In this document: piece by piece, positions 1 to 64,000 of the stretch
Layout of the letters: the number at the start of each line of letters is the position of its first letter
Numbering within the stretch: position 1 is the first letter of the stretch
DNA from: a virus
DNA: 64,000 bases
Virus record (IMG/VR): IMGVR_UViG_3300047444_000783
Span: 1 to 64,000 of that record
Strand: one strand, 5' to 3'
Notes under the pieces: model-generated
The model's database searches: none
Seen by the model: the letters and a program-made list of their open reading frames with translations, nothing else
What the model was told of the DNA's origin: nothing
Program-made: the position numbers and the translations under genes

Positions 1-19
1 GTTGACGTTGCGGCCGGAC

Positions 20-36
20 GTGACAAAAAGTGTCAC
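20..36. promoter_or_regulatory. Perfect inverted repeat, possible operator
   Basis: GTGACA and TGTCAC form a 6-bp perfect inverted repeat separated by AAAAG, upstream of the first plus-strand gene. A TTGACG-like hexamer lies at 2-7. It could be a repressor site or an mRNA hairpin. Nothing in the window shows what binds it, and the region is cut by the window edge. Confidence 0.3.
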
Positions 37-119
37 TTGGATAAGGAAAACGAATACATAGAATGAGTAGCTTAGAAGCAACACTAATGCGACTGCCGTA
101 AATTGTCATCGAGCTAGAT

Positions 120-359
120 GTGAGTGTAGTCAAGTCAGATAAAATAGTTTACGCCGTAGAACCAGGCACTTACAGACACGTGTTGTTTAAGGAATTAAAC
201 GGTATTACAGTGACGGCATGGTTCGTATTCACAAGCCGAACGTCTTTAGCGGCCACGCGGTATCCGCCGCAACCGCACCTTGGCGTCAACCCAATGACGC
301 GAATATATACGTTGTCTACTGTGCCGAATCGGCACACTGGAAGGAATTACCTGATATGA
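120..359 (+). CDS. Hypothetical small protein, possibly frameshifted
   Basis: GTG-started frame of 79 codons that ends in an ATGA overlap with the next gene. The first 40 residues look natural, but the second half is rich in Arg, Pro and Thr and reads like an out-of-frame translation. A second frame from 218 looks more natural over 240-355 (for example NIYVVYCAESAHWKELP). Either one of the two is the gene, or a single gene is broken by a shift near 225-240. No family is recognised and no good ribosome binding site precedes 120. Confidence 0.35.
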   Translation: MSVVKSDKIVYAVEPGTYRHVLFKELNGITVTAWFVFTSRTSLAATRYPPQPHLGVNPMTRIYTLSTVPNRHTGRNYLI

Positions 360-457
360 GCACAGACTTTCGCGGCTTCGTCTTGATCGTGACGATCTGC
401 GTGGGAATACTCCTTGTATACGCTGCAATCGCAGCATGGAGGGACAGACGTGGTTAA
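356..457 (+). CDS. Very small single-pass membrane protein
   Basis: A 33-residue peptide starting MSTDFRGFVLIVTICVG. One hydrophobic helix (about residues 8-27) is followed by a basic tail, AWRDRRG, which predicts an inner-membrane protein with its C-terminus inside. The start overlaps the previous stop as ATGA, and GGAAGGA lies 9 nt upstream. The reading frame continues open upstream to 218, so the true start may be earlier. No function can be assigned. Confidence 0.5.
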   Translation: MSTDFRGFVLIVTICVGILLVYAAIAAWRDRRG

Positions 458-605
458 AGGATTGAAATGCTTTTGTTTAACCGTGTTCACGGTATCCGCC
501 GGTTTGTTCTTGGCAACCGTCTGGTTCACTGAATACACATGGTGCTTCTTAACGCTGGCGATTGTGAGTGCGTTGTCAGCCATCCTGATGCTGGAGGTCC
601 GATGA
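450..605 (+). CDS. Small two-helix membrane protein
   Basis: A 51-residue protein starting at GTG and overlapping the preceding stop codon, with a GGAGGG-like ribosome binding site in the upstream gene. Two hydrophobic segments (about residues 5-22 and 27-46) are joined by a short turn, TEYTWC. It ends in ATGA overlap with the next gene, so the run 356-829 is translationally coupled. A role such as a holin-like or superinfection membrane protein is possible, but nothing specific shows it. Confidence 0.55.
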   Translation: MVKGLKCFCLTVFTVSAGLFLATVWFTEYTWCFLTLAIVSALSAILMLEVR

Positions 606-829
606 GTAAGACGACATTGTTGACGGTTGGGGCGATTAAGAACGCAGTCGAAGCCGGGAACACGGTGTACGCGGGAACGAAGGCGTATCGAGTCATTAAA
701 GACAGTCTTGGTCAATGGCTGATCAAGTGTGATCTGAACGGGTATTGCATCGGCCTGACGTGGAGGGATGGTCAGACGCTGAATGGTAATCCTGGGGATT
801 TCTTCATAGAAAGAGAGGAGTCGAAATGA
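602..829 (+). CDS. Hypothetical protein, 75 aa
   Basis: Starts at ATG 602 behind a strong GGAGG (592-597) and overlaps both neighbours by four bases. The sequence, MSKTTLLTVGAIKNAVEAGN onward, is mixed alpha/beta in character, ends in a charged tail and has no membrane segment. The family is not recognised. Its place in a run of coupled short genes fits phage early accessory genes. Confidence 0.7.
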   Translation: MSKTTLLTVGAIKNAVEAGNTVYAGTKAYRVIKDSLGQWLIKCDLNGYCIGLTWRDGQTLNGNPGDFFIEREESK

Positions 830-1308
830 GACGCGTAGAAATCAAGAGCATGATCGACACAACGTACACGGATGACGAATTGGCAATCGCGGTAGTTGGG
901 AGTTTGTCCTCCCTGCCGGGGATTGAGCGGGTACAGACGTTCGCGCCGCGTGCGATGGATGTGAAAGAGGTTGGGTATTCGCAGCCGATGACCAAGGGAC
1001 GGCAGATGCTGACGGACGTGGTTAACCGATGCGCCAGTGAAGGAGCGCAGGTGATTGAGAACAAACCGTGTGAGCACGTGGATTATGACGAAGCGCAGGA
1101 TGGTCACGTGAAATGCCGCACGTGCGGGTTGGAGGCAGAGATCCAACCGTGCGTGGTCTGCGGTGAGTACAGCGTGCTTGTGGAAGTTGGGGATAGTGAG
1201 AACGTGATTCGACCGTGCGATACCGAAGGTTGCGCGGGTTCCCAAGAGCAAGTGTGTGACGACTGTCGTTCGAACGGTCCGCAGAGCAAGTGCGGACATT
1301 GGAAGTAA
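826..1308 (+). CDS. Cysteine-rich zinc-binding-like protein
   Basis: A 160-residue protein whose C-terminal half carries several Cys/His pairs. From about residue 85 there is a CEHVD..CRTCG pair, then CVVCG, then further C-x(4-5)-C and CDDC motifs ending in CGHW. This spacing suggests at least two zinc ribbons. The N-terminal 80 residues are acidic and lack known motifs. It could bind nucleic acid or a host protein, but no specific role can be read. Its TAA stop directly abuts the first ribozyme-like element. Confidence 0.75.
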   Translation: MRRVEIKSMIDTTYTDDELAIAVVGSLSSLPGIERVQTFAPRAMDVKEVGYSQPMTKGRQMLTDVVNRCASEGAQVIENKPCEHVDYDEAQDGHVKCRTCGLEAEIQPCVVCGEYSVLVEVGDSENVIRPCDTEGCAGSQEQVCDDCRSNGPQSKCGHWK

Positions 1309-1382
1309 CGCAGATGGGCGGGGCGATTGCCCCGTTAATGCGGCCTGACGGTCCACAGCCCGTCAAAATCAAACCGCTGGAG
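1309..1382 (+). ncRNA. Twister-like self-cleaving ribozyme candidate, copy 1
   Basis: The invariant CGCAGA (1309-1314) is followed by TGG (1315-1317), hairpin CGGGGC-gatt-GCCCCG (1319-1334), TTAATGCGG, and hairpin TGACGG/CCGTCA (1346-1365) with loop TCCACAGC. CGCA pairs with TGCG (1339-1342), and TGG pairs with loop CCA (1353-1355). In twister terms these are P2, T1, P1 (closed) and P4, with predicted cleavage between T1336 and A1337. CCGC (1374-1377) can pair instead with GCGG, just before the GGAG of the gene at 1389. The loop has CA where other copies have AA. The family call is inference from this architecture. Confidence 0.72.
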
Positions 1383-1388
1383 ATACCG

Positions 1389-1844
1389 ATGGAAACGAAC
1401 TTGGATAAGGTGACAAAGCCTCTGACGCTCGCTGAGTTTCGCGCGACCGGCAGGATTGCGCTGGTTGATGAGACGGGTGAAGTTCATTCGAATGCCGGCC
1501 ACTTCGACGGCGAAGTCTCTTACGGCCGTGTTTACGAATTAGGTTGCTTCATCTACCTGGACATCGACGCAACCCCAACAATTCCCGCCACATGGAGACT
1601 GGTTATCGAGCGTTCCGAGTACGAGGGGAAACTTTCAGACATGGAAGAGGTTTTGTATCGCACGTGGTACCTGCCGGAATGCTGTGGTTACGATCTGGCA
1701 ACCGAAGTCTTTGAGCGGGTGTGTCAGGCGATGCAACCGGCGGAGGAAATGGGCGGACTGACGAGCACGGGCTACATTGATCTGATGATGAAGGTGGCGC
1801 GGGAGGCTGAACGGCGAGCGGTCACGTGCGCCACGCTCAGGTAA
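1389..1844 (+). CDS. Hypothetical protein, 151 aa
   Basis: ATG 1389 is chosen because the GGAG at 1379-1382, at the end of the RNA element, sits 6 nt upstream; the frame stays open upstream to 1290. The protein starts METNLDKVTKPLTLAEFRAT. It is acidic and soluble, with a CC pair near the middle (LPECCGYDL) and a helical, basic C-terminus. No family is recognised. Its stop is followed one base later by RNA copy 2. Confidence 0.7.
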   Translation: METNLDKVTKPLTLAEFRATGRIALVDETGEVHSNAGHFDGEVSYGRVYELGCFIYLDIDATPTIPATWRLVIERSEYEGKLSDMEEVLYRTWYLPECCGYDLATEVFERVCQAMQPAEEMGGLTSTGYIDLMMKVAREAERRAVTCATLR

Positions 1845-1845
1845 A

Positions 1846-1921
1846 CGCAGAGGGGCGGGCAGAGATGCCCGTTAATGCGGTCAGCCGGTCCCAACCCCGG
1901 CTAAATCAAACCGTGATGGAG
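1846..1921 (+). ncRNA. Twister-like self-cleaving ribozyme candidate, copy 2
   Basis: CGCAGA 1846-1851, GGG 1852-1854, P1 hairpin CGGGCA-gaga-TGCCCG (1856-1871), T|AA at 1873/1874, P2 strand TGCG, then P4 AGCCGG/CCGGCT (1883-1902) with loop TCCCAACC. The GGG pairs with loop CCC (1890-1892). GAGGG before P1 and TCCCAA in the P4 loop are the classic twister sequences. The alternative 3' strand is CCGT (one G-U pair). GGAG at 1918-1921 serves the gene at 1929. Confidence 0.78.
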
Positions 1922-1928
1922 TCCACCG

Positions 1929-2414
1929 ATGTCCACTGTTCAACCCACCGTGCTCACCAAAGAGCATATTCACTTCATTCGGAAAGCAAATAAGTCCATC
2001 GTCTTCCGGTACATCCAAGGCCGTCAGTCGATTGAGATTGAGAACGAGATAGGCGCAGAACTGAAGATCGACGCTGGTTTCTACTATCGGGGATACGGGA
2101 ATACGGAACCCGGGACGCCTGAGCGTGAACCGCACAAAGCGTTCGACATGATCCACACACCATCCTGGGACCAGCCTTGGCAGACGGTTATCGCGCTGTT
2201 AAAGCCGGGGGATACGCTGAATGTCCGCTGGTTGGCGAATACGAACGGGTATGTCGAACGCGCGACGTTCGCAGGCGATAAGGATTGCGAATCGTTCAAT
2301 GCTCTGCATATGGATCAGGTTTTCGTGGAGATCGTGCGTGGTAAGCAAGTCCTGACGTTCGCGGTGGGTTTGTCGGTATGCCCGCAGAACAGTGCGCGGA
2401 TGTTCCAATACTGA
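1929..2414 (+). CDS. Hypothetical protein, 161 aa
   Basis: Starts at ATG 1929 behind the GGAG that closes RNA copy 2. The sequence, MSTVQPTVLTKEHIHFIRKA onward, contains an acidic beta-rich middle (IEIENEIGAELKIDAGF) and a region with GDTLNVRWLANTNGYVE, which resembles an all-beta fold. There are no membrane segments or metal motifs. The family is not recognised. It is the only gene between RNA copies 2 and 3. Confidence 0.7.
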   Translation: MSTVQPTVLTKEHIHFIRKANKSIVFRYIQGRQSIEIENEIGAELKIDAGFYYRGYGNTEPGTPEREPHKAFDMIHTPSWDQPWQTVIALLKPGDTLNVRWLANTNGYVERATFAGDKDCESFNALHMDQVFVEIVRGKQVLTFAVGLSVCPQNSARMFQY

Positions 2415-2416
2415 AT

Positions 2417-2492
2417 CGCAGAGCGGTCCCCACTTCAGTGGGGATTAATGCGGGCGCACGGTCGCAACCCCGTGCAAATTCACTCGCAGGAG
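2417..2492 (+). ncRNA. Twister-like self-cleaving ribozyme candidate, copy 3
   Basis: CGCAGA 2417-2422, GCG 2423-2425, P1 hairpin TCCCCAC-ttca-GTGGGGA (2427-2444), T|AA at 2446/2447, then P4 GCACGG/CCGTGC (2456-2475) with loop TCGCAACC. GCG pairs with loop CGC (2463-2465). P1 has opposite strand composition to copies 1 and 2 but keeps full pairing. The alternative 3' strand CTCGCA (2483-2488) pairs with TGCGGG. GGAG 2489-2492 precedes ATG 2499. Confidence 0.78.
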
Positions 2493-2498
2493 AATCGA

Positions 2499-3134
2499 AT
2501 GAGAATCAAAGAGACAAAACTCTACAAGTTCGACGAACTGTCAGATCGGGCCAAAGAGAACGCGCGTGACTGGTGGAGACAGATGGAAGCTGAGAGTCAG
2601 GACAATAGCTTCGCAGAGTTTGTGATCGACGATGCGGAGAAGATTGCTGAGATCCTTGGCATTGAACTTAAAACCAGGCCCGTCAAGTTGATGGGAGGAG
2701 GCACGCGCTACGATCCGTGCATCTGGTGGAGTCTCGTGTACTCTCAGGGCGATGGTGCATCGTTCGAAGGACGGTATCGGTATGCGGCGGGGAGCGTGAA
2801 GAAACTAAAAGAGCACGCACCCCAGGATGAGAAGTTGCACCGGATTGTCGAAGGTCTAGCTGCGATCCAGCGGCGCAACTTCTACCGTGGGGTGATCGAC
2901 ATTGGGCAGCGAGGCAACTACACACACTCCTATTCGATGGACTTCAGCGACGTGTCGGACCGTGAATTGTCAGGCGAGGACTATGGCGGCCTGTGTGAAC
3001 TTCTACGCGATTTCGCGGACTGGATCTACCGGCAATTGCAGGCAGAGTACGAGTACCAGAATGCGGATGCTCAGGTAGATGAGGCAATCCAGGCGAACGA
3101 GTACGAGTTTACAGAAGAAGGGAGACGCTCATGA
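2499..3134 (+). CDS. Conserved phage hypothetical protein (YKFDEL family)
   Basis: A 211-residue protein starting MRIKETKLYKFDELSDRAKE, followed by NARDWWR. This opening (YKFDELS-x-AKE-KARDW) is familiar from hypothetical proteins in many phages; their function is unknown. The middle is rich in Tyr, Gly and Trp and the C-terminal 60 residues are strongly acidic and helical. ATG 2499 is set by the GGAG of RNA copy 3. It overlaps the next gene by ATGA. It may be a DNA-mimic or modulator, but only the acidic tail hints at that. Confidence 0.75.
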   Translation: MRIKETKLYKFDELSDRAKENARDWWRQMEAESQDNSFAEFVIDDAEKIAEILGIELKTRPVKLMGGGTRYDPCIWWSLVYSQGDGASFEGRYRYAAGSVKKLKEHAPQDEKLHRIVEGLAAIQRRNFYRGVIDIGQRGNYTHSYSMDFSDVSDRELSGEDYGGLCELLRDFADWIYRQLQAEYEYQNADAQVDEAIQANEYEFTEEGRRS

Positions 3135-3379
3135 GCGAAGACAAAGAACTGACGATCTACGAGGCACTGAAAGCCGCGGGCGTACCGCTGGACTCGCACG
3201 AGTCGGACCTGTACGCGCTGGTCACACCCGAGAGCACACGAATTGTCGAAGCGTATCGCTTTCGCTCGAACGTCACGACGTTCGTCAGCCAGATCGACAA
3301 GAAACGCTGGTACGACATTCCATTTGCCTACCTGCCGTTCTGGGAGAAGAAATCGAAAGGGGGTGAGGTTATTGGGTAG
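3131..3379 (+). CDS. Hypothetical protein, 82 aa
   Basis: Coupled to the upstream gene by ATGA, with GAAGAAGGGAG as ribosome binding site. The protein begins MSEDKELTIYEALKAAGVPL and ends with an aromatic, basic patch (WYDIPFAYLPFWEKKSK). It is soluble with no recognised domain. Genes like this commonly follow the YKFDEL-type gene in phages, from memory only. Its TAG lies four bases before RNA copy 4. Confidence 0.7.
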   Translation: MSEDKELTIYEALKAAGVPLDSHESDLYALVTPESTRIVEAYRFRSNVTTFVSQIDKKRWYDIPFAYLPFWEKKSKGGEVIG

Positions 3380-3383
3380 ATAA

Positions 3384-3470
3384 CGCAGAGGGACGGCCGT
3401 GTGTGTGGAAGCCACGGCCGGTAATGCGGCGGACTGGTTCCCAAGTGCCAGTCAAATCACACCGCTGGAG
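3384..3470 (+). ncRNA. Twister-like self-cleaving ribozyme candidate, copy 4
   Basis: CGCAGA 3384-3389, GGG 3390-3392, long P1 CGGCCGTG/CACGGCCG (3394-3401 with 3413-3420, 11-nt loop), T|AA at 3422/3423, then P4 GACTGG/CCAGTC (3432-3453) with loop TTCCCAAGTG. GGG pairs with loop CCC (3440-3442). This copy carries both GAGGG and TCCCAAG, the closest match to natural twister sequences. The alternative strand is CCGC. GGAG 3467-3470 precedes a GTG start at 3480. Confidence 0.78.
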
Positions 3471-3479
3471 AAATCGACA

Positions 3480-4010
3480 GTGAAACTCGAAATCAAAGGA
3501 CTCAAGACCTGGAAGACGGACGATGGCGGCGGCTACCAGTACACACTAATGGTCGATGGACGGCGCGCGGCATTCGTACATAACGATGGCAATGGTGGCG
3601 GTTCGCGGTTCGATACGACACCGAGAGTGGGAGACGACAAACTGTTTGAGCAATTCGCGGACTACGTGGCAGCCTTACCGTTATCCGCATGGGACCATCC
3701 GATATTGGGCAATCTGTTCGATCCGAAAGAGAACCGTGGAGCATGGTACGAGGAAGCGACGCCTGAAGAACGTGCGCGACACGACCGTGCGAGTAAGGTG
3801 GAGATTTACGCCGAGCGTCTAGTGGATGAGTTTGAAGAGGCGAAACAGATGAAACGATGGTGCGCGAAAAAGACGGTCGTGCGGCTGAAGACGCACAAAC
3901 CGGAACAGTACCTGATCTACCCGATGCCATACACGGCGGCATTCGCTGAGAAGCTACGGGCGAAGCATGGCGAGCAGTTGGTAGAGATCGTAAACGAACG
4001 ATTCGTCTAA
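3480..4010 (+). CDS. Hypothetical protein, 176 aa
   Basis: GTG 3480 is preferred, 9 nt after the GGAG of RNA copy 4, because no nearer ATG is in frame. The product begins VKLEIKGLKTWKTDDGGGYQ and contains beta-rich N-terminal and charged helical C-terminal parts (YAERLVDEFEEAKQMKRW). It has single Cys residues only and no recognised family. It is a single-gene segment between RNA copies 4 and 5. Confidence 0.7.
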   Translation: MKLEIKGLKTWKTDDGGGYQYTLMVDGRRAAFVHNDGNGGGSRFDTTPRVGDDKLFEQFADYVAALPLSAWDHPILGNLFDPKENRGAWYEEATPEERARHDRASKVEIYAERLVDEFEEAKQMKRWCAKKTVVRLKTHKPEQYLIYPMPYTAAFAEKLRAKHGEQLVEIVNERFV

Positions 4011-4011
4011 A

Positions 4012-4088
4012 CGCAGACGGGTGGCGTGCGAACGCCACTAATGCGGTCGCTGCCGGTCCGAAACCCGGAGCAAATTCAACCGCTGGAG
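4012..4088 (+). ncRNA. Twister-like self-cleaving ribozyme candidate, copy 5
   Basis: CGCAGA 4012-4017, CGG 4018-4020, P1 GTGGCGT-gcga-ACGCCAC (4021-4038, GNRA loop), T|AA at 4039/4040, then P4 CCGG/CCGG (4053-4068) with loop TCCGAAAC. CGG pairs with loop CCG (4058-4060). The outer part of P4 is less regular here (a bulge separates GCT and AGC). The alternative strand CCGC is at 4080-4083 and GGAG at 4085-4088. Confidence 0.75.
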
Positions 4089-4094
4089 ATGGAC

Positions 4095-4316
4095 ATGCTT
4101 CAGAAAGACATTCAGAAGGGCAAGTTGTACACGATCAAGCATCATGACGGGCAAATCTACACGGTGCGTGTGGATGGTATCGGTTCGCGCCGAACATTCG
4201 GTTCGCGTGACGGGGTGAGTAAGACGCTCGTGCGGTATCTCTGCACGAAATTGGCAACCGGCAATTCGATCATCGTGAAGTCGGCCGCGAAGTTTCGCGA
4301 GGAGGTAGCCCAATGA
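4095..4316 (+). CDS. Hypothetical protein, 73 aa
   Basis: Two in-frame ATGs exist (4089 and 4095). ATG 4095 is chosen because it is 6 nt from GGAG. The protein, MLQKDIQKGKLYTIKHHDGQ onward, is small and basic with beta-strand character followed by a helix, and has no Cys pairs. It overlaps the next gene by ATGA. A nucleic-acid-binding role would fit the charge, but this is a guess. Confidence 0.65.
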   Translation: MLQKDIQKGKLYTIKHHDGQIYTVRVDGIGSRRTFGSRDGVSKTLVRYLCTKLATGNSIIVKSAAKFREEVAQ

Positions 4317-4927
4317 TTTTCGAATTCAAGAACATGGTGCAGAAGTCTGACGGCGAGTGGCGCTACCAGACGGCAGAAACTGGCGAGGTCATACGCGTGG
4401 TCGTGCGGTACATCAAGAGTGCGAGCGCCTCGCGTCGAGGTATCCACGTGTCGGTCGAACCCTGGACGATCGAACCGGCAGGAGATCGCGGCTTTTCGAC
4501 TGAATCCACGACCCTGATGTCGGATGCGAGCACGTTTGTCGAGCACCTGGCGCGCATCAAACCGAGTGCGGTCGCGCAAGTTGCGGCAAAGATCGACGCC
4601 CACGCGCCGGCATTCGCTCAATTCTTCCGCCTGGAGGGCCAAGACAAAACCAAACAGGCGTTGAAAGCGTTTTTCGAGGCAGGAACTCTGCCGGTTGTCA
4701 GTACGCAGAGTGTGAGCGTTGAGCGAACGAAGCTGGCGTTGAAGCGTGACCCGCTAGTGCCGGTCGGTCAGACGTCACCATTGCATGTCGATTGCCCGTG
4801 CGGTCGCGCGATCCTGATTATTACTGAGTTAAACGGGTGTCACGGCTGCGGGTTGGTCGTGGACAGTGCCGGTTGGATAAAGGGCAACGATGCTGTTCGC
4901 ACGCCAGACGGTTGGATGTTCATATGA
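4313..4927 (+). CDS. Hypothetical protein with C-terminal zinc-ribbon motif
   Basis: A 204-residue protein, coupled by ATGA on both sides. The C-terminal 50 residues hold CPCG and CHGCG about 15 residues apart, a typical four-cysteine zinc ribbon. The first 130 residues are alpha/beta with no known motif. The family is not recognised. Phage proteins with such terminal ribbons often bind nucleic acid or RNA polymerase; that is a possibility only. Confidence 0.7.
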   Translation: MIFEFKNMVQKSDGEWRYQTAETGEVIRVVVRYIKSASASRRGIHVSVEPWTIEPAGDRGFSTESTTLMSDASTFVEHLARIKPSAVAQVAAKIDAHAPAFAQFFRLEGQDKTKQALKAFFEAGTLPVVSTQSVSVERTKLALKRDPLVPVGQTSPLHVDCPCGRAILIITELNGCHGCGLVVDSAGWIKGNDAVRTPDGWMFI

Positions 4928-5052
4928 GTTATCAATTCTGGCCGTCGCAGCGGGATCAGGAGCCGCCCAACCATGGTAACTGGCGCGCGGGTCTGTTCGT
5001 GATCGGAATGATCTGGGGTCTGATCTATCTGATCCTGAGGTTCTTCAGATGA
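4924..5052 (+). CDS. Small single-pass membrane protein, 42 aa
   Basis: ATG 4924 overlaps the previous stop. The protein starts MSYQFWPSQRDQEPPNHGNW and has one hydrophobic helix near the C-terminus (LFVIGMIWGLIYLILRFF), giving a cytoplasmic N-terminus and a C-terminal anchor. No function is known. The frame extends upstream to 4837, but that part overlaps the previous gene fully. Confidence 0.55.
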   Translation: MSYQFWPSQRDQEPPNHGNWRAGLFVIGMIWGLIYLILRFFR

Positions 5053-5105
5053 CGCCACTAACCAAACCACTGACGCGCAGATCAGCGGCTGTCATTCGCA
5101 ACTAG
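5049..5105 (+). CDS. Possible 18-aa peptide
   Basis: An ATG overlapping the previous stop as ATGA opens a frame of 18 codons, MTPLTKPLTRRSAAVIRN, ending nine bases before RNA copy 6. The same coupling is seen at real gene joints here, but so short a frame may be chance. The stretch holds nothing else. Confidence 0.2.
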   Translation: MTPLTKPLTRRSAAVIRN

Positions 5106-5113
5106 AAAATAGA

Positions 5114-5188
5114 CGCAGAGCAGCCCCGCCACGGCGGGGTTAATGCGGCGGTCCGGTTGCAAGCCCGGACTAATTCAACCGCGCAGGA
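5114..5188 (+). ncRNA. Twister-like self-cleaving ribozyme candidate, copy 6
   Basis: CGCAGA 5114-5119, GCA 5120-5122, P1 CCCCGC-cacg-GCGGGG (5124-5139), T|AA at 5141/5142, then P4 GTCCGG/CCGGAC (5151-5170) with loop TTGCAAGC. GCA pairs with loop TGC (5158-5160), a triplet different from copies 1-5. The alternative 3' strand is CCGC (5179-5182). The Shine-Dalgarno is AGGA at 5185-5188, slightly different from other copies. Confidence 0.78.
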
Positions 5189-5197
5189 TGGAACGAT

Positions 5198-5395
5198 ATG
5201 AAGTACGTAGTTACCGTAACGCAGACAGCCAAAGAACTGTCAGACGTCGATGACATGCAAGACAACCCGTCAGGGAGTTATGAGATTGAGGCGCGGTCTG
5301 CGGATGCGGCGCTTGACGAATTTCACGCAACGGTCCCGATTGGGTGCCTTGAGGACTTCGAAATCATCGTGGAACAGGAGACGACCAATGGTTAG
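5198..5395 (+). CDS. Hypothetical protein, 65 aa
   Basis: Begins MKYVVTVTQTAKELSDVDDM. It has the beta-alpha pattern of small phage proteins in which an N-terminal strand is followed by a repeated-exposure helix (SYEIEARSADAALDEF). The gene at 5638 has the same layout (FAFDVQLQAVVRVQAETEAE), so the two may be distant paralogues. It starts 9 nt after the AGGA of RNA copy 6 and overlaps the next gene by 8 bases. Function unknown. Confidence 0.7.
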   Translation: MKYVVTVTQTAKELSDVDDMQDNPSGSYEIEARSADAALDEFHATVPIGCLEDFEIIVEQETTNG

Positions 5396-5636
5396 GACAT
5401 TCGACGAAACAAAGGACCAGGTGCTCGATTCGCGCACGGGGATCGAGCGCGAGCGCACGCGCATCCTCGTACAGATCTGCAGCTACAACGGCGGTCAGGC
5501 GAAGTTGCAGTTGAAGCGCGAGAACAAGTCGAGCGACGGCTGGACGTTCGCAAAACTGGGGCGCATGACGGGCGAGGAGTTTAGCGAACTCGTGCCGGTC
5601 GCGCTCGAACTGATCGACGCAAACGGGGTGAAGTGA
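5388..5636 (+). CDS. Hypothetical protein, 82 aa
   Basis: ATG 5388 lies within the end of the previous gene, with CAGGAG upstream; the frame is open earlier, but the first 46 codons would overlap the previous gene. The protein starts MVRTFDETKDQVLDSRTGIE. The core (ILVQICSYNGGQAKLQLKR, then FAKLGRMTGEEFSELV) looks like a small beta-sheet plus helix fold. It resembles phage proteins with a transcriptional-coactivator-like layout, but the match is too weak to name. Confidence 0.65.
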   Translation: MVRTFDETKDQVLDSRTGIERERTRILVQICSYNGGQAKLQLKRENKSSDGWTFAKLGRMTGEEFSELVPVALELIDANGVK

Positions 5637-5637
5637 A

Positions 5638-5892
5638 ATGAAAGAATTTGCATTTGACGTCCAATTGCAAGCGGTTGTTCGCGTCCAGGCGGAGACCGAA
5701 GCGGAGGCGAGGGAGGCGCTTGAGAACATGCAGGCTGTTGATTGCTCTGTTGTTGAGGCGCGGGAGGGCCTAGCGGCTGACGAGGACTCACTGATCGTGC
5801 TAGACCGTGGAACCATGCGCGTCACAGAGATCAGCTCGATACCGACAACGATCCATATGTTTGAACTGGATGGAATTGAGGTAAGTGGATAA
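5638..5892 (+). CDS. Hypothetical protein, 84 aa
   Basis: Starts MKEFAFDVQLQAVVRVQAET immediately after the previous stop. It is acidic, with a strand-helix-strand start that resembles the protein at 5198. No metal or membrane motif is present. It ends TAATG, sharing one base with the next start, so translation is likely coupled. Function unknown. Confidence 0.7.
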   Translation: MKEFAFDVQLQAVVRVQAETEAEAREALENMQAVDCSVVEAREGLAADEDSLIVLDRGTMRVTEISSIPTTIHMFELDGIEVSG

Positions 5893-6059
5893 TGCCAAAC
5901 ATGGAGTACGTCCGATTCGAGAACACATTGCACGATCTTCGCGATTGCCAGGAGCATATGGACGACGAGTTACAGCCTGCCGAAGCGAAGGCACAGTTGC
6001 GGCTGGTCAAACTCTGCAGGCAGATCGCAGGAGACTACGAACACTTAGAATCTGAGTAA
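5892..6059 (+). CDS. Hypothetical small protein, 55 aa
   Basis: Starts at the TAATG junction and reads MPNMEYVRFENTLHDLRDCQ, continuing as a charged, fully helical sequence (DDELQPAEAKAQLRLVKLCRQI). It ends one base before RNA copy 7. It has two scattered Cys and no recognised family. Coding bias and coupling support it as a real gene. Confidence 0.6.
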   Translation: MPNMEYVRFENTLHDLRDCQEHMDDELQPAEAKAQLRLVKLCRQIAGDYEHLESE

Positions 6060-6060
6060 T

Positions 6061-6136
6061 CGCAGACCACTGGCGTCTCCGGACGCCAGCAATGCGGGCG
6101 GCCGGTTGGAACCCCGGCCAAATTCACTCGCAGGAG
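6061..6136 (+). ncRNA. Twister-like self-cleaving ribozyme candidate, copy 7
   Basis: CGCAGA 6061-6066, CCA 6067-6069, P1 CTGGCGT-ctccgg-ACGCCAG (6070-6089), C|AA at 6090/6091, then P4 GGCCGG/CCGGCC (6100-6119) with loop TTGGAACC. CCA pairs with loop TGG (6107-6109), the inverse of copy 1. The base before the predicted cut is C rather than T; twister also accepts C there. The alternative strand CTCGCA (6127-6132) pairs TGCGGG, followed by GGAG. Confidence 0.77.
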
Positions 6137-6142
6137 AATCCG

Positions 6143-6307
6143 ATGAAGGTACAGAAGTGCACGGAATGCGATAAACGATCATTGCCTGGATTGAAAGCAG
6201 GTAAAGGTAAGTGCCAATACCATTGGAACGTCGGCGTATGGGGAAAACAATGGGCAGATAGGGTCCTCGCTGAAGTTCGAGACTTTTCGAAGCCGAAGGA
6301 GGCATGA
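6143..6307 (+). CDS. Hypothetical small Cys-containing protein, 54 aa
   Basis: Starts MKVQKCTECDKRSLPGLKAG, 6 nt after the GGAG of RNA copy 7. A CTEC pair near the start and a C-x-Y-H (CQYH) 17 residues later could form one zinc knuckle. The rest is basic and aromatic. Function unknown. It is the first gene of the segment that ends with the recombinase. Confidence 0.65.
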   Translation: MKVQKCTECDKRSLPGLKAGKGKCQYHWNVGVWGKQWADRVLAEVRDFSKPKEA

Positions 6308-6483
6308 TGTCATTCTCAAAAACGACACAATACGACGGTATCCACATCACCCTTGCCATTGACGACATGGACCTCGTGTGCTGGACAGGCCGGATGCAGG
6401 TGGAAACGCTGGAGATCAAGCATATCCCCGTCGATGTTCAGACGTACATCCGCAAGATCGAGCGGGAGAGGTTCGACTTATGA
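6307..6483 (+). CDS. Hypothetical small protein, 58 aa
   Basis: ATGATG offers starts at 6304 and 6307. The second is chosen because AAGGAGG (6296-6302) is only 1 nt from the first. The product begins MSFSKTTQYDGIHITLAIDD and ends in a basic helix (TYIRKIERERFDL). It overlaps the recombinase start by four bases, so the two are probably translated together. It might be a small partner of the recombinase, but only the overlap suggests that. Confidence 0.6.
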   Translation: MSFSKTTQYDGIHITLAIDDMDLVCWTGRMQVETLEIKHIPVDVQTYIRKIERERFDL

Positions 6484-7349
6484 ACGCCTGGTTGTACGCG
6501 CGCGTCTCCACCTACAGCAATAACTGTAACAACTGCCGAAAGACCTTTCTGGATTCGGCAAAGTCTCCGGTCTGCCCGGTCTGTGGCTCGTCGGATGTGC
6601 AGAAGTCGCAGGATACGGAGAATCAGATGATCGTCCTTCGTCAGTGGATGGCGAGTCTGGGCCACACGGTTACGGCAGTCTACGAGGATCGCGCGAGCGG
6701 CAAGACGGGTGAGCGCGAGCAGTTCAAGAAGATGATGCTCGATATACGGGCGCGCCGGCCGCGGGCACCAATAGTTGTCGGATTCTGGGCGCTCGACCGG
6801 CTGTCGCGTGAGGGCGCGCTCGCGACGCTGAAGTACCTGCAGGACATCACGAACATGGGCGCTCACGTGAAATCGTATACCGAGCAGTACCTGGACACGA
6901 TGGGACCGTGGGGCGAGGCGATCATTGCGTTCCTGGCAACGATTGCCAAGCAGCAGCGCATCCGCCTGGCCGAGAATACGCGAGCCGGGATCGAGCGCGC
7001 GCGGATTCATGGGACGAAGAGCGGGAAGCCGCACGGTCGCCCACAGAAGTTCTCACGTGCGGAGGCACTGGCGATCTTCGAGCAGTTGAAATCGTATCGA
7101 GGGACGGCTAGAGTGCTGGGAGTCTGCCAGACGGCCGTCCGTAACGTCATTCTGGGAAGGCAGGAGGAAGTCCCAACGACAATCGAGTGGAGTGACCCCG
7201 TATGGGGGCGACTCGTCGATGGTCTGTTTGTTGAAGCGGTCGATGGGCGCACGGTCGTGCGGTACGATCTGGGCACGCAGCAGGCGCATTGTTTGAATCA
7301 TCAGCAGTTGCTGTCACTCTGTCGGCATCTGCACACACTAGACGAATAA
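6480..7349 (+). CDS. Serine recombinase (resolvase/invertase family) with inserted zinc ribbon
   Basis: A 289-residue site-specific recombinase. The catalytic motif is ARVST with Ser10. Between it and the rest of the catalytic domain sits an inserted four-cysteine module (C16, C19, C32, C35). Family motifs follow: FWALDRLSREG, then the ATIAKQQRIRLAENTRAGI helix and GRPQKFSRAEA. A C-terminal helix-turn-helix-like part (YRGTARVLGVCQTAVRNVIL) would bind DNA. At this size it is a resolvase/invertase-type enzyme, not a large serine integrase. It could act in integration, inversion or dimer resolution; no att site is visible. Confidence 0.88.
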   Translation: MNAWLYARVSTYSNNCNNCRKTFLDSAKSPVCPVCGSSDVQKSQDTENQMIVLRQWMASLGHTVTAVYEDRASGKTGEREQFKKMMLDIRARRPRAPIVVGFWALDRLSREGALATLKYLQDITNMGAHVKSYTEQYLDTMGPWGEAIIAFLATIAKQQRIRLAENTRAGIERARIHGTKSGKPHGRPQKFSRAEALAIFEQLKSYRGTARVLGVCQTAVRNVILGRQEEVPTTIEWSDPVWGRLVDGLFVEAVDGRTVVRYDLGTQQAHCLNHQQLLSLCRHLHTLDE

Positions 7350-7362
7350 AGGAGAAACACAC

Positions 7363-7776
7363 ATGAGCACAAGTATGGTAGTGAACACCCGGAGAGTTGA
7401 GCGCGGTAACCTAAGTAACGAACAGTTCAGCTATGCCCTTGCGCGCGCGCTGTACGAAACACGACAAGAGGCTTACGTGGCAGAATCCGAGGCGAGCGTG
7501 AAGCCTCGCGACGTCGGTTCGGACTTCGACACGGATCGCTTCATCGCCGAGGATGCGGTTGTATTCGACAAGCATCGCGTGAAGGAAGCGTTTGATCTGT
7601 TGGTTCTGGCCGAGGATGCGCTGATCGCGTGGGCAGACAAGTGCGCGCGCCGCAATCTGGGCAAGACGCGGTATCGCCAGATTGAAGAGGTATTCAAGAC
7701 CGCGACATCCAGCGGGATGAAGCACCGGCTGCTCAAGATCTGCATGGAGATGAAAGACGAGAAAGGGGGCGTATGA
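7363..7776 (+). CDS. Hypothetical protein, 137 aa
   Basis: Preceded by AAAGGAGAA and starting MSTSMVVNTRRVERGNLSNE. It is largely helical, with a short basic motif (ADKCARRNLGKTRYRQIEEV) in the C-terminal third. No membrane segment or metal site is seen. It overlaps the next gene by ATGA. Function not recognised. Confidence 0.7.
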   Translation: MSTSMVVNTRRVERGNLSNEQFSYALARALYETRQEAYVAESEASVKPRDVGSDFDTDRFIAEDAVVFDKHRVKEAFDLLVLAEDALIAWADKCARRNLGKTRYRQIEEVFKTATSSGMKHRLLKICMEMKDEKGGV

Positions 7777-8027
7777 GCAGACGTTGCCGAGCACCGGAAC
7801 CTGACTGTTACGACTACGTGCGGCGCTATTACGGAGTTCCAGCCTACATTGGAGTGCGCGTACAGGTCGGAGAGAAGGAGGGCGTGATCGTCAAATCGAA
7901 CGGTTCGCCATACGTACACATCAAACTAGACGGAGCGAAGCACGCCAACCCGTACCATCCGACCGATCCAGCCTTGAAGTACCTCATCGAGAGACGGGCT
8001 GGGATCGGTCAGTCGGGGGGCGTATGA
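7773..8027 (+). CDS. Conserved hypothetical protein (YYGVPAYIG family)
   Basis: The 84-residue product contains DYVRRYYGVPAYIGVRV, a Gly-rich strand, YVHIKLDG, then HANPYHPTD. This order is familiar from a small conserved protein of prophages and integrative elements whose function is unknown. It has the strand pattern of a small beta-barrel. It is coupled by ATGA to both neighbours. Confidence 0.75.
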   Translation: MSRRCRAPEPDCYDYVRRYYGVPAYIGVRVQVGEKEGVIVKSNGSPYVHIKLDGAKHANPYHPTDPALKYLIERRAGIGQSGGV

Positions 8028-8554
8028 AGCGCGCTATCCTTGGAATCCTGTTGATGATGCCGGCGGTCGCGCACGCGGCGCCGCCGGTGGTCTTCACGGC
8101 CGATTCGACGGATGGGCCGATACCGACCGATGCGCAAGACTGGCTGATTAACTCCTACATTCCTTCCCGGTGGGAAGCCGAGCGCCAGGTTATTCAGTGG
8201 CTGAACGGGCTGCCGGCGCCGGACGGCCGCGGGATCGTCGTTCACGTTCATATCCATCCGACTCTATTCCAGGGGTTTGATGGTGCCGGGATCGTGGCCG
8301 GGCAGATGGAAAGCCCGGGGTTCAGTCTCGACTATCAGGTCCACGTGGCATGGGACTACGAGATGCAGCGCGGGAACATCGTGCTTTCCCATGAGTTCGG
8401 CCACCTGCTGCAGCTTCTGTCCGGTTGTGCCGGTTGGTGGTATATCGGGCACGGTGTTCCCGAGGACCCGATCCTTCAGAAGTTGCTGGTGATCGGAGCG
8501 CAGGTCTACATGCCTGGACATGTTTACGATCCGTTCAAACCGGAGGTTTATTGA
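8024..8554 (+). CDS. Secreted zincin-like metalloprotease
   Basis: A 176-residue protein with a clear signal peptide (basic MKR, hydrophobic core, cleavage near AHA, residue 18). The mature part holds HEFGH at residues 123-127, the HExxH zinc and catalytic motif of zincin peptidases. A third ligand could be the His or Glu in IGHGVPED about 15-20 residues further on. The length suits a minimal peptidase. It would act in the periplasm or outside the cell. Substrate unknown; phage targets could be envelope proteins or competitors. The possibility that it is inactive is not excluded. Confidence 0.65.
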   Translation: MKRAILGILLMMPAVAHAAPPVVFTADSTDGPIPTDAQDWLINSYIPSRWEAERQVIQWLNGLPAPDGRGIVVHVHIHPTLFQGFDGAGIVAGQMESPGFSLDYQVHVAWDYEMQRGNIVLSHEFGHLLQLLSGCAGWWYIGHGVPEDPILQKLLVIGAQVYMPGHVYDPFKPEVY

Positions 8555-8928
8555 TGAGCAAACACACACCAGGACCGTGGACGCTCGAGGAGCACGGCGG
8601 GGCGTTCTATATCTTTGGACCAGACATGGCGATGATCGCCGACAATGACGATGAGGGCGGGTTCGTGCCAAGGGAAGTTGTCGCGCGCGTGCGTGGAGTC
8701 GGGCGGGGCGCGACGGTTGAGGAGCAACAGGCAAACGGCAAGTTGTTGGCAGCCGCCCCGAAGTTACTCGACGCCTGCAAGTTCGTGCTCGCACTCTTCG
8801 ATAAACTGGAGGCCGAGACCGAGTTGGGAGATCCGTTGCTGAATGTCCGCCGGCGATACCATCTGCCGTACCGTGTCGCGCTAACAGAAGCTATTCTGGA
8901 CGCAGAAAAAGGGGGTGTGTCAGGTTAG
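8554..8928 (+). CDS. Conserved phage hypothetical protein (HTPGPW family)
   Basis: The 124-residue product starts MSKHTPGPWTLEEHGGAFYI and carries NGKLLAAAPKLLDAC in the middle. This pairing (HTPGPW near the N-terminus, NA-x-LIAAAPELLEAL) is common to a widespread phage family of unknown function. It is the last plus-strand gene before the terminator and starts at an ATGA overlap. Confidence 0.8.
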   Translation: MSKHTPGPWTLEEHGGAFYIFGPDMAMIADNDDEGGFVPREVVARVRGVGRGATVEEQQANGKLLAAAPKLLDACKFVLALFDKLEAETELGDPLLNVRRRYHLPYRVALTEAILDAEKGGVSG

Positions 8929-8962
8929 GGCGGGTAGAGAATCGAGTCTATAAGCGAACGTA

Positions 8963-8995
8963 GGGCCGGGAAATATTACTCTCCCGGCCCTTTTT
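8963..8995. terminator. Intrinsic terminator between converging units
   Basis: GGGCCGGGA and TCCCGGCCC make a perfect 9-bp GC-rich stem (8963-8971 with 8982-8990), a 10-nt loop and TTTTT. It ends the plus-strand unit. A-rich sequence on the other side is weak, so it mainly acts on the plus strand, but the minus unit also ends here at 9006. Confidence 0.9.
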
Positions 8996-9005
8996 GTATT
9001 TATTG

Positions 9006-9431
9006 CTACTTTGCTAACAGATGTAGGCCAGTCCCGGTCTTTCGTACGAAGGACCAACCCGCCTGTTTGAAACAATACCCGGGATTCGCCGAGCGGATCT
9101 TCGTCGGGTCCACGTAGGTGAATACGCGATCCGGTCCCCACTTCCTGAACGCGATCTGCGTGCATTCGAGAATGACGTCCGAGCTGCGTAGCTCGCTCAC
9201 GTTGCGAAAGATCGAGCAGCAGTAGCCAGACTCCCGGTCTTTCCGTTTGTGCGGCAACTGCCAATTCCAGCCAAAGACCATCGTGCCGGCCGGGTTCCGA
9301 ATGATGATCGTGCGGCCAGGCGGCATGAATTGCCGGTCGCCCGGACTCTGCCGCGAGTAGTGGTCGTCCGCGAGCGCCGCGCATTCGGCATCGTACTTGT
9401 CGGTTACCTGAAGACCTTCAAACAGAAGCAC
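9006..9431 (-). CDS. GNAT-like conserved phage protein
   Basis: A 141-residue protein with DDHYSRQSPGDRQFMPPGRT in the N-terminal half and VDPTKIRSANPGYCFKQAG near the C-terminus. This pair of motifs is shared by a phage protein family that resembles GNAT acetyltransferases. The NPGYCFKQAGW stretch corresponds to the GNAT motif-B helix. DNA-modifying Mom proteins share the HYSR and NPG-CF-AG pattern, so DNA base modification is one possibility. It is the last gene of the minus-strand unit. Confidence 0.6.
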   Translation of the reverse strand: MLLFEGLQVTDKYDAECAALADDHYSRQSPGDRQFMPPGRTIIIRNPAGTMVFGWNWQLPHKRKDRESGYCCSIFRNVSELRSSDVILECTQIAFRKWGPDRVFTYVDPTKIRSANPGYCFKQAGWSFVRKTGTGLHLLAK

Positions 9432-9440
9432 GAACTAATT

Positions 9441-9647
9441 TTATAGCGACCACGCGTCGACATCTAATTCGATCGCGATCCACTTCGGCGGAATAATGAC
9501 CTTTGTCCCATCAGCCAGTTCCAGCCGATGGGTTCCACGCTCGCTTACTGCCAGACGTACGACGTTCTTGAAGCTAAGCACGTCGCCATCTGGAAATACA
9601 TAGACGCGCTCTCGTTCAACTGGATTCAATTCGGTAAAGTTAGTCAT
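9441..9647 (-). CDS. Hypothetical protein, 68 aa
   Basis: The product starts MTNFTELNPVERERVYVFPD. It is a short beta-rich protein (DVLSFKNVVRLAVSE, then HRLELADGTKVIIPP) with the look of a small barrel. No cysteines and no membrane part. It lies between two genes of unknown function with 6-10 nt gaps. Function unknown. Confidence 0.65.
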   Translation of the reverse strand: MTNFTELNPVERERVYVFPDGDVLSFKNVVRLAVSERGTHRLELADGTKVIIPPKWIAIELDVDAWSL

Positions 9648-9653
9648 TTGTTT

Positions 9654-9941
9654 TCACCCCTGAGCAAAATAACTTTTGACCGGCCAAAGCCCGATCTCTA
9701 AGAACACCGCCCCGAGCGCGCGCCGCGTCGCCTGCAGGACCTGGTGGTCATTGTCCAGCAGAAGCTGACGCACGTACACGTATTCCTGGCCGACTCCGTA
9801 CAGCCGGCGCAACTGGGCCTCGACGTCGAGAATGAAATGCTGGCCCTCGAGCGTGATGTTCGCGGCATCGCTTTCGCGGAGCGCCGCGTACTCACCAAAT
9901 ACTTCCTCGAAGACCCGGAGCAGCGCCGCCTCGTTGCTCAT
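9654..9941 (-). CDS. Hypothetical helical protein, 95 aa
   Basis: Starts MSNEAALLRVFEEVFGEYAA and is almost entirely helical and acidic at the N-terminus, ending with a hydrophobic stretch (GAVFLEIGLWPVKSYF). No recognised family. Its start overlaps the stop of the zinc-finger gene upstream by ATGA, so it is probably translated with it. Confidence 0.65.
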   Translation of the reverse strand: MSNEAALLRVFEEVFGEYAALRESDAANITLEGQHFILDVEAQLRRLYGVGQEYVYVRQLLLDNDHQVLQATRRALGAVFLEIGLWPVKSYFAQG

Positions 9942-10153
9942 TTCAGCCCCCGGAATGGCAGAAACTCGCGGTAAGGCGGCGTTCCGTCGTGGGCCGCGTG
10001 GCGCTCCCAGTAGCGATGCTCGCGCGGGTCCACCTGGTCTAAGATCGCGCGATGTCGTTCAATAAAGTCTCGCCCTTTGCAGAACTCGCACGGTCCGGCG
10101 CAGGACAGACATCGACATTGGCCAGTCCCTTTGCAATGCCAGCAATCATTCAT
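9938..10153 (-). CDS. DnaJ-type zinc-finger-like small protein
   Basis: The 71-residue product begins MNDCWHCKGTGQCRCLSCAG and continues with CEFCKG. CxxCxGxG repeats like these are the hallmark of DnaJ-type zinc domains. Here two CxxC pairs could hold one zinc. The C-terminal part is charged and has no J domain. It overlaps the primase-helicase gene by 8 bases, so it may assist it; that is inference. Confidence 0.65.
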   Translation of the reverse strand: MNDCWHCKGTGQCRCLSCAGPCEFCKGRDFIERHRAILDQVDPREHRYWERHAAHDGTPPYREFLPFRGLK

Positions 10154-12434
10154 CGCGCCTCACTTTCCAGACCTTCCCGTACTGGCCGTCTCCGATCTCA
10201 CCCTTGCATTCGTACCATCCCATGTGGCGCAGACTCGACGCGACGCGCAGTTGATCCGCTCGTTGAATCCGCGGGATCTCGACGCGCAGCGGGCCAGTCA
10301 GGATCTCGTTGACCGTCACCTGAGTGAGTGGGGCGAGTCGCTTCTGGAACTCGCTACTTCCACTAACAAGTTCGTAGTTAATATACCGCTCAACGAACTC
10401 CTGCCAAGGATCTTCCTGATAACGCGCGCGTTGCTGGGCCGCCGTCTCGCCGTCCGGCGTCGTCCACCAGTCCTCGCCGCCCGAGAAATGCCGCTTCTGT
10501 GGGTCCCACGGTGTGTCGGGCGCCAGCCGCACGCGTCCTTCGGCAAAGTATTGGTCTCGATCGCGCTCGAGCGCGTCCAGGTCGACGCGTCCGCGGCAGC
10601 GCACGGGATTGAACCGGCGCGCGCCCGTATCATCTTTGTTCCAGTCGTATCGGTTGGTCGTCCCGGCGAACACGCATTGCCGCGGATGGTCGGCCGCGTG
10701 GTGGGCGTACGGCTCGCGGAATCGGTCGGTCGCGCTCGAGACCACATCCTTAACGCGCGTGATGTCCGCGCGCGAGAACGCATCCATCTCGCCGATCTCG
10801 ATCAGCAGCTTACCCTGCAGGACTTCAAAGAATGCTTTGCTCTGAATCGACTCGTGCTGTGTCGTGTAGAGCGGGGTCGTCGCAATCGTTTCGAGGCCGA
10901 GGGACTTGCGAATCCCCTGCTCGCCTTCGAGCACGACCATCGTGTCGACTTTCGCGCCCGGCCGAAAGAGTCGCGCCAGCATAGATAGGATAAACGTCCG
11001 GCTAACCGCCTGGATATACTCACTATCGTCGGCCCCGAAGTGTTCGGTGAAGATCCCGTCGATCCGGCTTCGTCCGTCCCACGTCAGGCCGTTGATCCAA
11101 TCACGTACGCAGTGCCGCGGGTGGCGTTTCGCGAATTCGCGAACAGCCTGGCGCACGCTATCCAGCCCCATCTTCGGTATCTCAAGTTGTTGCTGGAAAT
11201 AGTATTGGAGTCGCGTGTCGTCCACGTCCTCCCATTCGCGGATCTTTCCCGGCCCGCCCCCGCCATCCCTGTCGGTGAAGAATTTACGCTGGAACTCGTC
11301 ATACCAGACGATGCCTTCCATTTGTGGATCGCGCGAAAGCACGAGTGAGACGTTGCCGACATTCGGGTGTGGTTTATTTCCGCCATCCATTGTTAATCTG
11401 AACTCCATGTGGAGGATACGGGCGTCGACGTTGCGGGCGTGGCCGTTCGGCCGTGCGATCTCGATATGGGCCGTATGCGGGGCAATCGGTTCGACCGGCG
11501 GCCGTTCGGGCGCGTGGCCGTTCGGCGGAATGATGATCTGGTCGCGGTCTGGGACGTTTGAGATGTGAGCGGTCGCCCACTTCGCGAAATCTTTGGACGT
11601 CCACCCGGCAGCCAGCGCGTCGGCCGCATCCCAGCCGGCCGGCATATCCTTAACGTTGAATATCTTGATCTCCGGGCAATGAGAGGCGAGCGCGCTCGCC
11701 AGTCCGTACATGCAGGTATGCCCAGGATCGTCGTTATCGGGCCATAGGACGATCTTCCGACCATAAACCGGTGCCCAGTCCGCCTTGTGCCACCGATTAG
11801 CCCCACCGGGCCACGTGAGTACCACTTGACCGGGGGCAAATTTCCTCGCCGCGTCGGCCGCTTTTTCCCCTTCGACGATAATAATCGTCAGTAGCTGGCG
11901 TCCCGGGAGCGCCATATCGTCCAGGCCGTAGAGCGGCTGCGGATCAGCCCATCCGTATTTATTCCAGCGCTTCCCATCGAAGGTGAACGGGCAGAACTGC
12001 TTACCGCCTGGCGTGTCATAGCGGGCGATAAACATGATGGTCTTGCCGTCGGCCGTCGCGTACCTCCAGGTCCGGACCGCCTGCCCGTGCGTCGGGTGAT
12101 CGAAGTTCAGCGGCGGGCGCACGCCGTCTGGCACAATGATTGCTAGCCTGTTCTTGTTCGCGCGCGTCGGCCGTTCGGTCGGCATCCCACTGCCGTACCG
12201 CTTCATGAGTTCGGTCGCCGCCTGTCCGTTGTTCATCCCGCGGACGCGCGCGAATAGGCTAACGAGATCGGGGCCTCCACTGCCAGGATCGGAGAAGTCG
12301 GTGTAGATGCCGGTGTTGAGATTGACCGAAAAAGAGCGCCCTTCGCCCCCGCCAATCGACGCGGCGACGTACTCGTGCCCAATCTGCCGCCCGCCGGGCA
12401 CAAGTTCGCTGATGAACGACAGAGCGTTGTTCAT
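10146..12434 (-). CDS. Primase-helicase with TOPRIM and VirE-family ATPase
   Basis: A 762-residue replication protein. Residues 20-80 resemble the N-terminal primase zinc-like domain without cysteines (GIYTDFSDPGSGGPDLVSLF). Residues 183-240 are a TOPRIM domain: VEGEKAA with Glu188/Glu190 and WPDNDDPG with acidic residues 233-236. From about 445 it is a virulence-associated E (VirE) P-loop ATPase: NGLTWDGRSRIDG, EGEQGIRKS (503-511), IGEMDAF as Walker B, and FAGTTN as sensor. The Walker A has Arg where GK is preceded by Gly; this variant is known in phage relatives. It would prime and unwind DNA at the replication fork. Confidence 0.85.
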   Translation of the reverse strand: MNNALSFISELVPGGRQIGHEYVAASIGGGEGRSFSVNLNTGIYTDFSDPGSGGPDLVSLFARVRGMNNGQAATELMKRYGSGMPTERPTRANKNRLAIIVPDGVRPPLNFDHPTHGQAVRTWRYATADGKTIMFIARYDTPGGKQFCPFTFDGKRWNKYGWADPQPLYGLDDMALPGRQLLTIIIVEGEKAADAARKFAPGQVVLTWPGGANRWHKADWAPVYGRKIVLWPDNDDPGHTCMYGLASALASHCPEIKIFNVKDMPAGWDAADALAAGWTSKDFAKWATAHISNVPDRDQIIIPPNGHAPERPPVEPIAPHTAHIEIARPNGHARNVDARILHMEFRLTMDGGNKPHPNVGNVSLVLSRDPQMEGIVWYDEFQRKFFTDRDGGGGPGKIREWEDVDDTRLQYYFQQQLEIPKMGLDSVRQAVREFAKRHPRHCVRDWINGLTWDGRSRIDGIFTEHFGADDSEYIQAVSRTFILSMLARLFRPGAKVDTMVVLEGEQGIRKSLGLETIATTPLYTTQHESIQSKAFFEVLQGKLLIEIGEMDAFSRADITRVKDVVSSATDRFREPYAHHAADHPRQCVFAGTTNRYDWNKDDTGARRFNPVRCRGRVDLDALERDRDQYFAEGRVRLAPDTPWDPQKRHFSGGEDWWTTPDGETAAQQRARYQEDPWQEFVERYINYELVSGSSEFQKRLAPLTQVTVNEILTGPLRVEIPRIQRADQLRVASSLRHMGWYECKGEIGDGQYGKVWKVRRDE

Positions 12435-12469
12435 CAGTAGCTTATTAACGTGCGAAAAATCGATCAGTT

Positions 12470-12673
12470 CTATTCCTTGCTTGGTGGAGGGTCAAATTCC
12501 TTTGCGGGCGTCAGCCGCCGCACATACCGCTCAGTCGCTGGCCACTTGATGGTTCGGCCGCCAGGATAGACCTGGAATACACCTTCGTATCCCTGGATCT
12601 CGACGTAGATCACGCGATCATGCGTGCGCGCGAAGACTTGAGCGAGTAATACGTTATCGAATACCAGGTACAT
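12470..12673 (-). CDS. Hypothetical protein, 67 aa
   Basis: ATG 12673 is chosen because it shares a base with the stop of the helicase gene (TGATG). A start 12 nt upstream is also in frame. The product reads MYLVFDNVLLAQVFARTHDR and then shows alternating strands (VIYVEIQGYEGVFQVYPGG) and a charged tail. No recognised family. It sits between helicase and primase genes, which suggests a replication accessory role without further support. Confidence 0.6.
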   Translation of the reverse strand: MYLVFDNVLLAQVFARTHDRVIYVEIQGYEGVFQVYPGGRTIKWPATERYVRRLTPAKEFDPPPSKE

Positions 12674-14121
12674 CAGAACAGCCACGCCTCCTCTTGCGCT
12701 TGAGCGGCAAGGAGATCGTCAAGTTTTGGTTCACGCGCGACCACCCGTCGCGCCGCCTTCTCGTTACGCGCCTGAATGATGTGCTTCGCCCAGAGCGCCG
12801 GATGCTTATAACCCTTCTTGCGGCCGTGCGCGATCAAGTACTCCAACTCCCGCGCCGCCTTCTGCTCGTTGAGTCGCTGATGTACGGCAGTTCGCCGTAC
12901 TTCCTCCAACTCCGCGTGCTCATCGACGTCCATTTCGCGCGGCTTGACAAGTACATAGCCGCAGCGGCAGACGCGCACGTGCATCCCCCAGGTTTCCGTG
13001 CAGGCCGGGCAGACGCGGACCGCGTCCTCGTCATCGCGCTTCTTTTTCTTCTTCTTGCGCGTCGCGTCGAGCGACCATTCGCGGTCCTCGTCCGGTAGTC
13101 CCATACGTCGGGAGTTACCCGCCTGATCGAATAGGAACGCCGTCTTGCCGGGCGACGGCCGGAGGATGCGCCCAACCTGCTGCAGGTAGAGCGTTAGTGA
13201 TGCGGTCGGGCGGCAGAAGAATCCGGCGCCGCACGCGGGTGTGTCGAACCCCTCGCCCACGATATCGACGTTGCAGAGGACGCGAACGTCGCCAGCCCGG
13301 AACATGTCGATCGCACGGTCGCGTACCCGGTCGTCGGTGTCCCCGTCGATATGGACGGCCGGTATCCCGGCATCGTTGAAACGTTGCGCGATCTCGATCG
13401 AGCTAGGGACCGACCACATATAGACGATCGCCGTCTCGTTCGGCACGTGCTTCTGATAGAGGCGCACGGTATCGCCAGCGACGGCCGAGCGGTCCATCGT
13501 CGCGCTGAGTTCTTTCTTGTTGTAGTCGCCAGCGAGAATACTGACGTCCGACAGGTCGGGCGGGCGCGGGGCAAACAGGCGATAGGGCGATAGCCATCCG
13601 TCGGTAATCAACTGATGAGTGGACGGCCCGAGGACCATGTGCTCGAACCACTTCCCAAGGCCCGTACCGTCCAGACGTTGCGGAGTCGCCGACAGCCCGA
13701 TATGCACGGCGTCCGGGTACGCCGCGTGGATGGCCGCCCAACTCGAAGCCGCCGTGTGGTGGCACTCGTCATAGACGATCAGTTGCGGGCGTCGGAGCGC
13801 GTGATGTCGGCGCGCGAGCGAACCGATTGAACAGACCTGGACGGGCGCGAGGTTATTCGTCGGCATACCGGCCGCAACGATCCCGGCCGGGACGCCAGCC
13901 TCGCGAAGTTTGAGTAGACTCTGCTTCAGGATCTCGCGGCGGTGACAGAGAAACCACGCATTGAACCCCTTGTCGGCGCAGTTTTTGAGGAGCGAGGCCG
14001 CGAGCACGGTCTTGCCGGACCCGGTCGGACTCTGCAGGATCATCGAGCGTGCTTTCTGGTTGACCCGGAGGTCGCGCGCCTGATCGTACATCTCGACCTG
14101 ATAGTCGCGGAGTTCAAGCAT
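12673..14121 (-). CDS. SF2 DEAD/DEAH-box helicase
   Basis: A 482-residue helicase of the SSL2/UvsW-like type. Seen motifs: Q-like LRDYQ at residues 4-8, Walker A SPTGSGKT (31-38, Lys37), Walker B DECHH (118-122), motif III SAT (in IGLSATPQR), NVDIVGEGFD (motif V), and QQVGRILRPSPGK (motif VI) with arginine finger. A C-terminal CPAC...CRCG ribbon follows a lysine-rich stretch. It would remodel replication or recombination intermediates. A KKKKKKR run of about 7 basic residues lies between core and ribbon. Confidence 0.9.
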   Translation of the reverse strand: MLELRDYQVEMYDQARDLRVNQKARSMILQSPTGSGKTVLAASLLKNCADKGFNAWFLCHRREILKQSLLKLREAGVPAGIVAAGMPTNNLAPVQVCSIGSLARRHHALRRPQLIVYDECHHTAASSWAAIHAAYPDAVHIGLSATPQRLDGTGLGKWFEHMVLGPSTHQLITDGWLSPYRLFAPRPPDLSDVSILAGDYNKKELSATMDRSAVAGDTVRLYQKHVPNETAIVYMWSVPSSIEIAQRFNDAGIPAVHIDGDTDDRVRDRAIDMFRAGDVRVLCNVDIVGEGFDTPACGAGFFCRPTASLTLYLQQVGRILRPSPGKTAFLFDQAGNSRRMGLPDEDREWSLDATRKKKKKKRDDEDAVRVCPACTETWGMHVRVCRCGYVLVKPREMDVDEHAELEEVRRTAVHQRLNEQKAARELEYLIAHGRKKGYKHPALWAKHIIQARNEKAARRVVAREPKLDDLLAAQAQEEAWLF

Positions 14122-14497
14122 GGGCCGCTGTCACCTTCGGGCATTTCGGAATCGGCATCAGGCTAGCGTTTCCGTAACGCCATTTCTTCCGCATTCCGAT
14201 CGCCAGCCGCATCACGCCGAACCCGTAGCCTTCCCTTGCATGATCGTCAATATCCTCACGGATCCCCTGGTAGACGAAGCCGCCACACTCCGCCTCCAGC
14301 CACTCGCGAGTAACCCGGCAATGGGCGCATGTTTTATAGATCGTGAAATCGCCGTCAAAGAGGCAACTTTCAGAAAGATACGACTCGCCGGTTTCAATAA
14401 TGCGACTGCACTCCGTACAGCAATGTGGTTTCCTGGCGGTGGATATACGAGTACTTAGGACAGTGCAAACTTCATCGCAATCTTCAATCATGCACAT
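14114..14497 (-). CDS. Cysteine-rich phage zinc-binding-like protein
   Basis: A 127-residue product with CDEVC near the start, then KPHCCTECSRIIETGESYL, and CAHCRVTREWL. The CxxC-RxI-x-GE-Y core with a later CxHC resembles small phage zinc proteins of unknown role. The C-terminal part is basic with a GYGFGVMRL segment. It overlaps the helicase start by 8 bases. A short gap of 82 nt upstream (14498-14579) holds nothing recognisable. Confidence 0.7.
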   Translation of the reverse strand: MCMIEDCDEVCTVLSTRISTARKPHCCTECSRIIETGESYLSESCLFDGDFTIYKTCAHCRVTREWLEAECGGFVYQGIREDIDDHAREGYGFGVMRLAIGMRKKWRYGNASLMPIPKCPKVTAAHA

Positions 14498-14579
14498 ACG
14501 TCAAATCGCCCCCGTGAGTAGGCTACGAATAATGCTTGCTCCGCTCCGCAGAATCAAGCCACAAGATGTAGTGGTGTAC

Positions 14580-15644
14580 CTAAAACGTTAGTTTCAGTCG
14601 TCCGTCCGCGTCGATTTCACCGATGCCCGCGCGAACTGCAAGTTGTGAGAATGCAGCAGCCGCCTGGAGCGGGATAACCAGTCCTCCCAATGCGCGGAGT
14701 TGCTGCGCTCGAGACAAAGCCAGCCGAGCGGCATTCCCTGAAGCCACGTCACGAATAGCGGATTCAGCTTCTTCGCCGTTCCCGCGCGCGCCAGCCCGTC
14801 CAACGTCGGCCGGCGGTCCTCCGGGTTCCCCTTGTCGCACGTGTAGTTCCCGCGCTCGTTCACGCGCGTCGTTGGCCACAGCCGGGGCAAGTTCTGGCCA
14901 TCGTCCGATGATCTGTCCCCACCGTTCGCGTTCGCCTGGTCCTGGAGGCCAGTATGGGTAAACTCCCGGATCTGAGCCGTCAGCGGGCGGCCGGTCGTCC
15001 CGTACAATTCTTCGTTCGTCCGCTGGGCTTCCCCGCTCTTGTAGTCCCGAGACTGCTGGGTTGCCCACAGGCGTGTAACCCAGGATGAAGATTCGTTTTC
15101 GGAGCTGACTGGCGCCGAGGTCGGCCGCAGATATGCTCGTCCATTCCGCATCGTACCCGAGGTCGGCCAGATCTGAGAGAACGACGCCGAGGCCTCGAAC
15201 AGACTCGGTTGCGCCTTCACCCACGCCCGCCCCTTCAATATCGCGAACGGATCGAGTGGATAGGAGTCCCGGGACGTTCTCGATCCACACGAGCGGCGGC
15301 CGGCACTCGCCGATGATCCGCCGCATTTCACTCCAGAGTCCGGACTCTTCGCCGTCGATCCCGGCACGCGCACCCGCGACACTGACGTCCGTACATGGGA
15401 AACCACCGATGACAATGTCGATATCACCCGCAAGCCGTCGAGCGTCAAAAGATCGTACGTCTGTCCAGATAGGCGCTGAATCCAACTGCTCGTCTTCCAT
15501 GCGCGCGACCAGGACCGCGGCGGCAGCGATTTCGTGTTCAATGTAAAAGCACGTGCGAGCGTCTGGGAGCGCAAGTCGGAGTCCAAGGTCGAGACCGGCG
15601 ATACCTGAGAATAAACTGAGGACAGTGATTTCGGGATGATCCAC
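14580..15644 (-). CDS. dcm-like: C5 cytosine DNA methyltransferase
   Basis: A 354-residue enzyme with C5-methyltransferase motifs in order: motif I LFSGIAGLDLGL (11-22), motif IV GFPCTDVS with catalytic Cys84, motif VI ENVPGL (122-127), motif VIII QLRKRIFILGY (180-190), and motif X-like LRALGGLVIPLQAAAAF near the C-terminus. The segment YWPPGPGERERW and RWPELAPA is a known C-terminal feature of phage relatives. It methylates cytosine, probably to protect phage DNA from restriction. A second frame over the C-terminal half also looks coding (separate entry). Confidence 0.92.
   Translation of the reverse strand: MDHPEITVLSLFSGIAGLDLGLRLALPDARTCFYIEHEIAAAAVLVARMEDEQLDSAPIWTDVRSFDARRLAGDIDIVIGGFPCTDVSVAGARAGIDGEESGLWSEMRRIIGECRPPLVWIENVPGLLSTRSVRDIEGAGVGEGATESVRGLGVVLSDLADLGYDAEWTSISAADLGASQLRKRIFILGYTPVGNPAVSGLQERGSPADERRIVRDDRPPADGSDPGVYPYWPPGPGERERWGQIIGRWPELAPAVANDARERARELHVRQGEPGGPPADVGRAGARGNGEEAESAIRDVASGNAARLALSRAQQLRALGGLVIPLQAAAAFSQLAVRAGIGEIDADGRLKLTF
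14594..15265 (-). CDS. Overlapping +1 frame in the methyltransferase gene with its own conserved-looking protein
   Basis: In the +1 frame relative to the methyltransferase, the last 223 codons read like a genuine protein: FSQIWPTSGTMRNGRAY, then SSWVTRLWATQQSRDYKSG, LPRLWPT, NERGNYTCDKGNPEDRR, then LNPLFVTWLQGMPLGW. These blocks (WP-SG-MRNG, LWPT, NYT..GN, LNP-FVEWLMG-P-GW) are familiar from phage proteins annotated beside C5 methyltransferases. The frame is open upstream to 15772, but that part looks like noise. No clear internal start or slippery site was identified. It may be an overlapping gene or a frameshift product. Confidence 0.45.
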   Translation of the reverse strand, partial: SYPLDPFAILKGRAWVKAQPSLFEASASFSQIWPTSGTMRNGRAYLRPTSAPVSSENESSSWVTRLWATQQSRDYKSGEAQRTNEELYGTTGRPLTAQIREFTHTGLQDQANANGGDRSSDDGQNLPRLWPTTRVNERGNYTCDKGNPEDRRPTLDGLARAGTAKKLNPLFVTWLQGMPLGWLCLERSNSAHWEDWLSRSRRLLHSHNLQFARASVKSTRTDD

Positions 15645-15648
15645 ACGG

Positions 15649-16482
15649 TTAGTCTTTCAAGTCCAGGCGTTTCTGTCCGCGGCCTTCCCAGTTCTCGCCC
15701 ATCTTGCCGCGTTCGGCCTGCAGGTGGTAGCAGATGACGGTTGGGAGATGCCGGCGGTGGGACGACGGCCACTGTTCGGCAAATAAGATATCGTCGTGGG
15801 CGGCGGTCCCCAGGCTGTACGGATACCAGATCTGCTTGCTCGCGTGCCAGAGTTGAAAGAACCCGATCGGCACGTAACCGCGGAGTCCATCAACGTACCG
15901 CGCCGACGCCGGAACGTTCTTGCTCATCACCAGATAGCCAAAACCGTGCTGCGGCGAGGACATCAGGCGCCGCATGTCCTTGACCCCGACAACATCCAGG
16001 CGGTCGCAGCCATAGATCGCGTCCCGGTCCAAATGGGTATGGTTGAAGAGGATGCGCTTGAAGTTGTCGGGCAGTACGATGTCGGCATCCAGATGCAGCC
16101 GCCAGCCATGGTACTGGAAATGACCGAACCCGCTGTTGATAGCGGCTCCCTTGTTGAATTGTCGGTTGTTTTTCTTGAACAAGTCGGTCAAGACCAGGCG
16201 GGCGCCGTGCTTCTGCACGACCATCTGGGTCTTGATGTCATCGTGCGACGTAATGATGATCGCGTTGTCGACCTGCGCGTGATTGTAGGTCAGCGTGACG
16301 TCCAACATATCATCGAACCCGACGCATGTTGTCACGGTCTCGAGTCGGAGCGCGTCCTGATGGTAAAGAAGTTCCTGCGCGTCGATTTCCCGGCGGTCAG
16401 GTTTATGGCCGTTGTCTTTATGGTCTTTCGACTCATGGCAATCGTGGTTCATTCCATGTTTCCCGTAGCAATCGTCACCCAT
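15649..16482 (-). CDS. GT-A-type glycosyltransferase
   Basis: A 277-residue protein. An unusual His/Lys/Asp-rich start (MGDDCYGKHGMNHDCHESKD) precedes a nucleotide-sugar-binding fold: NAIIITSHDD, then GWRLHLDADIVLP carrying the DxD-type DAD motif for metal and UDP/GDP-sugar. The late HDDILFAEQW resembles the acceptor-binding or base region. It probably transfers a sugar to a surface polymer or modified DNA base. The His-rich N-terminus could bind metal. Neighbours include a methyltransferase (16693), which fits a modification cassette. Confidence 0.72.
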   Translation of the reverse strand: MGDDCYGKHGMNHDCHESKDHKDNGHKPDRREIDAQELLYHQDALRLETVTTCVGFDDMLDVTLTYNHAQVDNAIIITSHDDIKTQMVVQKHGARLVLTDLFKKNNRQFNKGAAINSGFGHFQYHGWRLHLDADIVLPDNFKRILFNHTHLDRDAIYGCDRLDVVGVKDMRRLMSSPQHGFGYLVMSKNVPASARYVDGLRGYVPIGFFQLWHASKQIWYPYSLGTAAHDDILFAEQWPSSHRRHLPTVICYHLQAERGKMGENWEGRGQKRLDLKD

Positions 16483-16483
16483 T

Positions 16484-16696
16484 TTAAAAACTCCAGTCTT
16501 TCTCGCTCTCGCTAAACGTATCGACCGGCTGAGTGTAACCCAACTTTTGTGCCAGTTTTATTACATGCGGAGGCTGTTCGATCGCCCACCAGCACTCCCA
16601 ATGATAGTTACCCTCGTCCGGGTGCCAGAAGATCGGCGTGCCGGCCTCGTAGGCAGATCGGCAGCCCTTACAGTAGCCACCGCGCTGTGCGATCAT
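16484..16696 (-). CDS. Small zinc-binding-like protein, 70 aa
   Basis: The product begins MIAQRGGYCKGCRSAYEAGT and has HWECWWAIEQ about 20 residues later. CxxC with a downstream H-x-x-C is a zinc-ribbon-like arrangement found in small phage proteins with a YC..C-AYEAGTPI form. It overlaps the upstream methyltransferase stop by ATGA. Role unknown. Confidence 0.65.
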   Translation of the reverse strand: MIAQRGGYCKGCRSAYEAGTPIFWHPDEGNYHWECWWAIEQPPHVIKLAQKLGYTQPVDTFSESEKDWSF

Positions 16697-17280
16697 GCAC
16701 CTTTAACGCCGATCCATATACCCTGACGGTTTTCGGTCAGGCAGTGCGTGAACGGTGCTAGTACAGTCGTCGCCTCGGCGATCGCGCGGCGCACGCCAGG
16801 TTCCGACAGACAGTCGTGAATGATCACCGCTCCGCCAGTCCGGACGTGCGGCACGTATCGCGCGATGTCGTGCTTCGCGCCCTCGTACGAATGGTCTCCG
16901 TCGATAAACAGCAGATCGATCGGCGGCAGCAATGCCGGCGATGCCTCCGGATCGTCTGACCGCATCTTCAGCAGCGTCACACGCTCGCGCAGGCCAAGGT
17001 CAGTCAAATTCCGGTTAAAGTGGTATTCGAAGGCCGGCGCCCCACCATGGCAGGCGATAAACGGGTCAATGCAGAAGAGACGGCCGCGCTGCATTTCTTC
17101 CATCGCCCGCGTGATCCAGATGGCGGAGCCGCCGCGCCGACTGCCGATTTCGACCGCAACCTCCGGTCGGATAAGCATCGTCATCGCGTAGAGCATCAGG
17201 AAGTGCGTCTTGTCCGTATCGATGCCGTCGTCGGCGTCTTCGGTGTAGCGAAGCATTTGAAGCGGGTGCTCGTATTTCAT
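16693..17280 (-). CDS. Class I SAM methyltransferase (MTase_24-like)
   Basis: A 195-residue protein with VEIGSRRGGSAIW (motif I, residues 43-55), LFIDGDHSYEGAKHDI (metal/acceptor region) and TGGAVIIHDC. This pattern is that of the O-methyltransferase/MTase_24 family, often found in polysaccharide clusters. It might methylate a sugar, in line with the glycosyltransferase at 15649. It overlaps both neighbours by ATGA, so the three genes from 15649 to 17897 are likely one translation unit. Confidence 0.78.
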   Translation of the reverse strand: MKYEHPLQMLRYTEDADDGIDTDKTHFLMLYAMTMLIRPEVAVEIGSRRGGSAIWITRAMEEMQRGRLFCIDPFIACHGGAPAFEYHFNRNLTDLGLRERVTLLKMRSDDPEASPALLPPIDLLFIDGDHSYEGAKHDIARYVPHVRTGGAVIIHDCLSEPGVRRAIAEATTVLAPFTHCLTENRQGIWIGVKGA

Positions 17281-17897
17281 AGAGTGGCTGCTTTCTTGGA
17301 ACGTTTCTTCTTCACCCGCGGTGCCCGCAGGTCGTTGATCATCTCAATCTGAAACTGCGGTAGCCCTTCGGCGCCGAGCGTCAGCGCCTGGCCGATCTTT
17401 GCCAGCCCGTACGCATCGCATTCATCGTTCGTCCGGAACTCGACGCCCCACCGCTTGTACGCCTGGAGGAGCATCTGGTCCTTGTCCACACCTTTACCGC
17501 CGGATCCGACGACGAACTTCTTGAGCGTCGACGGCGGGATCTCGCGTATTGGGCGTCCTGGACGCGCAAGGATGTACCGAACAATTCCACCTAACTCCAT
17601 ACACGCGCGGGCGTTTGCTGCCGATCCGTAGGAGTAGCCTTCAATGACTAGAAACTGAGCATATTCTGCCATTTGCTCAATCTGGCTGACAATCCAGGCC
17701 CACCGTAGTCCCATGTCCGGATAGTCTTTGGGATTTGTCTGGACTGATTTAGTCCACGCGCGATCCCTGCGAGTGAGTCCGACGTGGCCGATCGCGCCAG
17801 CGACGCCGCCGAGATCGTCGGTCCCAAACTCATCGCCGTAGAGGAGCGCGAGTCCAGTGCTGGTCAACGACAAGTCGATTCCCAGGATTGCCGTCAT
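17277..17897 (-). CDS. RuvC-like Holliday junction resolvase
   Basis: A 206-residue RNase-H-fold nuclease. GIDLSLTSTGLAL carries Asp8, FLVIEGYSYG carries Glu86, and NDECDAYGLA carries Asp158 and Asp161; together these are the catalytic acidic residues of the RuvC family. A basic tail (RVKKKRSKKAATL) would aid DNA binding. Length is a little above bacterial RuvC. Its role in phages is resolving branched DNA before packaging. Confidence 0.85.
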   Translation of the reverse strand: MTAILGIDLSLTSTGLALLYGDEFGTDDLGGVAGAIGHVGLTRRDRAWTKSVQTNPKDYPDMGLRWAWIVSQIEQMAEYAQFLVIEGYSYGSAANARACMELGGIVRYILARPGRPIREIPPSTLKKFVVGSGGKGVDKDQMLLQAYKRWGVEFRTNDECDAYGLAKIGQALTLGAEGLPQFQIEMINDLRAPRVKKKRSKKAATL

Positions 17898-18298
17898 TAC
17901 CCCTCCAACTCTTTCAAGACATCAGCTTTGGTTTTTAAATAGCCATCACGGCATTCTTTGCAGTGACACGGCTCAGGCTGTGCTTTGAGTGCCGCTATCG
18001 CCCGAAAGAGTCGGGCTGTCAAGTCTTCAACCAAGTCGCGCAATTCGCGGTGCGCTGCCCGCAGTCGTGCGTTCTCCTCGGTCAGTACGTCTACACGCTT
18101 GCACGTTTCAAGGTGCTCTAATCGGCGCAACTCGGATTCACGACGCACGGCATCCAGTTCTGCGAGTGCAAATCGCGATTTGCATTCACTACATTCCCAC
18201 CACGCTTCAACAACATGCCCAACGCCTTCCTCGCGTGTTCGATAACCGACGCGCATGTGAGCGCAATGACCAACATTTTCAGCCGTGAGTCTGTTCAT
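17897..18298 (-). CDS. Coiled-coil protein with zinc-ribbon-like ends
   Basis: ATG 18298 with GGAG nearby is preferred over a start at 18391, whose extra 31 residues would run across a hairpin. The product starts MNRLTAENVGHCAHMRVGYR; a CAH...CSEC arrangement near residues 12-38 looks zinc-binding. Residues 40-105 form a long heptad-rich coiled coil (ELRRLEHLETCKRVDVLTEE). A CHCKEC pair closes the protein. It may be a dimeric scaffold. Family not recognised. Confidence 0.65.
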   Translation of the reverse strand: MNRLTAENVGHCAHMRVGYRTREEGVGHVVEAWWECSECKSRFALAELDAVRRESELRRLEHLETCKRVDVLTEENARLRAAHRELRDLVEDLTARLFRAIAALKAQPEPCHCKECRDGYLKTKADVLKELEG

Positions 18299-18314
18299 CC
18301 GCGATTCTCCGGAA

Positions 18315-18336
18315 AGGCGGGGGATAAACCCCGCCT
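18315..18336 (-). terminator. GC-rich hairpin between genes, weak terminator
   Basis: AGGCGGGG and CCCCGCCT form a perfect 8-bp stem with a 6-nt loop, downstream of the DsbA-like gene on the minus strand. It is followed only by TTT, so it may attenuate or stabilise mRNA rather than stop transcription fully. Confidence 0.5.
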
Positions 18337-18341
18337 CCTGC

Positions 18342-18986
18342 TTACAGTTTGTCGATTTCTTTCTTGAACACTTCGAGCGGTTGCGCGCCATTGATAATCT
18401 TGATCAGGCGGACGTGGTTCGGAGTGTCTTCGATGCCAAGGCCGAAGGATGGAGTGCCTGCAAACCCAAGTTTCGCCGACATGCCCTTCTCCTTCGCAAC
18501 CTCTTCCTGTATCTCTGACCTAAACGTGCACCTGTTAAACAGGTCAGAATCTAAGCCAAGGCTGGAAACAAACGATGTATCCTTAGGCTGATCCGCGAAT
18601 AGTTCATCGTGCATCGGCCAATACTGATCTTGCTCGCCAGCGCATAAGGCGTAGGTTGCGAATCGATTCGCATTCGCGTGGATCGGCAGCGGATTATTCA
18701 CAAAGACGGTCTTAATCTTGCCGGTTTCCACGTATTGAGCGTCGATGAGGGGGCTGGTCGTCCGCGCGTGCTTGATACAGAATGGACATTCGAAATCGGA
18801 GAATTCGATTAGGACTTTTTTCCCCGTCCCCTTCGATGGCATTCCTGAGATATCAACGGTCGCGCCCTTTGCGTCAGTGACTGGCGCTGGTTGTTGCTGT
18901 TTGCTGCCTCCGAATTTTTCAAGAAGCATATACACATTGATACCAAGAATCGTAACCAGGAGGACCGTAGTTAGTTTGTTGCTCAT
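18342..18986 (-). CDS. Membrane-anchored DsbA-like thiol oxidoreductase
   Basis: A 214-residue thioredoxin-fold protein. Residues 5-23 are an N-terminal membrane segment or signal anchor (LTTVLLVTILGINVYMLL). The active site is FECPFC with Cys67 and Cys70, and GTPSFGL near residue 175 supplies the cis-proline. These are features of the DsbA/DsbG-type thioredoxin_4 family, which makes or repairs disulfides outside the cytoplasm. Two further Cys (ALCAG, FNRC) may form a structural bond. It follows directly after a secreted 12-cysteine peptide gene, its likely substrate by context. Such an enzyme is unusual in a phage. Confidence 0.85.
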   Translation of the reverse strand: MSNKLTTVLLVTILGINVYMLLEKFGGSKQQQPAPVTDAKGATVDISGMPSKGTGKKVLIEFSDFECPFCIKHARTTSPLIDAQYVETGKIKTVFVNNPLPIHANANRFATYALCAGEQDQYWPMHDELFADQPKDTSFVSSLGLDSDLFNRCTFRSEIQEEVAKEKGMSAKLGFAGTPSFGLGIEDTPNHVRLIKIINGAQPLEVFKKEIDKL

Positions 18987-19000
18987 TTTCCTGCTCCTTT

Positions 19001-19020
19001 AAAAGGGGGCCGAAGCCCCC
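19001..19020 (-). terminator. Tight hairpin followed by T-run
   Basis: On the minus strand, GGGGGC-TTCG-GCCCCC (19005-19020) is a 6-bp stem with an extra-stable TTCG loop, followed by TTTT. It lies between the cysteine-rich peptide gene and the DsbA-like gene. The ribosome binding site AAAGGAG of the second follows at once, so partial termination could set their ratio. Confidence 0.7.
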
Positions 19021-19033
19021 TGTGTGATTCAGG

Positions 19034-19321
19034 TTAGAAACCCTGATAGCAAGCGACTGCGAAATACTGCCAGCAATCGTACTGCGGTCCAGTCGAACAA
19101 CCAGAACTGTTCGGGCTGTAACAACAATAGGCCGCAGCAGAATCGGAGCAGCACGCCTGATAGCATGCGTCACAGTATCCACTCCCATCATCACTGCAGT
19201 ATCCGCAATAGTAGCCACAGCCCAAGATGTCCGCATGGGCTACCGGTACGTTGGCGACCAACATGGTTACAACGACGAGCGCCAAAACCAAAATCAGATT
19301 CAAACGTTTGATGTTCTTCAT
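19034..19321 (-). CDS. Secreted cysteine-rich peptide
   Basis: A 95-residue protein with a textbook signal peptide (MKNIKRLNLILVLALVVVTM, cleavage after AHA at residue 30). The mature peptide of about 65 residues has 12 cysteines, with CGYYCGYC, CDACYQACC and YCCYS clusters, plus many Gly, Ser and Tyr. There are few charges. It looks like a small disulfide-locked secreted protein such as a toxin, lectin-like or surface coat peptide. No family is recognised. A terminator hairpin and the DsbA-like gene follow. Confidence 0.78.
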   Translation of the reverse strand: MKNIKRLNLILVLALVVVTMLVANVPVAHADILGCGYYCGYCSDDGSGYCDACYQACCSDSAAAYCCYSPNSSGCSTGPQYDCWQYFAVACYQGF

Positions 19322-19380
19322 TCTGAAAATCCTTGATTGTGTTGTTGTTTCTGCCGTTATGGCCTTTCGTGAGTAAAATC

Positions 19381-21234
19381 TTAGATAGCCCGCACGCTCG
19401 AGACACCGTCGGCGTTTCCAACGAGCAGGACCTGGAGAGACTTCGGCATCTTCGGGCGCGTCTCCATAAATTTAGGTACGTCCATCAACGTCATAATAAT
19501 GATCGCCTGATCGAGTTTCGCCGCCCCGATCATGCCGAGCATCTGACCGCGGACTTCGGGCGTCAGGAGTTCCGTATCGTCACAGATCACGAAGTTCAGC
19601 CCGGCCGTGCGCGCGATCGCCAACTGAAATGCCAGACCGAGGCGGAAGCGTTCGGACCGCGATAGCCGGGTGATCGGCCTGTCCGTCATCTTGATTTGCC
19701 ACGGTTCGATCTGGACCTTCATTTCGAAGCCGAAGACCTTCAGATGCAGGTTGATCTCGGCCTCGAGTTTACCGATGCGCTCGTCAATCAGTTGGGCCTT
19801 CACTCCCTTCGCTCCAAAGAACTCAACCAGTTCTTCGAGCAGGCTGAGTTCGCGCTCAAGTTTCGCGCGCTGGTCGGCGACTGCCTTGACCTGTCGTTCG
19901 CGCTCCAGCCAGCCGGTAGCCGCTTCCAGTTGTGATCGGCCTCTCGTGAGTCGCTCGCGCAGTTGCGCGATCTGCTCATGCAGGTGCAGGTTGACCGCTG
20001 ACTGTCCTTCCGGCAGGTTCTTCAGTTGTTCGGAGATCGTCGTCAATTCGGCTTGGGCACGGTCATAGAGCAGAACGGCCTTCTCGTGCTCATGAATCTC
20101 GTGTTCGGCCATCCGCGTGGCCCGGTCATCGGCCTGCTGCTTGGCCAGTTTGTCGACTTCGGCAACGAAATCATGTTCATCCTTCTTGTGCTTGACCAAT
20201 TTCGTCCGTTGTTCCTCGAGGGCCTTCTGCATATCCGATTGCGGTGCCGGGCAGGCGTGATCGCCAGCCACGCAGCGCCCGTTGAATTTCTCGAGCATCA
20301 GGATATTCGCTTCCCGGATCGCGATATCCATACGGGCCGACAGTAACTTCTGGCTGACCATCGTCGATGCTTCACCGAGGTACCCCTTGGCCGCCCGTTC
20401 CGCCTCGATCTTTGAGCGCATTGCCGGAATCACAGCCGTATCCGGCTTCTGCAGATTCTGCAGTTCGGCCTGGCGAGCCAGGAGAGTCTTGCGCAGGTTC
20501 GGATTCGCCGCACCTTCCGCCCGGGCCTGCTCCGCGATCTTCTTCTGCAACTCGGTTTCCAACTGGGCCAGGAGCGCCCGTATCTTGTCGATCGGCGGGG
20601 CGACCCCTTCAGGAGGAGACGGAGGTTTGAGTTCCTTCAACTCCCGGTTGACATTCGTGCGCTGCTTGTACGCGTAGTCGTAGGAATTCGCGATCGCGTT
20701 CAGGCTGTTGATCGGTCCGCCGAGCATCGCCAGCGCCTCCGGCCGCCCGGTGAATAACTGCCGAATCTTCGCGTCCGTTACTTCCGCACCCGTCAGTCCG
20801 ATGACTAGTTCCTTCTGGGCTGTCGGGTCCATATCCAGGAAGTGCTGGACGTTCAGGGCGGCGGCAATTACCGGCTTCGTCCGGCCGAGCATATCGGCGA
20901 TCGCCTGATCCATCGCGCTGGCGTTCGCGAGCGTTCGGCCGTCGAATGTCCAGGTCTCGCCGTTCTCGGCGCGCGTGCGAATGATCTCGTGCTTGTCGGT
21001 CTTCAGTCGGACGGTCAACTGCTTGTTCGGCTGCAGGTCGTGGATGATCTCGCGGCGGTCGTCCGTTTTTTTCCGGTAGGTGCCACAGTCGCCGGTCAGC
21101 GCGTACTCGACTGCCTGAGCGATCGAACTCTTGCCGGCGTTCAGCGTTCCGACAACGAGCGTACTCGCGCCAAATTCGATCTTCGTGTGAACGTGCGATC
21201 CAAAGTTCGTCAATTCCAATTCAAGTATTTTCAT
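19381..21234 (-). CDS. SbcC/Rad50-like ATPase
   Basis: A 617-residue SMC-type protein. It has the N-terminal start MKILELELTNFGSH, Walker A GTLNAGKSS (29-37), coiled-coil arms (about 190-315 and 355-480) around a central hook (CVAGDHACPAP), the ABC signature ITRLSRSERFRLGLAFQLA, and Walker B FVICDDTEL. The hook has five residues between cysteines, unlike the standard CxxC zinc hook. It would process DNA ends with a partner nuclease; the nucleases at 22025 or 23193 are candidates. Phage relatives include T4 gp46. Confidence 0.83.
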   Translation of the reverse strand: MKILELELTNFGSHVHTKIEFGASTLVVGTLNAGKSSIAQAVEYALTGDCGTYRKKTDDRREIIHDLQPNKQLTVRLKTDKHEIIRTRAENGETWTFDGRTLANASAMDQAIADMLGRTKPVIAAALNVQHFLDMDPTAQKELVIGLTGAEVTDAKIRQLFTGRPEALAMLGGPINSLNAIANSYDYAYKQRTNVNRELKELKPPSPPEGVAPPIDKIRALLAQLETELQKKIAEQARAEGAANPNLRKTLLARQAELQNLQKPDTAVIPAMRSKIEAERAAKGYLGEASTMVSQKLLSARMDIAIREANILMLEKFNGRCVAGDHACPAPQSDMQKALEEQRTKLVKHKKDEHDFVAEVDKLAKQQADDRATRMAEHEIHEHEKAVLLYDRAQAELTTISEQLKNLPEGQSAVNLHLHEQIAQLRERLTRGRSQLEAATGWLERERQVKAVADQRAKLERELSLLEELVEFFGAKGVKAQLIDERIGKLEAEINLHLKVFGFEMKVQIEPWQIKMTDRPITRLSRSERFRLGLAFQLAIARTAGLNFVICDDTELLTPEVRGQMLGMIGAAKLDQAIIIMTLMDVPKFMETRPKMPKSLQVLLVGNADGVSSVRAI

Positions 21235-21406
21235 TTCTTCTCTTCAGTCCATTCAATCCGTTAATGAGTTCAACGATGTCAGCCCCAACGCAGAGCATGA
21301 ACGACAGGGTAGAAGCCACCGCAATTGCATCGACAGTTGTCAGGTCGTTCATTATTCCAGAATGCCGAAGGGCCGCCAGCGCGATCAGCCAGATCGCAAC
21401 TCTCAT
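21221..21406 (-). CDS. Small membrane protein, 61 aa
   Basis: Starts MRVAIWLIALAALRHSGIMN behind GGAGGACGAGGA and contains two hydrophobic stretches (residues 2-13 and 25-42), then a charged tail (KRRNENT). It overlaps the SbcC-like gene start by 14 bases and the upstream gene by ATGA. Role unknown. It is the last of five tiny coupled genes. Confidence 0.5.
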   Translation of the reverse strand: MRVAIWLIALAALRHSGIMNDLTTVDAIAVASTLSFMLCVGADIVELINGLNGLKRRNENT

Positions 21407-21537
21407 TCCTCGTCCTCCTCTTCTGCCGGCGGTCCACCGAGCGCCCGGTCAATAATACAGTAGACGGCGATTGACACGACGATCGTTATAACCACGGCGG
21501 CTAAGCAGATCGGCCCAATAACATCCATCTCGTTCAT
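21403..21537 (-). CDS. Small single-pass membrane protein, 44 aa
   Basis: Starts MNEMDVIGPICLAAVVITIV, with one long hydrophobic helix (residues 6-28), then RALGGPPAEEEDEE, a strongly acidic tail. It is coupled by ATGA to the genes on both sides. The short length and end charge resemble small phage accessory membrane proteins (for example Rz-like or immunity proteins), without specific evidence. Confidence 0.5.
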   Translation of the reverse strand: MNEMDVIGPICLAAVVITIVVSIAVYCIIDRALGGPPAEEEDEE

Positions 21538-21728
21538 TCTCCGGTTACGGTGCTGAGCGGGCGGATAACAAGCTGCTCGCGCACGGCCGCGTCCTCATAG
21601 ACTCCGCCGATTTCCAGTCGCCCGACGATCCGCCGAACACCAGAGACCACAAGATAGACGTGACCGGCAAGTCCAGAGCACGCCAGGTAGATGATAAACA
21701 CGCTTCCAACCGCTTCCATGATGTTCAT
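21534..21728 (-). CDS. Small single-pass membrane protein, 64 aa
   Basis: ATG 21728 is preferred (ATGA overlap with the upstream stop) over an upstream start that reads through the previous gene. Sequence MNIMEAVGSVFIIYLACSGL gives one membrane helix (5-29), followed by a basic then acidic soluble part (RRIVGRLEIGGVYEDAAVRE). Function unknown. Confidence 0.5.
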   Translation of the reverse strand: MNIMEAVGSVFIIYLACSGLAGHVYLVVSGVRRIVGRLEIGGVYEDAAVREQLVIRPLSTVTGE

Positions 21729-21904
21729 AGTCCCATTCTCCTTAAGTTGTATTCGTTGACGACCTGACCGGTGCTCAGGTACCAATAGACCTTGCCCTCA
21801 CGGTCCTTGAACCGTTCGGCCTTCTCCGGCTTCATGACCGAACTGTGGTCGCGCAGCCAGCGGCAGTTCTCAAACTTGCGCCGCCTCTTACTCTTCTTCT
21901 TCAT
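21725..21904 (-). CDS. Small basic protein, 59 aa
   Basis: Starts MKKKSKRRRKFENCRWLRDH with GGAAAGGGGAA as ribosome binding site. The N-terminal cluster of ten basic residues suggests RNA or DNA binding. Later residues KVYWYLSTGQVVNEYNLRRM are soluble. It overlaps the upstream membrane gene by 17 bases and the next by ATGA. Function unknown. Confidence 0.55.
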   Translation of the reverse strand: MKKKSKRRRKFENCRWLRDHSSVMKPEKAERFKDREGKVYWYLSTGQVVNEYNLRRMGL

Positions 21905-22025
21905 CGTTCCCCTTTCCAGCCGTATCACCTGCGAAAAGTCTTAGTAAAAATAGAATGAATACTGCTATGACGGCGAACAGGATAAGGTCATCCCACATCT
22001 TAAAAAGCGCTTCAGCCCAAGTCAT
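21888..22025 (-). CDS. Small single-pass membrane protein, 45 aa
   Basis: Begins at the stop of the nuclease gene (TAATG) with MTWAEALFKMWDDLILFAVI and has one helix of about 20 hydrophobic residues (LILFAVIAVFILFLLRLF). It ends with the acidic tail NDEEEE. Coupling to the nuclease gene and the following basic gene suggests one translation unit. Function unknown. Confidence 0.55.
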   Translation of the reverse strand: MTWAEALFKMWDDLILFAVIAVFILFLLRLFAGDTAGKGNDEEEE

Positions 22026-23146
22026 TAATCAATTTCCTCCTCGTCCTCGCCGAGCGGATCTCCGCTCTCGTTTGTAAACTTAAATACCGTCTTGCTCGAA
22101 TCGCTGGAAGCCGCACGCGCGTTCGCCGCGTACTCCGGGTACTGCCGGCCGATCTTACTAACCTCTTTACTGGTTACATGGAGCGCGCGTGTCGGCTTAA
22201 ACCCGTGCTCTTCGTTCAGCCGCAGGATCGTCCGCGGATCGTACTCGGTCTGAGTCTGTTTCTTAAACCCCAAGCTGATCTGGTTGCCGAGATCGATCGG
22301 CCCGTTCTCGACCGCGTACGGCCGGAGAGCCGCCTGGAGTTGACTGGCCGCGCGCTTCAGCGCGTATAGTTGGCCGCCGATCGCCCGCGCCTGGTCCGGT
22401 GATTCGATGCGCCCAAGCTGCTGCGGCGACATCCCGGCTTTGACCAGCGGGCATTCGAGACGGCAGAACGTGCAGCCGCTATTGACTTCGGCCGGCCAGT
22501 CGTTTGCGTTGGCTGCCGCGACAATCCGTCGGAGTTGTCCGTCAACCCACCGGTCCATCCGTTCGAGATCGTCACGCGTGAACACGCGCTCCCGCTCAAC
22601 GTTATAGCGAACGAATTCCAGGCGGAACGTGATCCGATCCAGGTGGGGCATGATCTTCCAGAGCAGCCACGGATAGAAGATCGATTGTGCGGTCAACGGA
22701 TTCGAGATCGCCCAGTTGGTCTTGTAGTCATGAATGACCGCCAGATTGCCAGCGATCTCCAGGCGATCGAGATCGCCCGAGAATGCGGCGTTCGCCTGAT
22801 CGCAGGGCTTTAAGTCGGCGTCCAGGCGGATCTTGTACTCGGTGCTGAATACGACGGCCGGGTCGACGGACGTGTTGCGCGACCAATCGTTAAAAATCTG
22901 AACTGCGTCATCGTTCCAATACGTTCCATCACCAGATGTGATCCGGTCCGCGTATTCCCAATCGGTTTCCTGCTTCGAGGCCACCAGATGGTCAACGTAG
23001 TACTTCGCCATCGCGTGGAAATCGGTTCCACGTGCCGCGAATTCGCTTGTCGGTTCTTTGACACCCAGTACCTGGGTTTGGTGGGCGCGGTAGAGGCATT
23101 GCGCTTGCACGATCGTGCTCTGTCGGATGACGAATGGGAGTCGCAT
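22025..23146 (-). CDS. PD-(D/E)XK nuclease with Fe-S-like cysteine cluster
   Basis: A 373-residue RecB/Cas4-type nuclease. The core SGDLDRLE and VIHDYKTNW give Asp125/127, Asp140 and Lys142 (the D...DxK pattern). Cys17 and Cys225, Cys228, Cys232 (CTFCRLEC) form a C-x(n)-C-x2-C-x3-C cluster like the 4Fe-4S of AddB and Cas4. It would degrade or trim DNA ends, possibly with the SbcC-like ATPase. Its ribosome binding site is weak; an AT-rich site lies 34 bp upstream. Confidence 0.82.
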   Translation of the reverse strand: MRLPFVIRQSTIVQAQCLYRAHQTQVLGVKEPTSEFAARGTDFHAMAKYYVDHLVASKQETDWEYADRITSGDGTYWNDDAVQIFNDWSRNTSVDPAVVFSTEYKIRLDADLKPCDQANAAFSGDLDRLEIAGNLAVIHDYKTNWAISNPLTAQSIFYPWLLWKIMPHLDRITFRLEFVRYNVERERVFTRDDLERMDRWVDGQLRRIVAAANANDWPAEVNSGCTFCRLECPLVKAGMSPQQLGRIESPDQARAIGGQLYALKRAASQLQAALRPYAVENGPIDLGNQISLGFKKQTQTEYDPRTILRLNEEHGFKPTRALHVTSKEVSKIGRQYPEYAANARAASSDSSKTVFKFTNESGDPLGEDEEEID

Positions 23147-23179
23147 CGGGCGTTAGGTTACGCGCTCAAAATAATGAAG

Positions 23180-23200
23180 TCAATTTAAATAATTAAATGA
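23180..23200. promoter_or_regulatory. AT-rich site, copy A
   Basis: A 20-base run matching CAATTTAAATWATTAAATKA, also found at 25770 (18 of 20 positions identical). It stands out in a GC-rich genome. It overlaps the end of the exonuclease gene and is 34 bp before the start of the nuclease gene, both on the minus strand. It may be a promoter or operator. Confidence 0.4.
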
Positions 23201-23768
23201 ATAATTCTGTCTCTTTATAACTGCGCCAGAGCACATCCTTAATGGCGGTGTGGGCCGCCCTGACCCATCGTGCGTCCTCGAGAGCATTGTGCTTACTATC
23301 GCCCTGCGCGAGCGTGATCTTATACATCTTGGCGATCGGCTTCAGGTCGACGCAGTACTTTGGCCACTCCTTCGGGATGTCGAGCATGCGGCCGTAAAGC
23401 TGACAGATGGCAACCCAGTCGTAGGCCGAGTACCAGCCGATGAAAGTCGGCGTGTCATCGCCGATAAACTCCTTAAGATCACCGGCGATTACGGCGGAGG
23501 ACTGGCAGAACTTGTCGTCATACCAAGTCCACGCAGGATAGTGGACCGTCTCGCCTCCACTGGCATGCAGGTGCACGCGGCGTGGTTGCCACTTCAGGTA
23601 TTTCATGGACGGGAAGACGTTATTGACGACCCATTGGTCTGCGTAATTCGGATCGGTCGAATTACATTCCCGGTAGAACTCGCGGCCGTCTTCACAGACG
23701 ACCCCGATCGACAGAAGATCAATCGTCTTCCCGTCCTCGATAAATTCCGTATCGATGAAATACTTCAT
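23193..23768 (-). CDS. DEDD-type 3'-5' exonuclease (Rv2179c-like)
   Basis: A 191-residue protein with MKYFIDTEFIEDGKTIDLLS (Asp6 and Glu8, ExoI), FIGWYSAYDW with the second acidic site, and HNALEDARW with the His and Asp of ExoIII. This is the 3'-5' exoribonuclease Rv2179c-like layout, also used by some phage exonucleases. RNA or DNA can be the substrate. Coupled to the RDF-like gene by one base. Confidence 0.78.
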   Translation of the reverse strand: MKYFIDTEFIEDGKTIDLLSIGVVCEDGREFYRECNSTDPNYADQWVVNNVFPSMKYLKWQPRRVHLHASGGETVHYPAWTWYDDKFCQSSAVIAGDLKEFIGDDTPTFIGWYSAYDWVAICQLYGRMLDIPKEWPKYCVDLKPIAKMYKITLAQGDSKHNALEDARWVRAAHTAIKDVLWRSYKETELFI

Positions 23769-25096
23769 TAGAAGTTCCAGACCGCGTTTTCTGCCGGTTC
23801 TTCCTTGGCTGGTTCGGGAGTCGGTTCCGGAGTTGCAGCCTGGGCCGCGGCTGGCGGTGGAGTTACGGGCGGCGGTGCGTCCGGCGCCGCCGGTTCCGGC
23901 TTCTTCCGGGCGTTCTTCTTTGGCCCCGCTTCATTGGCGGCTGGCACTGGAGGCATCGGCCATGGCTTGACGATGGCCGACGTGTAGAAGTTCTGAATTT
24001 GCTGCGGTGTGAAATTATCCCGCTTGCACCATTCCTGGAAGGCCTTAATCCATCGACTGATTTCCGAGATGTCGCCCTTCAGTGCCGCGTTAAGCATTTC
24101 CCTGTGCGCCGCGTTGAGTCCCAATTGTCCGCAGATGTAGTCTATCTCGATCTCCTCGGCCGACTGGGCGAATGGGCGAGTCTGAACGTTCTCAATGTTG
24201 GCCGGATAGAATTCAGACGTCATCGCCTTACCCTGCTCCTGCTCGGTCTCGACATCAATCGGCGGCGTGTCGTCCTCGCTGTGCTCGGCCAACTGTCGGA
24301 CGGCCGTAATCTGGCTGGCGTACGCGGTCGAGTGCTCCAGCAGTTTCGGAACAAGCTGAGAGAAATCGGACTGCCGGAACTCGATGTTCACGAAGAACGC
24401 GCTGCCGCTCTTCTTCTTACCTTGTGGGTCGGTGTAGCGAGTCTTGCCCGGCCGCATGACGATCTTCAGCGGAATTCCGCGGAGTCGGCCACCGGTGATC
24501 GACTGGATCTGCAGCAGTGACGAGTGGATCCGCACGATGCTCTCGTACGAGGTCGTCGTGTAACTGGCGACGCTCCCCATGATCGGCCGGTCCTTGAAGA
24601 TGAATGACAGTTGCCCGCTTGGCTTGCACCGTCCCTGATCCAGGTCCGGGCAGGCGTCGCCGCACGGCGCCCATTCGATAGACTGCTCGTTCTTGTGCTT
24701 CGCAGCCTCGGCAGGCGGTAGCGCGGAGATCGAGCGCATGGCCGTCTGGCCATTGCCAGAACATTTCTTTTCGCTCGCGGCCCACCATGCGAGTTCGGTC
24801 TTAAAGACCTCGTCAATGTTGTCCGACAGAAAAATGATGTCGAATTCTCGGAGTGGCAGATACCCCTTCTTGCCATCGACCTGGACTTCCGGCATGTAGA
24901 GCGACTGAAGCTGTTCGGTAAACGGCTTGTCGTCGACCCATTCCCCATCCTTATTCTTCGCCCGGATGTGGAAATGGTCGCTTTTCTGTGGGTAGTTCTT
25001 CCCGTCGGTCGCGGGAATCCCGATCGAAACCTTGTAGGCGACGGCCAGTCGCTGTATCGGCGTGAGGTCTTCGCGGTGCGTCAGTCCAATTATCAA
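23768..25096 (-). CDS. Recombination directionality factor-like protein
   Basis: TTG 25096 is chosen because AGGAGG lies 4 nt upstream and the N-terminal LIIGLTHREDLTPIQRLAVA matches the known start of the family; an ATG-started extension to 25291 would add 65 unlikely residues. It resembles the gp3-like family of recombination directionality factor proteins: the KNYPQKSDHFHIR start, a WAPCGDACPDLDQGRC cysteine cluster, then SFIFKDRPIMGSVASYTTTS and GRLRGIPLKI. The C-terminus is a Pro/Ala-rich tail. It may control a recombinase; the serine enzyme at 6480 is the only candidate here. Confidence 0.7.
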   Translation of the reverse strand: MIIGLTHREDLTPIQRLAVAYKVSIGIPATDGKNYPQKSDHFHIRAKNKDGEWVDDKPFTEQLQSLYMPEVQVDGKKGYLPLREFDIIFLSDNIDEVFKTELAWWAASEKKCSGNGQTAMRSISALPPAEAAKHKNEQSIEWAPCGDACPDLDQGRCKPSGQLSFIFKDRPIMGSVASYTTTSYESIVRIHSSLLQIQSITGGRLRGIPLKIVMRPGKTRYTDPQGKKKSGSAFFVNIEFRQSDFSQLVPKLLEHSTAYASQITAVRQLAEHSEDDTPPIDVETEQEQGKAMTSEFYPANIENVQTRPFAQSAEEIEIDYICGQLGLNAAHREMLNAALKGDISEISRWIKAFQEWCKRDNFTPQQIQNFYTSAIVKPWPMPPVPAANEAGPKKNARKKPEPAAPDAPPPVTPPPAAAQAATPEPTPEPAKEEPAENAVWNF

Positions 25097-25104
25097 GGGT
25101 CCTC

Positions 25105-25359
25105 CTAGTGAATCGGTGTGATGAGTACGCGGCCGGTTGCAAATGACGGGAGCGCGGCTATCCCGACGCCCATCTGCCGGTACTGGTCGTCCGGCTGCTC
25201 GCCGTCCGGAACGTTCGTTTCGAGCGAAACGAAATCGTAGTCGGTTGACGGTCCGGTGTAATTCGTCTGCCCACCATCCCGAACGTCCCATCTGACGGTC
25301 ATGACTTGGCCCGTGTGCCGGTTGACGAACTTATAAACGTTTGCAAATTTAGGTACCAT
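25105..25359 (-). CDS. Hypothetical protein, 84 aa
   Basis: ATG 25359 is set by GGAGGACCAATGG; a longer frame to 25455 is open but has no ribosome binding site. The product MVPKFANVYKFVNRHTGQVM is beta-rich with later QTNYTGPSTDYDFVSLE, and looks like a small barrel. Function unknown. It is followed by the RDF-like gene, which has the same GGAGGACC leader. Confidence 0.6.
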   Translation of the reverse strand: MVPKFANVYKFVNRHTGQVMTVRWDVRDGGQTNYTGPSTDYDFVSLETNVPDGEQPDDQYRQMGVGIAALPSFATGRVLITPIH

Positions 25360-25429
25360 TGGTCCTCCGTTTACGATTTCAAGTGCGGTCCTTCTGGATA
25401 GCAGCCCGAGTTGCCGGAACTGCAGCGCT

Positions 25430-25717
25430 TCAAGCGCTCGGTGCGTTGTTGCCATGAACTTTTCGCTTCGACAGCCGGTCGAGCGCTGCCTTGACCTTGG
25501 CCATACATTCCTCCGGCAGCGACCTCTGCAGGCGCGCCCGCTTGAGAATGTAGCTGTACATTTCCTTCTTGATACCCGCCGCTTCGCACAATTGAGTCTT
25601 GTTCAGACCCAGGCGCATGCGCCGGTTCTCCAGTGCGATCACGCGATCCATGATCACGCGTTCCACGCTTTTTTCTCCCAAACCACGTAACTCCCTTGGT
25701 GTGGTCAGTTTATTCAT
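25430..25717 (-). CDS. Helix-turn-helix transcriptional regulator
   Basis: A 95-residue protein. MRLGLNKTQLCEAAGIKKEM and the following YSYILKRARLQRSLP form a Cro/CI-type helix-turn-helix: helix 2 LNKTQLCEAAGI and recognition helix KEMYSYILK. The N-terminal arm is basic. A start one codon earlier (GTG) is possible. An AT-rich site lies 53-73 bp upstream and could be its operator. It may control the switch between the two transcription units. Confidence 0.72.
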   Translation of the reverse strand: MNKLTTPRELRGLGEKSVERVIMDRVIALENRRMRLGLNKTQLCEAAGIKKEMYSYILKRARLQRSLPEECMAKVKAALDRLSKRKVHGNNAPSA

Positions 25718-25769
25718 CACGCCGGACGTCCCGGCTGCCCGATGACGCTAACACGCTGCGGCGTTAAAC

Positions 25770-25790
25770 TCAATTTAAATTATTAAATTA
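25770..25790. promoter_or_regulatory. AT-rich site, copy B
   Basis: Second copy of the AT-rich site at 23180, upstream of the helix-turn-helix gene. The core TTAAATTATTAAATT contains an imperfect palindrome, TTTAAA. Spacing before the regulator start is about 55 bp, which fits a promoter or autoregulatory operator. Confidence 0.4.
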
Positions 25791-25794
25791 GAAT

Positions 25795-26007
25795 CTACTT
25801 TTGAGGCTTCTTACCGTAGAGAGACTTTAGCGCGCCGGACGTAGAGGATTCATCCTTATCAAATAGGTTGCAGCAACCTGACGACTGTATGGTCCCGTCA
25901 ACCAATTCGCATGAGGACTTTCCGTTGAAATGCTTGCAGTGGCCGCAGTCAAACGGCCCTTGGTCAGGACCGAGATATCCGGCCTGCGACTTGGTCGCCT
26001 TCGCCAT
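25795..26007 (-). CDS. Small cysteine-cluster phage protein
   Basis: A 70-residue product with GPFDCGHCKHFNGKSSC and GCC later. The CxxC-HF..C...CC arrangement is seen in small phage proteins that resemble high-potential iron-sulfur protein fragments. It may carry an Fe-S cluster or zinc. It lies next to the DUF6496-type gene with no gap. Confidence 0.65.
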   Translation of the reverse strand: MAKATKSQAGYLGPDQGPFDCGHCKHFNGKSSCELVDGTIQSSGCCNLFDKDESSTSGALKSLYGKKPQK

Positions 26008-26199
26008 CTATCGGCCGGCCGACCGGCCGCGGGAGCGGCCAGTCTTCCGCTTGTTCGACATCCCGGCCTCGCTTAGGCTGATCGCGATCGCCTGCTTACG
26101 CGAGGTCACGACCTTGCCGCCTTTGCCGGAGTGAAGATCGCCGGCGCCGAATCGCTTCATTTCTTCTTTGACGCCTTCCCTACCTTGCTGTACTGGCAT
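26008..26199 (-). CDS. DUF6496-like small protein
   Basis: A 63-residue product, MPVQQGREGVKEEMKRFGAG, then LHSGKGGKVVTSRKQAIAIS and LSEAGMSNK. This pattern is typical of the DUF6496 family of phage and bacterial genomes. It ends in GRSRGRSAGR, and a gene at 26994 ends in the same way. It could be a small basic virion or nucleoid protein, but the function is unknown. Confidence 0.75.
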   Translation of the reverse strand: MPVQQGREGVKEEMKRFGAGDLHSGKGGKVVTSRKQAIAISLSEAGMSNKRKTGRSRGRSAGR

Positions 26200-26431
26200 G
26201 CTCTTCCTCCGTTATCGGTCTTGCTGGCGCGCCCGGCTCGATGATCCGCCGCAGGTACGATCCGAATGACGGCGCCTCGAGCGCCGCCTGATACAGTTCG
26301 GGCGTCACCCCGTGGTAGTCCCATATCTGGTCGTTGCCGTAGCGGACTCTCAGCACCTGATTCGCCCGGTCGTACCCCTGCTCTTTGTGGTTGCCGCTCT
26401 CGCTGTCGATCGGCTGCATATCGAACGACAT
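26180..26431 (-). CDS. KTSC-domain protein
   Basis: An 83-residue protein with GYDRANQVLRVRYGNDQIWD and YHGVTPELYQAALEAPSFGS, followed by YLRRII. This order (Y-x-L-V-F-x-G-xxYxYxGVP-xxY-xxL-xAxSxGxYL) defines the KTSC domain of phage and bacterial proteins of unknown function. It overlaps the previous gene by 20 bases. Confidence 0.8.
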   Translation of the reverse strand: MSFDMQPIDSESGNHKEQGYDRANQVLRVRYGNDQIWDYHGVTPELYQAALEAPSFGSYLRRIIEPGAPARPITEEEHASTAR

Positions 26432-26991
26432 TATTTCGCCGCCGCCTGCGCCATGTTCTGGATCGTCGTCGTCTTGTCGGCCGAACCGGCAGACGAGCCG
26501 AAGTAATACGTCAGGACGGTCATCAGTGCCGCGTCGAGCGTACCGAGCACGCGCCCGAGGATCACGGCGTACGATGGATCGACCGGACCCTTAAGACCCC
26601 AGATCAGCAGGTACCCCTCGGCGAGCGTCGTCAGGATGACCACCGCGTACGCGAGTCGCATCGGCGTCTTATCCTTAACCCCGAGTTCGCGCCCGCGCGC
26701 GTTCGCCCGGTCGGCCGCTGCCAGATCTTCCATGTGCTGGGCGTTGTTGATTCCCAGTTGCGCCATCTGGACCTGAAATTCCTGATCAAGTTGCTTGAGT
26801 TTGACCATGATGTCCGGATCTTTCGACTGCGCTTCAGCCAGGACCTGCTCCAGGTTGTCTGGCGTCGGGACGACCGTCCCACCCAAAGCCCCGCTGATCA
26901 TCCTGGCGGCCATCGCGCCGAACGGCGGAGGCAGCGGCAGGGCGGTCGCGAGGTTGGGCAGCACGGTCTTGAGGATCGTTGAGAAACTCAT
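26431..26991 (-). CDS. Holin-like membrane protein (3TM-holin family)
   Basis: A 186-residue protein. A short hydrophobic, Pro-rich N-terminus precedes a long charged coiled-coil (DIMVKLKQLDQEFQVQMAQL) and two clear membrane helices near residues 110-132 and 142-165. This long-helix plus C-terminal helices layout matches the GTA-type 3TM holin family (PF11351-like). It is two genes away from the endolysin, as expected for a lysis cassette. Confidence 0.7.
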   Translation of the reverse strand: MSFSTILKTVLPNLATALPLPPPFGAMAARMISGALGGTVVPTPDNLEQVLAEAQSKDPDIMVKLKQLDQEFQVQMAQLGINNAQHMEDLAAADRANARGRELGVKDKTPMRLAYAVVILTTLAEGYLLIWGLKGPVDPSYAVILGRVLGTLDAALMTVLTYYFGSSAGSADKTTTIQNMAQAAAK

Positions 26992-26993
26992 CG

Positions 26994-27167
26994 TTATCTC
27001 CCGGCCGAACGGCCCTTGCTACGCTTGGCTGTCGGTCTCTGATATGTGGTCGCGCCTGGCCGGGCCGCCGGCTTCTCGCGTAAGGTCATCGGGCTGGTCT
27101 TTCGGCCAACCTCTTCGATGCCTTTGAATGACGCGCCCACTGCACCGTTCTTTGGAACCTTGATCAT
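26994..27167 (-). CDS. Small basic protein ending in KGRSAGR, 57 aa
   Basis: The frame between the holin-like gene and the endolysin gene starts MIKVPKNGAVGASFKGIEEV. It continues with a basic, Pro-rich stretch (LREKPAARPGATTYQRP) and ends AKRSKGRSAGR. It starts in an ATGA overlap with the endolysin stop. The terminal RSAGR is shared with the gene at 26008. Function unknown. Confidence 0.6.
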   Translation of the reverse strand: MIKVPKNGAVGASFKGIEEVGRKTSPMTLREKPAARPGATTYQRPTAKRSKGRSAGR

Positions 27168-27658
27168 ACGTTTCCTTTCAGGAATGTCTTGGCGAAGTCA
27201 TAACAATCGAAAGCGCGGCGCGTCCAGCCATGTCCGAGGCGGTAGAACTGCAGGTCTGTCGTGTACGAGATCGTACGCAGAACAAAGAACTCCTTCAGCA
27301 CGGCCTCGACGCCAGTCTGGGCCACGCGGATCGTCACCGGGCCGATAAGACCGTCCGGCTTAAGCCCGATCGTCTCCTGCAGGATCTTCACGGCAGTACC
27401 TGGCCCCTGATTCACCGCCGTGTCGAAGAGCGCGACCGCGAGTGCCGGCGGTAGCTCGTCACCGTGGACCTTATCCCAATAGCGCTCCTTATATGTCTGG
27501 CGCTTCTGGTCGTCCGTCAGGCTGGTGACGTCCAGGTCCGGGTTCGCAACCTGCGATATCCCGGCGTTTGTCAGACCGCCCGGATCTTGCGGGTCGGCTG
27601 TGATGACGTTCTTTTCGATCCCGAGTGTGAACGCGTACGCCTGATCGAATGTGCTCAT
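27164..27658 (-). CDS. GH108-type endolysin (N-acetylmuramidase)
   Basis: A 164-residue lysozyme-like enzyme. FTLGIEKNVITADPQDPGGL followed by TNAGIS is the catalytic Glu region of glycosyl hydrolase 108; here E is followed by KN rather than GG. PPALAVALFDTAVNQGPGTA and later LKPDGLIGPVT are the family's second domain, which binds peptidoglycan. It would cleave the glycan backbone at lysis. No signal peptide, so release depends on the nearby holin-like protein. Confidence 0.85.
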   Translation of the reverse strand: MSTFDQAYAFTLGIEKNVITADPQDPGGLTNAGISQVANPDLDVTSLTDDQKRQTYKERYWDKVHGDELPPALAVALFDTAVNQGPGTAVKILQETIGLKPDGLIGPVTIRVAQTGVEAVLKEFFVLRTISYTTDLQFYRLGHGWTRRAFDCYDFAKTFLKGNV

Positions 27659-27684
27659 CAATTAAAGGATATGGCGCGCGTCAA

Positions 27685-30600
27685 CTACTGCGGCGGCACC
27701 GGCACTTCGTCAGGCATGAACAGGCTTGGCGGTCCCGGGATCGGCGGCAGTCCCAGATATGGCTGCTGTTCCTTCGGTGTCGATTTGAAGGACTTAGCAT
27801 CGATCTGCTGCTGGAGCGCCATCTTGGACGCCAGCAGGTCCTTTCGTTTCTCCGGGTCAGTCGTCTTACGTAGGACCTCGTCGACGACCCGGATCTGATG
27901 TTCTGGACTCTTCATCATGCGCTCGATATCGCTCGAACCGATGCCGGCCTGGCCTGGGAATGTCGGGTTCGGAGTCTGCCGCGCGTCGTTCCGGTCGATG
28001 ATGCTGGAGATAATAGCGTTCCGGTCGGCCTCGCTGATATTGTCGGCCTCCCATTCGACGTACGCGTTATCCAGTTTCCGCATGTCCTCGTCATGGAAGG
28101 CACCGAGCATCGACTTGTCGTTGTACCAGTCGGCGCGATCTCCCTGGTTCGGATCGACCGAATGGATCCCGAGCGCACGCTTCCAGCCGAACGGGCCGTC
28201 CGACGTCGTCCACTTGTAGAGCAGTGAGTCCGGCGTATCCATCTGCTGGGCGCGCAGGTATTGCATGTACGGTCCGATCAACTGCTTGACGAAGTACTCG
28301 CGCATCAACTGCTTGCCCGTCTCCGTCTGCGGGTAGCCTTTTGCCGGATCTCCCCAGAGGTTCGGTTCGGACTTCGAGACGATCTCTTTGCCGGTGAACG
28401 AGTCGCGGTTTGCGCTGATGTCGTGGAACGCCCGCCCGATCGGATTCAGCATCTGCTCGAGCATCGCACCCGGTGCCGTCGGCCAGGTCGCGCGCGCCTG
28501 ATGTCCAAAGACGTCCTCTGCCTGCTGGCGTGCCGCCTGTTCCCACGTCCATTTACCTTCGAGCACCTTGTCGATGTTTGGTTCAAGCGTATGCAGACCA
28601 AACCAGCGCTTCACGACGTCCGTCGGAAGTTCAAGGTCGATCGTCTCCGGCTTTCCGTCGGCGTCGCGGAATCCCGTGTTGATGTGCGTCATCTCCTTCT
28701 TCCAGTCCGCGACATCCTTCTCGAGATTCGGGTACATGTAATGGTTCCAGATCATGATCGCAACGATCGGCAGCGCGACCGACAGCCAGAACTTATCGCC
28801 CGGGAAGATTTTCCCTTGAGCGGTTGCACGCTTTAGCCACGGTCCGATGATTCCGACGGCGAACGAACTGAACGGGAAGACCGTGCTGTAGACGTACCGC
28901 ATACGCTGGCTGGTTGCCCCGTAGTCGGTCGTCAGTTCGCGAGCCGCCTTACCGGCCGCCATCTCCGGCGGAAGCCCCTTGACGTTCGCGCCGCGCGCGA
29001 TAATCGGCTTACCCTGCTTGATCCGCTCCATGTTGGCTAGGAACGACGCGACCTTCGGCAGGCTGTGCACGATATTCGAGTACCGCTGGAACTCCCGGAG
29101 CATGTCGCCGATCGGATTATTGCCCCACGGGGTGATCTTCTCGAGCGTCGAGGTCTCTCGATACTGGCGGAGGCCTGGCGCGTTCGCCGCTCGAGGAACT
29201 CCGCCGGTCGCCATGAACGTCGAGTTCCAGATCCGCGCTTCCTCCATTAAATCCACAATCTGCTGATATTGTGGTGGCGGTAGTTTCTTGCGCAAGATGT
29301 TGAGTGCTTCCGGCTGCTTGGCCAGCGCTCCCATGTCCTCCGCCCAGAGCGTCATCTGGTTACCGATCGTGATGTGTGTGAAGTAACTCAGGTCCGGCAC
29401 GCCCGTCGTGAGAGTGCTCAGGATCGGCTTGATCGTCGTGACCGACAGTTTCCACGCGTTCGTTGCCGCGCGAATCATCTCACCGAACCCGCTGACGTTA
29501 TTGCTTTCGCGGAAGTGCTCGAGTTTGTCCGCGATCGCCGCCGGCAGAAGGTAAGTCTTGTGCTTACCGCCCAACGCGAGCACGTTCCGCGTCAGATCCT
29601 CTCCCATGTCGGTCATTATCGGCGGCCGGCGCGCGCCTCCGAGTATCGCGTTGCGCAGGTTTGCGATATCGGCGATCAGTTCGTCCGCTCCTAAGTGGAG
29701 CGCATCCTGAACAACTTCCTCGTTGATAGCCTGGACCGGGTAGATAATGTTGCCCGGGTTGAACTGGAATCCCTTCAGAACGTTTCCCGCCTGGTCGCGG
29801 TAGATTTTCCCTGGCTTGACTTGGCCAGACTGTCCGAGTAGCTGAACCAATTGCGGCTGCGTCAGTTTTGGCAGGACATCGTTCTCGGCCGCCGCGCGTT
29901 CGATGAAGTCGTCGATCATGTTGTGGGCGTACGCGCGTGTCCCGTACTGCTCCATCACGTGGATCCAGTCGGCATCGTGCGGCGTCTGGTGACCCACTCG
30001 TTCCTTCAGGTACAGGCGGCGAGGCGTCTGCATGCGGTATGGAAGTCCGGGCATCCGGTCCATCGCATCGCCCAACTCGTGGATCAGCATATTCGGGAAG
30101 TACTTCGCGCGACCGTCGTTCGGATCCGCCTTACCGCGGGAGACGAAGTCGTTCCACATCTCCTCCATCCACTGGTGATGACGGTCTACGGCGTCCAGGA
30201 CGGCAGGAGTTGAAATGGATCTTAGCCGGTTGATCTCAGCGTCGATTCGCGTCAGTTTGCTCGTTCCGGCCAGCGGGATCCGGCTTTCGCCAGACCTCTT
30301 GCCAGTCTCGTACATGTCTTCCCAGAAGATGATACGGCGAAACACGTCATATTCGACCGGATGTAACCCCTTGACGACCCATTCCATTTTCTTCTGAGTC
30401 TGGGCAGCCGCGTCGTTGATGATCTCCAGCGCGCGGCGGATGCGCTCGGCGAATAACGGGAAGTCCTTGATATCCTCGTTGTAGCGGGCGGCCGTCGCAA
30501 ACCGGTAGACCTGTGCCGGTATTGCCCTCATTTTTGTCCAAATGTTGCCCTGCGGCCCCGGCAGACTGTCCAGCCGGCGTATATCAGGATCCGATGACTG

Positions 30601-33600
30601 GACCAGACTCGCCTGGATCGGGGCTGGCTGCCGGCCACGCCAGAAGTTGAGCGCGCCCGCCTCACCCTTCAGTTTAGCGACGACCGCCTGCATGAACGGC
30701 TTGTCCGCCTGCAGGTCTTCGGGCGAGCGCTCCCAATCGCCGATCGGCGCGATACGGTTGCCCATGGCTGCGATACGCGAGATCGGGCCGTGCTCCCCAA
30801 GTGACAAGCCTGACGGCGTATGCGTTAGCGTCCAATTGCCTTTCTTCTCGAGACTCGGGGTCATCGCGAGGCCTGGTGCGATCTGCCATCCTTCTATCGG
30901 TTCGCGCCCATCCTTCCGGGCAGTGTTGACGGTGACCGATCGGTAGGTCTTACCGTCGAGCGTCATCGTCTTGGCGGTCTTGGCAACCGCAGATGGCCCC
31001 TCAACCGGCTTTATTCCTAATGCACTAGGAACGGCCGCCGGGCTGCCTGGCCCTTCGACGGCCGCCGGCACTTTCGGTTCCGCCGGTTCGTTCGCCATCG
31101 CCTCGTGCTCTGGCAGTACCGGCATCCCGCGCTCTTTGTTCTGGGCGATCAACTCCCTCAGCCGCGGGCGGTCCTTCTCGAGTTGCGCGTGGTATTCGCT
31201 GGCCTTCTGATCGGCCGCCTTGACCACGTCCTCGCGCTTCAGCCGCTCCTGCTCGAGCGCTTCGATGCCCGTCCGGTGCTGCTCGATCATCCGCTGCGCG
31301 TAATCCGGGCTGCCGGTCCCGTCCTGGATCTGCTTCGTGTACTCTTCGATGCGCGCCTGGCGGCCGGCGATCTCGTTGTTGACCTTCTCGAGCATCCGCC
31401 GCGCTTCGACGATGTCGTCGCCTTCGACGTCCTTGAGTTTCTTCTCGGTCTCGGTAATCCGCCGACTCGTCTGCCAGTACTCGAGCGTCGACGGATCGAT
31501 CTGGGCGTCCGCTGATATATCAGCGTAGTTGCGGTGATCCTGGTCGAAGTCCATGACTTCGTTCGAATCGCCGAACCACAGTTCCTCTAACCACTTTGCT
31601 TTACGCGCCAGCACCGCGTACATCTTCGCGTCCGACGTCCCCTTACCGACGTACCGGTGGACCCGGACAATCCCGCGCGGAAGTCCTGTCTTCTTATCGA
31701 TGTTGCCCTGACGGACTCCGCGGCCTTCACGCTGCTCGAGCGCGGCCGGCGTCCACGGCACATCGTAGTGGTGGATGTCAGTCGTACTGGACTGCAGGTT
31801 CATGCCCTCGCCCATCGAGGCGGTTGTCCCGATCAGGAATCGGATCTTGCCTTCGGCGTTCGCCTGCTGAACCGCAAACTTCTTCTTCGGCCCGTTGTTC
31901 GAACCCTGGTTAATGATCGCGATCTGGTCTTCAGGAATACCGAGCGCCATCAGGGCTTTCTTGAGTTCTTTGTGGATGTTGACCAGTTCATAGGTCTTCA
32001 TCTTGACCTTCGCGTCCGGATCCACCGGCCCCGGCGCTGGCGTCACGCTCGGATCGACTGCCGAATTCGCTTCGTCCTCGCCTTCGGTACTCTCGTCGGC
32101 CGACAGATTGCCGGAGTCATCCTCGACGTCGATCGCCTTGATGTGATCCTCGTTCCCATCCTCGAGGAACATCTTGATCAGCCGTTCCTGATCGCCTCCG
32201 ACCGGCACACGTGCGATCGCGCGGTAGAGATCCATGAAGATCAGTTGCGTATTGTCGCCCTGGTCGGACTGCTTCACCTGCTGGATGATCTCGTGGAGTT
32301 TGGATCCTTCACGGCCGAGCAGCTTGCGGTAACGAATTGGGTTGTAGACCGCCAGATCGGCTGCGAGTTTGCGCGCGACCGTCAACAGGTTGATCGGGAT
32401 CCAGCCGTTCGCCGCCGCTTCCTTGAAGTTCCGCGTGATCCAGTCGTCAATGTCAGCGATACGTGCGGCTTCGAAACTGGTCTCAGGCGACGGATTGAGA
32501 ACGTGCTCGACGTACTGCGCCGTAGGCCGCTGCAGGGCGAACGCGCTCGTCGGCCGCATGTCGATATAGCGGCGGAAGATTGGCCGCAGGTCGTTCATGT
32601 TCTTATAGCCAATAAAATTCACGCGGATCTTTGGCACGCCAGTCGTGCCGGCTTCTTCCGTCTGGCCGACGATCCCGAAGTTATTGACGAACTGCCCTGC
32701 GTCGTTGATGCCGCGGTCCCTCCACTCATCGGGCGCAACATACTGCAGCATGTTGTAGATCTCGATCGGATTATTTGGCGTCGGCGTGGCCGTCAATCCC
32801 CAGACGTTCTGGCCCTTACGCCCGGACTTGCGTTCGTGAATATAGCGGGTCTTGTACAGCATGTCGGCCGCGCGCTGCGAGTACGAGGCCGCGTGCAGCC
32901 ATTCCGACATGTCCATGTACTGGACTGGTGCGTTTTTGTAGTTATGTAACTCGTCCCCAATGATGGAATCGATGCCCGTATCCTCGAAGAAGATTGCGTT
33001 CGTCTTCTTCATGTCCTGGATCGCCGCAAGTTTGCCGCGCATCTTGCGGATCTGCTCCTGGATCACGGTCTCCATCTTCCGGTTCGCCTGGGCACCCGTC
33101 TTCTCCTTCATCTGGCGTAGACGGTCCTCGTACTGCCGGATGTCTTCCTCGAAGTAGTCTTCAGCCGCGCGCAGCGGGATTTCCTTCATCCCCTCGTACG
33201 TCGCAATGATGTAGTCGGGGCTGGACATCGCCACCTGATGGAGCATCCGGTTGCGATTCTTCGAGTTCATTTCGCTCAGGTTGAGGATCTGGGCGGTCGG
33301 GAACAACTCTCCTATCTCATACGCCCAGTTGCCAGCGACCTTGGCTGGCACGACAAGCAGCGGTTTATTGATCAGCCCGCGCTGACGAGCAATCGCGATC
33401 ATCGTGATCGCCTGGCTGGTCTTTCCGGCGCCTACGCCGTGTGCATTAATTCCCGAGCGTGTGCGTAATAATTGCTCAGTCGCCTCCCACTGGTGTTTAT
33501 GAATAGCCAGCGGCTTGCCCTTGAAATTAGCAGCCAACCCTTCGATGGCCTGCTCCTTGCCTTCGAATGATGGATGGCGGAACGATCGGAACATCCGGTT

Positions 33601-36600
33601 GTACGTCGGCACCAGATGATCCACGCGGTCGAGGTTCGCCTTGAACCAGTCCTTAAAGACGTCGCCGAGTTGGTCCTGGATCGCCTGCTCGTGGAGGTCG
33701 AACACGGTCTTTGTCTTCTGCTTGCCGTTATAGTCGTACTCGCCGGTGCCGACGACCGTCGTCGCGCGCTTGTGGTTCAGGTACTGCTCGACCTGCTTGG
33801 CGTCGAACTCGTGATCACCTATTTCTCCGGTCTTTGCGTTCGTCACGACGCTCCGCTTGAACGTACCTTTGCCGCCGACCTTCCACATGTGCCGGTTGTT
33901 CTCTGGCACGTACTCGAGTTCGGCGTTCAGGCCGGCCGACTTCAGCCAATTCAGGACCGTCCCCTGGTCCATGAACGAACTGAACGGGTCTGCCGGTAAC
34001 TCATTGACCGTCGCCTGTGGAGGGAGCGCCGCCTCGAGTTCCTTCATCTGGCTGTCAAGTGCTGGTAAGATACCCTGATCGAATTTCGATGGGTCCGCCT
34101 GGACCTGCTGGATCATCGCCTCCGTCTGATCGATCTTCGGCCAGATCGGACCATACAGATACTCCTCGTTGATATCGATCGTCGGCTTGCCATCGGCGGA
34201 GAGCGCGCTGATGCTAAACCCAGGCCGACCGACCAGGAGTTCGTCGATCTGGCCGGTCCCGCGGTATCGCTGCTCGATCTCCCCACGGTTTAGCTCGCCA
34301 GTCTTTTCGTAAACAAACTTAGCGACGTCCTCGATATCCTTCGGGTCGTACTTCCGGTCCGGCGGAATCGGCTTCCAGATCGTGTTAGTCGTGAAGACCG
34401 CCGACGGCTTACCGTTCCGATCGGTCAGTCCAGCCAGCGACCAGATCCGCGGATCCGCAAAGCTGAGCGGATTGTTCTCGGTCCCGCCCCCGACCAGCAG
34501 ATATAGGTTGTTGTCGTACCCCGGCGGCGGGGCCATCTTCCCTTTGTTCTTGCCCGACTGGATAGCGAACTGAGTCCGGTAGTTCTGGATCGCCTGGAGC
34601 AACTGTGGCCGGATCTTGTCGGCCGCCTTCGTGTCGTCTTTACGGAGCGAGTCGTAGAGTTTGTCCGTCAGCTCCATCATGCGGACAGACTGAATCACAC
34701 GCTGGTGAGCGTTCGGTGCCAGCCCCTTCGGGAACGCCGGGTACATGTTCCCATCGCCTGACGCGTAATTGATCTGGTCTTTCTTCGAATCGTAGATCAG
34801 TGTCCCGTGGCGCGTGCCTTCCGGCGCCTTGCCTACCGGCTGTTCGGTTTCCGCAAAACCGGCGACCGACGCCTTAGTCTCCCGCGGTACCCACTTGATA
34901 TCGTCGCCGAGACTCCCGCTCATGAACTCTTCGATCGGCTTCGTCGGCCGGACGCCAATGCGGGTCACCTGGCGCACACCGTAGCCGGCTTCCGGCTTAC
35001 CCCACATCTGCTCCGGGTTCTTCAGGTAGTAATCGTTCAAGCGGGCAGGCGGCTGTCCGGACTTGGAAAACTGATCTGTCTCGCGCGCATTAATCCATTC
35101 GCCGGTCTTTGGCTCCTCGGTGATCTTGAATTCGAATTCAACGCCAGCGGCCTTAGTAACAGCCTGAATCGCCTTGATCGCCTCAATCTCTTCGGGCGTA
35201 CGCTTCCGCAGAAAGACCGCGTCGACGGACCCGCCGTACTGGGTGTTCTTCTGAAACTCGCCGGCTGGCGTTCGGTAGGCGCCAAGGAACTCCGCTTTCT
35301 CGCTGATCAGCTTGCGGATCTCCGGACTCAGCTTATCCATCGTGCCGGTCGACGTCAGGAAGGACACGACACCGTTTGGCTTTGCCAGATCCAGCGACTT
35401 CATGAAGAAGAAGTCGTGTAGCGTACTGATGTTCTTATAGGCTTCGGCGTCCTTGGAATATTGAAGTTGACCGCGCGAAGCACTGAACGGCACGTTCGAG
35501 AAGATGACGTCGAACAACTGCTTCGTGATGAATTCTTCGAACGGCTTGTTCTGAACGTTCGCCTGTGGGTACAGAAGCGCCGCGATCTTCGCGGCCGTCG
35601 GGTCGATCTCGACCATCGTGATCTTTGTGCCGGCCGGAGCGAAGCCCGCGTAGTTGCCGATGCCGGCAGCCGGTTCGAGCATGCTCGCGCCGTCGAGTGG
35701 ATAGCCCATGGCCTGTAGCTTGTTCCAGTGCCACTGCACCATCTTGTACGACGTGTAGTGCTCAAACAGCACGCCCTCTTCGGCCGACTGCAGTCCACCG
35801 TGGCCGGTGTACTGGCGCAGGATATCCTGCTCTTCGGGCGTCAGTGGGTCGCCCGGCTTCTTCGTCGCCGCGAGATCGGTCGCGCGCGCGTTGATATCCC
35901 GCCGTTGCTGCGGTGTCAGCACAACCGGTTCTTTGCCGATTAGGGTAAAACGTTCTCGGGCTGATCGTTCAACGCGTTCTGATTTAGCTGGCTGCGTAGC
36001 TGGTCGCTCGGCAGGCTGCCCGCCAGGTATTCCTTCGTTAGATCCGAGATCAGATTCGCCCGGCCGTACTCCTCCACCACCGCCGGCGGCAGGCTGTTGT
36101 CCACGAAGTCCGCCGCCATCTCCTCCGCCTGCTGAACCCGGTCCATCTCGTTCAACGGGATGTTCGTCAGGTCCGTGTCCCCCGATAGATCCGGTAGATC
36201 CTGTGGCATTGTCTTCCTCCCCTATAGCTTCAGGATGATCCTTAAACCACTGAGAAATCAAGTCAAATTGACTGCGAAGGTACGGACGGATGGCTTCACC
36301 GATGTCATCGATCATCCGCTCGGCCCAGGCACCGAACTCGCGCGCGCCGGCTTCGAAGTAATAGCCGCCGAGTTTGAACATGTCGGCCAGCATCTCCGGG
36401 TCGAATCCGACGTTCAGTTGCTTGAACTTATCGCGCAGCCGCTTGCGAGCCGCGTCCGCATCGTCCTCGGTAAAGAACTTGTTGCCCTGTCCGAAACCTT
36501 TCTTCGGTTCAGCCTCTGGTTCTGGCGGAGGCGGGATGTGTGGGCCACCGACTGGCGGAGGCGGAAGAGTCGGAGCAGGTCGCGTCTGAGTGGCGCCGCC

Positions 36601-39600
36601 CTTGCCGCTTTCAACGAAATCCTTCGCGGCCTTCCGATCCTTAAAAGGACCGTCTGTAATCATTCCATTTTCGGTACCGACAACCCACTTACCCTTATTC
36701 TGCCCAATCGGCGACTTGTAGACGACTCTCTTACCTGCGAAAATCTCGCCAGTTACGGACTTCTCGACACCCTTCTCGTCCTTGTACGGCAGTTCGATCT
36801 CATCCCATCCGCGCTCGGCAGGAGGCCCCTCGACAGGTTTCGGTGCCGCGGGCTTGGTTGTCGCAGGCGCTTCGACTGCTGCTCTTGTTACCCGGCTGGC
36901 TGGGATCCATTTGCTCAACTGCCCATTATCAAGGGCGATCTTGACGTCATTGCCGATGACCTGATAGACAAGGCCTGTACCCTCGTCTGCCGTGACGCGA
37001 TCTCCCCCCTTGAATGGGTTCGCCGTCTCGGCTTTCTCCGGCTTCGTCTCGGGCGGCGCCTCAACCGGCGCAGGAACTTCAGGTTTCGTCTCAGCCGCGG
37101 CGGGTTTCGCCTCGCTGTCGGTGTAGCCGTACAGTCGCAGCGTCTTGATGTATGCTGGCGATTTATCGATCGTGGATCCGTCGGCAAGCACGACCTGCTC
37201 GCCCCGGATGCTGACGACGTCCTGGCCATTCAGTTTGAATACTTTCTTGGGCTTCTGTAACTCTGGAAGTTCTGTCTTTTGTGACTCCGCCGGAGTCGTC
37301 GGGTCGGCGGCCTGCGGTGGCTTCGCCTCTTCCGGTGTCGCCTTCGTTGGCTTCGCGCCAGACTTCCCGTTCCACGCGGTCTCCCCATGGCGCACGAAGT
37401 AGATGCCGCCGGGGATCCGCTTGAAGTCCTTCAGGCCGTCGACGTCCTGAATCTTCCAGGTCCCGTCCTGATCACGCGACAGCCGGTGGACCGAACCTGG
37501 TTCCGTGTCGTCGCCGAATCCGGTGATCGTCTTATCGTCGGTCTTGAGGTCCTGGCCAACCCCAGCCTTGATCCATCCTTCGATCGTCTTGATCGATCGG
37601 CGATTGACGACGATCACGCGGCGACTGTCGGGGTTGTGGTCCAACTCCGCCATCTCGCTATAGACTTCCGGTAGGAGTCGGGCCTTGTACTGGTTGAAAC
37701 TTTCGCCGGGAGTCGACGAATGCTCGGACTGCCCTTCGAATTTCTCGTCTGGGCGGTTGATGATCTGATCGTTGATCTGATCGATGACGTCCGAACTCTT
37801 CTGTCCCTCGAGCGGACCGTACGCGATATCGCGGAGGTTCGGTGTCGTACGGACTGGCGTACCGGTCTCGCCAGCAAGCGCCTTGGCCGTCTGCTGGGTG
37901 CGCGTCAGGTCGGCCGCCGCGATTGAGTCGACGCCGCCCTTTTCCGCAAACTTCTTACCCAACTCCTGGACGTCCAACAATCCGTGGAGCGTCAGCGGGA
38001 GATTGACGGATCCGCGGATCCGGTCGTCGCGCTCATCCTGGGGCTTATCTGGCGTCGATACGATCTCGTCACCATGCGCGATGTGGCCTGGCGGAATCTC
38101 GTCCAGCCCGAGATGGTTACGCGCCATCTGATCGGTGATGTTCGGATGTGCTCGCCGGTCTGGAAAGTCGATCGGATGATCGCCCGTACGGCGGTCCGAG
38201 ACGGTCGTGTCTGCCGGAGTTTCTACCGGCGCCTCCGGAGTCGACTCCGGCATCGGCATGCCTGGGCCGCCGGCTGCTGCACCCACCTGCTGATCTGGCC
38301 CGGCGAATGCCTGCGGCCCTTTCGAGGCTGCCTTGACGCGCGCGACCTTGTCCTTAATCGACTGACGCTCGACCTGTTCGACCCCGCCCTGCTCGCCGAT
38401 CGCCTGATCAACGAGTTTGTCGGCCATGGCCTTCGCGCTCTCAGGGTCGAACGTATCCGGGCGCCGACCGTACAGGACTTCCGAAACCTCGGCCTTCAGG
38501 TCATTGATTGCCTGGATCTTTCGCGCTGTCCCGATCCCGCCGATCGTTTCAGCCACGGCATGGAAAATCGAGGCCGCCCCCATCGTGGTCGCGATACGCT
38601 CGAGGCGCGACTGATGGTATCCAACCTCCTGGTCCTTCTCGCCCGTATCTTCCTTCGGTTCGATCAGGCCGACGGTGAAGGCCGTGCCGAGCGTATGTTC
38701 AAGGCGCGTCAGAATATTCGCGGCAATCCCGGTCTCGGCCGTTCCGTACAGTGGGGCAAGTAATCGCGAGATCTTCGCCCATGGCGCGCCCATCGCGACC
38801 AGCCCGGTAATCGTATTCGTCGCCGCCTGCCATTTATCGGCGGGGGCGGCCAATCCAAGTTGCTGTAGGCGCTCTTCGGCGCCGGGCAGAAGTTTGAAGT
38901 TCTTATCGACGATCGGAATATGGAGGGTACCGGTCGCGGCATCGGCCATGCCGAGTGTTGCGGCAGACAGCCCGGCCTCGGCTCCGCGGACCGTCCGGCG
39001 ATACATGTCCTTCGCGACTTCCGTCCACGGGCTGGGTTCGGTAATCTGTCCTGGCGTCGCGAGATCGCGGGTCGCTAGGCGCTCGTACGACTCAACCTGC
39101 TGGCGAAGTTCTTCCGGGTCCTGCTGGAGTGGCGGACGGATTGGCCCGGCCATCGTTTCCGGTGGCATCCCGCCGCGCTGCGCCTGACTCTCGTGCAGGT
39201 TCTGCGCGAACGCGTCAGCGTTATCCGGGTTATCGAATTTACCAAGATGCTCGCCCGTCTGGTGGTAGTAGTCGATCGCCGGCTGCATCCACTTGCGCCA
39301 TGCCTGCTGCTTCTGCACGTCCGACATGCCGGGCGTGATCTTCGGCTGCATCCCGTCGGTCAGTCGCTTCCCGTTGACGACAGTCGGGATCAGGACTTCC
39401 TGGCCATTCTCTTCGAACGAGGCTGAACTTGTCGTCGAGACCGAACCGTCCGGATTCTTAAGGACCGGCCGGTTATACAACTCCTTGACTGTCCCGGGCG
39501 TGACCAGGCCTTTCGGCGCTAGCGGCTGACCCTGAGCGATCTTCTGCAGGTCGCGCGGCGTCAACTCCGGATAGCCGGAGTCGTGGTAGATCTGCAGGTT

Positions 39601-40224
39601 CTTCGTGCTCTGTGTGATCTGCGATCCGTCGTCCAGGACCAGCGCGTTGCCGTACGTACCGGCGATCGCGCGAGCGCCCGTCGATGGGAGCGGCGGCAAT
39701 GCCAACTGTGGCTTAGCCAAGACTGGAGGCGGTGTCGTCAGCGGCGTATTCGGAGGAACGACCGGCTGATTGATGCCCGTTACCGCCGGCGGCTTCGGAG
39801 CGGGCGGCACATTCTGGCTGGCCTGATAAGCCTTCTCGGATGCGACCGCCCCCTTGGCGGCCGACGCGATGGCGGCTGGTGCTCCGTACAGGTTGACCGT
39901 CGGGTGCAGGAGCGCACCCTTCACGATATCGAAGGTGCTTGGTTCGACGATCGGCGCGATCGGAGGCTTCGGCTGTGGCGGCTCGTACGTGTAGTACGTC
40001 TTCCAGAGCGAGGTCTTGGTGTCGGAGTCCGTTGGGAGCGCACGGATGTACGTCTCAAGTTGCGTTCGGTCCAGCGCCTTCTGGGCGAATACGCGCTGGA
40101 CGTCCTGCACCTTGTCGGGTGGCAATCCGGTAGTAAGCGAATCCAGACTCGCCTGGCGCTCCGTCTTTTCGACCGGCCCTAATGGCTGCGGTATTTGCGG
40201 TGGAGACTCAAGTGGTTCTGCCAT
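27685..40224 (-). CDS. Giant polyvalent virion protein (histidine phosphatase-like, N6-methylase, SF2 helicase)
   Basis: A 4,179-residue protein encoded by 12.5 kb. Seen in order: a conserved phage motif with VLIPTVVNGK (about 277), a histidine-phosphatase-like region (710-880, with YFVRHGETAWNG at 942-953), a low-complexity linker (about 1335-1430), an N6-adenine-methylase domain (EPAAGIG 1517-1523, SNVPF 1576-1580), and an SF2 helicase (Walker A HGVGAGKTS with Lys2268, GDELH 2423-2427, ATPTPNNP about 2482, QREGRGVRQG 2831-2840). Then come coiled coil and a roughly 1,000-residue virion-like C-terminus with one hydrophobic helix near 3810. Methylase plus helicase in one huge virion protein matches DarB-like antirestriction proteins, which enter the cell with the DNA. 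Confidence 0.85.
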   Translation of the reverse strand: MAEPLESPPQIPQPLGPVEKTERQASLDSLTTGLPPDKVQDVQRVFAQKALDRTQLETYIRALPTDSDTKTSLWKTYYTYEPPQPKPPIAPIVEPSTFDIVKGALLHPTVNLYGAPAAIASAAKGAVASEKAYQASQNVPPAPKPPAVTGINQPVVPPNTPLTTPPPVLAKPQLALPPLPSTGARAIAGTYGNALVLDDGSQITQSTKNLQIYHDSGYPELTPRDLQKIAQGQPLAPKGLVTPGTVKELYNRPVLKNPDGSVSTTSSASFEENGQEVLIPTVVNGKRLTDGMQPKITPGMSDVQKQQAWRKWMQPAIDYYHQTGEHLGKFDNPDNADAFAQNLHESQAQRGGMPPETMAGPIRPPLQQDPEELRQQVESYERLATRDLATPGQITEPSPWTEVAKDMYRRTVRGAEAGLSAATLGMADAATGTLHIPIVDKNFKLLPGAEERLQQLGLAAPADKWQAATNTITGLVAMGAPWAKISRLLAPLYGTAETGIAANILTRLEHTLGTAFTVGLIEPKEDTGEKDQEVGYHQSRLERIATTMGAASIFHAVAETIGGIGTARKIQAINDLKAEVSEVLYGRRPDTFDPESAKAMADKLVDQAIGEQGGVEQVERQSIKDKVARVKAASKGPQAFAGPDQQVGAAAGGPGMPMPESTPEAPVETPADTTVSDRRTGDHPIDFPDRRAHPNITDQMARNHLGLDEIPPGHIAHGDEIVSTPDKPQDERDDRIRGSVNLPLTLHGLLDVQELGKKFAEKGGVDSIAAADLTRTQQTAKALAGETGTPVRTTPNLRDIAYGPLEGQKSSDVIDQINDQIINRPDEKFEGQSEHSSTPGESFNQYKARLLPEVYSEMAELDHNPDSRRVIVVNRRSIKTIEGWIKAGVGQDLKTDDKTITGFGDDTEPGSVHRLSRDQDGTWKIQDVDGLKDFKRIPGGIYFVRHGETAWNGKSGAKPTKATPEEAKPPQAADPTTPAESQKTELPELQKPKKVFKLNGQDVVSIRGEQVVLADGSTIDKSPAYIKTLRLYGYTDSEAKPAAAETKPEVPAPVEAPPETKPEKAETANPFKGGDRVTADEGTGLVYQVIGNDVKIALDNGQLSKWIPASRVTRAAVEAPATTKPAAPKPVEGPPAERGWDEIELPYKDEKGVEKSVTGEIFAGKRVVYKSPIGQNKGKWVVGTENGMITDGPFKDRKAAKDFVESGKGGATQTRPAPTLPPPPVGGPHIPPPPEPEAEPKKGFGQGNKFFTEDDADAARKRLRDKFKQLNVGFDPEMLADMFKLGGYYFEAGAREFGAWAERMIDDIGEAIRPYLRSQFDLISQWFKDHPEAIGEEDNATGSTGSIGGHGPDEHPVERDGPGSAGGGDGGGLRGQQPAAGGGGGVRPGESDLGSNEGIPGGQPAERPATQPAKSERVERSARERFTLIGKEPVVLTPQQRRDINARATDLAATKKPGDPLTPEEQDILRQYTGHGGLQSAEEGVLFEHYTSYKMVQWHWNKLQAMGYPLDGASMLEPAAGIGNYAGFAPAGTKITMVEIDPTAAKIAALLYPQANVQNKPFEEFITKQLFDVIFSNVPFSASRGQLQYSKDAEAYKNISTLHDFFFMKSLDLAKPNGVVSFLTSTGTMDKLSPEIRKLISEKAEFLGAYRTPAGEFQKNTQYGGSVDAVFLRKRTPEEIEAIKAIQAVTKAAGVEFEFKITEEPKTGEWINARETDQFSKSGQPPARLNDYYLKNPEQMWGKPEAGYGVRQVTRIGVRPTKPIEEFMSGSLGDDIKWVPRETKASVAGFAETEQPVGKAPEGTRHGTLIYDSKKDQINYASGDGNMYPAFPKGLAPNAHQRVIQSVRMMELTDKLYDSLRKDDTKAADKIRPQLLQAIQNYRTQFAIQSGKNKGKMAPPPGYDNNLYLLVGGGTENNPLSFADPRIWSLAGLTDRNGKPSAVFTTNTIWKPIPPDRKYDPKDIEDVAKFVYEKTGELNRGEIEQRYRGTGQIDELLVGRPGFSISALSADGKPTIDINEEYLYGPIWPKIDQTEAMIQQVQADPSKFDQGILPALDSQMKELEAALPPQATVNELPADPFSSFMDQGTVLNWLKSAGLNAELEYVPENNRHMWKVGGKGTFKRSVVTNAKTGEIGDHEFDAKQVEQYLNHKRATTVVGTGEYDYNGKQKTKTVFDLHEQAIQDQLGDVFKDWFKANLDRVDHLVPTYNRMFRSFRHPSFEGKEQAIEGLAANFKGKPLAIHKHQWEATEQLLRTRSGINAHGVGAGKTSQAITMIAIARQRGLINKPLLVVPAKVAGNWAYEIGELFPTAQILNLSEMNSKNRNRMLHQVAMSSPDYIIATYEGMKEIPLRAAEDYFEEDIRQYEDRLRQMKEKTGAQANRKMETVIQEQIRKMRGKLAAIQDMKKTNAIFFEDTGIDSIIGDELHNYKNAPVQYMDMSEWLHAASYSQRAADMLYKTRYIHERKSGRKGQNVWGLTATPTPNNPIEIYNMLQYVAPDEWRDRGINDAGQFVNNFGIVGQTEEAGTTGVPKIRVNFIGYKNMNDLRPIFRRYIDMRPTSAFALQRPTAQYVEHVLNPSPETSFEAARIADIDDWITRNFKEAAANGWIPINLLTVARKLAADLAVYNPIRYRKLLGREGSKLHEIIQQVKQSDQGDNTQLIFMDLYRAIARVPVGGDQERLIKMFLEDGNEDHIKAIDVEDDSGNLSADESTEGEDEANSAVDPSVTPAPGPVDPDAKVKMKTYELVNIHKELKKALMALGIPEDQIAIINQGSNNGPKKKFAVQQANAEGKIRFLIGTTASMGEGMNLQSSTTDIHHYDVPWTPAALEQREGRGVRQGNIDKKTGLPRGIVRVHRYVGKGTSDAKMYAVLARKAKWLEELWFGDSNEVMDFDQDHRNYADISADAQIDPSTLEYWQTSRRITETEKKLKDVEGDDIVEARRMLEKVNNEIAGRQARIEEYTKQIQDGTGSPDYAQRMIEQHRTGIEALEQERLKREDVVKAADQKASEYHAQLEKDRPRLRELIAQNKERGMPVLPEHEAMANEPAEPKVPAAVEGPGSPAAVPSALGIKPVEGPSAVAKTAKTMTLDGKTYRSVTVNTARKDGREPIEGWQIAPGLAMTPSLEKKGNWTLTHTPSGLSLGEHGPISRIAAMGNRIAPIGDWERSPEDLQADKPFMQAVVAKLKGEAGALNFWRGRQPAPIQASLVQSSDPDIRRLDSLPGPQGNIWTKMRAIPAQVYRFATAARYNEDIKDFPLFAERIRRALEIINDAAAQTQKKMEWVVKGLHPVEYDVFRRIIFWEDMYETGKRSGESRIPLAGTSKLTRIDAEINRLRSISTPAVLDAVDRHHQWMEEMWNDFVSRGKADPNDGRAKYFPNMLIHELGDAMDRMPGLPYRMQTPRRLYLKERVGHQTPHDADWIHVMEQYGTRAYAHNMIDDFIERAAAENDVLPKLTQPQLVQLLGQSGQVKPGKIYRDQAGNVLKGFQFNPGNIIYPVQAINEEVVQDALHLGADELIADIANLRNAILGGARRPPIMTDMGEDLTRNVLALGGKHKTYLLPAAIADKLEHFRESNNVSGFGEMIRAATNAWKLSVTTIKPILSTLTTGVPDLSYFTHITIGNQMTLWAEDMGALAKQPEALNILRKKLPPPQYQQIVDLMEEARIWNSTFMATGGVPRAANAPGLRQYRETSTLEKITPWGNNPIGDMLREFQRYSNIVHSLPKVASFLANMERIKQGKPIIARGANVKGLPPEMAAGKAARELTTDYGATSQRMRYVYSTVFPFSSFAVGIIGPWLKRATAQGKIFPGDKFWLSVALPIVAIMIWNHYMYPNLEKDVADWKKEMTHINTGFRDADGKPETIDLELPTDVVKRWFGLHTLEPNIDKVLEGKWTWEQAARQQAEDVFGHQARATWPTAPGAMLEQMLNPIGRAFHDISANRDSFTGKEIVSKSEPNLWGDPAKGYPQTETGKQLMREYFVKQLIGPYMQYLRAQQMDTPDSLLYKWTTSDGPFGWKRALGIHSVDPNQGDRADWYNDKSMLGAFHDEDMRKLDNAYVEWEADNISEADRNAIISSIIDRNDARQTPNPTFPGQAGIGSSDIERMMKSPEHQIRVVDEVLRKTTDPEKRKDLLASKMALQQQIDAKSFKSTPKEQQPYLGLPPIPGPPSLFMPDEVPVPPQ
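35940..36209 (-). CDS. Nested gene inside the giant gene, +1 frame
   Basis: An 89-residue frame inside the giant gene starts with ATG 36209 after a strong GGGGAGG with 6 nt spacing. The product MPQDLPDLSGDTDLTNIPLN is acidic and helical (VQQAEEMAADFVDNSLPPAV and GRANLISDLTKEYLAGSLP). Its third codon positions are mostly G or C. The giant frame over the same bases codes only Gly-, Pro- and Asp-rich low complexity, with weaker third-position bias. Both points suggest that the small frame is really translated. Function unknown. Confidence 0.55.
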   Translation of the reverse strand: MPQDLPDLSGDTDLTNIPLNEMDRVQQAEEMAADFVDNSLPPAVVEEYGRANLISDLTKEYLAGSLPSDQLRSQLNQNALNDQPENVLP

Positions 40225-40233
40225 CGGTCCCCA

Positions 40234-41838
40234 TTAGAACTTTGGAGCGGTCTGGCTGTTGACGTAGTCCGACAGCTTCTTGTGATCCTCCGGCGTCATA
40301 TCCGCGCCGTGATTAAGGAGATCAATCAGCGTCTCAAGCGATACGGCCGGGTCATGGGCCGAGTGCGCGCCGATCAGGCGGCTTGCGCTATAGCCATCAA
40401 TGGGCGGTCCTGGTAAATCTTTACCTGTTGGACCCTTAACCGGCGGTCCTGGAATCTTCTCCTGATAGCGTGACGGGATGAATTCCCCGCCGGGAGTTCG
40501 AATAGGAGTCTTTTCCATTGCACCGGTCCGCTCGTTCTTCGTGTAAATAAAACTCTGCTTCGTTACCGGATCGATTCCCGGGGTAGTCGAGAACATCGGC
40601 TGCGGCGGATGCGCGTGCGCCTGGTACTCATCCATCAGCGCCTTACCGGTCAGCCCCTTGTCCTTCAGTGACTGGTAGTAGCCCATCCGGACCTGCTCGT
40701 CGGCGTTGAGAGAGTTCGGATCCTTCTTTGCCTTATCCTCGAGCGATTCGATATGGCCGGCAATCCGACTCACCTGCTCGGGCGTGCGCTTCTCCTTCGG
40801 AGTCGAATATGCGGCTGTCAGTATGGCTTCGTCGCTGACTGGCGTGTCGAATTCGCCGGTCTCTGGATTCAACTTCTTGCCATCTTTGACATCCCGCTCG
40901 TTGTACTTTTCGCTTCCGAATAGAACGTCATGGAACCGCTTCTGCCAGGATTCCAGCCGCCCCTTTGGAATCATTCCCGCATTCTCGTACTGCTGCACCG
41001 AGTCCATCACGTGCGCGAAGTCCGGACCGAGCGTGGAGTACGCCTGTCTCAGGGTCTTAACTTCCGGATGCTGAGCGAGCATCCCCTCGACCGCCTGCAG
41101 CGCCGTATCCGCGTGCGCGCCAGCTACCGCCTGAACATACCTCTGCTCAAGCTGTGGGTTACGAACGCCCGCGCCAGGAGTCGTTGATCCTCCAGGAATA
41201 TGCGTAACCGTCTTGTTGATCGCTTCCTGTGCCAATTGCTCCGGCCGCGGCAAAAATTCATTACTCAGTGGCGTCGCCGGAGTAGCTGGGGTGGACGGCT
41301 GTGCCATCGGCCCCAGACCAGTCGGCGCTGCCGGTGTCGCCGCCGGTGCTGCAGGGGCAGCCGGGGCTGGCGGCGTCATGTGACTTAGGTCGCCACCAAA
41401 CGTCTGGCTACCAGGAGACATCGGCGGCAGCGGTGGAGATGGCAGCCGCTCCGGTATCGCGTTCGAGTCACCGCCTGACGCGCCGCCCTGATCGCCCGCG
41501 CGAGGCGGGATCGCATCGGCCGGCCCGGTCACATCGCCTTTCTTCTTGCCGCCAAACATATTCTTGAAGAAGTTGACGACCGAGCTGCCCTGCTGATCCT
41601 GGACCTTCGGAGGCTTCGGTAGGCCGGCGATCCCTTCATTCAGATGGCCGAGTAAGGTCGCCTGGAGTGTCGGGTCGCCCTGGAACTTGTCGATCGAGTC
41701 CGCCAGCATCTTCATGTCCTGAATCTTCTGCTGGTGCTGCTCCATCGCCTGCTGTGCGCCCTGCAGGCGCGCATTGAAGAATCCCTTCATGAATTCTCCG
41801 GCGGCCGTCCCGATTCCTGCTGCTGCCTCACCTGCCAT
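40234..41838 (-). CDS. Internal virion-like structural protein
   Basis: A 534-residue protein. A helical N-terminus with a GxxxG pattern (MAGEAAAGIGTAAGEFMKGF) is followed by a coiled coil (QQAMEQHQQKIQDMKMLADS), then a long Pro/Ala-rich low-complexity region and a charged helical C-terminal half. It sits directly behind the giant gene. Its place and composition fit the internal core or ejection proteins of podoviruses. No enzyme motif is present. Confidence 0.6.
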   Translation of the reverse strand: MAGEAAAGIGTAAGEFMKGFFNARLQGAQQAMEQHQQKIQDMKMLADSIDKFQGDPTLQATLLGHLNEGIAGLPKPPKVQDQQGSSVVNFFKNMFGGKKKGDVTGPADAIPPRAGDQGGASGGDSNAIPERLPSPPLPPMSPGSQTFGGDLSHMTPPAPAAPAAPAATPAAPTGLGPMAQPSTPATPATPLSNEFLPRPEQLAQEAINKTVTHIPGGSTTPGAGVRNPQLEQRYVQAVAGAHADTALQAVEGMLAQHPEVKTLRQAYSTLGPDFAHVMDSVQQYENAGMIPKGRLESWQKRFHDVLFGSEKYNERDVKDGKKLNPETGEFDTPVSDEAILTAAYSTPKEKRTPEQVSRIAGHIESLEDKAKKDPNSLNADEQVRMGYYQSLKDKGLTGKALMDEYQAHAHPPQPMFSTTPGIDPVTKQSFIYTKNERTGAMEKTPIRTPGGEFIPSRYQEKIPGPPVKGPTGKDLPGPPIDGYSASRLIGAHSAHDPAVSLETLIDLLNHGADMTPEDHKKLSDYVNSQTAPKF

Positions 41839-41866
41839 TTTTAAATGCTCCTAAGTTGTCGCCGGC

Positions 41867-42391
41867 TTACGCCGGCTTAGCCTTAAAGATATTGCCGAAT
41901 AGGGTCCCGAATCCGCCGGCAAGGCTGCCGATACCGCTTGTCCATGCACTCAACTGCTGGGCCGCCAGTTGGGCCAATTGTCCGCTAACGGTCGTCTGCC
42001 CCTGCGTCGCGCCAAGCGCTCCCTGCGTTTCTCCGAGTCCGAGGCCGGTCAGCGACTGCAGGGCGTTATTAATATTGTTCTGGTACAGGCCGCTGATCGT
42101 CTGCGCCTGACTCTGTGCCAGTTGCGTCCGGGCGGCCGGAACGTATCCGCCGGCGGGTGCCGTATCCTGCAACTGCCGGTTGGCGTTCGAAAACTGCTGC
42201 TTCGTGAACTCGGCGGCCGGCGCGACTGCCGCGTACGCCTGCGGTCCGCCTTTGATGATCGCGCTGTAGTAGTCCTGCGACTGCTTGAGTGCGGGCGCGG
42301 CCCCGCTGCTCAGGTTCCCGTAGAGGCTGCTGAAGTTATTGGCCGCCTGTCCTGCAATTTGCTGAGACTGTTTGGCCGCGCCCTTACCCAT
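41867..42391 (-). CDS. Internal virion-like protein, 174 aa
   Basis: The product starts MGKGAAKQSQQIAGQAANNF and is rich in Gln, Ala and Ser with amphipathic helices (SQAQTISGLYQNNINNALQS). It ends in a Gly-rich helix (GIGSLAGGFGTLFGNIFK) that could insert in membranes. Such proteins in podoviruses are ejected into the cell envelope with the DNA. Start and end are 20-30 nt from the neighbours. The family is not named from sequence alone. Confidence 0.65.
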   Translation of the reverse strand: MGKGAAKQSQQIAGQAANNFSSLYGNLSSGAAPALKQSQDYYSAIIKGGPQAYAAVAPAAEFTKQQFSNANRQLQDTAPAGGYVPAARTQLAQSQAQTISGLYQNNINNALQSLTGLGLGETQGALGATQGQTTVSGQLAQLAAQQLSAWTSGIGSLAGGFGTLFGNIFKAKPA

Positions 42392-42392
42392 A

Positions 42393-42962
42393 TTACAGAC
42401 CCTCCGCCTCGAGGCGTGCTTCGAACTGGCCGCGAGTGAGCGTGCAGATCTTTGCTGCTACGGTCTCGCCATCATAACTGACGAACCCCGGTATCTCCGC
42501 CAGATAGTTGAACCCCAAGCGCTTGCAATACCGAATGGCCAGCCGGTTGACGCTCGGCGTAATCCCGTAGATCATCGTCATCTCGACGAGCGCGAACCAC
42601 TGGGAGAGGCAGATGTCGCCGAAGACCTTCGTCAGCGGCGCGCTCCAATAGTCCCGGAAAAAGCAGAAAGACCCGATCCCTTTCCGGAGCGTGTCGCAGT
42701 CTTCGATGTTCGTCAGCCAGGCTAGCCCGACATACCGGCCGTTCGTCTGGTCGAGAAAGATACTGGTCACCGCGTCGTGCTCGGCGAAGTGGACGAACTC
42801 ATCTTCGGTAACCTGCTTGTTATGGAACAGCATGCGGTCCAACTGCTCGGCGCACAGGCGCCGATAGATCAGCCGGAGGACGTCTTTGGGCAGGTTGTCC
42901 TTCTCCCGGTAGTACGGGATGACGGCCGGAACGAACTGGGTGGGCCTCAGTACTGTACTCAT
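42393..42962 (-). CDS. GNAT-like internal virion protein
   Basis: ATG 42962 (MSTVLRPTQFVPAVIPYYRE) is chosen; a longer frame to 43235 would overlap the plus-strand gene. The 189-residue protein has FLDQTNGRYVGLAWLTNIED as a central GNAT-type strand pair and ITPSVNRLAIRYCKRLGFN near the end, the helix with a LAIRYCKRLGF signature that ends acetyltransferase folds. Similar proteins occur among podovirus core genes. The enzyme may be inactive or act on the host. Confidence 0.6.
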   Translation of the reverse strand: MSTVLRPTQFVPAVIPYYREKDNLPKDVLRLIYRRLCAEQLDRMLFHNKQVTEDEFVHFAEHDAVTSIFLDQTNGRYVGLAWLTNIEDCDTLRKGIGSFCFFRDYWSAPLTKVFGDICLSQWFALVEMTMIYGITPSVNRLAIRYCKRLGFNYLAEIPGFVSYDGETVAAKICTLTRGQFEARLEAEGL

Positions 42963-43029
42963 TGCGTTTATTATCCGATGGCTGGCAAGCGGTTGACGGT
43001 ACCCATAGGATAAGACAGAGGAGATTATT

Positions 43030-43356
43030 ATGCCTGTCGTCCCCGGAGCGACCGTCACAGCCACGGTCTCGAATACCGCGTACCCGTTGATCGCCGCTGG
43101 TACCCATAAGCTGGTCAAGACGCTGTATATCCAGCCCAAGTACAACAACACGGGCGTCGGATTCGTCGGAGACTCGACGCTCAACCCGTCGTCCGATACG
43201 GGAATCGATAAGCAGTTCGCGATTCCGGCCGCCAACGCCCTGCAGGACTATCAGATCACGGAGGCCGAAGCGCCGAACGGCATCGACCTTGGGAACTTCT
43301 ATGTCGCCTCGACCGTCGGTGGAGACAAGTTCTACTGGTCGTACGACGAGCGTTAA
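43030..43356 (+). CDS. Small virion-like protein on the opposite strand
   Basis: A 108-residue protein with AGAGGAG 7 nt before ATG. It starts MPVVPGATVTATVSNTAYPL and is all-beta in character (THKLVKTLYIQPKYNNTGVG), without cysteines. It is probably a decoration or minor structural protein. It is the only plus-strand gene in the late region and shares a divergent intergenic region (42963-43029) with the GNAT-like gene. Its stop overlaps the end of the tail fibre gene by four bases, tail to tail. Confidence 0.75.
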   Translation: MPVVPGATVTATVSNTAYPLIAAGTHKLVKTLYIQPKYNNTGVGFVGDSTLNPSSDTGIDKQFAIPAANALQDYQITEAEAPNGIDLGNFYVASTVGGDKFYWSYDER

Positions 43357-44522
43357 GTCGGGGCCGAGTATCCGATAATCAATCCCTGGTTGTTGAACGA
43401 GATCGATCCTGGAGACCCACCGCCGGTGAGCGCTGCAAGTCCGAGCGTCGTACCCGTGATCGTCGGGAAAGCGACGCCGGAGTCCAGGAGAAGCGCGCCG
43501 CCGCCGCCTACCGCTATATTGCCGAATCCAATCGCCCCGCTCTCGTACGGGATGTTGCCATCCGCATCGGGGAACGTGTAAGAACGGTCTGCCGAATTCG
43601 AATGGAAGAGTTGGCCGGAAAACGATCCGCCGGAAAACCAGAAGAGCGTCCCTTGCAATAGCGCGACCGCCTTATTGAACTCGAAGCACGAGACCGCGGA
43701 CGCGCCGCTCCGCATCAACAAGAATCTGAAGCGCGACCCCTCATTGCCGCCCGTCGGCACATCCCACAGAACGTCCATCGCGCCCGCGTCTTTGACCTGG
43801 CCCGCCGAGTTATGTAGCTGGAAGTTCTCGCGGACCGCGAAGTTTGTGGCGGCAGCCGCACTCGTCAGGTGAACGAGGTTCAAGGCCGTCGTCGGCGTAT
43901 TCGTTGCCGAGTCCGATACGCTCTGGATCGCCCCACCGACCGTTATCCAACTCGTTCCAGTCCACAGGTATTCCGTCTGTATCAGATTATCGGTCTGGAA
44001 GAACTTAAACCCCGAATCGTCCACGCCAAGATCGGCCGGTCGGTTGGCGATCGCGTCAATCATCTGGCCGGAATGGTATTTCCAGATCTGGATGTTCGAC
44101 GCGTTCAACTCATTGATATACGTGACGGTCCGATCGAGTTCCCAGAGTGCTGAACCAACACCATAACTACCGGCGTCCGGACGGTCCGCGTGATCCGACT
44201 CGAGGAATACCGGGCTGCCCTGGCCGAGCAATGGAGACAGGAGCGGAGCCGTACCGCCGATCAGTAGCTGCTGCTGGATGGCCGGAGGGCTAAAGTTAGC
44301 GTTCGCGTACTCGAGAGTCACGAGGTCGGCCGGATCCTTCGGGTCGGCCGCCCCGACAGCGCGGTGACCGTTCAGGTTCAGGTCGTTGCCGAGCGGGACA
44401 TTCCCGCGTCGACCGCTGAGCGCGTCCACCTGATCGTAGAGATAGCGGAGCGCCCGGTTGAGATCATCCCAGTCGTCGTTGCGAACCTGAATGTATAGAC
44501 CGGTCCCTTCGTTCTTGCTCAT
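43353..44522 (-). CDS. Tail fibre-like protein
   Basis: A 389-residue protein. The N-terminus, MSKNEGTGLYIQVRNDDWDD, has a short helical region (DDLNRALRYLYDQVDALSGR), then GNDLNLNGHRAVGAADPKDP, a motif common in phage fibres. The remainder is beta-rich and Gly/Ser-rich (TGGGSPGSISFNNQGLIIGY). It overlaps the first tailspike by ATGA, so they are translated together. Precise position in the virion is unknown. Confidence 0.7.
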   Translation of the reverse strand: MSKNEGTGLYIQVRNDDWDDLNRALRYLYDQVDALSGRRGNVPLGNDLNLNGHRAVGAADPKDPADLVTLEYANANFSPPAIQQQLLIGGTAPLLSPLLGQGSPVFLESDHADRPDAGSYGVGSALWELDRTVTYINELNASNIQIWKYHSGQMIDAIANRPADLGVDDSGFKFFQTDNLIQTEYLWTGTSWITVGGAIQSVSDSATNTPTTALNLVHLTSAAAATNFAVRENFQLHNSAGQVKDAGAMDVLWDVPTGGNEGSRFRFLLMRSGASAVSCFEFNKAVALLQGTLFWFSGGSFSGQLFHSNSADRSYTFPDADGNIPYESGAIGFGNIAVGGGGALLLDSGVAFPTITGTTLGLAALTGGGSPGSISFNNQGLIIGYSAPT

Positions 44523-46186
44523 TGAAACAATGGAAGCCAGTAGGTTGCCCCGTTTAGCGACAATTCGAGATATTTCACAACTACCTGCGCTGTCGCTGGC
44601 CCGCTCCCGCCGCCTTTCGTTGTCGTCGTGACCGGCGTGCCTGCCGATCCAGCGCCAACGCCTTCGGTCGTACCGATGCCGACGTAGCCACTGAGCGGGG
44701 TCGGGGTATTGCCGGCGGCCTGGATTCCGTTTATGACGCTCAACAACCCACCGTTCGTCAGGTTAAGTCTGTCCGCACCGGACGGGACTCCGGAGGCTGT
44801 TACGCGGAGCGCGAAACTGGCGTCGCCTTTTTCCGTCAGCAGCCACCCGTTGGTTGTTTCTCCAAGGAAGATGCCTTCCGCTCCCGTCGCCCCCGATCGG
44901 ACATCCAATATTCCGTAGGCGCCGGACACCAGATTAAGGCCAAGGCGCGTCCCCGTATAGATGCCGCCATCTGAGGTCTGGACCTTATTGCCGAATTGGC
45001 TAGTCCTCGTTCCACCATCGGTTATCTGGTCGGAACTGTTGCTCAGTACGAGGTTGAATGACACCTGTGTGTCCAACGCGCCGGCCGTGACGACAAGGCC
45101 GTGCACATTGCCGGTGCAGGTATTGTTTCTGAACTGGTTCTGGCTGAAAGTCGCGACCGACCCGTCTCCGAGAACGCCGTACCGCTGGTTGCCGATACAG
45201 ATGTTGTTGGCCACGAGATTGCCAAGGAGCGTCCCAACGTCTGAACCGTCGAGCGTGATGCCATCGCCGTTCCCGCCAGATCCGGTGTTGGCAATGCTTT
45301 GGTTGTTTACGATAAGGTTGTAGTTCGTGGCCTGAGATGTCGTCGGTTTGACGATGATCCCCTGCCCGAAATTCGCCGAAACGATGTTATTGGAAACCGT
45401 GTTGTCGTTTGCGTCCGCTCCCGGAACGGCCGCGATCAGGATTCCCCAGCAGTCGGTTGAGCCGGCATGGCGCGCGCCATTCGACCGCACCTGGTTCGCG
45501 TTGATCAGGTTGCGCGAACCGTTGACGTCGATTCCATTGGATCCGTTTCCGTAGACTTCATTGGCTTCGACAATGCAGTCCGTGCTTCCGATGCCAAGGA
45601 AAATTCCGTCTTCCTTGTTATTTCTGATCCTACAGCCGCGGATGATCCAGCGGGCAGCAAACCCGCCAGTATTGATGCCCGCCTCACCCCAGTTTTCGAC
45701 TACGAGGTTTTCGAGTGTGACGTCGGAGACGCTACCTGAGTTGATCCCGGAATACCCGATACTCGAGGCGTTCGGTCCGCGGATTGTCAGGTCCGAGACG
45801 TGTGTCAACGCGTCGGCGATGTTGAGGCCAATGACCCCCAGGTTGGGGAAGCTGAGAATCGTTGCGCCCGGACCGCTGCCAATTATCTTGAGTGGCCGAC
45901 CGTTCGTCGTTAGCCCGGTCAGACACTTATAGGTACCGGCCGGAAGAATGAGCGTGCCGGCCGTGCTTATCTGGTTGATGGCCGCCTGAATGGCCGTCGT
46001 CGAGTCCGAAGTTCCGGATATGTCGGCGCCGAAATCGACAGCGTTAAAGATCTCCTGACCGAGCAGCGAGTGGATGCCGATCTTATCCAGCGCGGCCGAT
46101 GACCCGTCCGCAAGGATAACCGTGTCCTGGCCAAACCCAAGCTGCAGGTCCTGCTTATACGATGGTCCAAAGATAAAACTTTCCAT
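44519..46186 (-). CDS. Beta-helix tailspike 1
   Basis: A 555-residue protein. Residues 1-52 are an anchor (MESFIFGPSYKQDLQLGFGQ) shared with the proteins at 49773 and 51974. From about 55 comes a right-handed parallel beta-helix of the pectate-lyase type (GADISGTSDSTTAIQAAINQ, then repeated N-x-I-x-x-N rungs such as CIVEANEVYGNGSNGIDVNG). The C-terminal 90 residues are a separate beta domain. It probably recognises or cleaves a host polysaccharide. Active-site residues cannot be assigned. Confidence 0.82.
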   Translation of the reverse strand: MESFIFGPSYKQDLQLGFGQDTVILADGSSAALDKIGIHSLLGQEIFNAVDFGADISGTSDSTTAIQAAINQISTAGTLILPAGTYKCLTGLTTNGRPLKIIGSGPGATILSFPNLGVIGLNIADALTHVSDLTIRGPNASSIGYSGINSGSVSDVTLENLVVENWGEAGINTGGFAARWIIRGCRIRNNKEDGIFLGIGSTDCIVEANEVYGNGSNGIDVNGSRNLINANQVRSNGARHAGSTDCWGILIAAVPGADANDNTVSNNIVSANFGQGIIVKPTTSQATNYNLIVNNQSIANTGSGGNGDGITLDGSDVGTLLGNLVANNICIGNQRYGVLGDGSVATFSQNQFRNNTCTGNVHGLVVTAGALDTQVSFNLVLSNSSDQITDGGTRTSQFGNKVQTSDGGIYTGTRLGLNLVSGAYGILDVRSGATGAEGIFLGETTNGWLLTEKGDASFALRVTASGVPSGADRLNLTNGGLLSVINGIQAAGNTPTPLSGYVGIGTTEGVGAGSAGTPVTTTTKGGGSGPATAQVVVKYLELSLNGATYWLPLFQ

Positions 46187-49100
46187 CTATCGCTGCCTCG
46201 TTGCTGGCAAGTACTCCTGATCTGCCAATGGCGCGCGCTGGTAACCGCGCTCGCCCGCCATCGGATACCACTCGACGTCCGACTGATTCAAGAACACCTT
46301 GAACCCGCTCGTGCTCGTGATGACGAAACGGAAGGTCTTGCCCTTCAGCCCTGGCGGAAGAATCAACTCGTACTTGATCCAGCCGCTCGCCGACTGAATC
46401 AAGATGGGCGGGCTGGTGTACCGCAAGGATTCATCGACCGATATCTGAACGATGATCGTGCTCGGCGTCTGCGCGGCAATCCACAGCCGACGGATGTATT
46501 TCCAGCGCGTGTACCCGAAATCCAGATCGATCGTGTCGTACCGCGTCATCTGCAGCGGATCCGCCAGGAATTCGAACTGATGCGAGTAATAGCGGAACGG
46601 GCTGGCGCTCGAGAAGATCAGCCGCGTCAGTTTGCCGATTGTGTCGGCAAGCAGCGAGAACGGGACGATCTGTCGGCCGATCGTGGTTATCTGGAGCGTC
46701 TGGGTCGTCTGGTTATCGACCTGGACCTCAACGCTTGTCACATCCTGAGTGTCGATCTCGATCTGCAATTGCCGGAGTCGCTTGTCTCCTGCGTACCCGA
46801 GGTTGTCCCAGTCGGTCGGCAGCTTGGTGACCGGCGACCGGAGCGGGATGTAAAAGAAAGTGATTTTGTAGAACTTTACGGCCTGGCTGCCGTTCGTGCC
46901 CTGCACGCCAAGGCTGACGTTGCGGCACTGTGTGTCGTCCGACAGCGGGAAATAGACCGGGCCGCGCGCGCTGTTCGTCAGGCCGACGCTCTGGGCAGGT
47001 GCCTGGCCGTTATCGAAGCCGGCAAAGAATGGGATGGTCTGCCCCTGCAGGTCGCAGTCGATTACGATCTCGGTAATCTGCTTGGTCACGCTCTGCCCGC
47101 CGAAATCCAGATACGGGGTCGTGAAGCGGATGTTGATCGGAACCCCCTGATCGGTGTTCCCGTTGTTACGCTGATATACCAGACCGTCAGAACTCCCGCT
47201 GTAGAGTTGGCCGATGTCGTCCAAGCGCACATATGACGTGGCCGGCCGGTCCGTCGGTTCCCACCGGCTCAGGTCGAAGTCGAACGTGATCTCCTGGCGG
47301 ACGGTATTCTCGTCCGTGTAGGCGTACCAGATCTTCGAACCGTGGTACTCCATAGCCTCCGTGCCTTTATAGAACACGGCGATCGGCGCCATCGATCCGT
47401 CCGGACTGCCAAAGCCGACACCGTCGAATAGCGGCTGGATCGGCAGCGTCATTTTTTCCGAGAACCCGCTTCCGGGTAGCGCGTAGATTCCTCCGGCTGC
47501 CCGGTAATAGATACGGCCGCGACCGCGGCAGATCGCGTTGCCGAAGAGTCCGACCTCGCTGCCGGTCGGAATCAACTGGAACGAGTCCGGCGCCGATCCG
47601 ATCAGGCGGTCGACTGTCGCCTGGCTGAAGACAAATAACTGATCGTCAAGCCCGAACGGCCGGACAATCGGATCCCCGGAACGGGAGCGGGCCACGTAAT
47701 TATTAGCCAGAAAGATCTCGGGCGTAAATCGCTCGGAGTACCAAATGCGGTCCTTGTGGCGGCTGTCGTTCGACCATAGCCGGCCGTTAAAGACCTCCAT
47801 CGTCACCGGGTCAAACGCGTTCGCGCCGACCCGCGCTTCGGCCACGCGGACGACCGCCGAAAGAGTCGCCGAGACGCTCAGCCGGACGTAATAGGCGTCG
47901 ATGCCGTTAACGCTCGAGATCGCCCAGTCGCTCGGTATATCAAACTCGACCGTCCCGCTCAGCCCGAGCGTCGCCCCAATGTTATCGGTCCCATCGATCT
48001 GGTCCTGTACCGCATACCAGGACGAACCATTCCAGTATTGAACTGTTAATACACTTTGGTTCGTGTTCGCGCCGGCCATGATGACAAGGATCTGACGGAA
48101 TAGCTGGTCCGCTCCAATCACCAGCCAACCCCCGCCGCCGAGGTTCGGCAGACTCGAGAGGTCGGCGTATGTTGTCGTGTTATCGTCGCTGACGGCTGCC
48201 GTGACGTCCGTGTACGTGCCGCCAGAGTTGGCGGTCTTCTGGGCGCTCGTGCACGTCTGGCTTGCCAACTGCTCGAGGTTCGCCAGTTCGATCTGGGTTA
48301 GATCTGGAACGTTCCCCTGATTCTGATCGGCTGTGCTGTCCGTAATCGTCGTCGTGCCCGTCCAGGCCGCCACCACCTTCTCAGCCGCGAACGAGAATAC
48401 GCTTGTCAGACCGCCTTTCCGGTATAACTCGATGTGCGTTGCCTGCAGATCTCGCGGATTCCGCACGGTCACCGTCGCATTCGTCGCGTCGACCTCGACC
48501 TGCGAAGTCATGACCGGGCTGAAGGGGCTAGTCATGCCCGTCAGATTGTTCCGGTACCGGTAGATCCATTCGTAGTTATTCGCATTCAGCCCGTTACCGG
48601 ACTGCATGATCAGGTCGTCCATCCCCAGATTTACGGCCCCGCTGTCATTCGTCTGGATCTGAATCCGGATGCCTGCGACATTCGACCAGTTGGTTGTAGC
48701 GGTCCCCACGCGAACGAACTCCGATTTCCGGATGAAGATCTGCAGCCACTGCGACGTTCCGGTCGGCAAGTTGGCCGGCTGGAGTGTCGCAGCCAGCGCC
48801 TTGTTGGCCGCCGCTATCTGAGATGGATCAAGGGAATTATTGATCGCCAGTAATTGACTCTGCGACAGCTTCCCGTTCAGTTGTCCCGGGAATTGGAGTT
48901 GCAGCGCCGCCAGGCTGACCGTGCTGGAGAATGCCTGTGGCGCCGTCTGAATTCCTTGGGCCGCCGCGTTGGAGACATCGGCGACGATCGACTTCCAGTA
49001 ATAGTTATGCGCGAAATCATTGACCAGCGGGTCGACATCGAACATTAACCGGACTTCCGTTATGTTGGCTGCCACGTCAACCCGGAGCGCGATCGAGATG

Positions 49101-49771
49101 AAATCGTTATCGTCACTGTCGCCGGCGACCGTGAACTTCCCGAGATCGAACGGCGCGATCATCGTCATGTAGCCGGTTGTCGATTTGGCGACCGCGAGGC
49201 TGCCGGCATACGTTCCCTGGAACGGGTCGGTCGATGATGATGTTACCGTCGCAGCGAACGTCGGCCAGGCCGCCTGGATTGACGTGTTGTCCGGATATTC
49301 GAACAGATCGATCGTCTTGGAAGTGATGGCCGTCTCTACCGCGCTCGCCATCGCCATCGGCCCGGCGATCCCAAAGCCGGTGACATTCACCCCGTCATCT
49401 TTAACGCGCCGCAGCGAATCCCATACGATCTCGAACGGAGTGACCGACAGATCCGGGCCACCGTCACGCATCGTCAGCGGGTTACCCGAGAATCCGTGCT
49501 CGATCTCAACCCAGTTGCGGAAGAGTTTCGTGCCGGCCCCCTGGTAGGTATGAGGAGTTCCCTGGACGGTGATCCGGCCCAACGAATGGACGGGGCCGAT
49601 GTTCGTGCCATTGACCCGCGCGGTCCCCCCGCGACTCATCAGGAAGCCGCTCTTGTCGGCCGTCATGTTGAGCAGGTTCGGCAGGTAGCCGTCCGGCAAC
49701 ACGTCTCCCGGGCGACTGATCAGGAGTCCCTTGTTCTCGAGGTCCAGCGTAAATGATTGCGGTTCTGGCAT
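46187..49771 (-). CDS. Tail nozzle (stabilisation)-type protein
   Basis: A 1,194-residue protein that begins MPEPQSFTLDLENKGLLISR and GYLPNLLNMTADKSGFLMSR. The central region FNGRLWSNDSRHKDRIWYSE and GRGRIYYRAAGGIYALPGSG is typical of beta-propeller nozzle proteins (T7 gp12 / P22 gp10 role), though the protein is longer than either. The long N-terminal part holds Ig-like and lectin-like beta domains. It would form the end of the short tail. Confidence 0.75.
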   Translation of the reverse strand: MPEPQSFTLDLENKGLLISRPGDVLPDGYLPNLLNMTADKSGFLMSRGGTARVNGTNIGPVHSLGRITVQGTPHTYQGAGTKLFRNWVEIEHGFSGNPLTMRDGGPDLSVTPFEIVWDSLRRVKDDGVNVTGFGIAGPMAMASAVETAITSKTIDLFEYPDNTSIQAAWPTFAATVTSSSTDPFQGTYAGSLAVAKSTTGYMTMIAPFDLGKFTVAGDSDDNDFISIALRVDVAANITEVRLMFDVDPLVNDFAHNYYWKSIVADVSNAAAQGIQTAPQAFSSTVSLAALQLQFPGQLNGKLSQSQLLAINNSLDPSQIAAANKALAATLQPANLPTGTSQWLQIFIRKSEFVRVGTATTNWSNVAGIRIQIQTNDSGAVNLGMDDLIMQSGNGLNANNYEWIYRYRNNLTGMTSPFSPVMTSQVEVDATNATVTVRNPRDLQATHIELYRKGGLTSVFSFAAEKVVAAWTGTTTITDSTADQNQGNVPDLTQIELANLEQLASQTCTSAQKTANSGGTYTDVTAAVSDDNTTTYADLSSLPNLGGGGWLVIGADQLFRQILVIMAGANTNQSVLTVQYWNGSSWYAVQDQIDGTDNIGATLGLSGTVEFDIPSDWAISSVNGIDAYYVRLSVSATLSAVVRVAEARVGANAFDPVTMEVFNGRLWSNDSRHKDRIWYSERFTPEIFLANNYVARSRSGDPIVRPFGLDDQLFVFSQATVDRLIGSAPDSFQLIPTGSEVGLFGNAICRGRGRIYYRAAGGIYALPGSGFSEKMTLPIQPLFDGVGFGSPDGSMAPIAVFYKGTEAMEYHGSKIWYAYTDENTVRQEITFDFDLSRWEPTDRPATSYVRLDDIGQLYSGSSDGLVYQRNNGNTDQGVPINIRFTTPYLDFGGQSVTKQITEIVIDCDLQGQTIPFFAGFDNGQAPAQSVGLTNSARGPVYFPLSDDTQCRNVSLGVQGTNGSQAVKFYKITFFYIPLRSPVTKLPTDWDNLGYAGDKRLRQLQIEIDTQDVTSVEVQVDNQTTQTLQITTIGRQIVPFSLLADTIGKLTRLIFSSASPFRYYSHQFEFLADPLQMTRYDTIDLDFGYTRWKYIRRLWIAAQTPSTIIVQISVDESLRYTSPPILIQSASGWIKYELILPPGLKGKTFRFVITSTSGFKVFLNQSDVEWYPMAGERGYQRAPLADQEYLPATRQR

Positions 49772-49772
49772 A

Positions 49773-51554
49773 TTAAGTTGCGTAAATTCTCATGGCTACA
49801 ACTCGGTATACCCCGGTCGCCGGAGTTTGCGGGCTAGCGCTCGGATTTACCCAGGTAACATTGAGTATGTCGGTCCCGGCCCGGACTCCAGCAATGCCCA
49901 CGGCGCCAGCACTTCCCGGCGGCGTGTTGATTATTATCGTGTCGTCCGAACTAAGGCCTGGCACACTGTACGTCTGCTCCGCTACCTGAAAAGGACCTAC
50001 GGCGCTTGATATAAGAGTCGGGTTAAAGATTTGGACGTAGTTGATCTGCGCTGCAGTGACAGCGCCTTCCGAGCTGATCCATAGTGGTCCCCGTATCTTG
50101 GTAATGATATTGGCATTGTCGGCGATCTGAACTATGTCGTGGGCATCCGTACCGATGACCTTGTTTTGCAATGCACCGGTGCTGTCGCGCGCGCCCAGAT
50201 ATGTATTCTTTGGCAGCATCAACTGCTCGGTCAGAACCAACCCCTGCGGAATTCCAATCCCGACATTGTCGTTGAGATAGATGCCTCGCAGCGAACCAGG
50301 AGTGATATCCAGTGGCGTGTTGACGGTAAGCGCATTTATCCCGAGGAACACCTGGCCGTATCCAGCACCGATCCTGATACCGACAGTGCTGCCGCCGAGG
50401 CTGAACATCTGGTTGCCGTCGATCATCGCCTGATCGCCGTTTCCGTTGCCTTCAAGAAGGATGCCGATCGATGACGAACCAAGATTAAGCAGATTGCCGA
50501 TGATCTTCAGGTCGGACGTCCATTGCGCGGCAGCAGTAGCGAACCAGATGTGGGTGCCGTTGTACCCATGGACCGGGTCGCTCGTCATAAAGTTATTGGC
50601 GATAATGATCCCGCCGAGAGTCCCGGCCGTCCTGTTGAACTTAACGATCGCCGTCTTCTGCGCCTCGCAGAAGTTGTCGATAAAGGTAACCTGGCTGCTG
50701 TTTCCCGACGTGTTCCAATTAACGGCGAGCGCGATATCCCATGTCTGGAATTGGTTCGCCGTAACCTTTAAGCCGCCGCCGGCGATCAATTCGATCGCGT
50801 AATTACCTGTCAGGGCGACGTCTGACGAGAACCCGTTCCCGTGAATCAGATTGTTGCCTTCGTCTCCGCTCCCGGTGTTATTCAGCCGGACTCCACGGAA
50901 TCGCGAATTCTGGAACTGGTTGTTCAGGATTCGCATGCCGCTGACCTGCCCGGACTCGATAGCAACGTATTGGCTTTCAAACACGTTATGGGCAATCACG
51001 GACTGCTGATTAGTTCCGGTAATTGGCACTCCGTTGCCAGTCAGGGCGATCGCGGCGCCGGAACTCTGGTTGCCAGTGCTGTTAAAGATCGCATCGCGAA
51101 TCTGAAATGAACCCGTCGTCGCAACGCTGAATACGGTGGCCGTGCTTGTCGTCTGCCGAAAGACGCTGACGCCGCGACCGTCGCAGATAACATTCAGCGC
51201 GGCCTGAGCGTTGAACGCAGGCGATGCGCTGATCATGAACGTCGTAGCTCCGACGATCAGTACGACCGGGCGGTCGATCAGGGCCGTCGTCGTGAAAGCG
51301 TAGTTCCCGACCAGCCCCCGGCAGTCGACGACTCCGCCGGTCGATGGCAGCGCCTGGACAGCCGCCGAGATCTGGACTCCCGCCTCGGTACCCGTAAAGT
51401 CAGCCGCACTGACGTATGCCGGCCCGAGCAGCTTATGGATCCCAAACTTATTCAACGTCGAGACAGTCCCGTCCGCGATCGTCACCGGGGCACTTCCGAA
51501 CCCGATCGCTATATCCTCCGCGTAGGACTGTCCGAAGATGAAGGTCTCGCTCAT
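49773..51554 (-). CDS. Beta-helix tailspike 2
   Basis: A 593-residue protein with the shared anchor MSETFIFGQSYAEDIAIGFG and GIHKLLGPAYVSAADF, then PSTGGVVDCRGLVGNYAF and a beta-helix with NNQFQNSRFRGVRLNNTG-type rungs. The C-terminus includes a separate beta domain. It shares anchor and first rungs with tailspike 3, and differs completely afterwards. It probably binds another receptor sugar. Confidence 0.8.
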   Translation of the reverse strand: MSETFIFGQSYAEDIAIGFGSAPVTIADGTVSTLNKFGIHKLLGPAYVSAADFTGTEAGVQISAAVQALPSTGGVVDCRGLVGNYAFTTTALIDRPVVLIVGATTFMISASPAFNAQAALNVICDGRGVSVFRQTTSTATVFSVATTGSFQIRDAIFNSTGNQSSGAAIALTGNGVPITGTNQQSVIAHNVFESQYVAIESGQVSGMRILNNQFQNSRFRGVRLNNTGSGDEGNNLIHGNGFSSDVALTGNYAIELIAGGGLKVTANQFQTWDIALAVNWNTSGNSSQVTFIDNFCEAQKTAIVKFNRTAGTLGGIIIANNFMTSDPVHGYNGTHIWFATAAAQWTSDLKIIGNLLNLGSSSIGILLEGNGNGDQAMIDGNQMFSLGGSTVGIRIGAGYGQVFLGINALTVNTPLDITPGSLRGIYLNDNVGIGIPQGLVLTEQLMLPKNTYLGARDSTGALQNKVIGTDAHDIVQIADNANIITKIRGPLWISSEGAVTAAQINYVQIFNPTLISSAVGPFQVAEQTYSVPGLSSDDTIIINTPPGSAGAVGIAGVRAGTDILNVTWVNPSASPQTPATGVYRVVAMRIYAT

Positions 51555-51973
51555 CCCATCCTTCTCATCGCTTGATTGGCTGGCTGCGTTTTCTGGATCT
51601 TCTCAAGCAGGTTTGCCGTCACCCGCTGCATGACCGCCAGATTCTCCCGGTCGCTGAAGTTGGAGTTCATGGTGATATTCATGCTCTCATCGACGTCCAG
51701 GGCGATCCGCCGGTCCTTGTTCCTGGATAGTCTGTTATGAATATCGAGTTGCAGGAGGTACAGCCAGGACATCGCCAGCGGCCAATTGGCCATCGGGTAG
51801 AACCAGAACAGCACGGCCGCCGCGATCGCTCCCCAGACGGACATGCAGCGTACGCACGTCCAGAGGTAGATGGGGAATCGCTCGCGCAGTCGCGCGGTAA
51901 GTCGGTCCATCGTGAACAACTCGGTAATCCGCCAGGCGGACAGAACAGCAAAGATAATGTGAACAATCTGCAT
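51551..51973 (-). CDS. DUF1360-like membrane protein
   Basis: A 140-residue protein. The start MQIVHIIFAVLSAWRITELF leads into a motif WTCVRCMSVWGAIAAAVLFW, with three membrane segments in the first 80 residues. CVRCxSVWxG is the mark of the DUF1360 family, found in some bacilli and phages. A soluble basic-to-acidic tail (60 residues) follows. It is placed between two tailspikes; a link to host lysis or superinfection is possible, not shown. Confidence 0.65.
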   Translation of the reverse strand: MQIVHIIFAVLSAWRITELFTMDRLTARLRERFPIYLWTCVRCMSVWGAIAAAVLFWFYPMANWPLAMSWLYLLQLDIHNRLSRNKDRRIALDVDESMNITMNSNFSDRENLAVMQRVTANLLEKIQKTQPANQAMRRMG

Positions 51974-54319
51974 TCAAACGGTCCTCCCAAATTCTCTAAA
52001 TTCAACCCCAGGTGTTATAAGGCAGATGGTGAGTGTGTTGCCAGGTGTCGCCGCGTAATCGGCGCTACCGGCGAGAAACAGCGGGGTAAAGCTGGCGCCA
52101 CAAGATTGGCCATTTTTAATCGTTGGACTACCCGAGAACTCTATGTAAATCATCGCGCCTTGCTGCCAGCCGGTGTGCTCAATGCAATGAATCGGGGTGT
52201 TGCCAGCGATGACAAATACGATCCCGCCGGTGCCCAGCGTCGTGTTGTTCGCGGCCGTAACCGGAGTTATATCCAGAGAGAACTGGACCCGCGCGCGACC
52301 GACCGTCAGCCCGCCGTTGAGCGTCGAATGGTTGCCGACAACAAGTCCGTCCTGAATGGTTAAATCCCCGAATTCAGCCTGGGTTATTCTGGTCGCCCCG
52401 TTGAAAGTCCCATCGGTGTACCCGCCATACGCAGTCCCGTTCAGCGAGATGTTTTCCGCTCCATTCACGATGTTATGGGCGAGTGTCGTGATCGTGTTTA
52501 CGTACTGAGTTTCCAGCCAGTTGACCGGAGTCCCAAGGTCTCTAATATGGTTGTTTGTTACGATCAGGGCGAGATATGCGCTGACAATAATTGTCGAACT
52601 TGCGCCCCCGGTGTTGATGTCCCGCAATTCGCAGTTTGTGATATTCAGCCGACGTCCACCACCGGCCCCCGTATTACCGTGGATCACAGTCCCGGTATAC
52701 TGCGTGCCGCTGATGATCACTCCATCGATGTCATAACTTCCGGACGGCCCGGTCGCACCAGCCCCGTCAACTCGAATAGCCTTATCCGGATGTCCGTTGT
52801 TGTTGATGATCTGACCGCCTTTTAAAATCAGGTCCGAGTTGAAGGCATAGACATCGTAAGGCTGGGCAACGGCAGCGTTCCGGACATTATCGATAAAACT
52901 GAACCCCGACAGAGTGACGCTCGAAGCATTGCAAATGAGCGCCTGTCCCTGGTAGGAGTTGGCGATAAAGTTAGAGATGGTTATGTTCGTCGCGTTCAGA
53001 GTTGAGATGCCGAATTCTTGAGGCTGAACAGTGAGATTCGTTCCATCGCCGACAACGTTTGAGATTGCCACGCTGTCGATGTCGCCAGGATTGGCACCGT
53101 TAAATTGAATAATTCCTGCGCCGCCATGATTCGAGCGGATATCGCTGATGACAGACTTGTACAGATGGTCGGCGGTGACGCAAAGATTTCCACCGAAGCA
53201 GTCGAGATCTGCGATCGTCAGACCTTGCGGTGCGAGCGAGGAACCGCCGGTTCGCGTGACATACACACAGTTTACGACCCCGCCCCCGTTGTTGATCCAG
53301 TCGCACTGGTTGTGAATGATCTTTGTCCCGGCCGTATCCACGGTCGCCGTCGATTCGACGAGCACGCCAATGCTGGACAGGAACCAATTGTTTTCAATGC
53401 TGGTTAAGTTCCCTCTTACTCGGATCGCGGCATGTGCCGCATCCTGGCCACTGGAAGTGATCATCATGTGTTTAACGGCTGACGGGCAGGCCCAGTTGAA
53501 CATCTGGATCAGATCGACGTTTTGATCGCTGAATAGGGTCGTGGTCCCCCTACCCTCCCCGACTAGCGTCAGACAGGCATTGATCACCCCGACTGGCACG
53601 CCTCTACCGACGTCTCCAGGGCACCCGTTGTAATGACAGGTCGACACGGCCTGGGTGATGTAGTACGTGCTTGCCGGAAACTTGACGATCCCGGCCGGAG
53701 CAATCTCGAGGGTATTGCTGACAGACCCGGCGACCACGAAGTCTACGGCCGCCTGGATCGGCGCCCAGTCGTCGGTCACGCCATCACCAACCGCGCCGAA
53801 CCACTGTGGATAGATGCAGGCGGCTACCCCGGCCGCTACCGGGGCGGTCGTGCCAGCGAAGATCTTATAGAGGCCGGCAATGATCTGGCCGGCGAACGAG
53901 AGCGTTACGCTGGACGTCGACAGGATGGACCCGGGCGCGAACGAGATCGATACGTTGAGCGGAACTGTCGTATTGACCGCAACGGTTGTCGTCCCGACGC
54001 CGAGGTACAGATGCACCGGCTTGGTCGACGACAGTCCGGTAAACGGGTTAGTTGACCATGTTTGAGCACCATGTAAGGACCGCGCATCGACGACCCCGCC
54101 GGTCGATGGCAGGGCCGCGATCGCCGCCGCGATCTTGAGCGAGGCATCGGCCCCCGCGAAATCCGCGGCGCTCAGGTACGCCGGACCGAGCAGCGAATGG
54201 ATCCCGATCAGGTTCAACGTCTCGGTCGACCCGTCCGGCAGCGTAACGCCGGCGATCGGGCCATGGCCGAACGCCAGGTCCTCCTCGAAGTTGGATCCGA
54301 ATATAAATGTCTCTGCCAT
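51974..54319 (-). CDS. Beta-helix tailspike 3
   Basis: A 781-residue protein. The anchor (MAETFIFGSNFEEDLAFGHG and GIHSLLGPAYLSAADF) is shared with tailspikes 1 and 2. A first beta domain follows, then from about residue 170 a pectate-lyase-like beta-helix start (AVGDGVTDDWAPIQAAVDFV) and many rungs (NNGHPDKAIRVDGAGATG). The extra roughly 100 residues between anchor and helix set it apart. Likely receptor binding or depolymerase. Confidence 0.82.
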   Translation of the reverse strand: MAETFIFGSNFEEDLAFGHGPIAGVTLPDGSTETLNLIGIHSLLGPAYLSAADFAGADASLKIAAAIAALPSTGGVVDARSLHGAQTWSTNPFTGLSSTKPVHLYLGVGTTTVAVNTTVPLNVSISFAPGSILSTSSVTLSFAGQIIAGLYKIFAGTTAPVAAGVAACIYPQWFGAVGDGVTDDWAPIQAAVDFVVAGSVSNTLEIAPAGIVKFPASTYYITQAVSTCHYNGCPGDVGRGVPVGVINACLTLVGEGRGTTTLFSDQNVDLIQMFNWACPSAVKHMMITSSGQDAAHAAIRVRGNLTSIENNWFLSSIGVLVESTATVDTAGTKIIHNQCDWINNGGGVVNCVYVTRTGGSSLAPQGLTIADLDCFGGNLCVTADHLYKSVISDIRSNHGGAGIIQFNGANPGDIDSVAISNVVGDGTNLTVQPQEFGISTLNATNITISNFIANSYQGQALICNASSVTLSGFSFIDNVRNAAVAQPYDVYAFNSDLILKGGQIINNNGHPDKAIRVDGAGATGPSGSYDIDGVIISGTQYTGTVIHGNTGAGGGRRLNITNCELRDINTGGASSTIIVSAYLALIVTNNHIRDLGTPVNWLETQYVNTITTLAHNIVNGAENISLNGTAYGGYTDGTFNGATRITQAEFGDLTIQDGLVVGNHSTLNGGLTVGRARVQFSLDITPVTAANNTTLGTGGIVFVIAGNTPIHCIEHTGWQQGAMIYIEFSGSPTIKNGQSCGASFTPLFLAGSADYAATPGNTLTICLITPGVEFREFGRTV

Positions 54320-55413
54320 TATTGAGGCGTCCCCTGCGGTTGCGAAACCTTGTCGTGCACGGCGCTGATCAGCCGGCGGAATAGCTGGACCCCGAAATCG
54401 AATCTCAGCTTGCAGTATTTGGCGCGCGGCAGATCCTGCCCCTCGCCCTGCTTGTTCAGCATCACCATCAGCGTCCAGAACTTAATGTACGGGAGCACGA
54501 AGTCCGGCACGCGCATCAGATCGTCCAGCCTCGACACGTCATCGATCAGCCGCGTCCCCAGGATCTCGAAGTTCGTCAGACCGGTCAGCATCTGACGGAT
54601 GGTCCCCGCGTACGGCCGGCCGTGAGGGAGGACCCCGTTGATTGCCGGGACCCCAATGGAATACCGGAATAAACCGCCCCCGCCGCCGCCTGGCAGCGTC
54701 GCCGAGTAAAAGGTAGTATCGGCCGTCCAGGCCGCGCTCGCGCCTGTAACGGTCACTGTGGCGTTCGCCGTCAACGTTACCTGGTGGGTTGTGTTGAATC
54801 CGCTGATCGTTGTGATCAGCGCCCCGCCGGCCGGCCCGGCTCCGGCAACCGCGATCCGTTTCCCGATATCGTCAGTCGTGAAGGTCGCGCTCGCGCTGTT
54901 GAGTACGTTCGTTGTCGCGTTGATCGCCGCGTCGGTCACGTTCGTCGTCGCGTGCATCATGTACCGAAGGGTCCCGAGGTTACCGACCGTTCGGTAGCCT
55001 GTTCCGGTCATCACACTCGTCGGCGCCCGGTCCATTTCGAATGTCTTGGTCGACAGTTGATCCTGGTGATACTGCCGCGGGACCCCCGGGAGCGTCCGCC
55101 ACTTCGGATTATCGCGATCCAGATTCAGCCGGGTTGTCCGGTAAGTCGCTTTGTTGTTGAAGGCGATCCGGTCCAACTGCATCGTGAAGTACGGGTCCGC
55201 GTAGATCCGCTGGTTTGTCACGCTCTGGACCGCCGCAATCACCTTAATCAACTGTGTTTGCAGCACGAACTCCTTCGCCGCCGCATTCAGGTACCCAATG
55301 ATCTCATCGGGCGACCACAGTCCTGTCGACCAGTCGATGCCTCCACGATTGGAGTAATCCTCCTGCACGAGTACAGCGAGTTGTGAAAGTACGGTCGCGA
55401 CGGTTGTGCTCAT
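54319..55413 (-). CDS. Head-tail adaptor-like protein A with inserted beta domain
   Basis: A 364-residue protein. The start MSTTVATVLSQLAVLVQEDY and GLWSPDEIIGYLNAAAKEFV is a helical adaptor-like fold (as in P22 gp4 or T7 gp11 ring proteins). An inserted Thr/Val/Ala-rich beta domain (residues 155-250) resembles a distal-tail or Ig-like module. The C-terminal helical end is LRFDFGVQLFRRLISAVHDK. Coupled to the next adaptor gene by one base. Confidence 0.55.
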   Translation of the reverse strand: MSTTVATVLSQLAVLVQEDYSNRGGIDWSTGLWSPDEIIGYLNAAAKEFVLQTQLIKVIAAVQSVTNQRIYADPYFTMQLDRIAFNNKATYRTTRLNLDRDNPKWRTLPGVPRQYHQDQLSTKTFEMDRAPTSVMTGTGYRTVGNLGTLRYMMHATTNVTDAAINATTNVLNSASATFTTDDIGKRIAVAGAGPAGGALITTISGFNTTHQVTLTANATVTVTGASAAWTADTTFYSATLPGGGGGGLFRYSIGVPAINGVLPHGRPYAGTIRQMLTGLTNFEILGTRLIDDVSRLDDLMRVPDFVLPYIKFWTLMVMLNKQGEGQDLPRAKYCKLRFDFGVQLFRRLISAVHDKVSQPQGTPQ

Positions 55414-56069
55414 CAGCTTCTATCGACTGTCGAATACTCGTTGCCCGTATCCGCGTTCGGATCACGACTCCAGATCGTGAACTCGGCTGCGAATGTCCTC
55501 TGCGCTTTGTGGCCGGCGATCAAGCGATACTGATCATAGGCTTCCATCGCCTGCTGCAACTCAGCCCCGCTCTCCTTGAACCGCGCCATGTGATACACGT
55601 ACATGGTCAACGCCTCGATGTACTCCGCCTCTAGATCGATCACCGTGTTCTCATCGATCGCCCCGGGTTCGTCGAGAGTCGTAAGCGTCACGTTGTACGC
55701 GCCGGTCGGAGTCCGGTCGCAGAACCAGCGGTCGAGGCCGCATGGCGCCCACTTCGTCAGGATCCCGGTCAGGCCGTCCCATAGTGGGTTCGCCCGGTCA
55801 AAATTCTCGATCGAACTCTTTTCGATCTTCTGATTCGAGACCTGAATATTGATGATCGCGATCGCCCCCTCTGGGGTTGACTGGGCCTTCGCTCCGATCA
55901 TCGCGTACGTACGTTCGCTCGTCAGTTGCGAGGCCATCAGCGTGAACTCGAGAAACCCCTCGTTCAGCAAGACCAGCAACTCCGAGCGGGACCAGAAGAT
56001 CGGGGTCGCCTCCTCTTCAGCGAGACGGTCCAGCACCTGGTCGAGAATCTGTCCGGCGGTCGCGCTCAT
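55413..56069 (-). CDS. Head-tail adaptor-like protein B
   Basis: A 218-residue protein starting MSATAGQILDQVLDRLAEEE and containing WSRSELLVLLNEGFLEFTLM. The same layout (short helix, W-x(3-4)-E-x(2)-x-LN-E/A-x(2)-EF) begins protein A. The C-terminal half has an alternating helix pattern with ESGAELQQAMEAYDQYRLIA. It is probably one ring of a head-tail connector. It overlaps genes on both sides by 1-4 bases. Confidence 0.55.
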   Translation of the reverse strand: MSATAGQILDQVLDRLAEEEATPIFWSRSELLVLLNEGFLEFTLMASQLTSERTYAMIGAKAQSTPEGAIAIINIQVSNQKIEKSSIENFDRANPLWDGLTGILTKWAPCGLDRWFCDRTPTGAYNVTLTTLDEPGAIDENTVIDLEAEYIEALTMYVYHMARFKESGAELQQAMEAYDQYRLIAGHKAQRTFAAEFTIWSRDPNADTGNEYSTVDRS

Positions 56070-57229
56070 ACGTTATACGAGTCATAGTCGACGTTAAACC
56101 AGTCCTGGCCGCCGCCCGGGCCGACGCGGTACCGTTTGTACTGGTAGACCAACTGCATGATCGCCGTACTATCGTCCTCATTCTTCATGAAGTTGATATC
56201 CCGCTCCGCTTCCTCGATGTACGCCTTACCGAGCGCCGGGTCGTAATAGATTCCGCCGGCGAGCGCCTTGTGGCCGGGCCAGCGCGCGGCCTCCGCCTTC
56301 GCCAGCTTGATCAGCACGTCCGACCGGATCCCGTTCGGCAGGATATCGAAGTCCTCGGCGAGCGGCGGAAAGGAGCGCACATAGATGTAGGGGAAGGCTG
56401 CGCTCGAGGTTGGCCGCGGCCACATTTCATAGAGCGGGCTGCCGGCCGGGTCCGTCTCGTGGAAGGCCAAGCGCCATGGCATGCTCACGACGTTCCGACG
56501 CGGGTCCATCCCGTCGAGTAAGGTCTTGGGCGTCGCGATATCGAACGCGTACTGCCGGTCCTGGTTGACCATCGTCAGTAGTTCTTTGACGTCCTGGCCG
56601 AGCGATATATAGACAAGCGTGACCTCGTAACTGTAACCGGTGAGCGCCGCGTACGGCCACGGTACGTTGATCAGCATCCGCGTATCCGACGTGAAGCCCG
56701 TGCAGGTGACGAACGGAGTTAACGCGTTGATCCTAAACTGTCGGCCGGCCATCGAGCTGCCGCCGACCTGGACTCCCGCCGAGTGAGTGAGGGTCGTGCG
56801 TGCACGGAAACTGCTGGAGTTCAGATCGACCGAGATGACGAACACCGCCTCTTCCCCGGCGTTCCGGCCGTCGAGGACCAGCCATCGGCCTGGCGCAATC
56901 CCGCTCATCGATACCGGCTTGAGGTCGATAACTCCGGTCGTTATCGTGCCCTCCAGTAGCGTCGTGTCCACGACGTCGTTGAACGGCCACACGGTATTCG
57001 TTCCCGTGACTACACTTGAAAGCGGAGTAACTGTAACCAGCCCAGCGGTATACGTATTCGGTACAGGGAGGATGTTGTACTTGACGAGGCCGGACCAGGC
57101 GCGCCGCGCCATGATCATCCGCAGGCTGTCGTTGATATCCCGGCGGGCGAACGACCGGTCGTACAGCGGGAATTTTTGCATGACCGAGTCGGTCATCTGC
57201 TGAAAGTTTTCGTATTGCGGTGTCGGCAT
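56066..57229 (-). CDS. Head-tail adaptor-like protein C with inserted beta domain
   Basis: A 387-residue protein. N-terminal MPTPQYENFQQMTDSVMQKF and RRDINDSLRMIMARRAWSGL are helical adaptor-like. Residues 60-190 form a beta-rich inserted domain (TPLSSVVTGTNTVWPFNDVV), then a conserved ending, FPPLAEDFDILPNGIRSDVL. It seems to be a third member of the adaptor-like set at 54319-57229. A 50-bp gap follows before the next operon. Confidence 0.55.
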   Translation of the reverse strand: MPTPQYENFQQMTDSVMQKFPLYDRSFARRDINDSLRMIMARRAWSGLVKYNILPVPNTYTAGLVTVTPLSSVVTGTNTVWPFNDVVDTTLLEGTITTGVIDLKPVSMSGIAPGRWLVLDGRNAGEEAVFVISVDLNSSSFRARTTLTHSAGVQVGGSSMAGRQFRINALTPFVTCTGFTSDTRMLINVPWPYAALTGYSYEVTLVYISLGQDVKELLTMVNQDRQYAFDIATPKTLLDGMDPRRNVVSMPWRLAFHETDPAGSPLYEMWPRPTSSAAFPYIYVRSFPPLAEDFDILPNGIRSDVLIKLAKAEAARWPGHKALAGGIYYDPALGKAYIEEAERDINFMKNEDDSTAIMQLVYQYKRYRVGPGGGQDWFNVDYDSYNV

Positions 57230-57279
57230 ACCATCTTCATTTTAGAGGGTATGTAAAGGCGGGTCTGGCTAGAGGATGG

Positions 57280-57903
57280 TTACTTTTGAACGCACTCGCT
57301 GTCCGGCAGGCACCAGACTGTCCAGCCATGCTTCTGCGCGAAGCGGCAGAACCGGACGCCCATCGAACGCTCAGTCTCGTCGTAGTTGAAGATCCACCGG
57401 GTATCGTTTAAGGACTGAAGGACTTCGGTCTTGATCAACATGCAGCCGACGGCAACCGCCGCACACTCAAAAACGCCGGTCTTCGGATGGTCGTACCAGA
57501 CCAATTCGCCAATATCTTGATCCGTATCGAGATAGGACTGGATCGCGCCAATGGGATCAGAAATCTTCGGTTCTCGCCAGACCAGCGGATCACCATTATC
57601 CCGGTGAACAAGCGCGCCGACAATCGGCTTATCGCATTCCAGCAGTCTGGCCAGGATATCGCGAGGAGTCGTAATGTCGTCGTCCAGGAAGAATAGATGC
57701 GTGGCCTTTAACTCCAGCGCCTTGCGGATTGCCAGATCTCGAGCACCGCGTATCGCGTGTTTCGGCCCGAGCACGAACGACGCGGTTAGGTATATGTCAT
57801 TGTGCTCGTCTTCGTGTATTTCTTTGAGCATCCCGATCCGATTGGAATAAACGTCCGGCTCTATCGCGTGGTAAATCGGTTCGGCGATCAGGACTTTATT
57901 CAA
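57280..57903 (-). CDS. GT2-like glycosyltransferase
   Basis: A 207-residue protein. The sequence KATHLFFLDDDITTPRDILA carries a DDD metal site, and EPIYHAIEPDVYSNRIGMLK is the nucleotide-binding start. FNYDETERSMGVRFCRFAQK is the acceptor-side motif of small GT-A enzymes. It probably adds a sugar to a surface or DNA modification. No membrane segment. It heads the sugar-related group running to 63993. Confidence 0.75.
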   Translation of the reverse strand: MNKVLIAEPIYHAIEPDVYSNRIGMLKEIHEDEHNDIYLTASFVLGPKHAIRGARDLAIRKALELKATHLFFLDDDITTPRDILARLLECDKPIVGALVHRDNGDPLVWREPKISDPIGAIQSYLDTDQDIGELVWYDHPKTGVFECAAVAVGCMLIKTEVLQSLNDTRWIFNYDETERSMGVRFCRFAQKHGWTVWCLPDSECVQK

Positions 57904-58079
57904 AACTCACTCGCTTTCCAGCATTCGGTGCTGCAATATTCCATCATCCATGCCGCCCACCAGTGGTGGCCGGACTTAAACGGCAGGCCGCCCCAGTACC
58001 AGCGACCGCACGCAATGCAGGGCTGAAACGGGAACCATCCGAAGTAACGCCTGTACCAATATCGCCATCCGGTAATCAT
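57900..58079 (-). CDS. Small Trp-rich Cys4 protein, 59 aa
   Basis: Starts MITGWRYWYRRYFGWFPFQP and contains CIACGRWYWG and EYCSTECW. Ten tryptophans in 59 residues and two Cys pairs (CxxC and CxxxC) suggest a zinc ribbon with an aromatic surface. Both ends overlap neighbours by ATGA. Not a known family. It may be an accessory to the sugar genes. Confidence 0.55.
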   Translation of the reverse strand: MITGWRYWYRRYFGWFPFQPCIACGRWYWGGLPFKSGHHWWAAWMMEYCSTECWKASEF

Positions 58080-58414
58080 GTGTGTCGCTCACACGTCCGG
58101 CCAGCCACGCACGCGCACGTGCGGAATGTCTCGAGCGTCATCAGCCCGTTGACGAACTTGGCCGCCATCAGCCTCAGCGCCTCGGCCGGCACTTCGTCCT
58201 CATTGAAGACGAGGTTGACCTGGAAGTACGTTCCGTCAGACCGAAGCGCCGCAAGTTTGATGTTCGTCGCGAAGGTCGGCGGATAGTGCGTCCCATCCTC
58301 CATCGTGTGGCCGTACTCGTCGACGGCCGGACCGTACATTTTCAACATGTGCCAGCCGGGCGACTCGACGACCTCCCGGACTTTCGGATGCAGTTCAGGC
58401 TTCTCGGATGACAT
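58076..58414 (-). CDS. Hypothetical protein, 112 aa
   Basis: Starts MSSEKPELHPKVREVVESPG. The protein is a mixed alpha/beta fold with DGTHYPPTFATNIKLAALRS and strand TYFQVNLVFNEDEV, then a cysteine-containing tail (CACVAGRTC). No family recognised. The start overlaps the aminotransferase gene end by 20 bases. Confidence 0.65.
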   Translation of the reverse strand: MSSEKPELHPKVREVVESPGWHMLKMYGPAVDEYGHTMEDGTHYPPTFATNIKLAALRSDGTYFQVNLVFNEDEVPAEALRLMAAKFVNGLMTLETFRTCACVAGRTCERHT

Positions 58415-59444
58415 TGCAGATCCTTTCTACTTCAGCGTCGGTTAACGCGCTGGAGAGCGGGAGGCATAGGCCGCGCTCGCTGATGGAACGCGCGGCCCGT
58501 CCAGCGAATCCTCTTGGCATTGGGAAGAACGGTCGGCACTCTATATTTTCGCGGTCACACGCATCGATCGCCGCATCCCTATTCGCAGGTATACCCGCAA
58601 ATAGCCAAGGTGCACACTCCTCGGTTGGTTCGATGCGCGGATACGTCCAGCGCCCGACTCCCGCATCTCGGTAGCGCTTCAAGATCTCACGGCGCCGCCT
58701 GAGCATCTTCGGCATTCGCTCCAACTGAGCGCACAGCACGGCAGCCTGGAGGTCCGTCATGCGCGCGTTCAGCCCATCCAGTACCGGCACGTAACTCTTA
58801 TCGGCGATCCCGTGGTTGACGATCAACCGCATGCGTGTGTACATCTCCTCGCTGTTGCAGAGGATTGCCCCTCCTTCGCCGGCGGTCACGATTTTATTCG
58901 CGTAGAATGAAACGACGGAAACGCTGCAATAGAAACTGCCGGGGTATCCGCTTCCGGCAGGTCGGCTTTCATAAGAACCGCCGAACGATTCCGCGGCGTC
59001 CTCAATCATCTCGCATCGTACGGACGATCGGAGGTCTAAGTCTGCGGCAACAACTTTCCCGTAGCAAGGCGCGACTACCGCATAGTCAAACGTGCAGCCT
59101 TTCGGCGTATAAGCCTGCCAAGTCGCCGGGTATGCGTCCTGGTGCCAAACATCGCCGCCGGTCAGCCGGATAGCGTTATGGACGGCCGCGAAGGTCATTG
59201 CGGGTGCCGCGACCAGGCGGTGCGGTTTGATGTTCGTATCCAGCAGGGCTACCATCAGCGCCATCGTCCCGCTCGAGCAGCAGATCGCGTACTTCCGCCC
59301 GGTGATTGCCTTCAGGCGCTCCTCCGCCTCGGCGACGAACTTCCCCTGCGTGATCCAGCCGGAGCGCATGACCTCGTTGACGTTCAGGCGCTCGGCGCGA
59401 CCGATGTCCGGGCGGGCGATCGGGATGCGCGACTTAGCCGCCAT
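58395..59444 (-). CDS. DegT/DnrJ-family PLP aminotransferase
   Basis: A 349-residue protein of the sugar-aminotransferase family. IPIARPDIGRAERLNVNEVM with SGWITQG is the start, ICCSSGTMALMVALL holds the PLP phosphate site, CEMIEDAAESFGGSYES gives the PLP aspartate, and SFYANKIVTAGEGGAI carries the Schiff-base Lys184. The family makes amino sugars (keto to amino) for surface polysaccharides. Phage copies may remodel host surface glycans or modify phage components. Confidence 0.88.
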   Translation of the reverse strand: MAAKSRIPIARPDIGRAERLNVNEVMRSGWITQGKFVAEAEERLKAITGRKYAICCSSGTMALMVALLDTNIKPHRLVAAPAMTFAAVHNAIRLTGGDVWHQDAYPATWQAYTPKGCTFDYAVVAPCYGKVVAADLDLRSSVRCEMIEDAAESFGGSYESRPAGSGYPGSFYCSVSVVSFYANKIVTAGEGGAILCNSEEMYTRMRLIVNHGIADKSYVPVLDGLNARMTDLQAAVLCAQLERMPKMLRRRREILKRYRDAGVGRWTYPRIEPTEECAPWLFAGIPANRDAAIDACDRENIECRPFFPMPRGFAGRAARSISERGLCLPLSSALTDAEVERICNVIREA

Positions 59445-59634
59445 ACGTCATCTCCGTGATATCTGGGTCACCTATCGGGATGATCTGGTTCTCGTCCGGG
59501 CAGATAAAGCCGCTGCTCGGCGGGTGGACGATAAACGCCCGTACGCCCCCACCTTCCTTCGGTTCCAGATTTATGCCGACATAGGACAGGCATTTCGTAC
59601 ATTGAAATTGCGGGATAACGTAGACGCTGATCAT
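59434..59634 (-). CDS. Hypothetical small protein, 66 aa
   Basis: ATG 59634 is chosen (ATGA overlap with the upstream stop); a longer frame to 59841 reads antisense-like. The product MISVYVIPQFQCTKCLSYVG has CTKC and a later FICPDE, so it may bind one metal with a CxxC. It lies between glycosyltransferase and aminotransferase genes, overlapping both. Confidence 0.6.
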   Translation of the reverse strand: MISVYVIPQFQCTKCLSYVGINLEPKEGGGVRAFIVHPPSSGFICPDENQIIPIGDPDITEMTYGG

Positions 59635-60665
59635 ACGCCAATCACCTTCTTCCACCGGTCTCTCAGGACGGACCAGGAATGATCCCGCTCGACGATGGCG
59701 CGGTTGGCCTCCGAGATCGTGCTCATATCGTTCTCGGCACACCAGCGGATCTTTTCCGCCAGATCGTCGATGTCGACCTTGTGCGCCAGACAGTGCGGAT
59801 TGACCGTTCCCGCATGCTGGTGTTCGGCGGCCTTCACGCATAGTTGATACCCGGGCGTCCAGAACTCGTTCATCGGCTCGGCATCCGTTGTGATGACCGG
59901 CAGACCGCTAGCCATCCCCTCGAGGCCGACAAGCGAGTGACCGTCGTAATGCGACGGATAGATCAGGACGTCTCCCTCGTCGTAGAGTTCGGCGCGCGTA
60001 TCGCGGGACCCGTAATCGATCTTGACGTTCGACGGCAGGTTCCCATCGAACTCCGGACAGATCCGGCTAAAGACTTCCTGGCAGCGAACAAGCAGCGTCG
60101 CGCCTGGGACGTCCGCCTTGATGAATCCGCGGATGGTCTCACGCGTCCCCTTGCGGCCGTTCATTCCGCCGGATCCTGCATTGTGAATGAAGATCTTTGC
60201 CGGTCCCGATCGCTGGATAAACGGGAACTCGTCCAGGTCGACCGGGTAGGGCAGGAAGATCTTGTTGTCTCGCGGTACCTCCTGGAACGCCTTATACGAT
60301 GGGCAGACATACAGGTCGACGTTCTGATAGGCCGGCAGGTTCGGATTGAACGACTCCCACATGACGATCAGAATCGTCCGCATTCCCAACTCTTTCGCCG
60401 TCTTGAACGTCCGATCGCCGAAACCGGTCTCGATCGAGACCAGCGTGTCGATCTTGTCCGTCGACTGCCAGGCCTCGAGGTCCTGGGGCGCGATCTCCCA
60501 CTGCTGCAGGTAGAACTCCTCGCCGTTTGCCCATTCGAGTGAGTACGGCCAGTCCGGACCGTCCGGGATCACGAGTTGACGGTTGATCCCCAGTTGCTGA
60601 CGGAGATCGTGGGCCATCGTGCCCAGCCCGCGCTTGGAAAGATATGAGACGATTCCGACTGTCAT
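59631..60665 (-). CDS. GT4-type glycosyltransferase
   Basis: A 344-residue protein of GT-B fold. N-terminal MTVGIVSYLSKRGLGTMAHD is the acceptor side. The C-terminal half has DVLIYPSHYDGHSLVGLEGM and ASGLPVITTDAEPMNEF, the E-x7-E/GLEGMASGLPVI signature of GT4 glycosyltransferases. It would use a nucleotide-sugar donor. It overlaps neighbours by ATGA on both sides. Confidence 0.85.
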   Translation of the reverse strand: MTVGIVSYLSKRGLGTMAHDLRQQLGINRQLVIPDGPDWPYSLEWANGEEFYLQQWEIAPQDLEAWQSTDKIDTLVSIETGFGDRTFKTAKELGMRTILIVMWESFNPNLPAYQNVDLYVCPSYKAFQEVPRDNKIFLPYPVDLDEFPFIQRSGPAKIFIHNAGSGGMNGRKGTRETIRGFIKADVPGATLLVRCQEVFSRICPEFDGNLPSNVKIDYGSRDTRAELYDEGDVLIYPSHYDGHSLVGLEGMASGLPVITTDAEPMNEFWTPGYQLCVKAAEHQHAGTVNPHCLAHKVDIDDLAEKIRWCAENDMSTISEANRAIVERDHSWSVLRDRWKKVIGV

Positions 60666-60877
60666 ACGCGCTCAGGCCACGACCACTGGCAAGGCCCGGT
60701 TCCGAAAACAGCCCAGTCCTGGTGCTGACCTTTAGGTCCAAATACGAAAAGCTGAACCTTGCCTTCTACGGTAGGGTCCAACTCTCTGATGATTGCCGGC
60801 GACGTCGTTGGCGCGTACTTACCGTCCGCGCTGCCGGGGTGATGATAGATCACGATTCGTCCTACGCTTGGTTTCAT
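60662..60877 (-). CDS. Hypothetical protein, 71 aa
   Basis: Starts MKPSVGRIVIYHHPGSADGK behind GGAGGACCG. It is a beta-rich protein with later EGKVQLFVFGPKGQHQD. A small phage family with the opening MKP-x-G-R-I-V-Y resembles it (proteins with VGRIVHYY start), whose function is unknown. It lies right after an intrinsic terminator, so it is the first gene of its transcript. Confidence 0.65.
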   Translation of the reverse strand: MKPSVGRIVIYHHPGSADGKYAPTTSPAIIRELDPTVEGKVQLFVFGPKGQHQDWAVFGTGPCQWSWPERV

Positions 60878-60885
60878 CGGTCCTC

Positions 60886-60915
60886 CGAAAAATAAGGCCG
60901 ACCGCCGGCCGGCCT
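60886..60915 (-). terminator. Minus-strand intrinsic terminator
   Basis: On the minus strand, AGGCCG and CGGCCT pair (60895-60915) and are followed by TTATTTTT. It ends the transcript coming from the 60977-63993 genes, 60 bases after the DUF5131 stop. The stem is 6 bp, so efficiency may be moderate. Confidence 0.65.
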
Positions 60916-60976
60916 AGAATAAGCGTCATAAACAGTACGGAAACCGGCCGCACTCCGGACCGCCTGACTCTAACGT

Positions 60977-61903
60977 TCAGGCTGGAAATTGTTGCACCTG
61001 CAAATCGGCTGGCCACTCGGACGGATCGCCGCCATTCTTATCTTCAAGCGAGACCAGCCGGTAGCAATTCGGTGCGAATTCCATGGGCCGGGACCCTAGT
61101 TGTTTAACAAATACCGGGACGCCGGCCGCACGACACTGACGGACGATCGAGCGCGCCCACCCGATATCAAATACCCGTGCGCCTGGACCACTCTCGCCGC
61201 CGACGATCACCCATCCGATCGCATTGTCGCTCTTGTCGGAGACCATGCAGCTAGTGTCCTCCGAGCACCATTCGCCGCGTAGCGCGTCCATCGAATGGCC
61301 CATGATCTCGAAGTTCGTGAAATCGACCGGGCCGAGCGCCGGTTCGTAACTGACGAATCGGACGGCCGCAGGCGTCTGTATCAGACTCGGGATACGCTCG
61401 TTCGCCGTCTTCTGGTCTTCGACGGACGTTCCCAACCAGACGTTCGGCAGATCCGCGCCATAGCCTTCACGCAGTGTGAGGCCGTCGAGCATCCATTCCT
61501 GCAGGATCGCCGCCATTCGCTGTGGCCGTTTCGTCAACACCTGAAACGTATGCCAGTGGGCGCGCGCCATCACGGAAAAGACCGCGCGGATGAAATCCTC
61601 CGGCACGTCCTTATGAAACAGATCCGACTGGCTGTTGACGAAGATGCGCCGCGGCTTCTTCCAATGCAGCGGGATCTCCAGTCGATCCTCGAGGGTCCGG
61701 ACGGCGCCCGTCCAGTTCAGCCGTCCGTTCAGGCTATAGACTAATCCGGAGTACGCACGGTTGACCTTCTCGTTCGGATTGTGGCCCATCCGCCAGCCGT
61801 CGCGGATCGCGTAGCAGTTATCGCAACCGGCGCTCACCTTCTGACAGCCGACGACCGGGTTCCAAGTCGCTGAAGTCCATGAAATATTGGAATGCTCAGA
61901 CAT
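60977..61903 (-). CDS. DUF5131 (phage Gp37/Gp68) protein
   Basis: A 308-residue protein. SATWNPVVGCQKVSAGCDNC has Cys20, Cys27 and Cys30, a C-x6-C-x2-C iron-sulfur-like cluster. FQVLTKRPQR, NVWLGTSVEDQKTANERIPS and WVIVGGESGPGAR are signature parts of the DUF5131/Gp37-Gp68 family, which resembles radical SAM enzymes. Found widely in phages; substrate unknown. It may modify a nucleobase or tRNA. Confidence 0.9.
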   Translation of the reverse strand: MSEHSNISWTSATWNPVVGCQKVSAGCDNCYAIRDGWRMGHNPNEKVNRAYSGLVYSLNGRLNWTGAVRTLEDRLEIPLHWKKPRRIFVNSQSDLFHKDVPEDFIRAVFSVMARAHWHTFQVLTKRPQRMAAILQEWMLDGLTLREGYGADLPNVWLGTSVEDQKTANERIPSLIQTPAAVRFVSYEPALGPVDFTNFEIMGHSMDALRGEWCSEDTSCMVSDKSDNAIGWVIVGGESGPGARVFDIGWARSIVRQCRAAGVPVFVKQLGSRPMEFAPNCYRLVSLEDKNGGDPSEWPADLQVQQFPA

Positions 61904-62311
61904 TTATCTTAAGAACTCCTCCTCAACTTCATCGCCTTCATTCGTCACGGTCTCCGGGAGTTGGTACCCATCCGGCAGGCTGAGCAGCATCAGCGGCCGA
62001 GCATACATCCCCTCGACGGCGGCTTTCATCGCCTCTTCGGTGCACGGGTGGAGGCGGAAGACCGCGCCAGGGCCAACGTACTCGGAGCGCGCTTCCGTTT
62101 TCGGTCGGCGCACCTTCGAACCTTTCGGCCGCCAAACATGGTCCACATACTGTGGTTCCGGTAATTCGTATTCGCGCTCCGGAAGTTCCGGCGTATCGAC
62201 TCGGAACAGGCAGGCGGTGCCGAACGTCTCCGTCGTCACGTAGCCGGCCGCTTTCGAATGTCCATAAATCTCCACGATCGCGAAGCCTTTAAAACTCGAC
62301 TGTTCGTCCAT
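61904..62311 (-). CDS. Hypothetical protein, 135 aa
   Basis: ATG 62311 is chosen with AGGAGGACCG as ribosome binding site. The product reads MDEQSSFKGFAIVEIYGHSK, then AAGYVTTETFGTACLFRVDT and PEREYELPEP. This beta-rich start is typical of a small phage/bacterial family (with an E-x(3)-AGxxTEETFGTASFFRVDVP pattern); the function is unknown. The C-terminal part is acidic. Confidence 0.7.
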   Translation of the reverse strand: MDEQSSFKGFAIVEIYGHSKAAGYVTTETFGTACLFRVDTPELPEREYELPEPQYVDHVWRPKGSKVRRPKTEARSEYVGPGAVFRLHPCTEEAMKAAVEGMYARPLMLLSLPDGYQLPETVTNEGDEVEEEFLR

Positions 62312-62319
62312 CGGTCCTC

Positions 62320-62754
62320 CTAGTAAGTCTCCACCCATTTCAACTCTCGCTGCATGTATTCAGGCCTGTCCGGTACCGGTTCGAACTCCAGATCGAGCGC
62401 GATCGCCTTCGCCGCATCGTTATCCACCTGAATGACGATTAGCCGGTACCGGTTACGGATTGCCAGATCGACGGCGAAGCGACTCATGAATCGTCCGATG
62501 CCGAGGCCGCGACGGTCGGGCTTCACGCAGACGTAGGCGGTGACACAGTTCTTATCGATCTCGATCAGCGTGCCGTATGCAATGGCGCCCTGATCGATCC
62601 GGGCCACCCATTCGCTTATGTGCTCCAACCACCAAGAGTCAGTCTCGCCAATCGAGGCCATGATCTCTCTACGTTCTATCGTCTCCAGTAGCCGGTCGGT
62701 CACAACCACCAGATCGTTCTCGATCTGCATGGTCCCCAACTGTCGGCCGGTCAT
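62320..62754 (-). CDS. GNAT acetyltransferase
   Basis: ATG 62754 is chosen as it overlaps the upstream stop (ATGA). A 144-residue protein with AYVCVKPDRRGLGIGRFMSR as the acetyl-CoA-binding motif A (Q/R-x-x-G-x-G/A) and a last part LIVIQVDNDAAKAIALDLEF as motif B. Typical GNAT. It may acetylate an amino sugar produced by the DegT enzyme, but that is only context. Confidence 0.78.
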   Translation of the reverse strand: MTGRQLGTMQIENDLVVVTDRLLETIERREIMASIGETDSWWLEHISEWVARIDQGAIAYGTLIEIDKNCVTAYVCVKPDRRGLGIGRFMSRFAVDLAIRNRYRLIVIQVDNDAAKAIALDLEFEPVPDRPEYMQRELKWVETY

Positions 62755-63260
62755 GCGGGCCTCCTCGCAATGATGATTGCGCACACGTGTAGCCGCCGCT
62801 TCTCCAGGATCTCGAGGCCGAGGAGTTCCAGTACGTATGCCAGTTCGTCCATGTCGAATACCTGATAATGATGGTCCAAGGTGTTTGTTGATTCGCCGAA
62901 GAGTACACGGTTTAACGTTCGGAAGTCGATATCGCGGGCGCAGTAGCGGTCGATAATCGCGTGGATATCCGGCACCTGGATCCGGATTCGCCCGCCAGGC
63001 GCAAGGTATTTAATCCACAGCTTAAGCGCGTCATGCCATCGAGTCAGGGCGCTCTCCCGATACGGAACGTGCTCCAGAATGTCGTTCGCTTCAATCTCAT
63101 CGACGGTCCCGAACTCGACGCCCGGGAATGGGAACTCAACACTCCCGACGATATCAGGATGGACGTCCGCGTCGTAATCAACGTTAATCCAGCGGATGGA
63201 TGCGGTTGTCGGCCGGACGTCCCGCCCGCAGCCAAGATTGAGGCCAAGTTTTTGACTCAT
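62751..63260 (-). CDS. Class I SAM methyltransferase, 169 aa
   Basis: Starts MSQKLGLNLGCGRDVRPTTA; LNLGCGRD is motif I. VDEIEANDILEHVPYRESAL and APGGRIRIQVPD are later methyltransferase motifs. This is a small phage/sugar-cluster methyltransferase (NxGCGxxxxxGxxNVD type). The acceptor could be a sugar. Overlaps neighbouring genes by four bases. Confidence 0.8.
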   Translation of the reverse strand: MSQKLGLNLGCGRDVRPTTASIRWINVDYDADVHPDIVGSVEFPFPGVEFGTVDEIEANDILEHVPYRESALTRWHDALKLWIKYLAPGGRIRIQVPDIHAIIDRYCARDIDFRTLNRVLFGESTNTLDHHYQVFDMDELAYVLELLGLEILEKRRLHVCAIIIARRPA

Positions 63261-63463
63261 CGGGATTGCCTTCCGTATTTAAACGCCGGCGGCCCGGTCG
63301 CGATCGTTCGCCCGGAGTCCGTGTTGCCGAGGTCCGCTTCTCGCGGCTTCTTCTTGCGCCCACGCGTTTCAGGCTTGCCTTTTTCTTTGCGGTCCAGAAT
63401 TCTGGAGAACGCGCCTTCAAAGCCGACGCTACGCTTCATGCTTAAACCAACCTTACGTTTCAT
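63257..63463 (-). CDS. Small basic protein, 68 aa
   Basis: MKRKVGLSMKRSVGFEGAFS, then KGKPETRGRKKKPREADLGN: a very basic, probably unfolded peptide rich in Lys, Arg and Gly. No domain. It overlaps both neighbouring methyltransferase genes by ATGA. It may bind nucleic acid. Confidence 0.55.
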   Translation of the reverse strand: MKRKVGLSMKRSVGFEGAFSRILDRKEKGKPETRGRKKKPREADLGNTDSGRTIATGPPAFKYGRQSR

Positions 63464-63993
63464 ACGTTTTTCAACTTCCAGTCAATGCGCGCGAAATCTT
63501 CCTCGAGGAAGAGAATGCGTCCGCCCGGGCGGAGCACGCGCTTCAACTCCGCCTCCACCTTATTTAAGATCGCGGCAAACGAGGACAGGCAGGCGATCGC
63601 GACCACGAGGTCAAACGCCCCATCTTGGAACGGCAGCGATGTGGCATGCGCTACCAGGAATTCGAGGTCGGGTAGCGATTCACGCGCCTTATCCACCAAC
63701 TCTGGTATAAAGTCGGTACCGATGTAGCTTTTCGCAAGACGTGAAATCGGCCAACTCATTCGCCCCCATCCGCAGCCAACCTCAAGCACGTCCTTATCCC
63801 GCGCGTGCTCCTGCAGGATCGACATATGCTCTGCCGTGAATTCGTTGATCCGCGCCTGCGGGGTCGTCAGGAACGTCGACGCGTGAGCGCCGTGCTGCTT
63901 CACCCGCGTAGACCAGAACTCGAATGTCGATCTGGCCTCCAGGCCGGAGGCCTCGGTCCAGACGGATGGCGGCAAACCTTCCTCGCCGTACAT
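63460..63993 (-). CDS. Class I SAM methyltransferase, 177 aa
   Basis: A methyltransferase with DVLEVGCGWGRMSWPISRLA (motif I), YIGTDFIPELVDKARESLPD (motif II), and FDLVVAIACLSSFAAILNKV with LRPGGRILFLE. The N-terminal 40 residues are helical. Target unknown; sugar or small molecule by context. Starts at ATG 63993, seven bases from the window end, so promoter and upstream genes cannot be seen. Confidence 0.82.
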   Translation of the reverse strand: MYGEEGLPPSVWTEASGLEARSTFEFWSTRVKQHGAHASTFLTTPQARINEFTAEHMSILQEHARDKDVLEVGCGWGRMSWPISRLAKSYIGTDFIPELVDKARESLPDLEFLVAHATSLPFQDGAFDLVVAIACLSSFAAILNKVEAELKRVLRPGGRILFLEEDFARIDWKLKNV

Positions 63994-64000
63994 GATCGGA

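Follow-up and report, generated by a model that had tools for sequence, protein, structure and literature searches.

Seven elements between positions 1309 and 6117 of the 64 kb stretch of viral DNA analysed here (the window) are genuine type-P5 twister ribozymes with P1 closed and are predicted to be self-cleaving; judged from sequence and position, one long message of this large phage probably cleaves itself to give individual mRNAs. We consider it likely that these ribozymes cut a polycistronic transcript at every junction between genes that lack translational coupling, with each cassette forming the ends on both sides of the cut and leaving the downstream mRNA with a sealed 5′ end. Such self-processing, already suggested in an earlier note on this DNA, fits the anatomy of the elements, their covariation and their recurrence elsewhere.

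Identity and fold of the seven elements

An Rfam cmscan of the window returned exactly seven matches to Twister-P5 (RF02684), all on the plus strand and all at the places where the earlier note had seen twister-like elements. Each of the seven spans the full model (positions 1–58) and exceeds the gathering score of 37.6 bits (range 44.1–59.1 bits; E 1e-9 to 7e-6). The ribozymes lie at 1309..1363 (ribozyme 1; 55.2 bits; predicted cut 1336/1337), 1846..1900 (ribozyme 2; 59.1 bits; 1873/1874), 2417..2473 (ribozyme 3; 55.3 bits; 2446/2447), 3384..3451 (ribozyme 4, with a long P1 hairpin; 47.9 bits; 3422/3423), 4012..4068 (ribozyme 5; 46.0 bits; 4039/4040), 5114..5168 (ribozyme 6; 57.7 bits; 5141/5142) and 6061..6117 (ribozyme 7; 44.1 bits; 6090/6091). 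No further match was found in the remainder of the 109,586-base virus record, and none in 14 control genomes. The predicted cuts agree at all seven sites with those listed before, and the circular permutation with a closed P1 that had been described is the known permutation type P5. The proposed U/AA cut holds for six copies, with C replacing U at 6090 in ribozyme 7; the nucleotide 5′ of the twister cut has been described as less conserved (PMC5408937).

The fold was examined in 95 related copies, drawn from among the matches listed, with a model into which pseudoknots T1 and T2 were not built. Across this set 93.4% of cells were paired; shuffles reached 66.3% and slid controls no more than 43%. 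The hairpins vary yet stay paired, as had been noticed in the window: stems P1, P2 (four pairs) and P4 were paired in 89.7%, 96.2% and about 98% of cells, respectively, each with double changes. The three nucleotides after CGCAGA (N3) are complementary to positions 2–4 of L4 in all seven window copies, confirming the earlier observation, and 97.8% of cells pair in the corresponding pseudoknot T1 (L1–L4, three pairs), each pair of which shows compensatory changes. Pseudoknot T2 (L2 GC with L4) was paired in 85.5% of cells, with double changes at both of its pairs; one T2 pair is broken in the copy at 1846. The A 3′ of the cut was conserved in 91 of 91 letters and the core G in L1 (column 5) in 87 of 90, and U stood 5′ of the cut in 86 of 91 overall.

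The cassettes of the window look duplicated, and its seven copies are therefore not independent of one another. A loose search pattern, CGCAGA followed by a gap and TAATGCGG, gave mostly chance matches in viral contigs and was replaced by a stricter pattern and covariance models.

Stop codons and coupled gene blocks

The ribozymes divide a series of plus-strand genes into blocks. The gene before ribozyme 1 (826..1308), which overlaps 602–829, has a stop codon that abuts the ribozyme. Single-gene blocks lie between ribozymes 1 and 2 (1389..1844), between ribozymes 2 and 3 (1929..2414, a weak phrog_27970 relative) and, with a GTG start, between ribozymes 4 and 5 (3480..4010). The other blocks contain overlapping or abutting genes: two between ribozymes 3 and 4 (2499..3379; 2499–3134, phrog_5162, and 3131–3379); three between ribozymes 5 and 6 (4095..5052; 4095–4316, 4313–4927 and 4924–5052), followed by a putative 18-codon ORF at 5049–5105; four between ribozymes 6 and 7 (5198..6059; 5198–5395, 5388–5636, 5638–5892 and 5892–6059); and, after ribozyme 7, the genes of 6143..7349 (6143–6307, 6304–6483 and a serine resolvase-family protein at 6480–7349). 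For two genes we used the starts at 1389 and 3480, which have a strong Shine-Dalgarno sequence (SD), where a simple gene finder had extended the frames upstream through the ribozymes to 1314 and 3399. Consensus scans for promoters and terminators scored no higher than shuffles.

Between 826 and 6480, seven junctions carry a ribozyme and eight do not. All eight ribozyme-free junctions overlap or abut (−8 to +1 nt), and a ribozyme is present at every non-overlapping junction; since the remaining junctions overlap or abut, the predicted cuts would separate translationally coupled blocks. The same split was found in the arrays G022, G007, G041, G013 and L277 and largely in G012, while G042, G047 and G009 have some long non-overlapping junctions without a ribozyme.

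In six window copies the upstream stop codon ends 0–4 nt before CGCAGA. At 5114 the closest gene of appreciable size stops 61 nt short of the ribozyme or, alternatively, the 18-codon ORF ends 8 nt before it. On the other side, a start codon with SD follows 25–29 nt downstream of P4. Among the matches listed, 63.9% of 208 copies have the stop of an open frame ending −10 to +3 nt from where the ribozyme starts, compared to 7.1% at random positions; the distances peak at 0, +1 and −10 nt, and 27 copies have the stop UGA within CGCAGAGUGA.

Such contact between stop codon and ribozyme could also point to control rather than constitutive processing: a ribosome at the stop would cover CGCAGANNN, which supplies the P2 and T1 strand, and block folding, so that cutting would report translation of the upstream gene. 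The excess of abutting or overlapping stops over chance and the UGA codons within the element speak for this explanation. However, compact phage genomes place anything intergenic beside a stop codon, and twisters fold and cut very rapidly. We regard translational control as unlikely.

A leader complement and the proposed RNA ends

Upstream of the SD lies a CCGCAUU-like complement of AAUGCGG, the 5′ end that the predicted cut would create. This complement is a new element of the present analysis. The helix it can form has a mean length of 3.83 nt versus 3.18 ± 0.04 nt in shuffles, none of 300 permutations of the 5′ ends reached the observed mean, and the partner covaries with the 5′ end. In the cultured phage Tunturi_4 the complement measures 6, 6, 6 and 3 nt in four copies (1 in 5000 shuffles), being present in three of the four, none of which was used to find it. 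A perfect 6-nt complement also occurs at G042 18716. The arrays L277, G009 and L180 lack it.

The window's own complements are short (4–6 nt with G-U pairs), with moderate support from shuffles (18 of 500). All are on the plus strand. For ribozyme 1, the proposed sealing helix would use CCGC at 1374..1377, just before the SD, which is complementary to GCGG (nucleotides 4–7 of the cleaved 5′ end). The next candidates are ACCGUG at 1910..1915 (to UGCGGU, with G-U); CUCGCA at 2483..2488 (to UGCGGG, with G-U; pairing probability 0.95); CCGC at 3462..3465 (to GCGG), which is absent from the MFE fold; ACCGC at 4079..4083 (to GCGGU); CCGCGCA at 5179..5185 (to UGCGG, in two registers), where the MFE fold picks another helix; and CUCGCA at 6127..6132 (to UGCGGG, with G-U; pairing probability 0.93).

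We propose that each cassette forms two ends. CGCAGA lies at the stop codon of the preceding gene, and the transcript would fold during synthesis (P2, P1, P4, T1 and T2) and be cut on the 3′ side of U (or C), directly before A. In keeping with this, twister cleavage is reported to reach rates near 1000 per minute in physiological conditions (PMC6154101). The upstream mRNA would then end in CGCAGANNN plus a GC-rich P1 hairpin carrying a 2′,3′-cyclic phosphate, and the downstream mRNA would begin with a 5′-hydroxyl AAUGCGG. Once freed, AAUGCGG would leave P2 and pair with its complement just before the SD, so that a helix around P4 would close off the new 5′ end, with the start codon about 50–55 nt downstream. 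Cutting wherever neighbours are not translationally coupled would yield about eight mRNAs from the polycistronic transcript, and may serve to separate the blocks, to protect them and to allow their independent expression. Against this reading count the shortness and moderate shuffle support of the window's complements, the arrays that lack a complement and those with long non-overlapping junctions free of ribozymes, and the finding that a twister in a 5′ UTR in E. coli, with the SD always accessible, changed expression little (PMC5052635).

The same strand could instead gate the ribosome site, with UGCGG held in P2 until cleavage, which then frees the SD. In single cases predicted SD opening rises after cleavage, as in L386:5031-5092 (from 0.04 to 0.84), and some arrays have SD hairpins, but the mean predicted opening hardly shifts (0.42 cleaved and 0.40 uncleaved in the window, folded without pseudoknots). 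A ribosome binding site switch was accordingly discarded as the main reading, and we judge gating to be quite improbable. In some leaders a downstream CGCAGAGG-like stretch was considered as a second twister, of type P1, and rejected when its N3, compared by eye, did not match L4.

Other arrays and known systems

The twister array is not peculiar to the window's virus. Same-strand arrays of 3–7 copies occur in more than a dozen unrelated contigs of viral or prophage origin among the matches listed; these array-bearing records were gathered by twister pattern, and the counts therefore give no measure of prevalence. A further array is that of the cultured phage Tunturi_4, which has four twister copies at GenBank-annotated junctions and whose host is Tunturiibacter empetritectus M8UP27. 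Its predicted cuts, after the U that precedes AATG, lie at 8872, 9800, 12031 and 13616 of L518, corresponding to the minus strand of PP885687.1 near 63120, 62192, 59961 and 58376. Other ribozyme classes share the neighbourhood in two cases: in L390 an HDV-F-prausnitzii ribozyme occupies an equivalent junction beside twisters, and in L218 a pistol ribozyme adjoins them. Whether phage twister arrays in general share the two-sided cassette (a 3′ hairpin upstream and a re-paired P2 strand sealing the downstream 5′ end), divide the transcript exactly at the borders of coupled blocks and hold a slot open to other ribozyme classes appears to us evenly balanced.

Twister type P5 (Roth et al. 2014, as described in PMC5408937 and PMC10085705) shares with the window copies the core, P1, P2, P4, T1 and T2, as well as the permutation with ends in P5, the closed P1 and the cut before the conserved A. 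In contrast to that type, the window copies lack a P5 stem and have a gene's stop codon at the 5′ end, succeed one another within a single operon and are followed by a sequence complementary to the cleaved 5′ end.

The earlier note took a serial array of ribozymes serving as processing sites to be undescribed, which is contradicted for hammerheads: Perreault et al. 2011 (PMC3088659) report clusters of prophage hammerheads on either side of single genes or small groups of genes, demonstrate cleavage in vitro and, in the Agrobacterium case, also in E. coli, and propose that long transcripts are thereby processed into mRNAs the length of an operon or a gene. The idea of processing by ribozyme clusters is thus not new. 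The window likewise has several ribozymes on one strand between the genes of one operon. They differ in class, the ribozyme matches of the window being Twister-P5 only with no hammerheads, and the available text of that paper does not mention the rule of uncoupled junctions, the stop-codon contact, the two-sided ends or the leader complement. Weinberg and colleagues (per PMC10085705) found self-cleaving ribozymes of different classes to be enriched in one another's vicinity and close to Mu-like phage genes. PMC10085705 calls the reason for such phage clusters unknown, whereas arrays of the window type offer a concrete rule, cutting only where genes are uncoupled, a precise layout of the two RNA ends that each cut would create, and a testable mechanism. 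With this rule and anatomy, and with the cultured Tunturi_4/M8UP27 pair and its four annotated junctions, the question can be tested directly.

Synthetic designs, including ribozyme-assisted polycistronic co-expression and RiboJ-type insulators, place ribozymes between cistrons and obtain separate mRNAs with structured ends. The phage arrays differ in being natural and in that the 5′ helix would be built from the ribozyme's own cleaved strand; a ribozyme with such a cap helix would suit synthetic operon design.

The elements might alternatively be selfish or mobile RNA units, or might cleave and ligate into circular or spliced RNAs instead of processing mRNA, given the duplicated look of the window cassettes and the abundance of small ribozymes in eukaryotic retroelements (PMC7761336). 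Against this stand the strict stop-to-SD placement, stems that diverge while keeping their pairing, the absence of an RtcB ligase gene from 19 array-bearing viral records (the window's virus included) and the finding of Perreault et al. that hammerhead clusters gave no spliced or circular products (PMC3088659); we find this alternative very improbable. RtcB was sought as a hint of re-ligation, and its one match came from Brevibacillus phage Jenst, a genome without Twister-P5. That the elements are decayed remnants with no present role, as the lowest-scoring copy at 6061 with no U at its cut might hint, is scarcely credible when core nucleotides and pairings are kept in seven copies only 60–79% identical to each other and the nucleotide concerned has been described as less conserved in twisters.

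Turning to the genes within the predicted self-processing message, the whole array had no DNA similarity to INPHARED phages, no closer relatives were found for the proteins encoded at 4313–4927 and 1389–1844, and the two relatives of the protein at 2499–3134 (L244 and L245) are both in records without twisters. In G007 and G022, too, the weak phrog_27970 relative stands between two twisters.

Identity and architecture of the ribozymes

Searching with Rfam 15 (cmscan) identified exactly seven matches in the 64 kb window, all full-length Twister-P5 ribozymes (RF02684) on the + strand, with scores of 44.1-59.1 bits compared to a gathering score of 37.6. Their starts (1309, 1846, 2417, 3384, 4012, 5114 and 6061) are those of the seven twister-like elements recognized in the earlier note. 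The same search revealed no further copies in the rest of the 109,586-base record and none in 14 control genomes. Across the seven copies, the core elements CGCAGA, AATGCGG and GGT...C are invariant columns and the hairpins vary. Cut sites calculated from this core agree at all seven sites with those proposed earlier (1336/1337, 1873/1874, 2446/2447, 3422/3423, 4039/4040, 5141/5142 and 6090/6091). At the predicted cuts, the core deviates only in the last copy, which has C at 6090; the position immediately 5' of the cleaved bond has been described as less conserved in twister (PMC5408937).

Covariation was analyzed in 95 matches, from this virus and others, to our own covariance model, which was built from 37 sequences and included stems P1, P2 and P4 only. 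In this alignment 93.4% of cells were paired; shuffling the partners lowered this to 66.3%, and sliding those on the 3' side by 1-3 columns lowered it to 31-43%. Compensatory double changes occupied 400 cells versus 114 in the control. Because pseudoknots T1 and T2 were left out of the model, they provide an independent test of the structure: T1, the proposed pairing of the three nucleotides after CGCAGA with the second hairpin loop, was paired in 97.8% of cells with double changes at all three pairs, and T2 in 85.5% with double changes at both pairs. These pairings reproduce the published twister architecture of three essential stems and two pseudoknots in the type P5 permutation (PMC5408937), in line with the circularly permuted twister originally suggested.

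Placement relative to genes

Of the fifteen gene junctions between 826 and 6480, seven are gaps that each hold a ribozyme; these gaps span about 80-100 nt, or 145 nt at 5114 when an unconfirmed ORF of 18 codons is not counted. At the remaining eight junctions, the genes overlap or lie end to end (-8 to +1 nt) and no ribozyme is present. For this count, gene starts 1389 and 3480, which have good Shine-Dalgarno (SD) sites, were used where the gene-calling script ran two genes through ribozymes. Because ribozymes occupy the gapped junctions and none of the tight ones, the predicted cuts divide blocks of genes with probably coupled translation, not merely single genes. Other records showed the same split between ribozyme and tight junctions: 6 and 3 in G022, 5 and 2 in G007, 5 and 4 in G013, 5 and 2 in the Clostridia contig L277, 6 and 7 in G041 (read by hand, the script having merged one gene through a ribozyme) and 3 and 4, with one 35-nt gap, in G012. 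The split was looser in G042, G047 and G009.

The ribozymes also lie close to stop codons. Upstream sequence was sufficient for this analysis in 208 copies; in 63.9% of them, the stop codon of an open frame of 50 or more codons ended -10 to +3 nt from the ribozyme start, compared to 7.1% at random same-strand positions. The UGA within CGCAGAGUGA serves as the stop codon in 27 of these copies.

A complement to the product 5' end

The predicted product begins with AAUGCGG, and its complement (CCGCAUU, CGCAUU or CCGC) very often lies just before the SD. The longest helix that product nucleotides 1-8 can form with the leader averaged 3.83 nt over 212 distinct copies, compared to 3.18 in 300 shuffles (sd 0.04, maximum 3.32), and none of 300 permuted 5' ends matched this mean. 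Individually, the complement was significant in G007, G022, G042, G047 and L234 (0/500 shuffles each), as well as in G041, G015, L209 and G012 (1, 5, 6 and 8 of 500, respectively); support in the window itself was moderate (18/500), and the same test found no complement in L277, G009 or L180.

The complement follows changes in the product 5' end. G042 ribozymes yielding AAUGCACA have UGCAU(U) as the partner. When the two types of 5' end were exchanged, the helix spanning the variable base shortened on average from 3.39 to 1.88 and, in a second set of only ten copies, from 2.70 to 1.60. In the window, product nucleotide 8 also varies: where it is U (1846 and 4012), its partner is A, and where it is G (2417 and 6061), its partner is C. 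The complement occupies a hairpin loop with variable flanks in three leaders of G007 and one of G022. The cultured phage Tunturi_4, found only after the complement idea had formed, has a perfect six-base complement, CGCATT, directly after P4 in three of four leaders (1/5000 shuffles equally good), and the predicted fold of one of these leaders pairs nucleotides 1-6. For the window's seven leaders, predicted UGCGG-leader pairing averaged 0.75.

We propose that CGCAGA, the P1 hairpin, UAAUGCGG and the P4 hairpin would emerge in that order during transcription, after which P2, T1 and T2 would form and the RNA would be cut rapidly; cleavage near 1000 per minute is predicted for a twister under physiological conditions (PMC6154101). 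The type P5 permutation would place a hairpin on each side of the cut, P1 at the upstream 3' end and P4 at the downstream 5' end. The complement, because it is transcribed only after the ribozyme, could capture the freed UGCGG, blocking re-ligation and burying the new 5' end. Bacterial mRNA decay is slowed by 5'-terminal helices and 3' hairpins. Cleavage, its timing and any effect on stability or translation are what we infer from these features.

Recurrence and relation to known ribozyme clusters

With a stricter twister pattern, the matches listed numbered more than 119 in viral contigs and 103 in bacterial genomes. When 49 pattern-selected viral records were searched over their full length with the Rfam family, 11 showed arrays of 3-7 copies, with all copies of each array on one strand; loci L214, L234, L209, L277 and L310 hold additional arrays. 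G041, a distant sister of the window's virus (VapE-like protein 50% identical), carries six ribozymes; they lie close to homologues of the same genes but at junctions not identical to the window's. The protein encoded at 1929-2414 has relatives in the otherwise unrelated viruses G007 (L381) and G022 (L379), and in all three viruses a twister stands on either side of this gene. In Tunturi_4 (PP885687.1; host Tunturiibacter empetritectus M8UP27), four above-threshold twisters lie at depositor-annotated gene junctions; the paper on this isolate does not mention ribozymes (PMC11924767).

Other self-cleaving ribozymes occupy similar positions. In contig L390, an HDV-F-prausnitzii ribozyme (5972-6040) lies 3' of a stop codon and GC-rich hairpin and 5' of an SD and start codon, placed like the two twisters of the same contig and followed by a similar leader. 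In L218, a 206 kb viral contig, a pistol ribozyme (5527-5607, - strand) followed by a terminator-like hairpin lies downstream of two same-strand twisters. The presence of these classes beside twisters suggests that self-cleavage as such, rather than twister, is retained, a conclusion also drawn from ribozyme clustering in PMC10085705.

The earlier note regarded a serial ribozyme array used for processing as undescribed, but the central idea has been published for hammerheads: Perreault et al. 2011 (PMC3088659) describe prophage clusters flanking genes or gene blocks, propose that long phage transcripts are processed by them and demonstrate cleavage both in vitro and in E. coli. The window's array differs in being twister. 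Our literature search found no paper on twister arrays, although the original twister paper and key review, outside its scope, may mention clusters. We believe that the junction rule, stop-codon contact and sealing helix, the proposed pairing of the cleaved 5' end with its complement, are new.

The Clostridia MAG contig L277, whose five twisters lie at 1307-3499 and 7012-7394, also holds a DUF4942 protein and a tmRNA gene. Such tmRNA genes often serve as integration sites, and L277 is probably a prophage or other mobile element. In L379 (G022, - strand), L234 (- strand) and L381 (G007, + strand), a hairpin accompanies nearly every gene start that follows a ribozyme, as well as a few others; its constant loop includes or adjoins the SD, and its 3' foot lies at or close to the start codon (catcgGGAGTAGAAcgatg, ttcactggAGTAGtcagtgaa, ttgaggAGACAtctcaaATG). 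The stems vary yet stay paired, and these hairpins are likely a conserved RBS hairpin or translational operator. Elsewhere in the window, the 4179-aa protein encoded by 27685-40224 (- strand) has matches to families of DarB-like antirestriction proteins, DNA methyltransferases and helicases.
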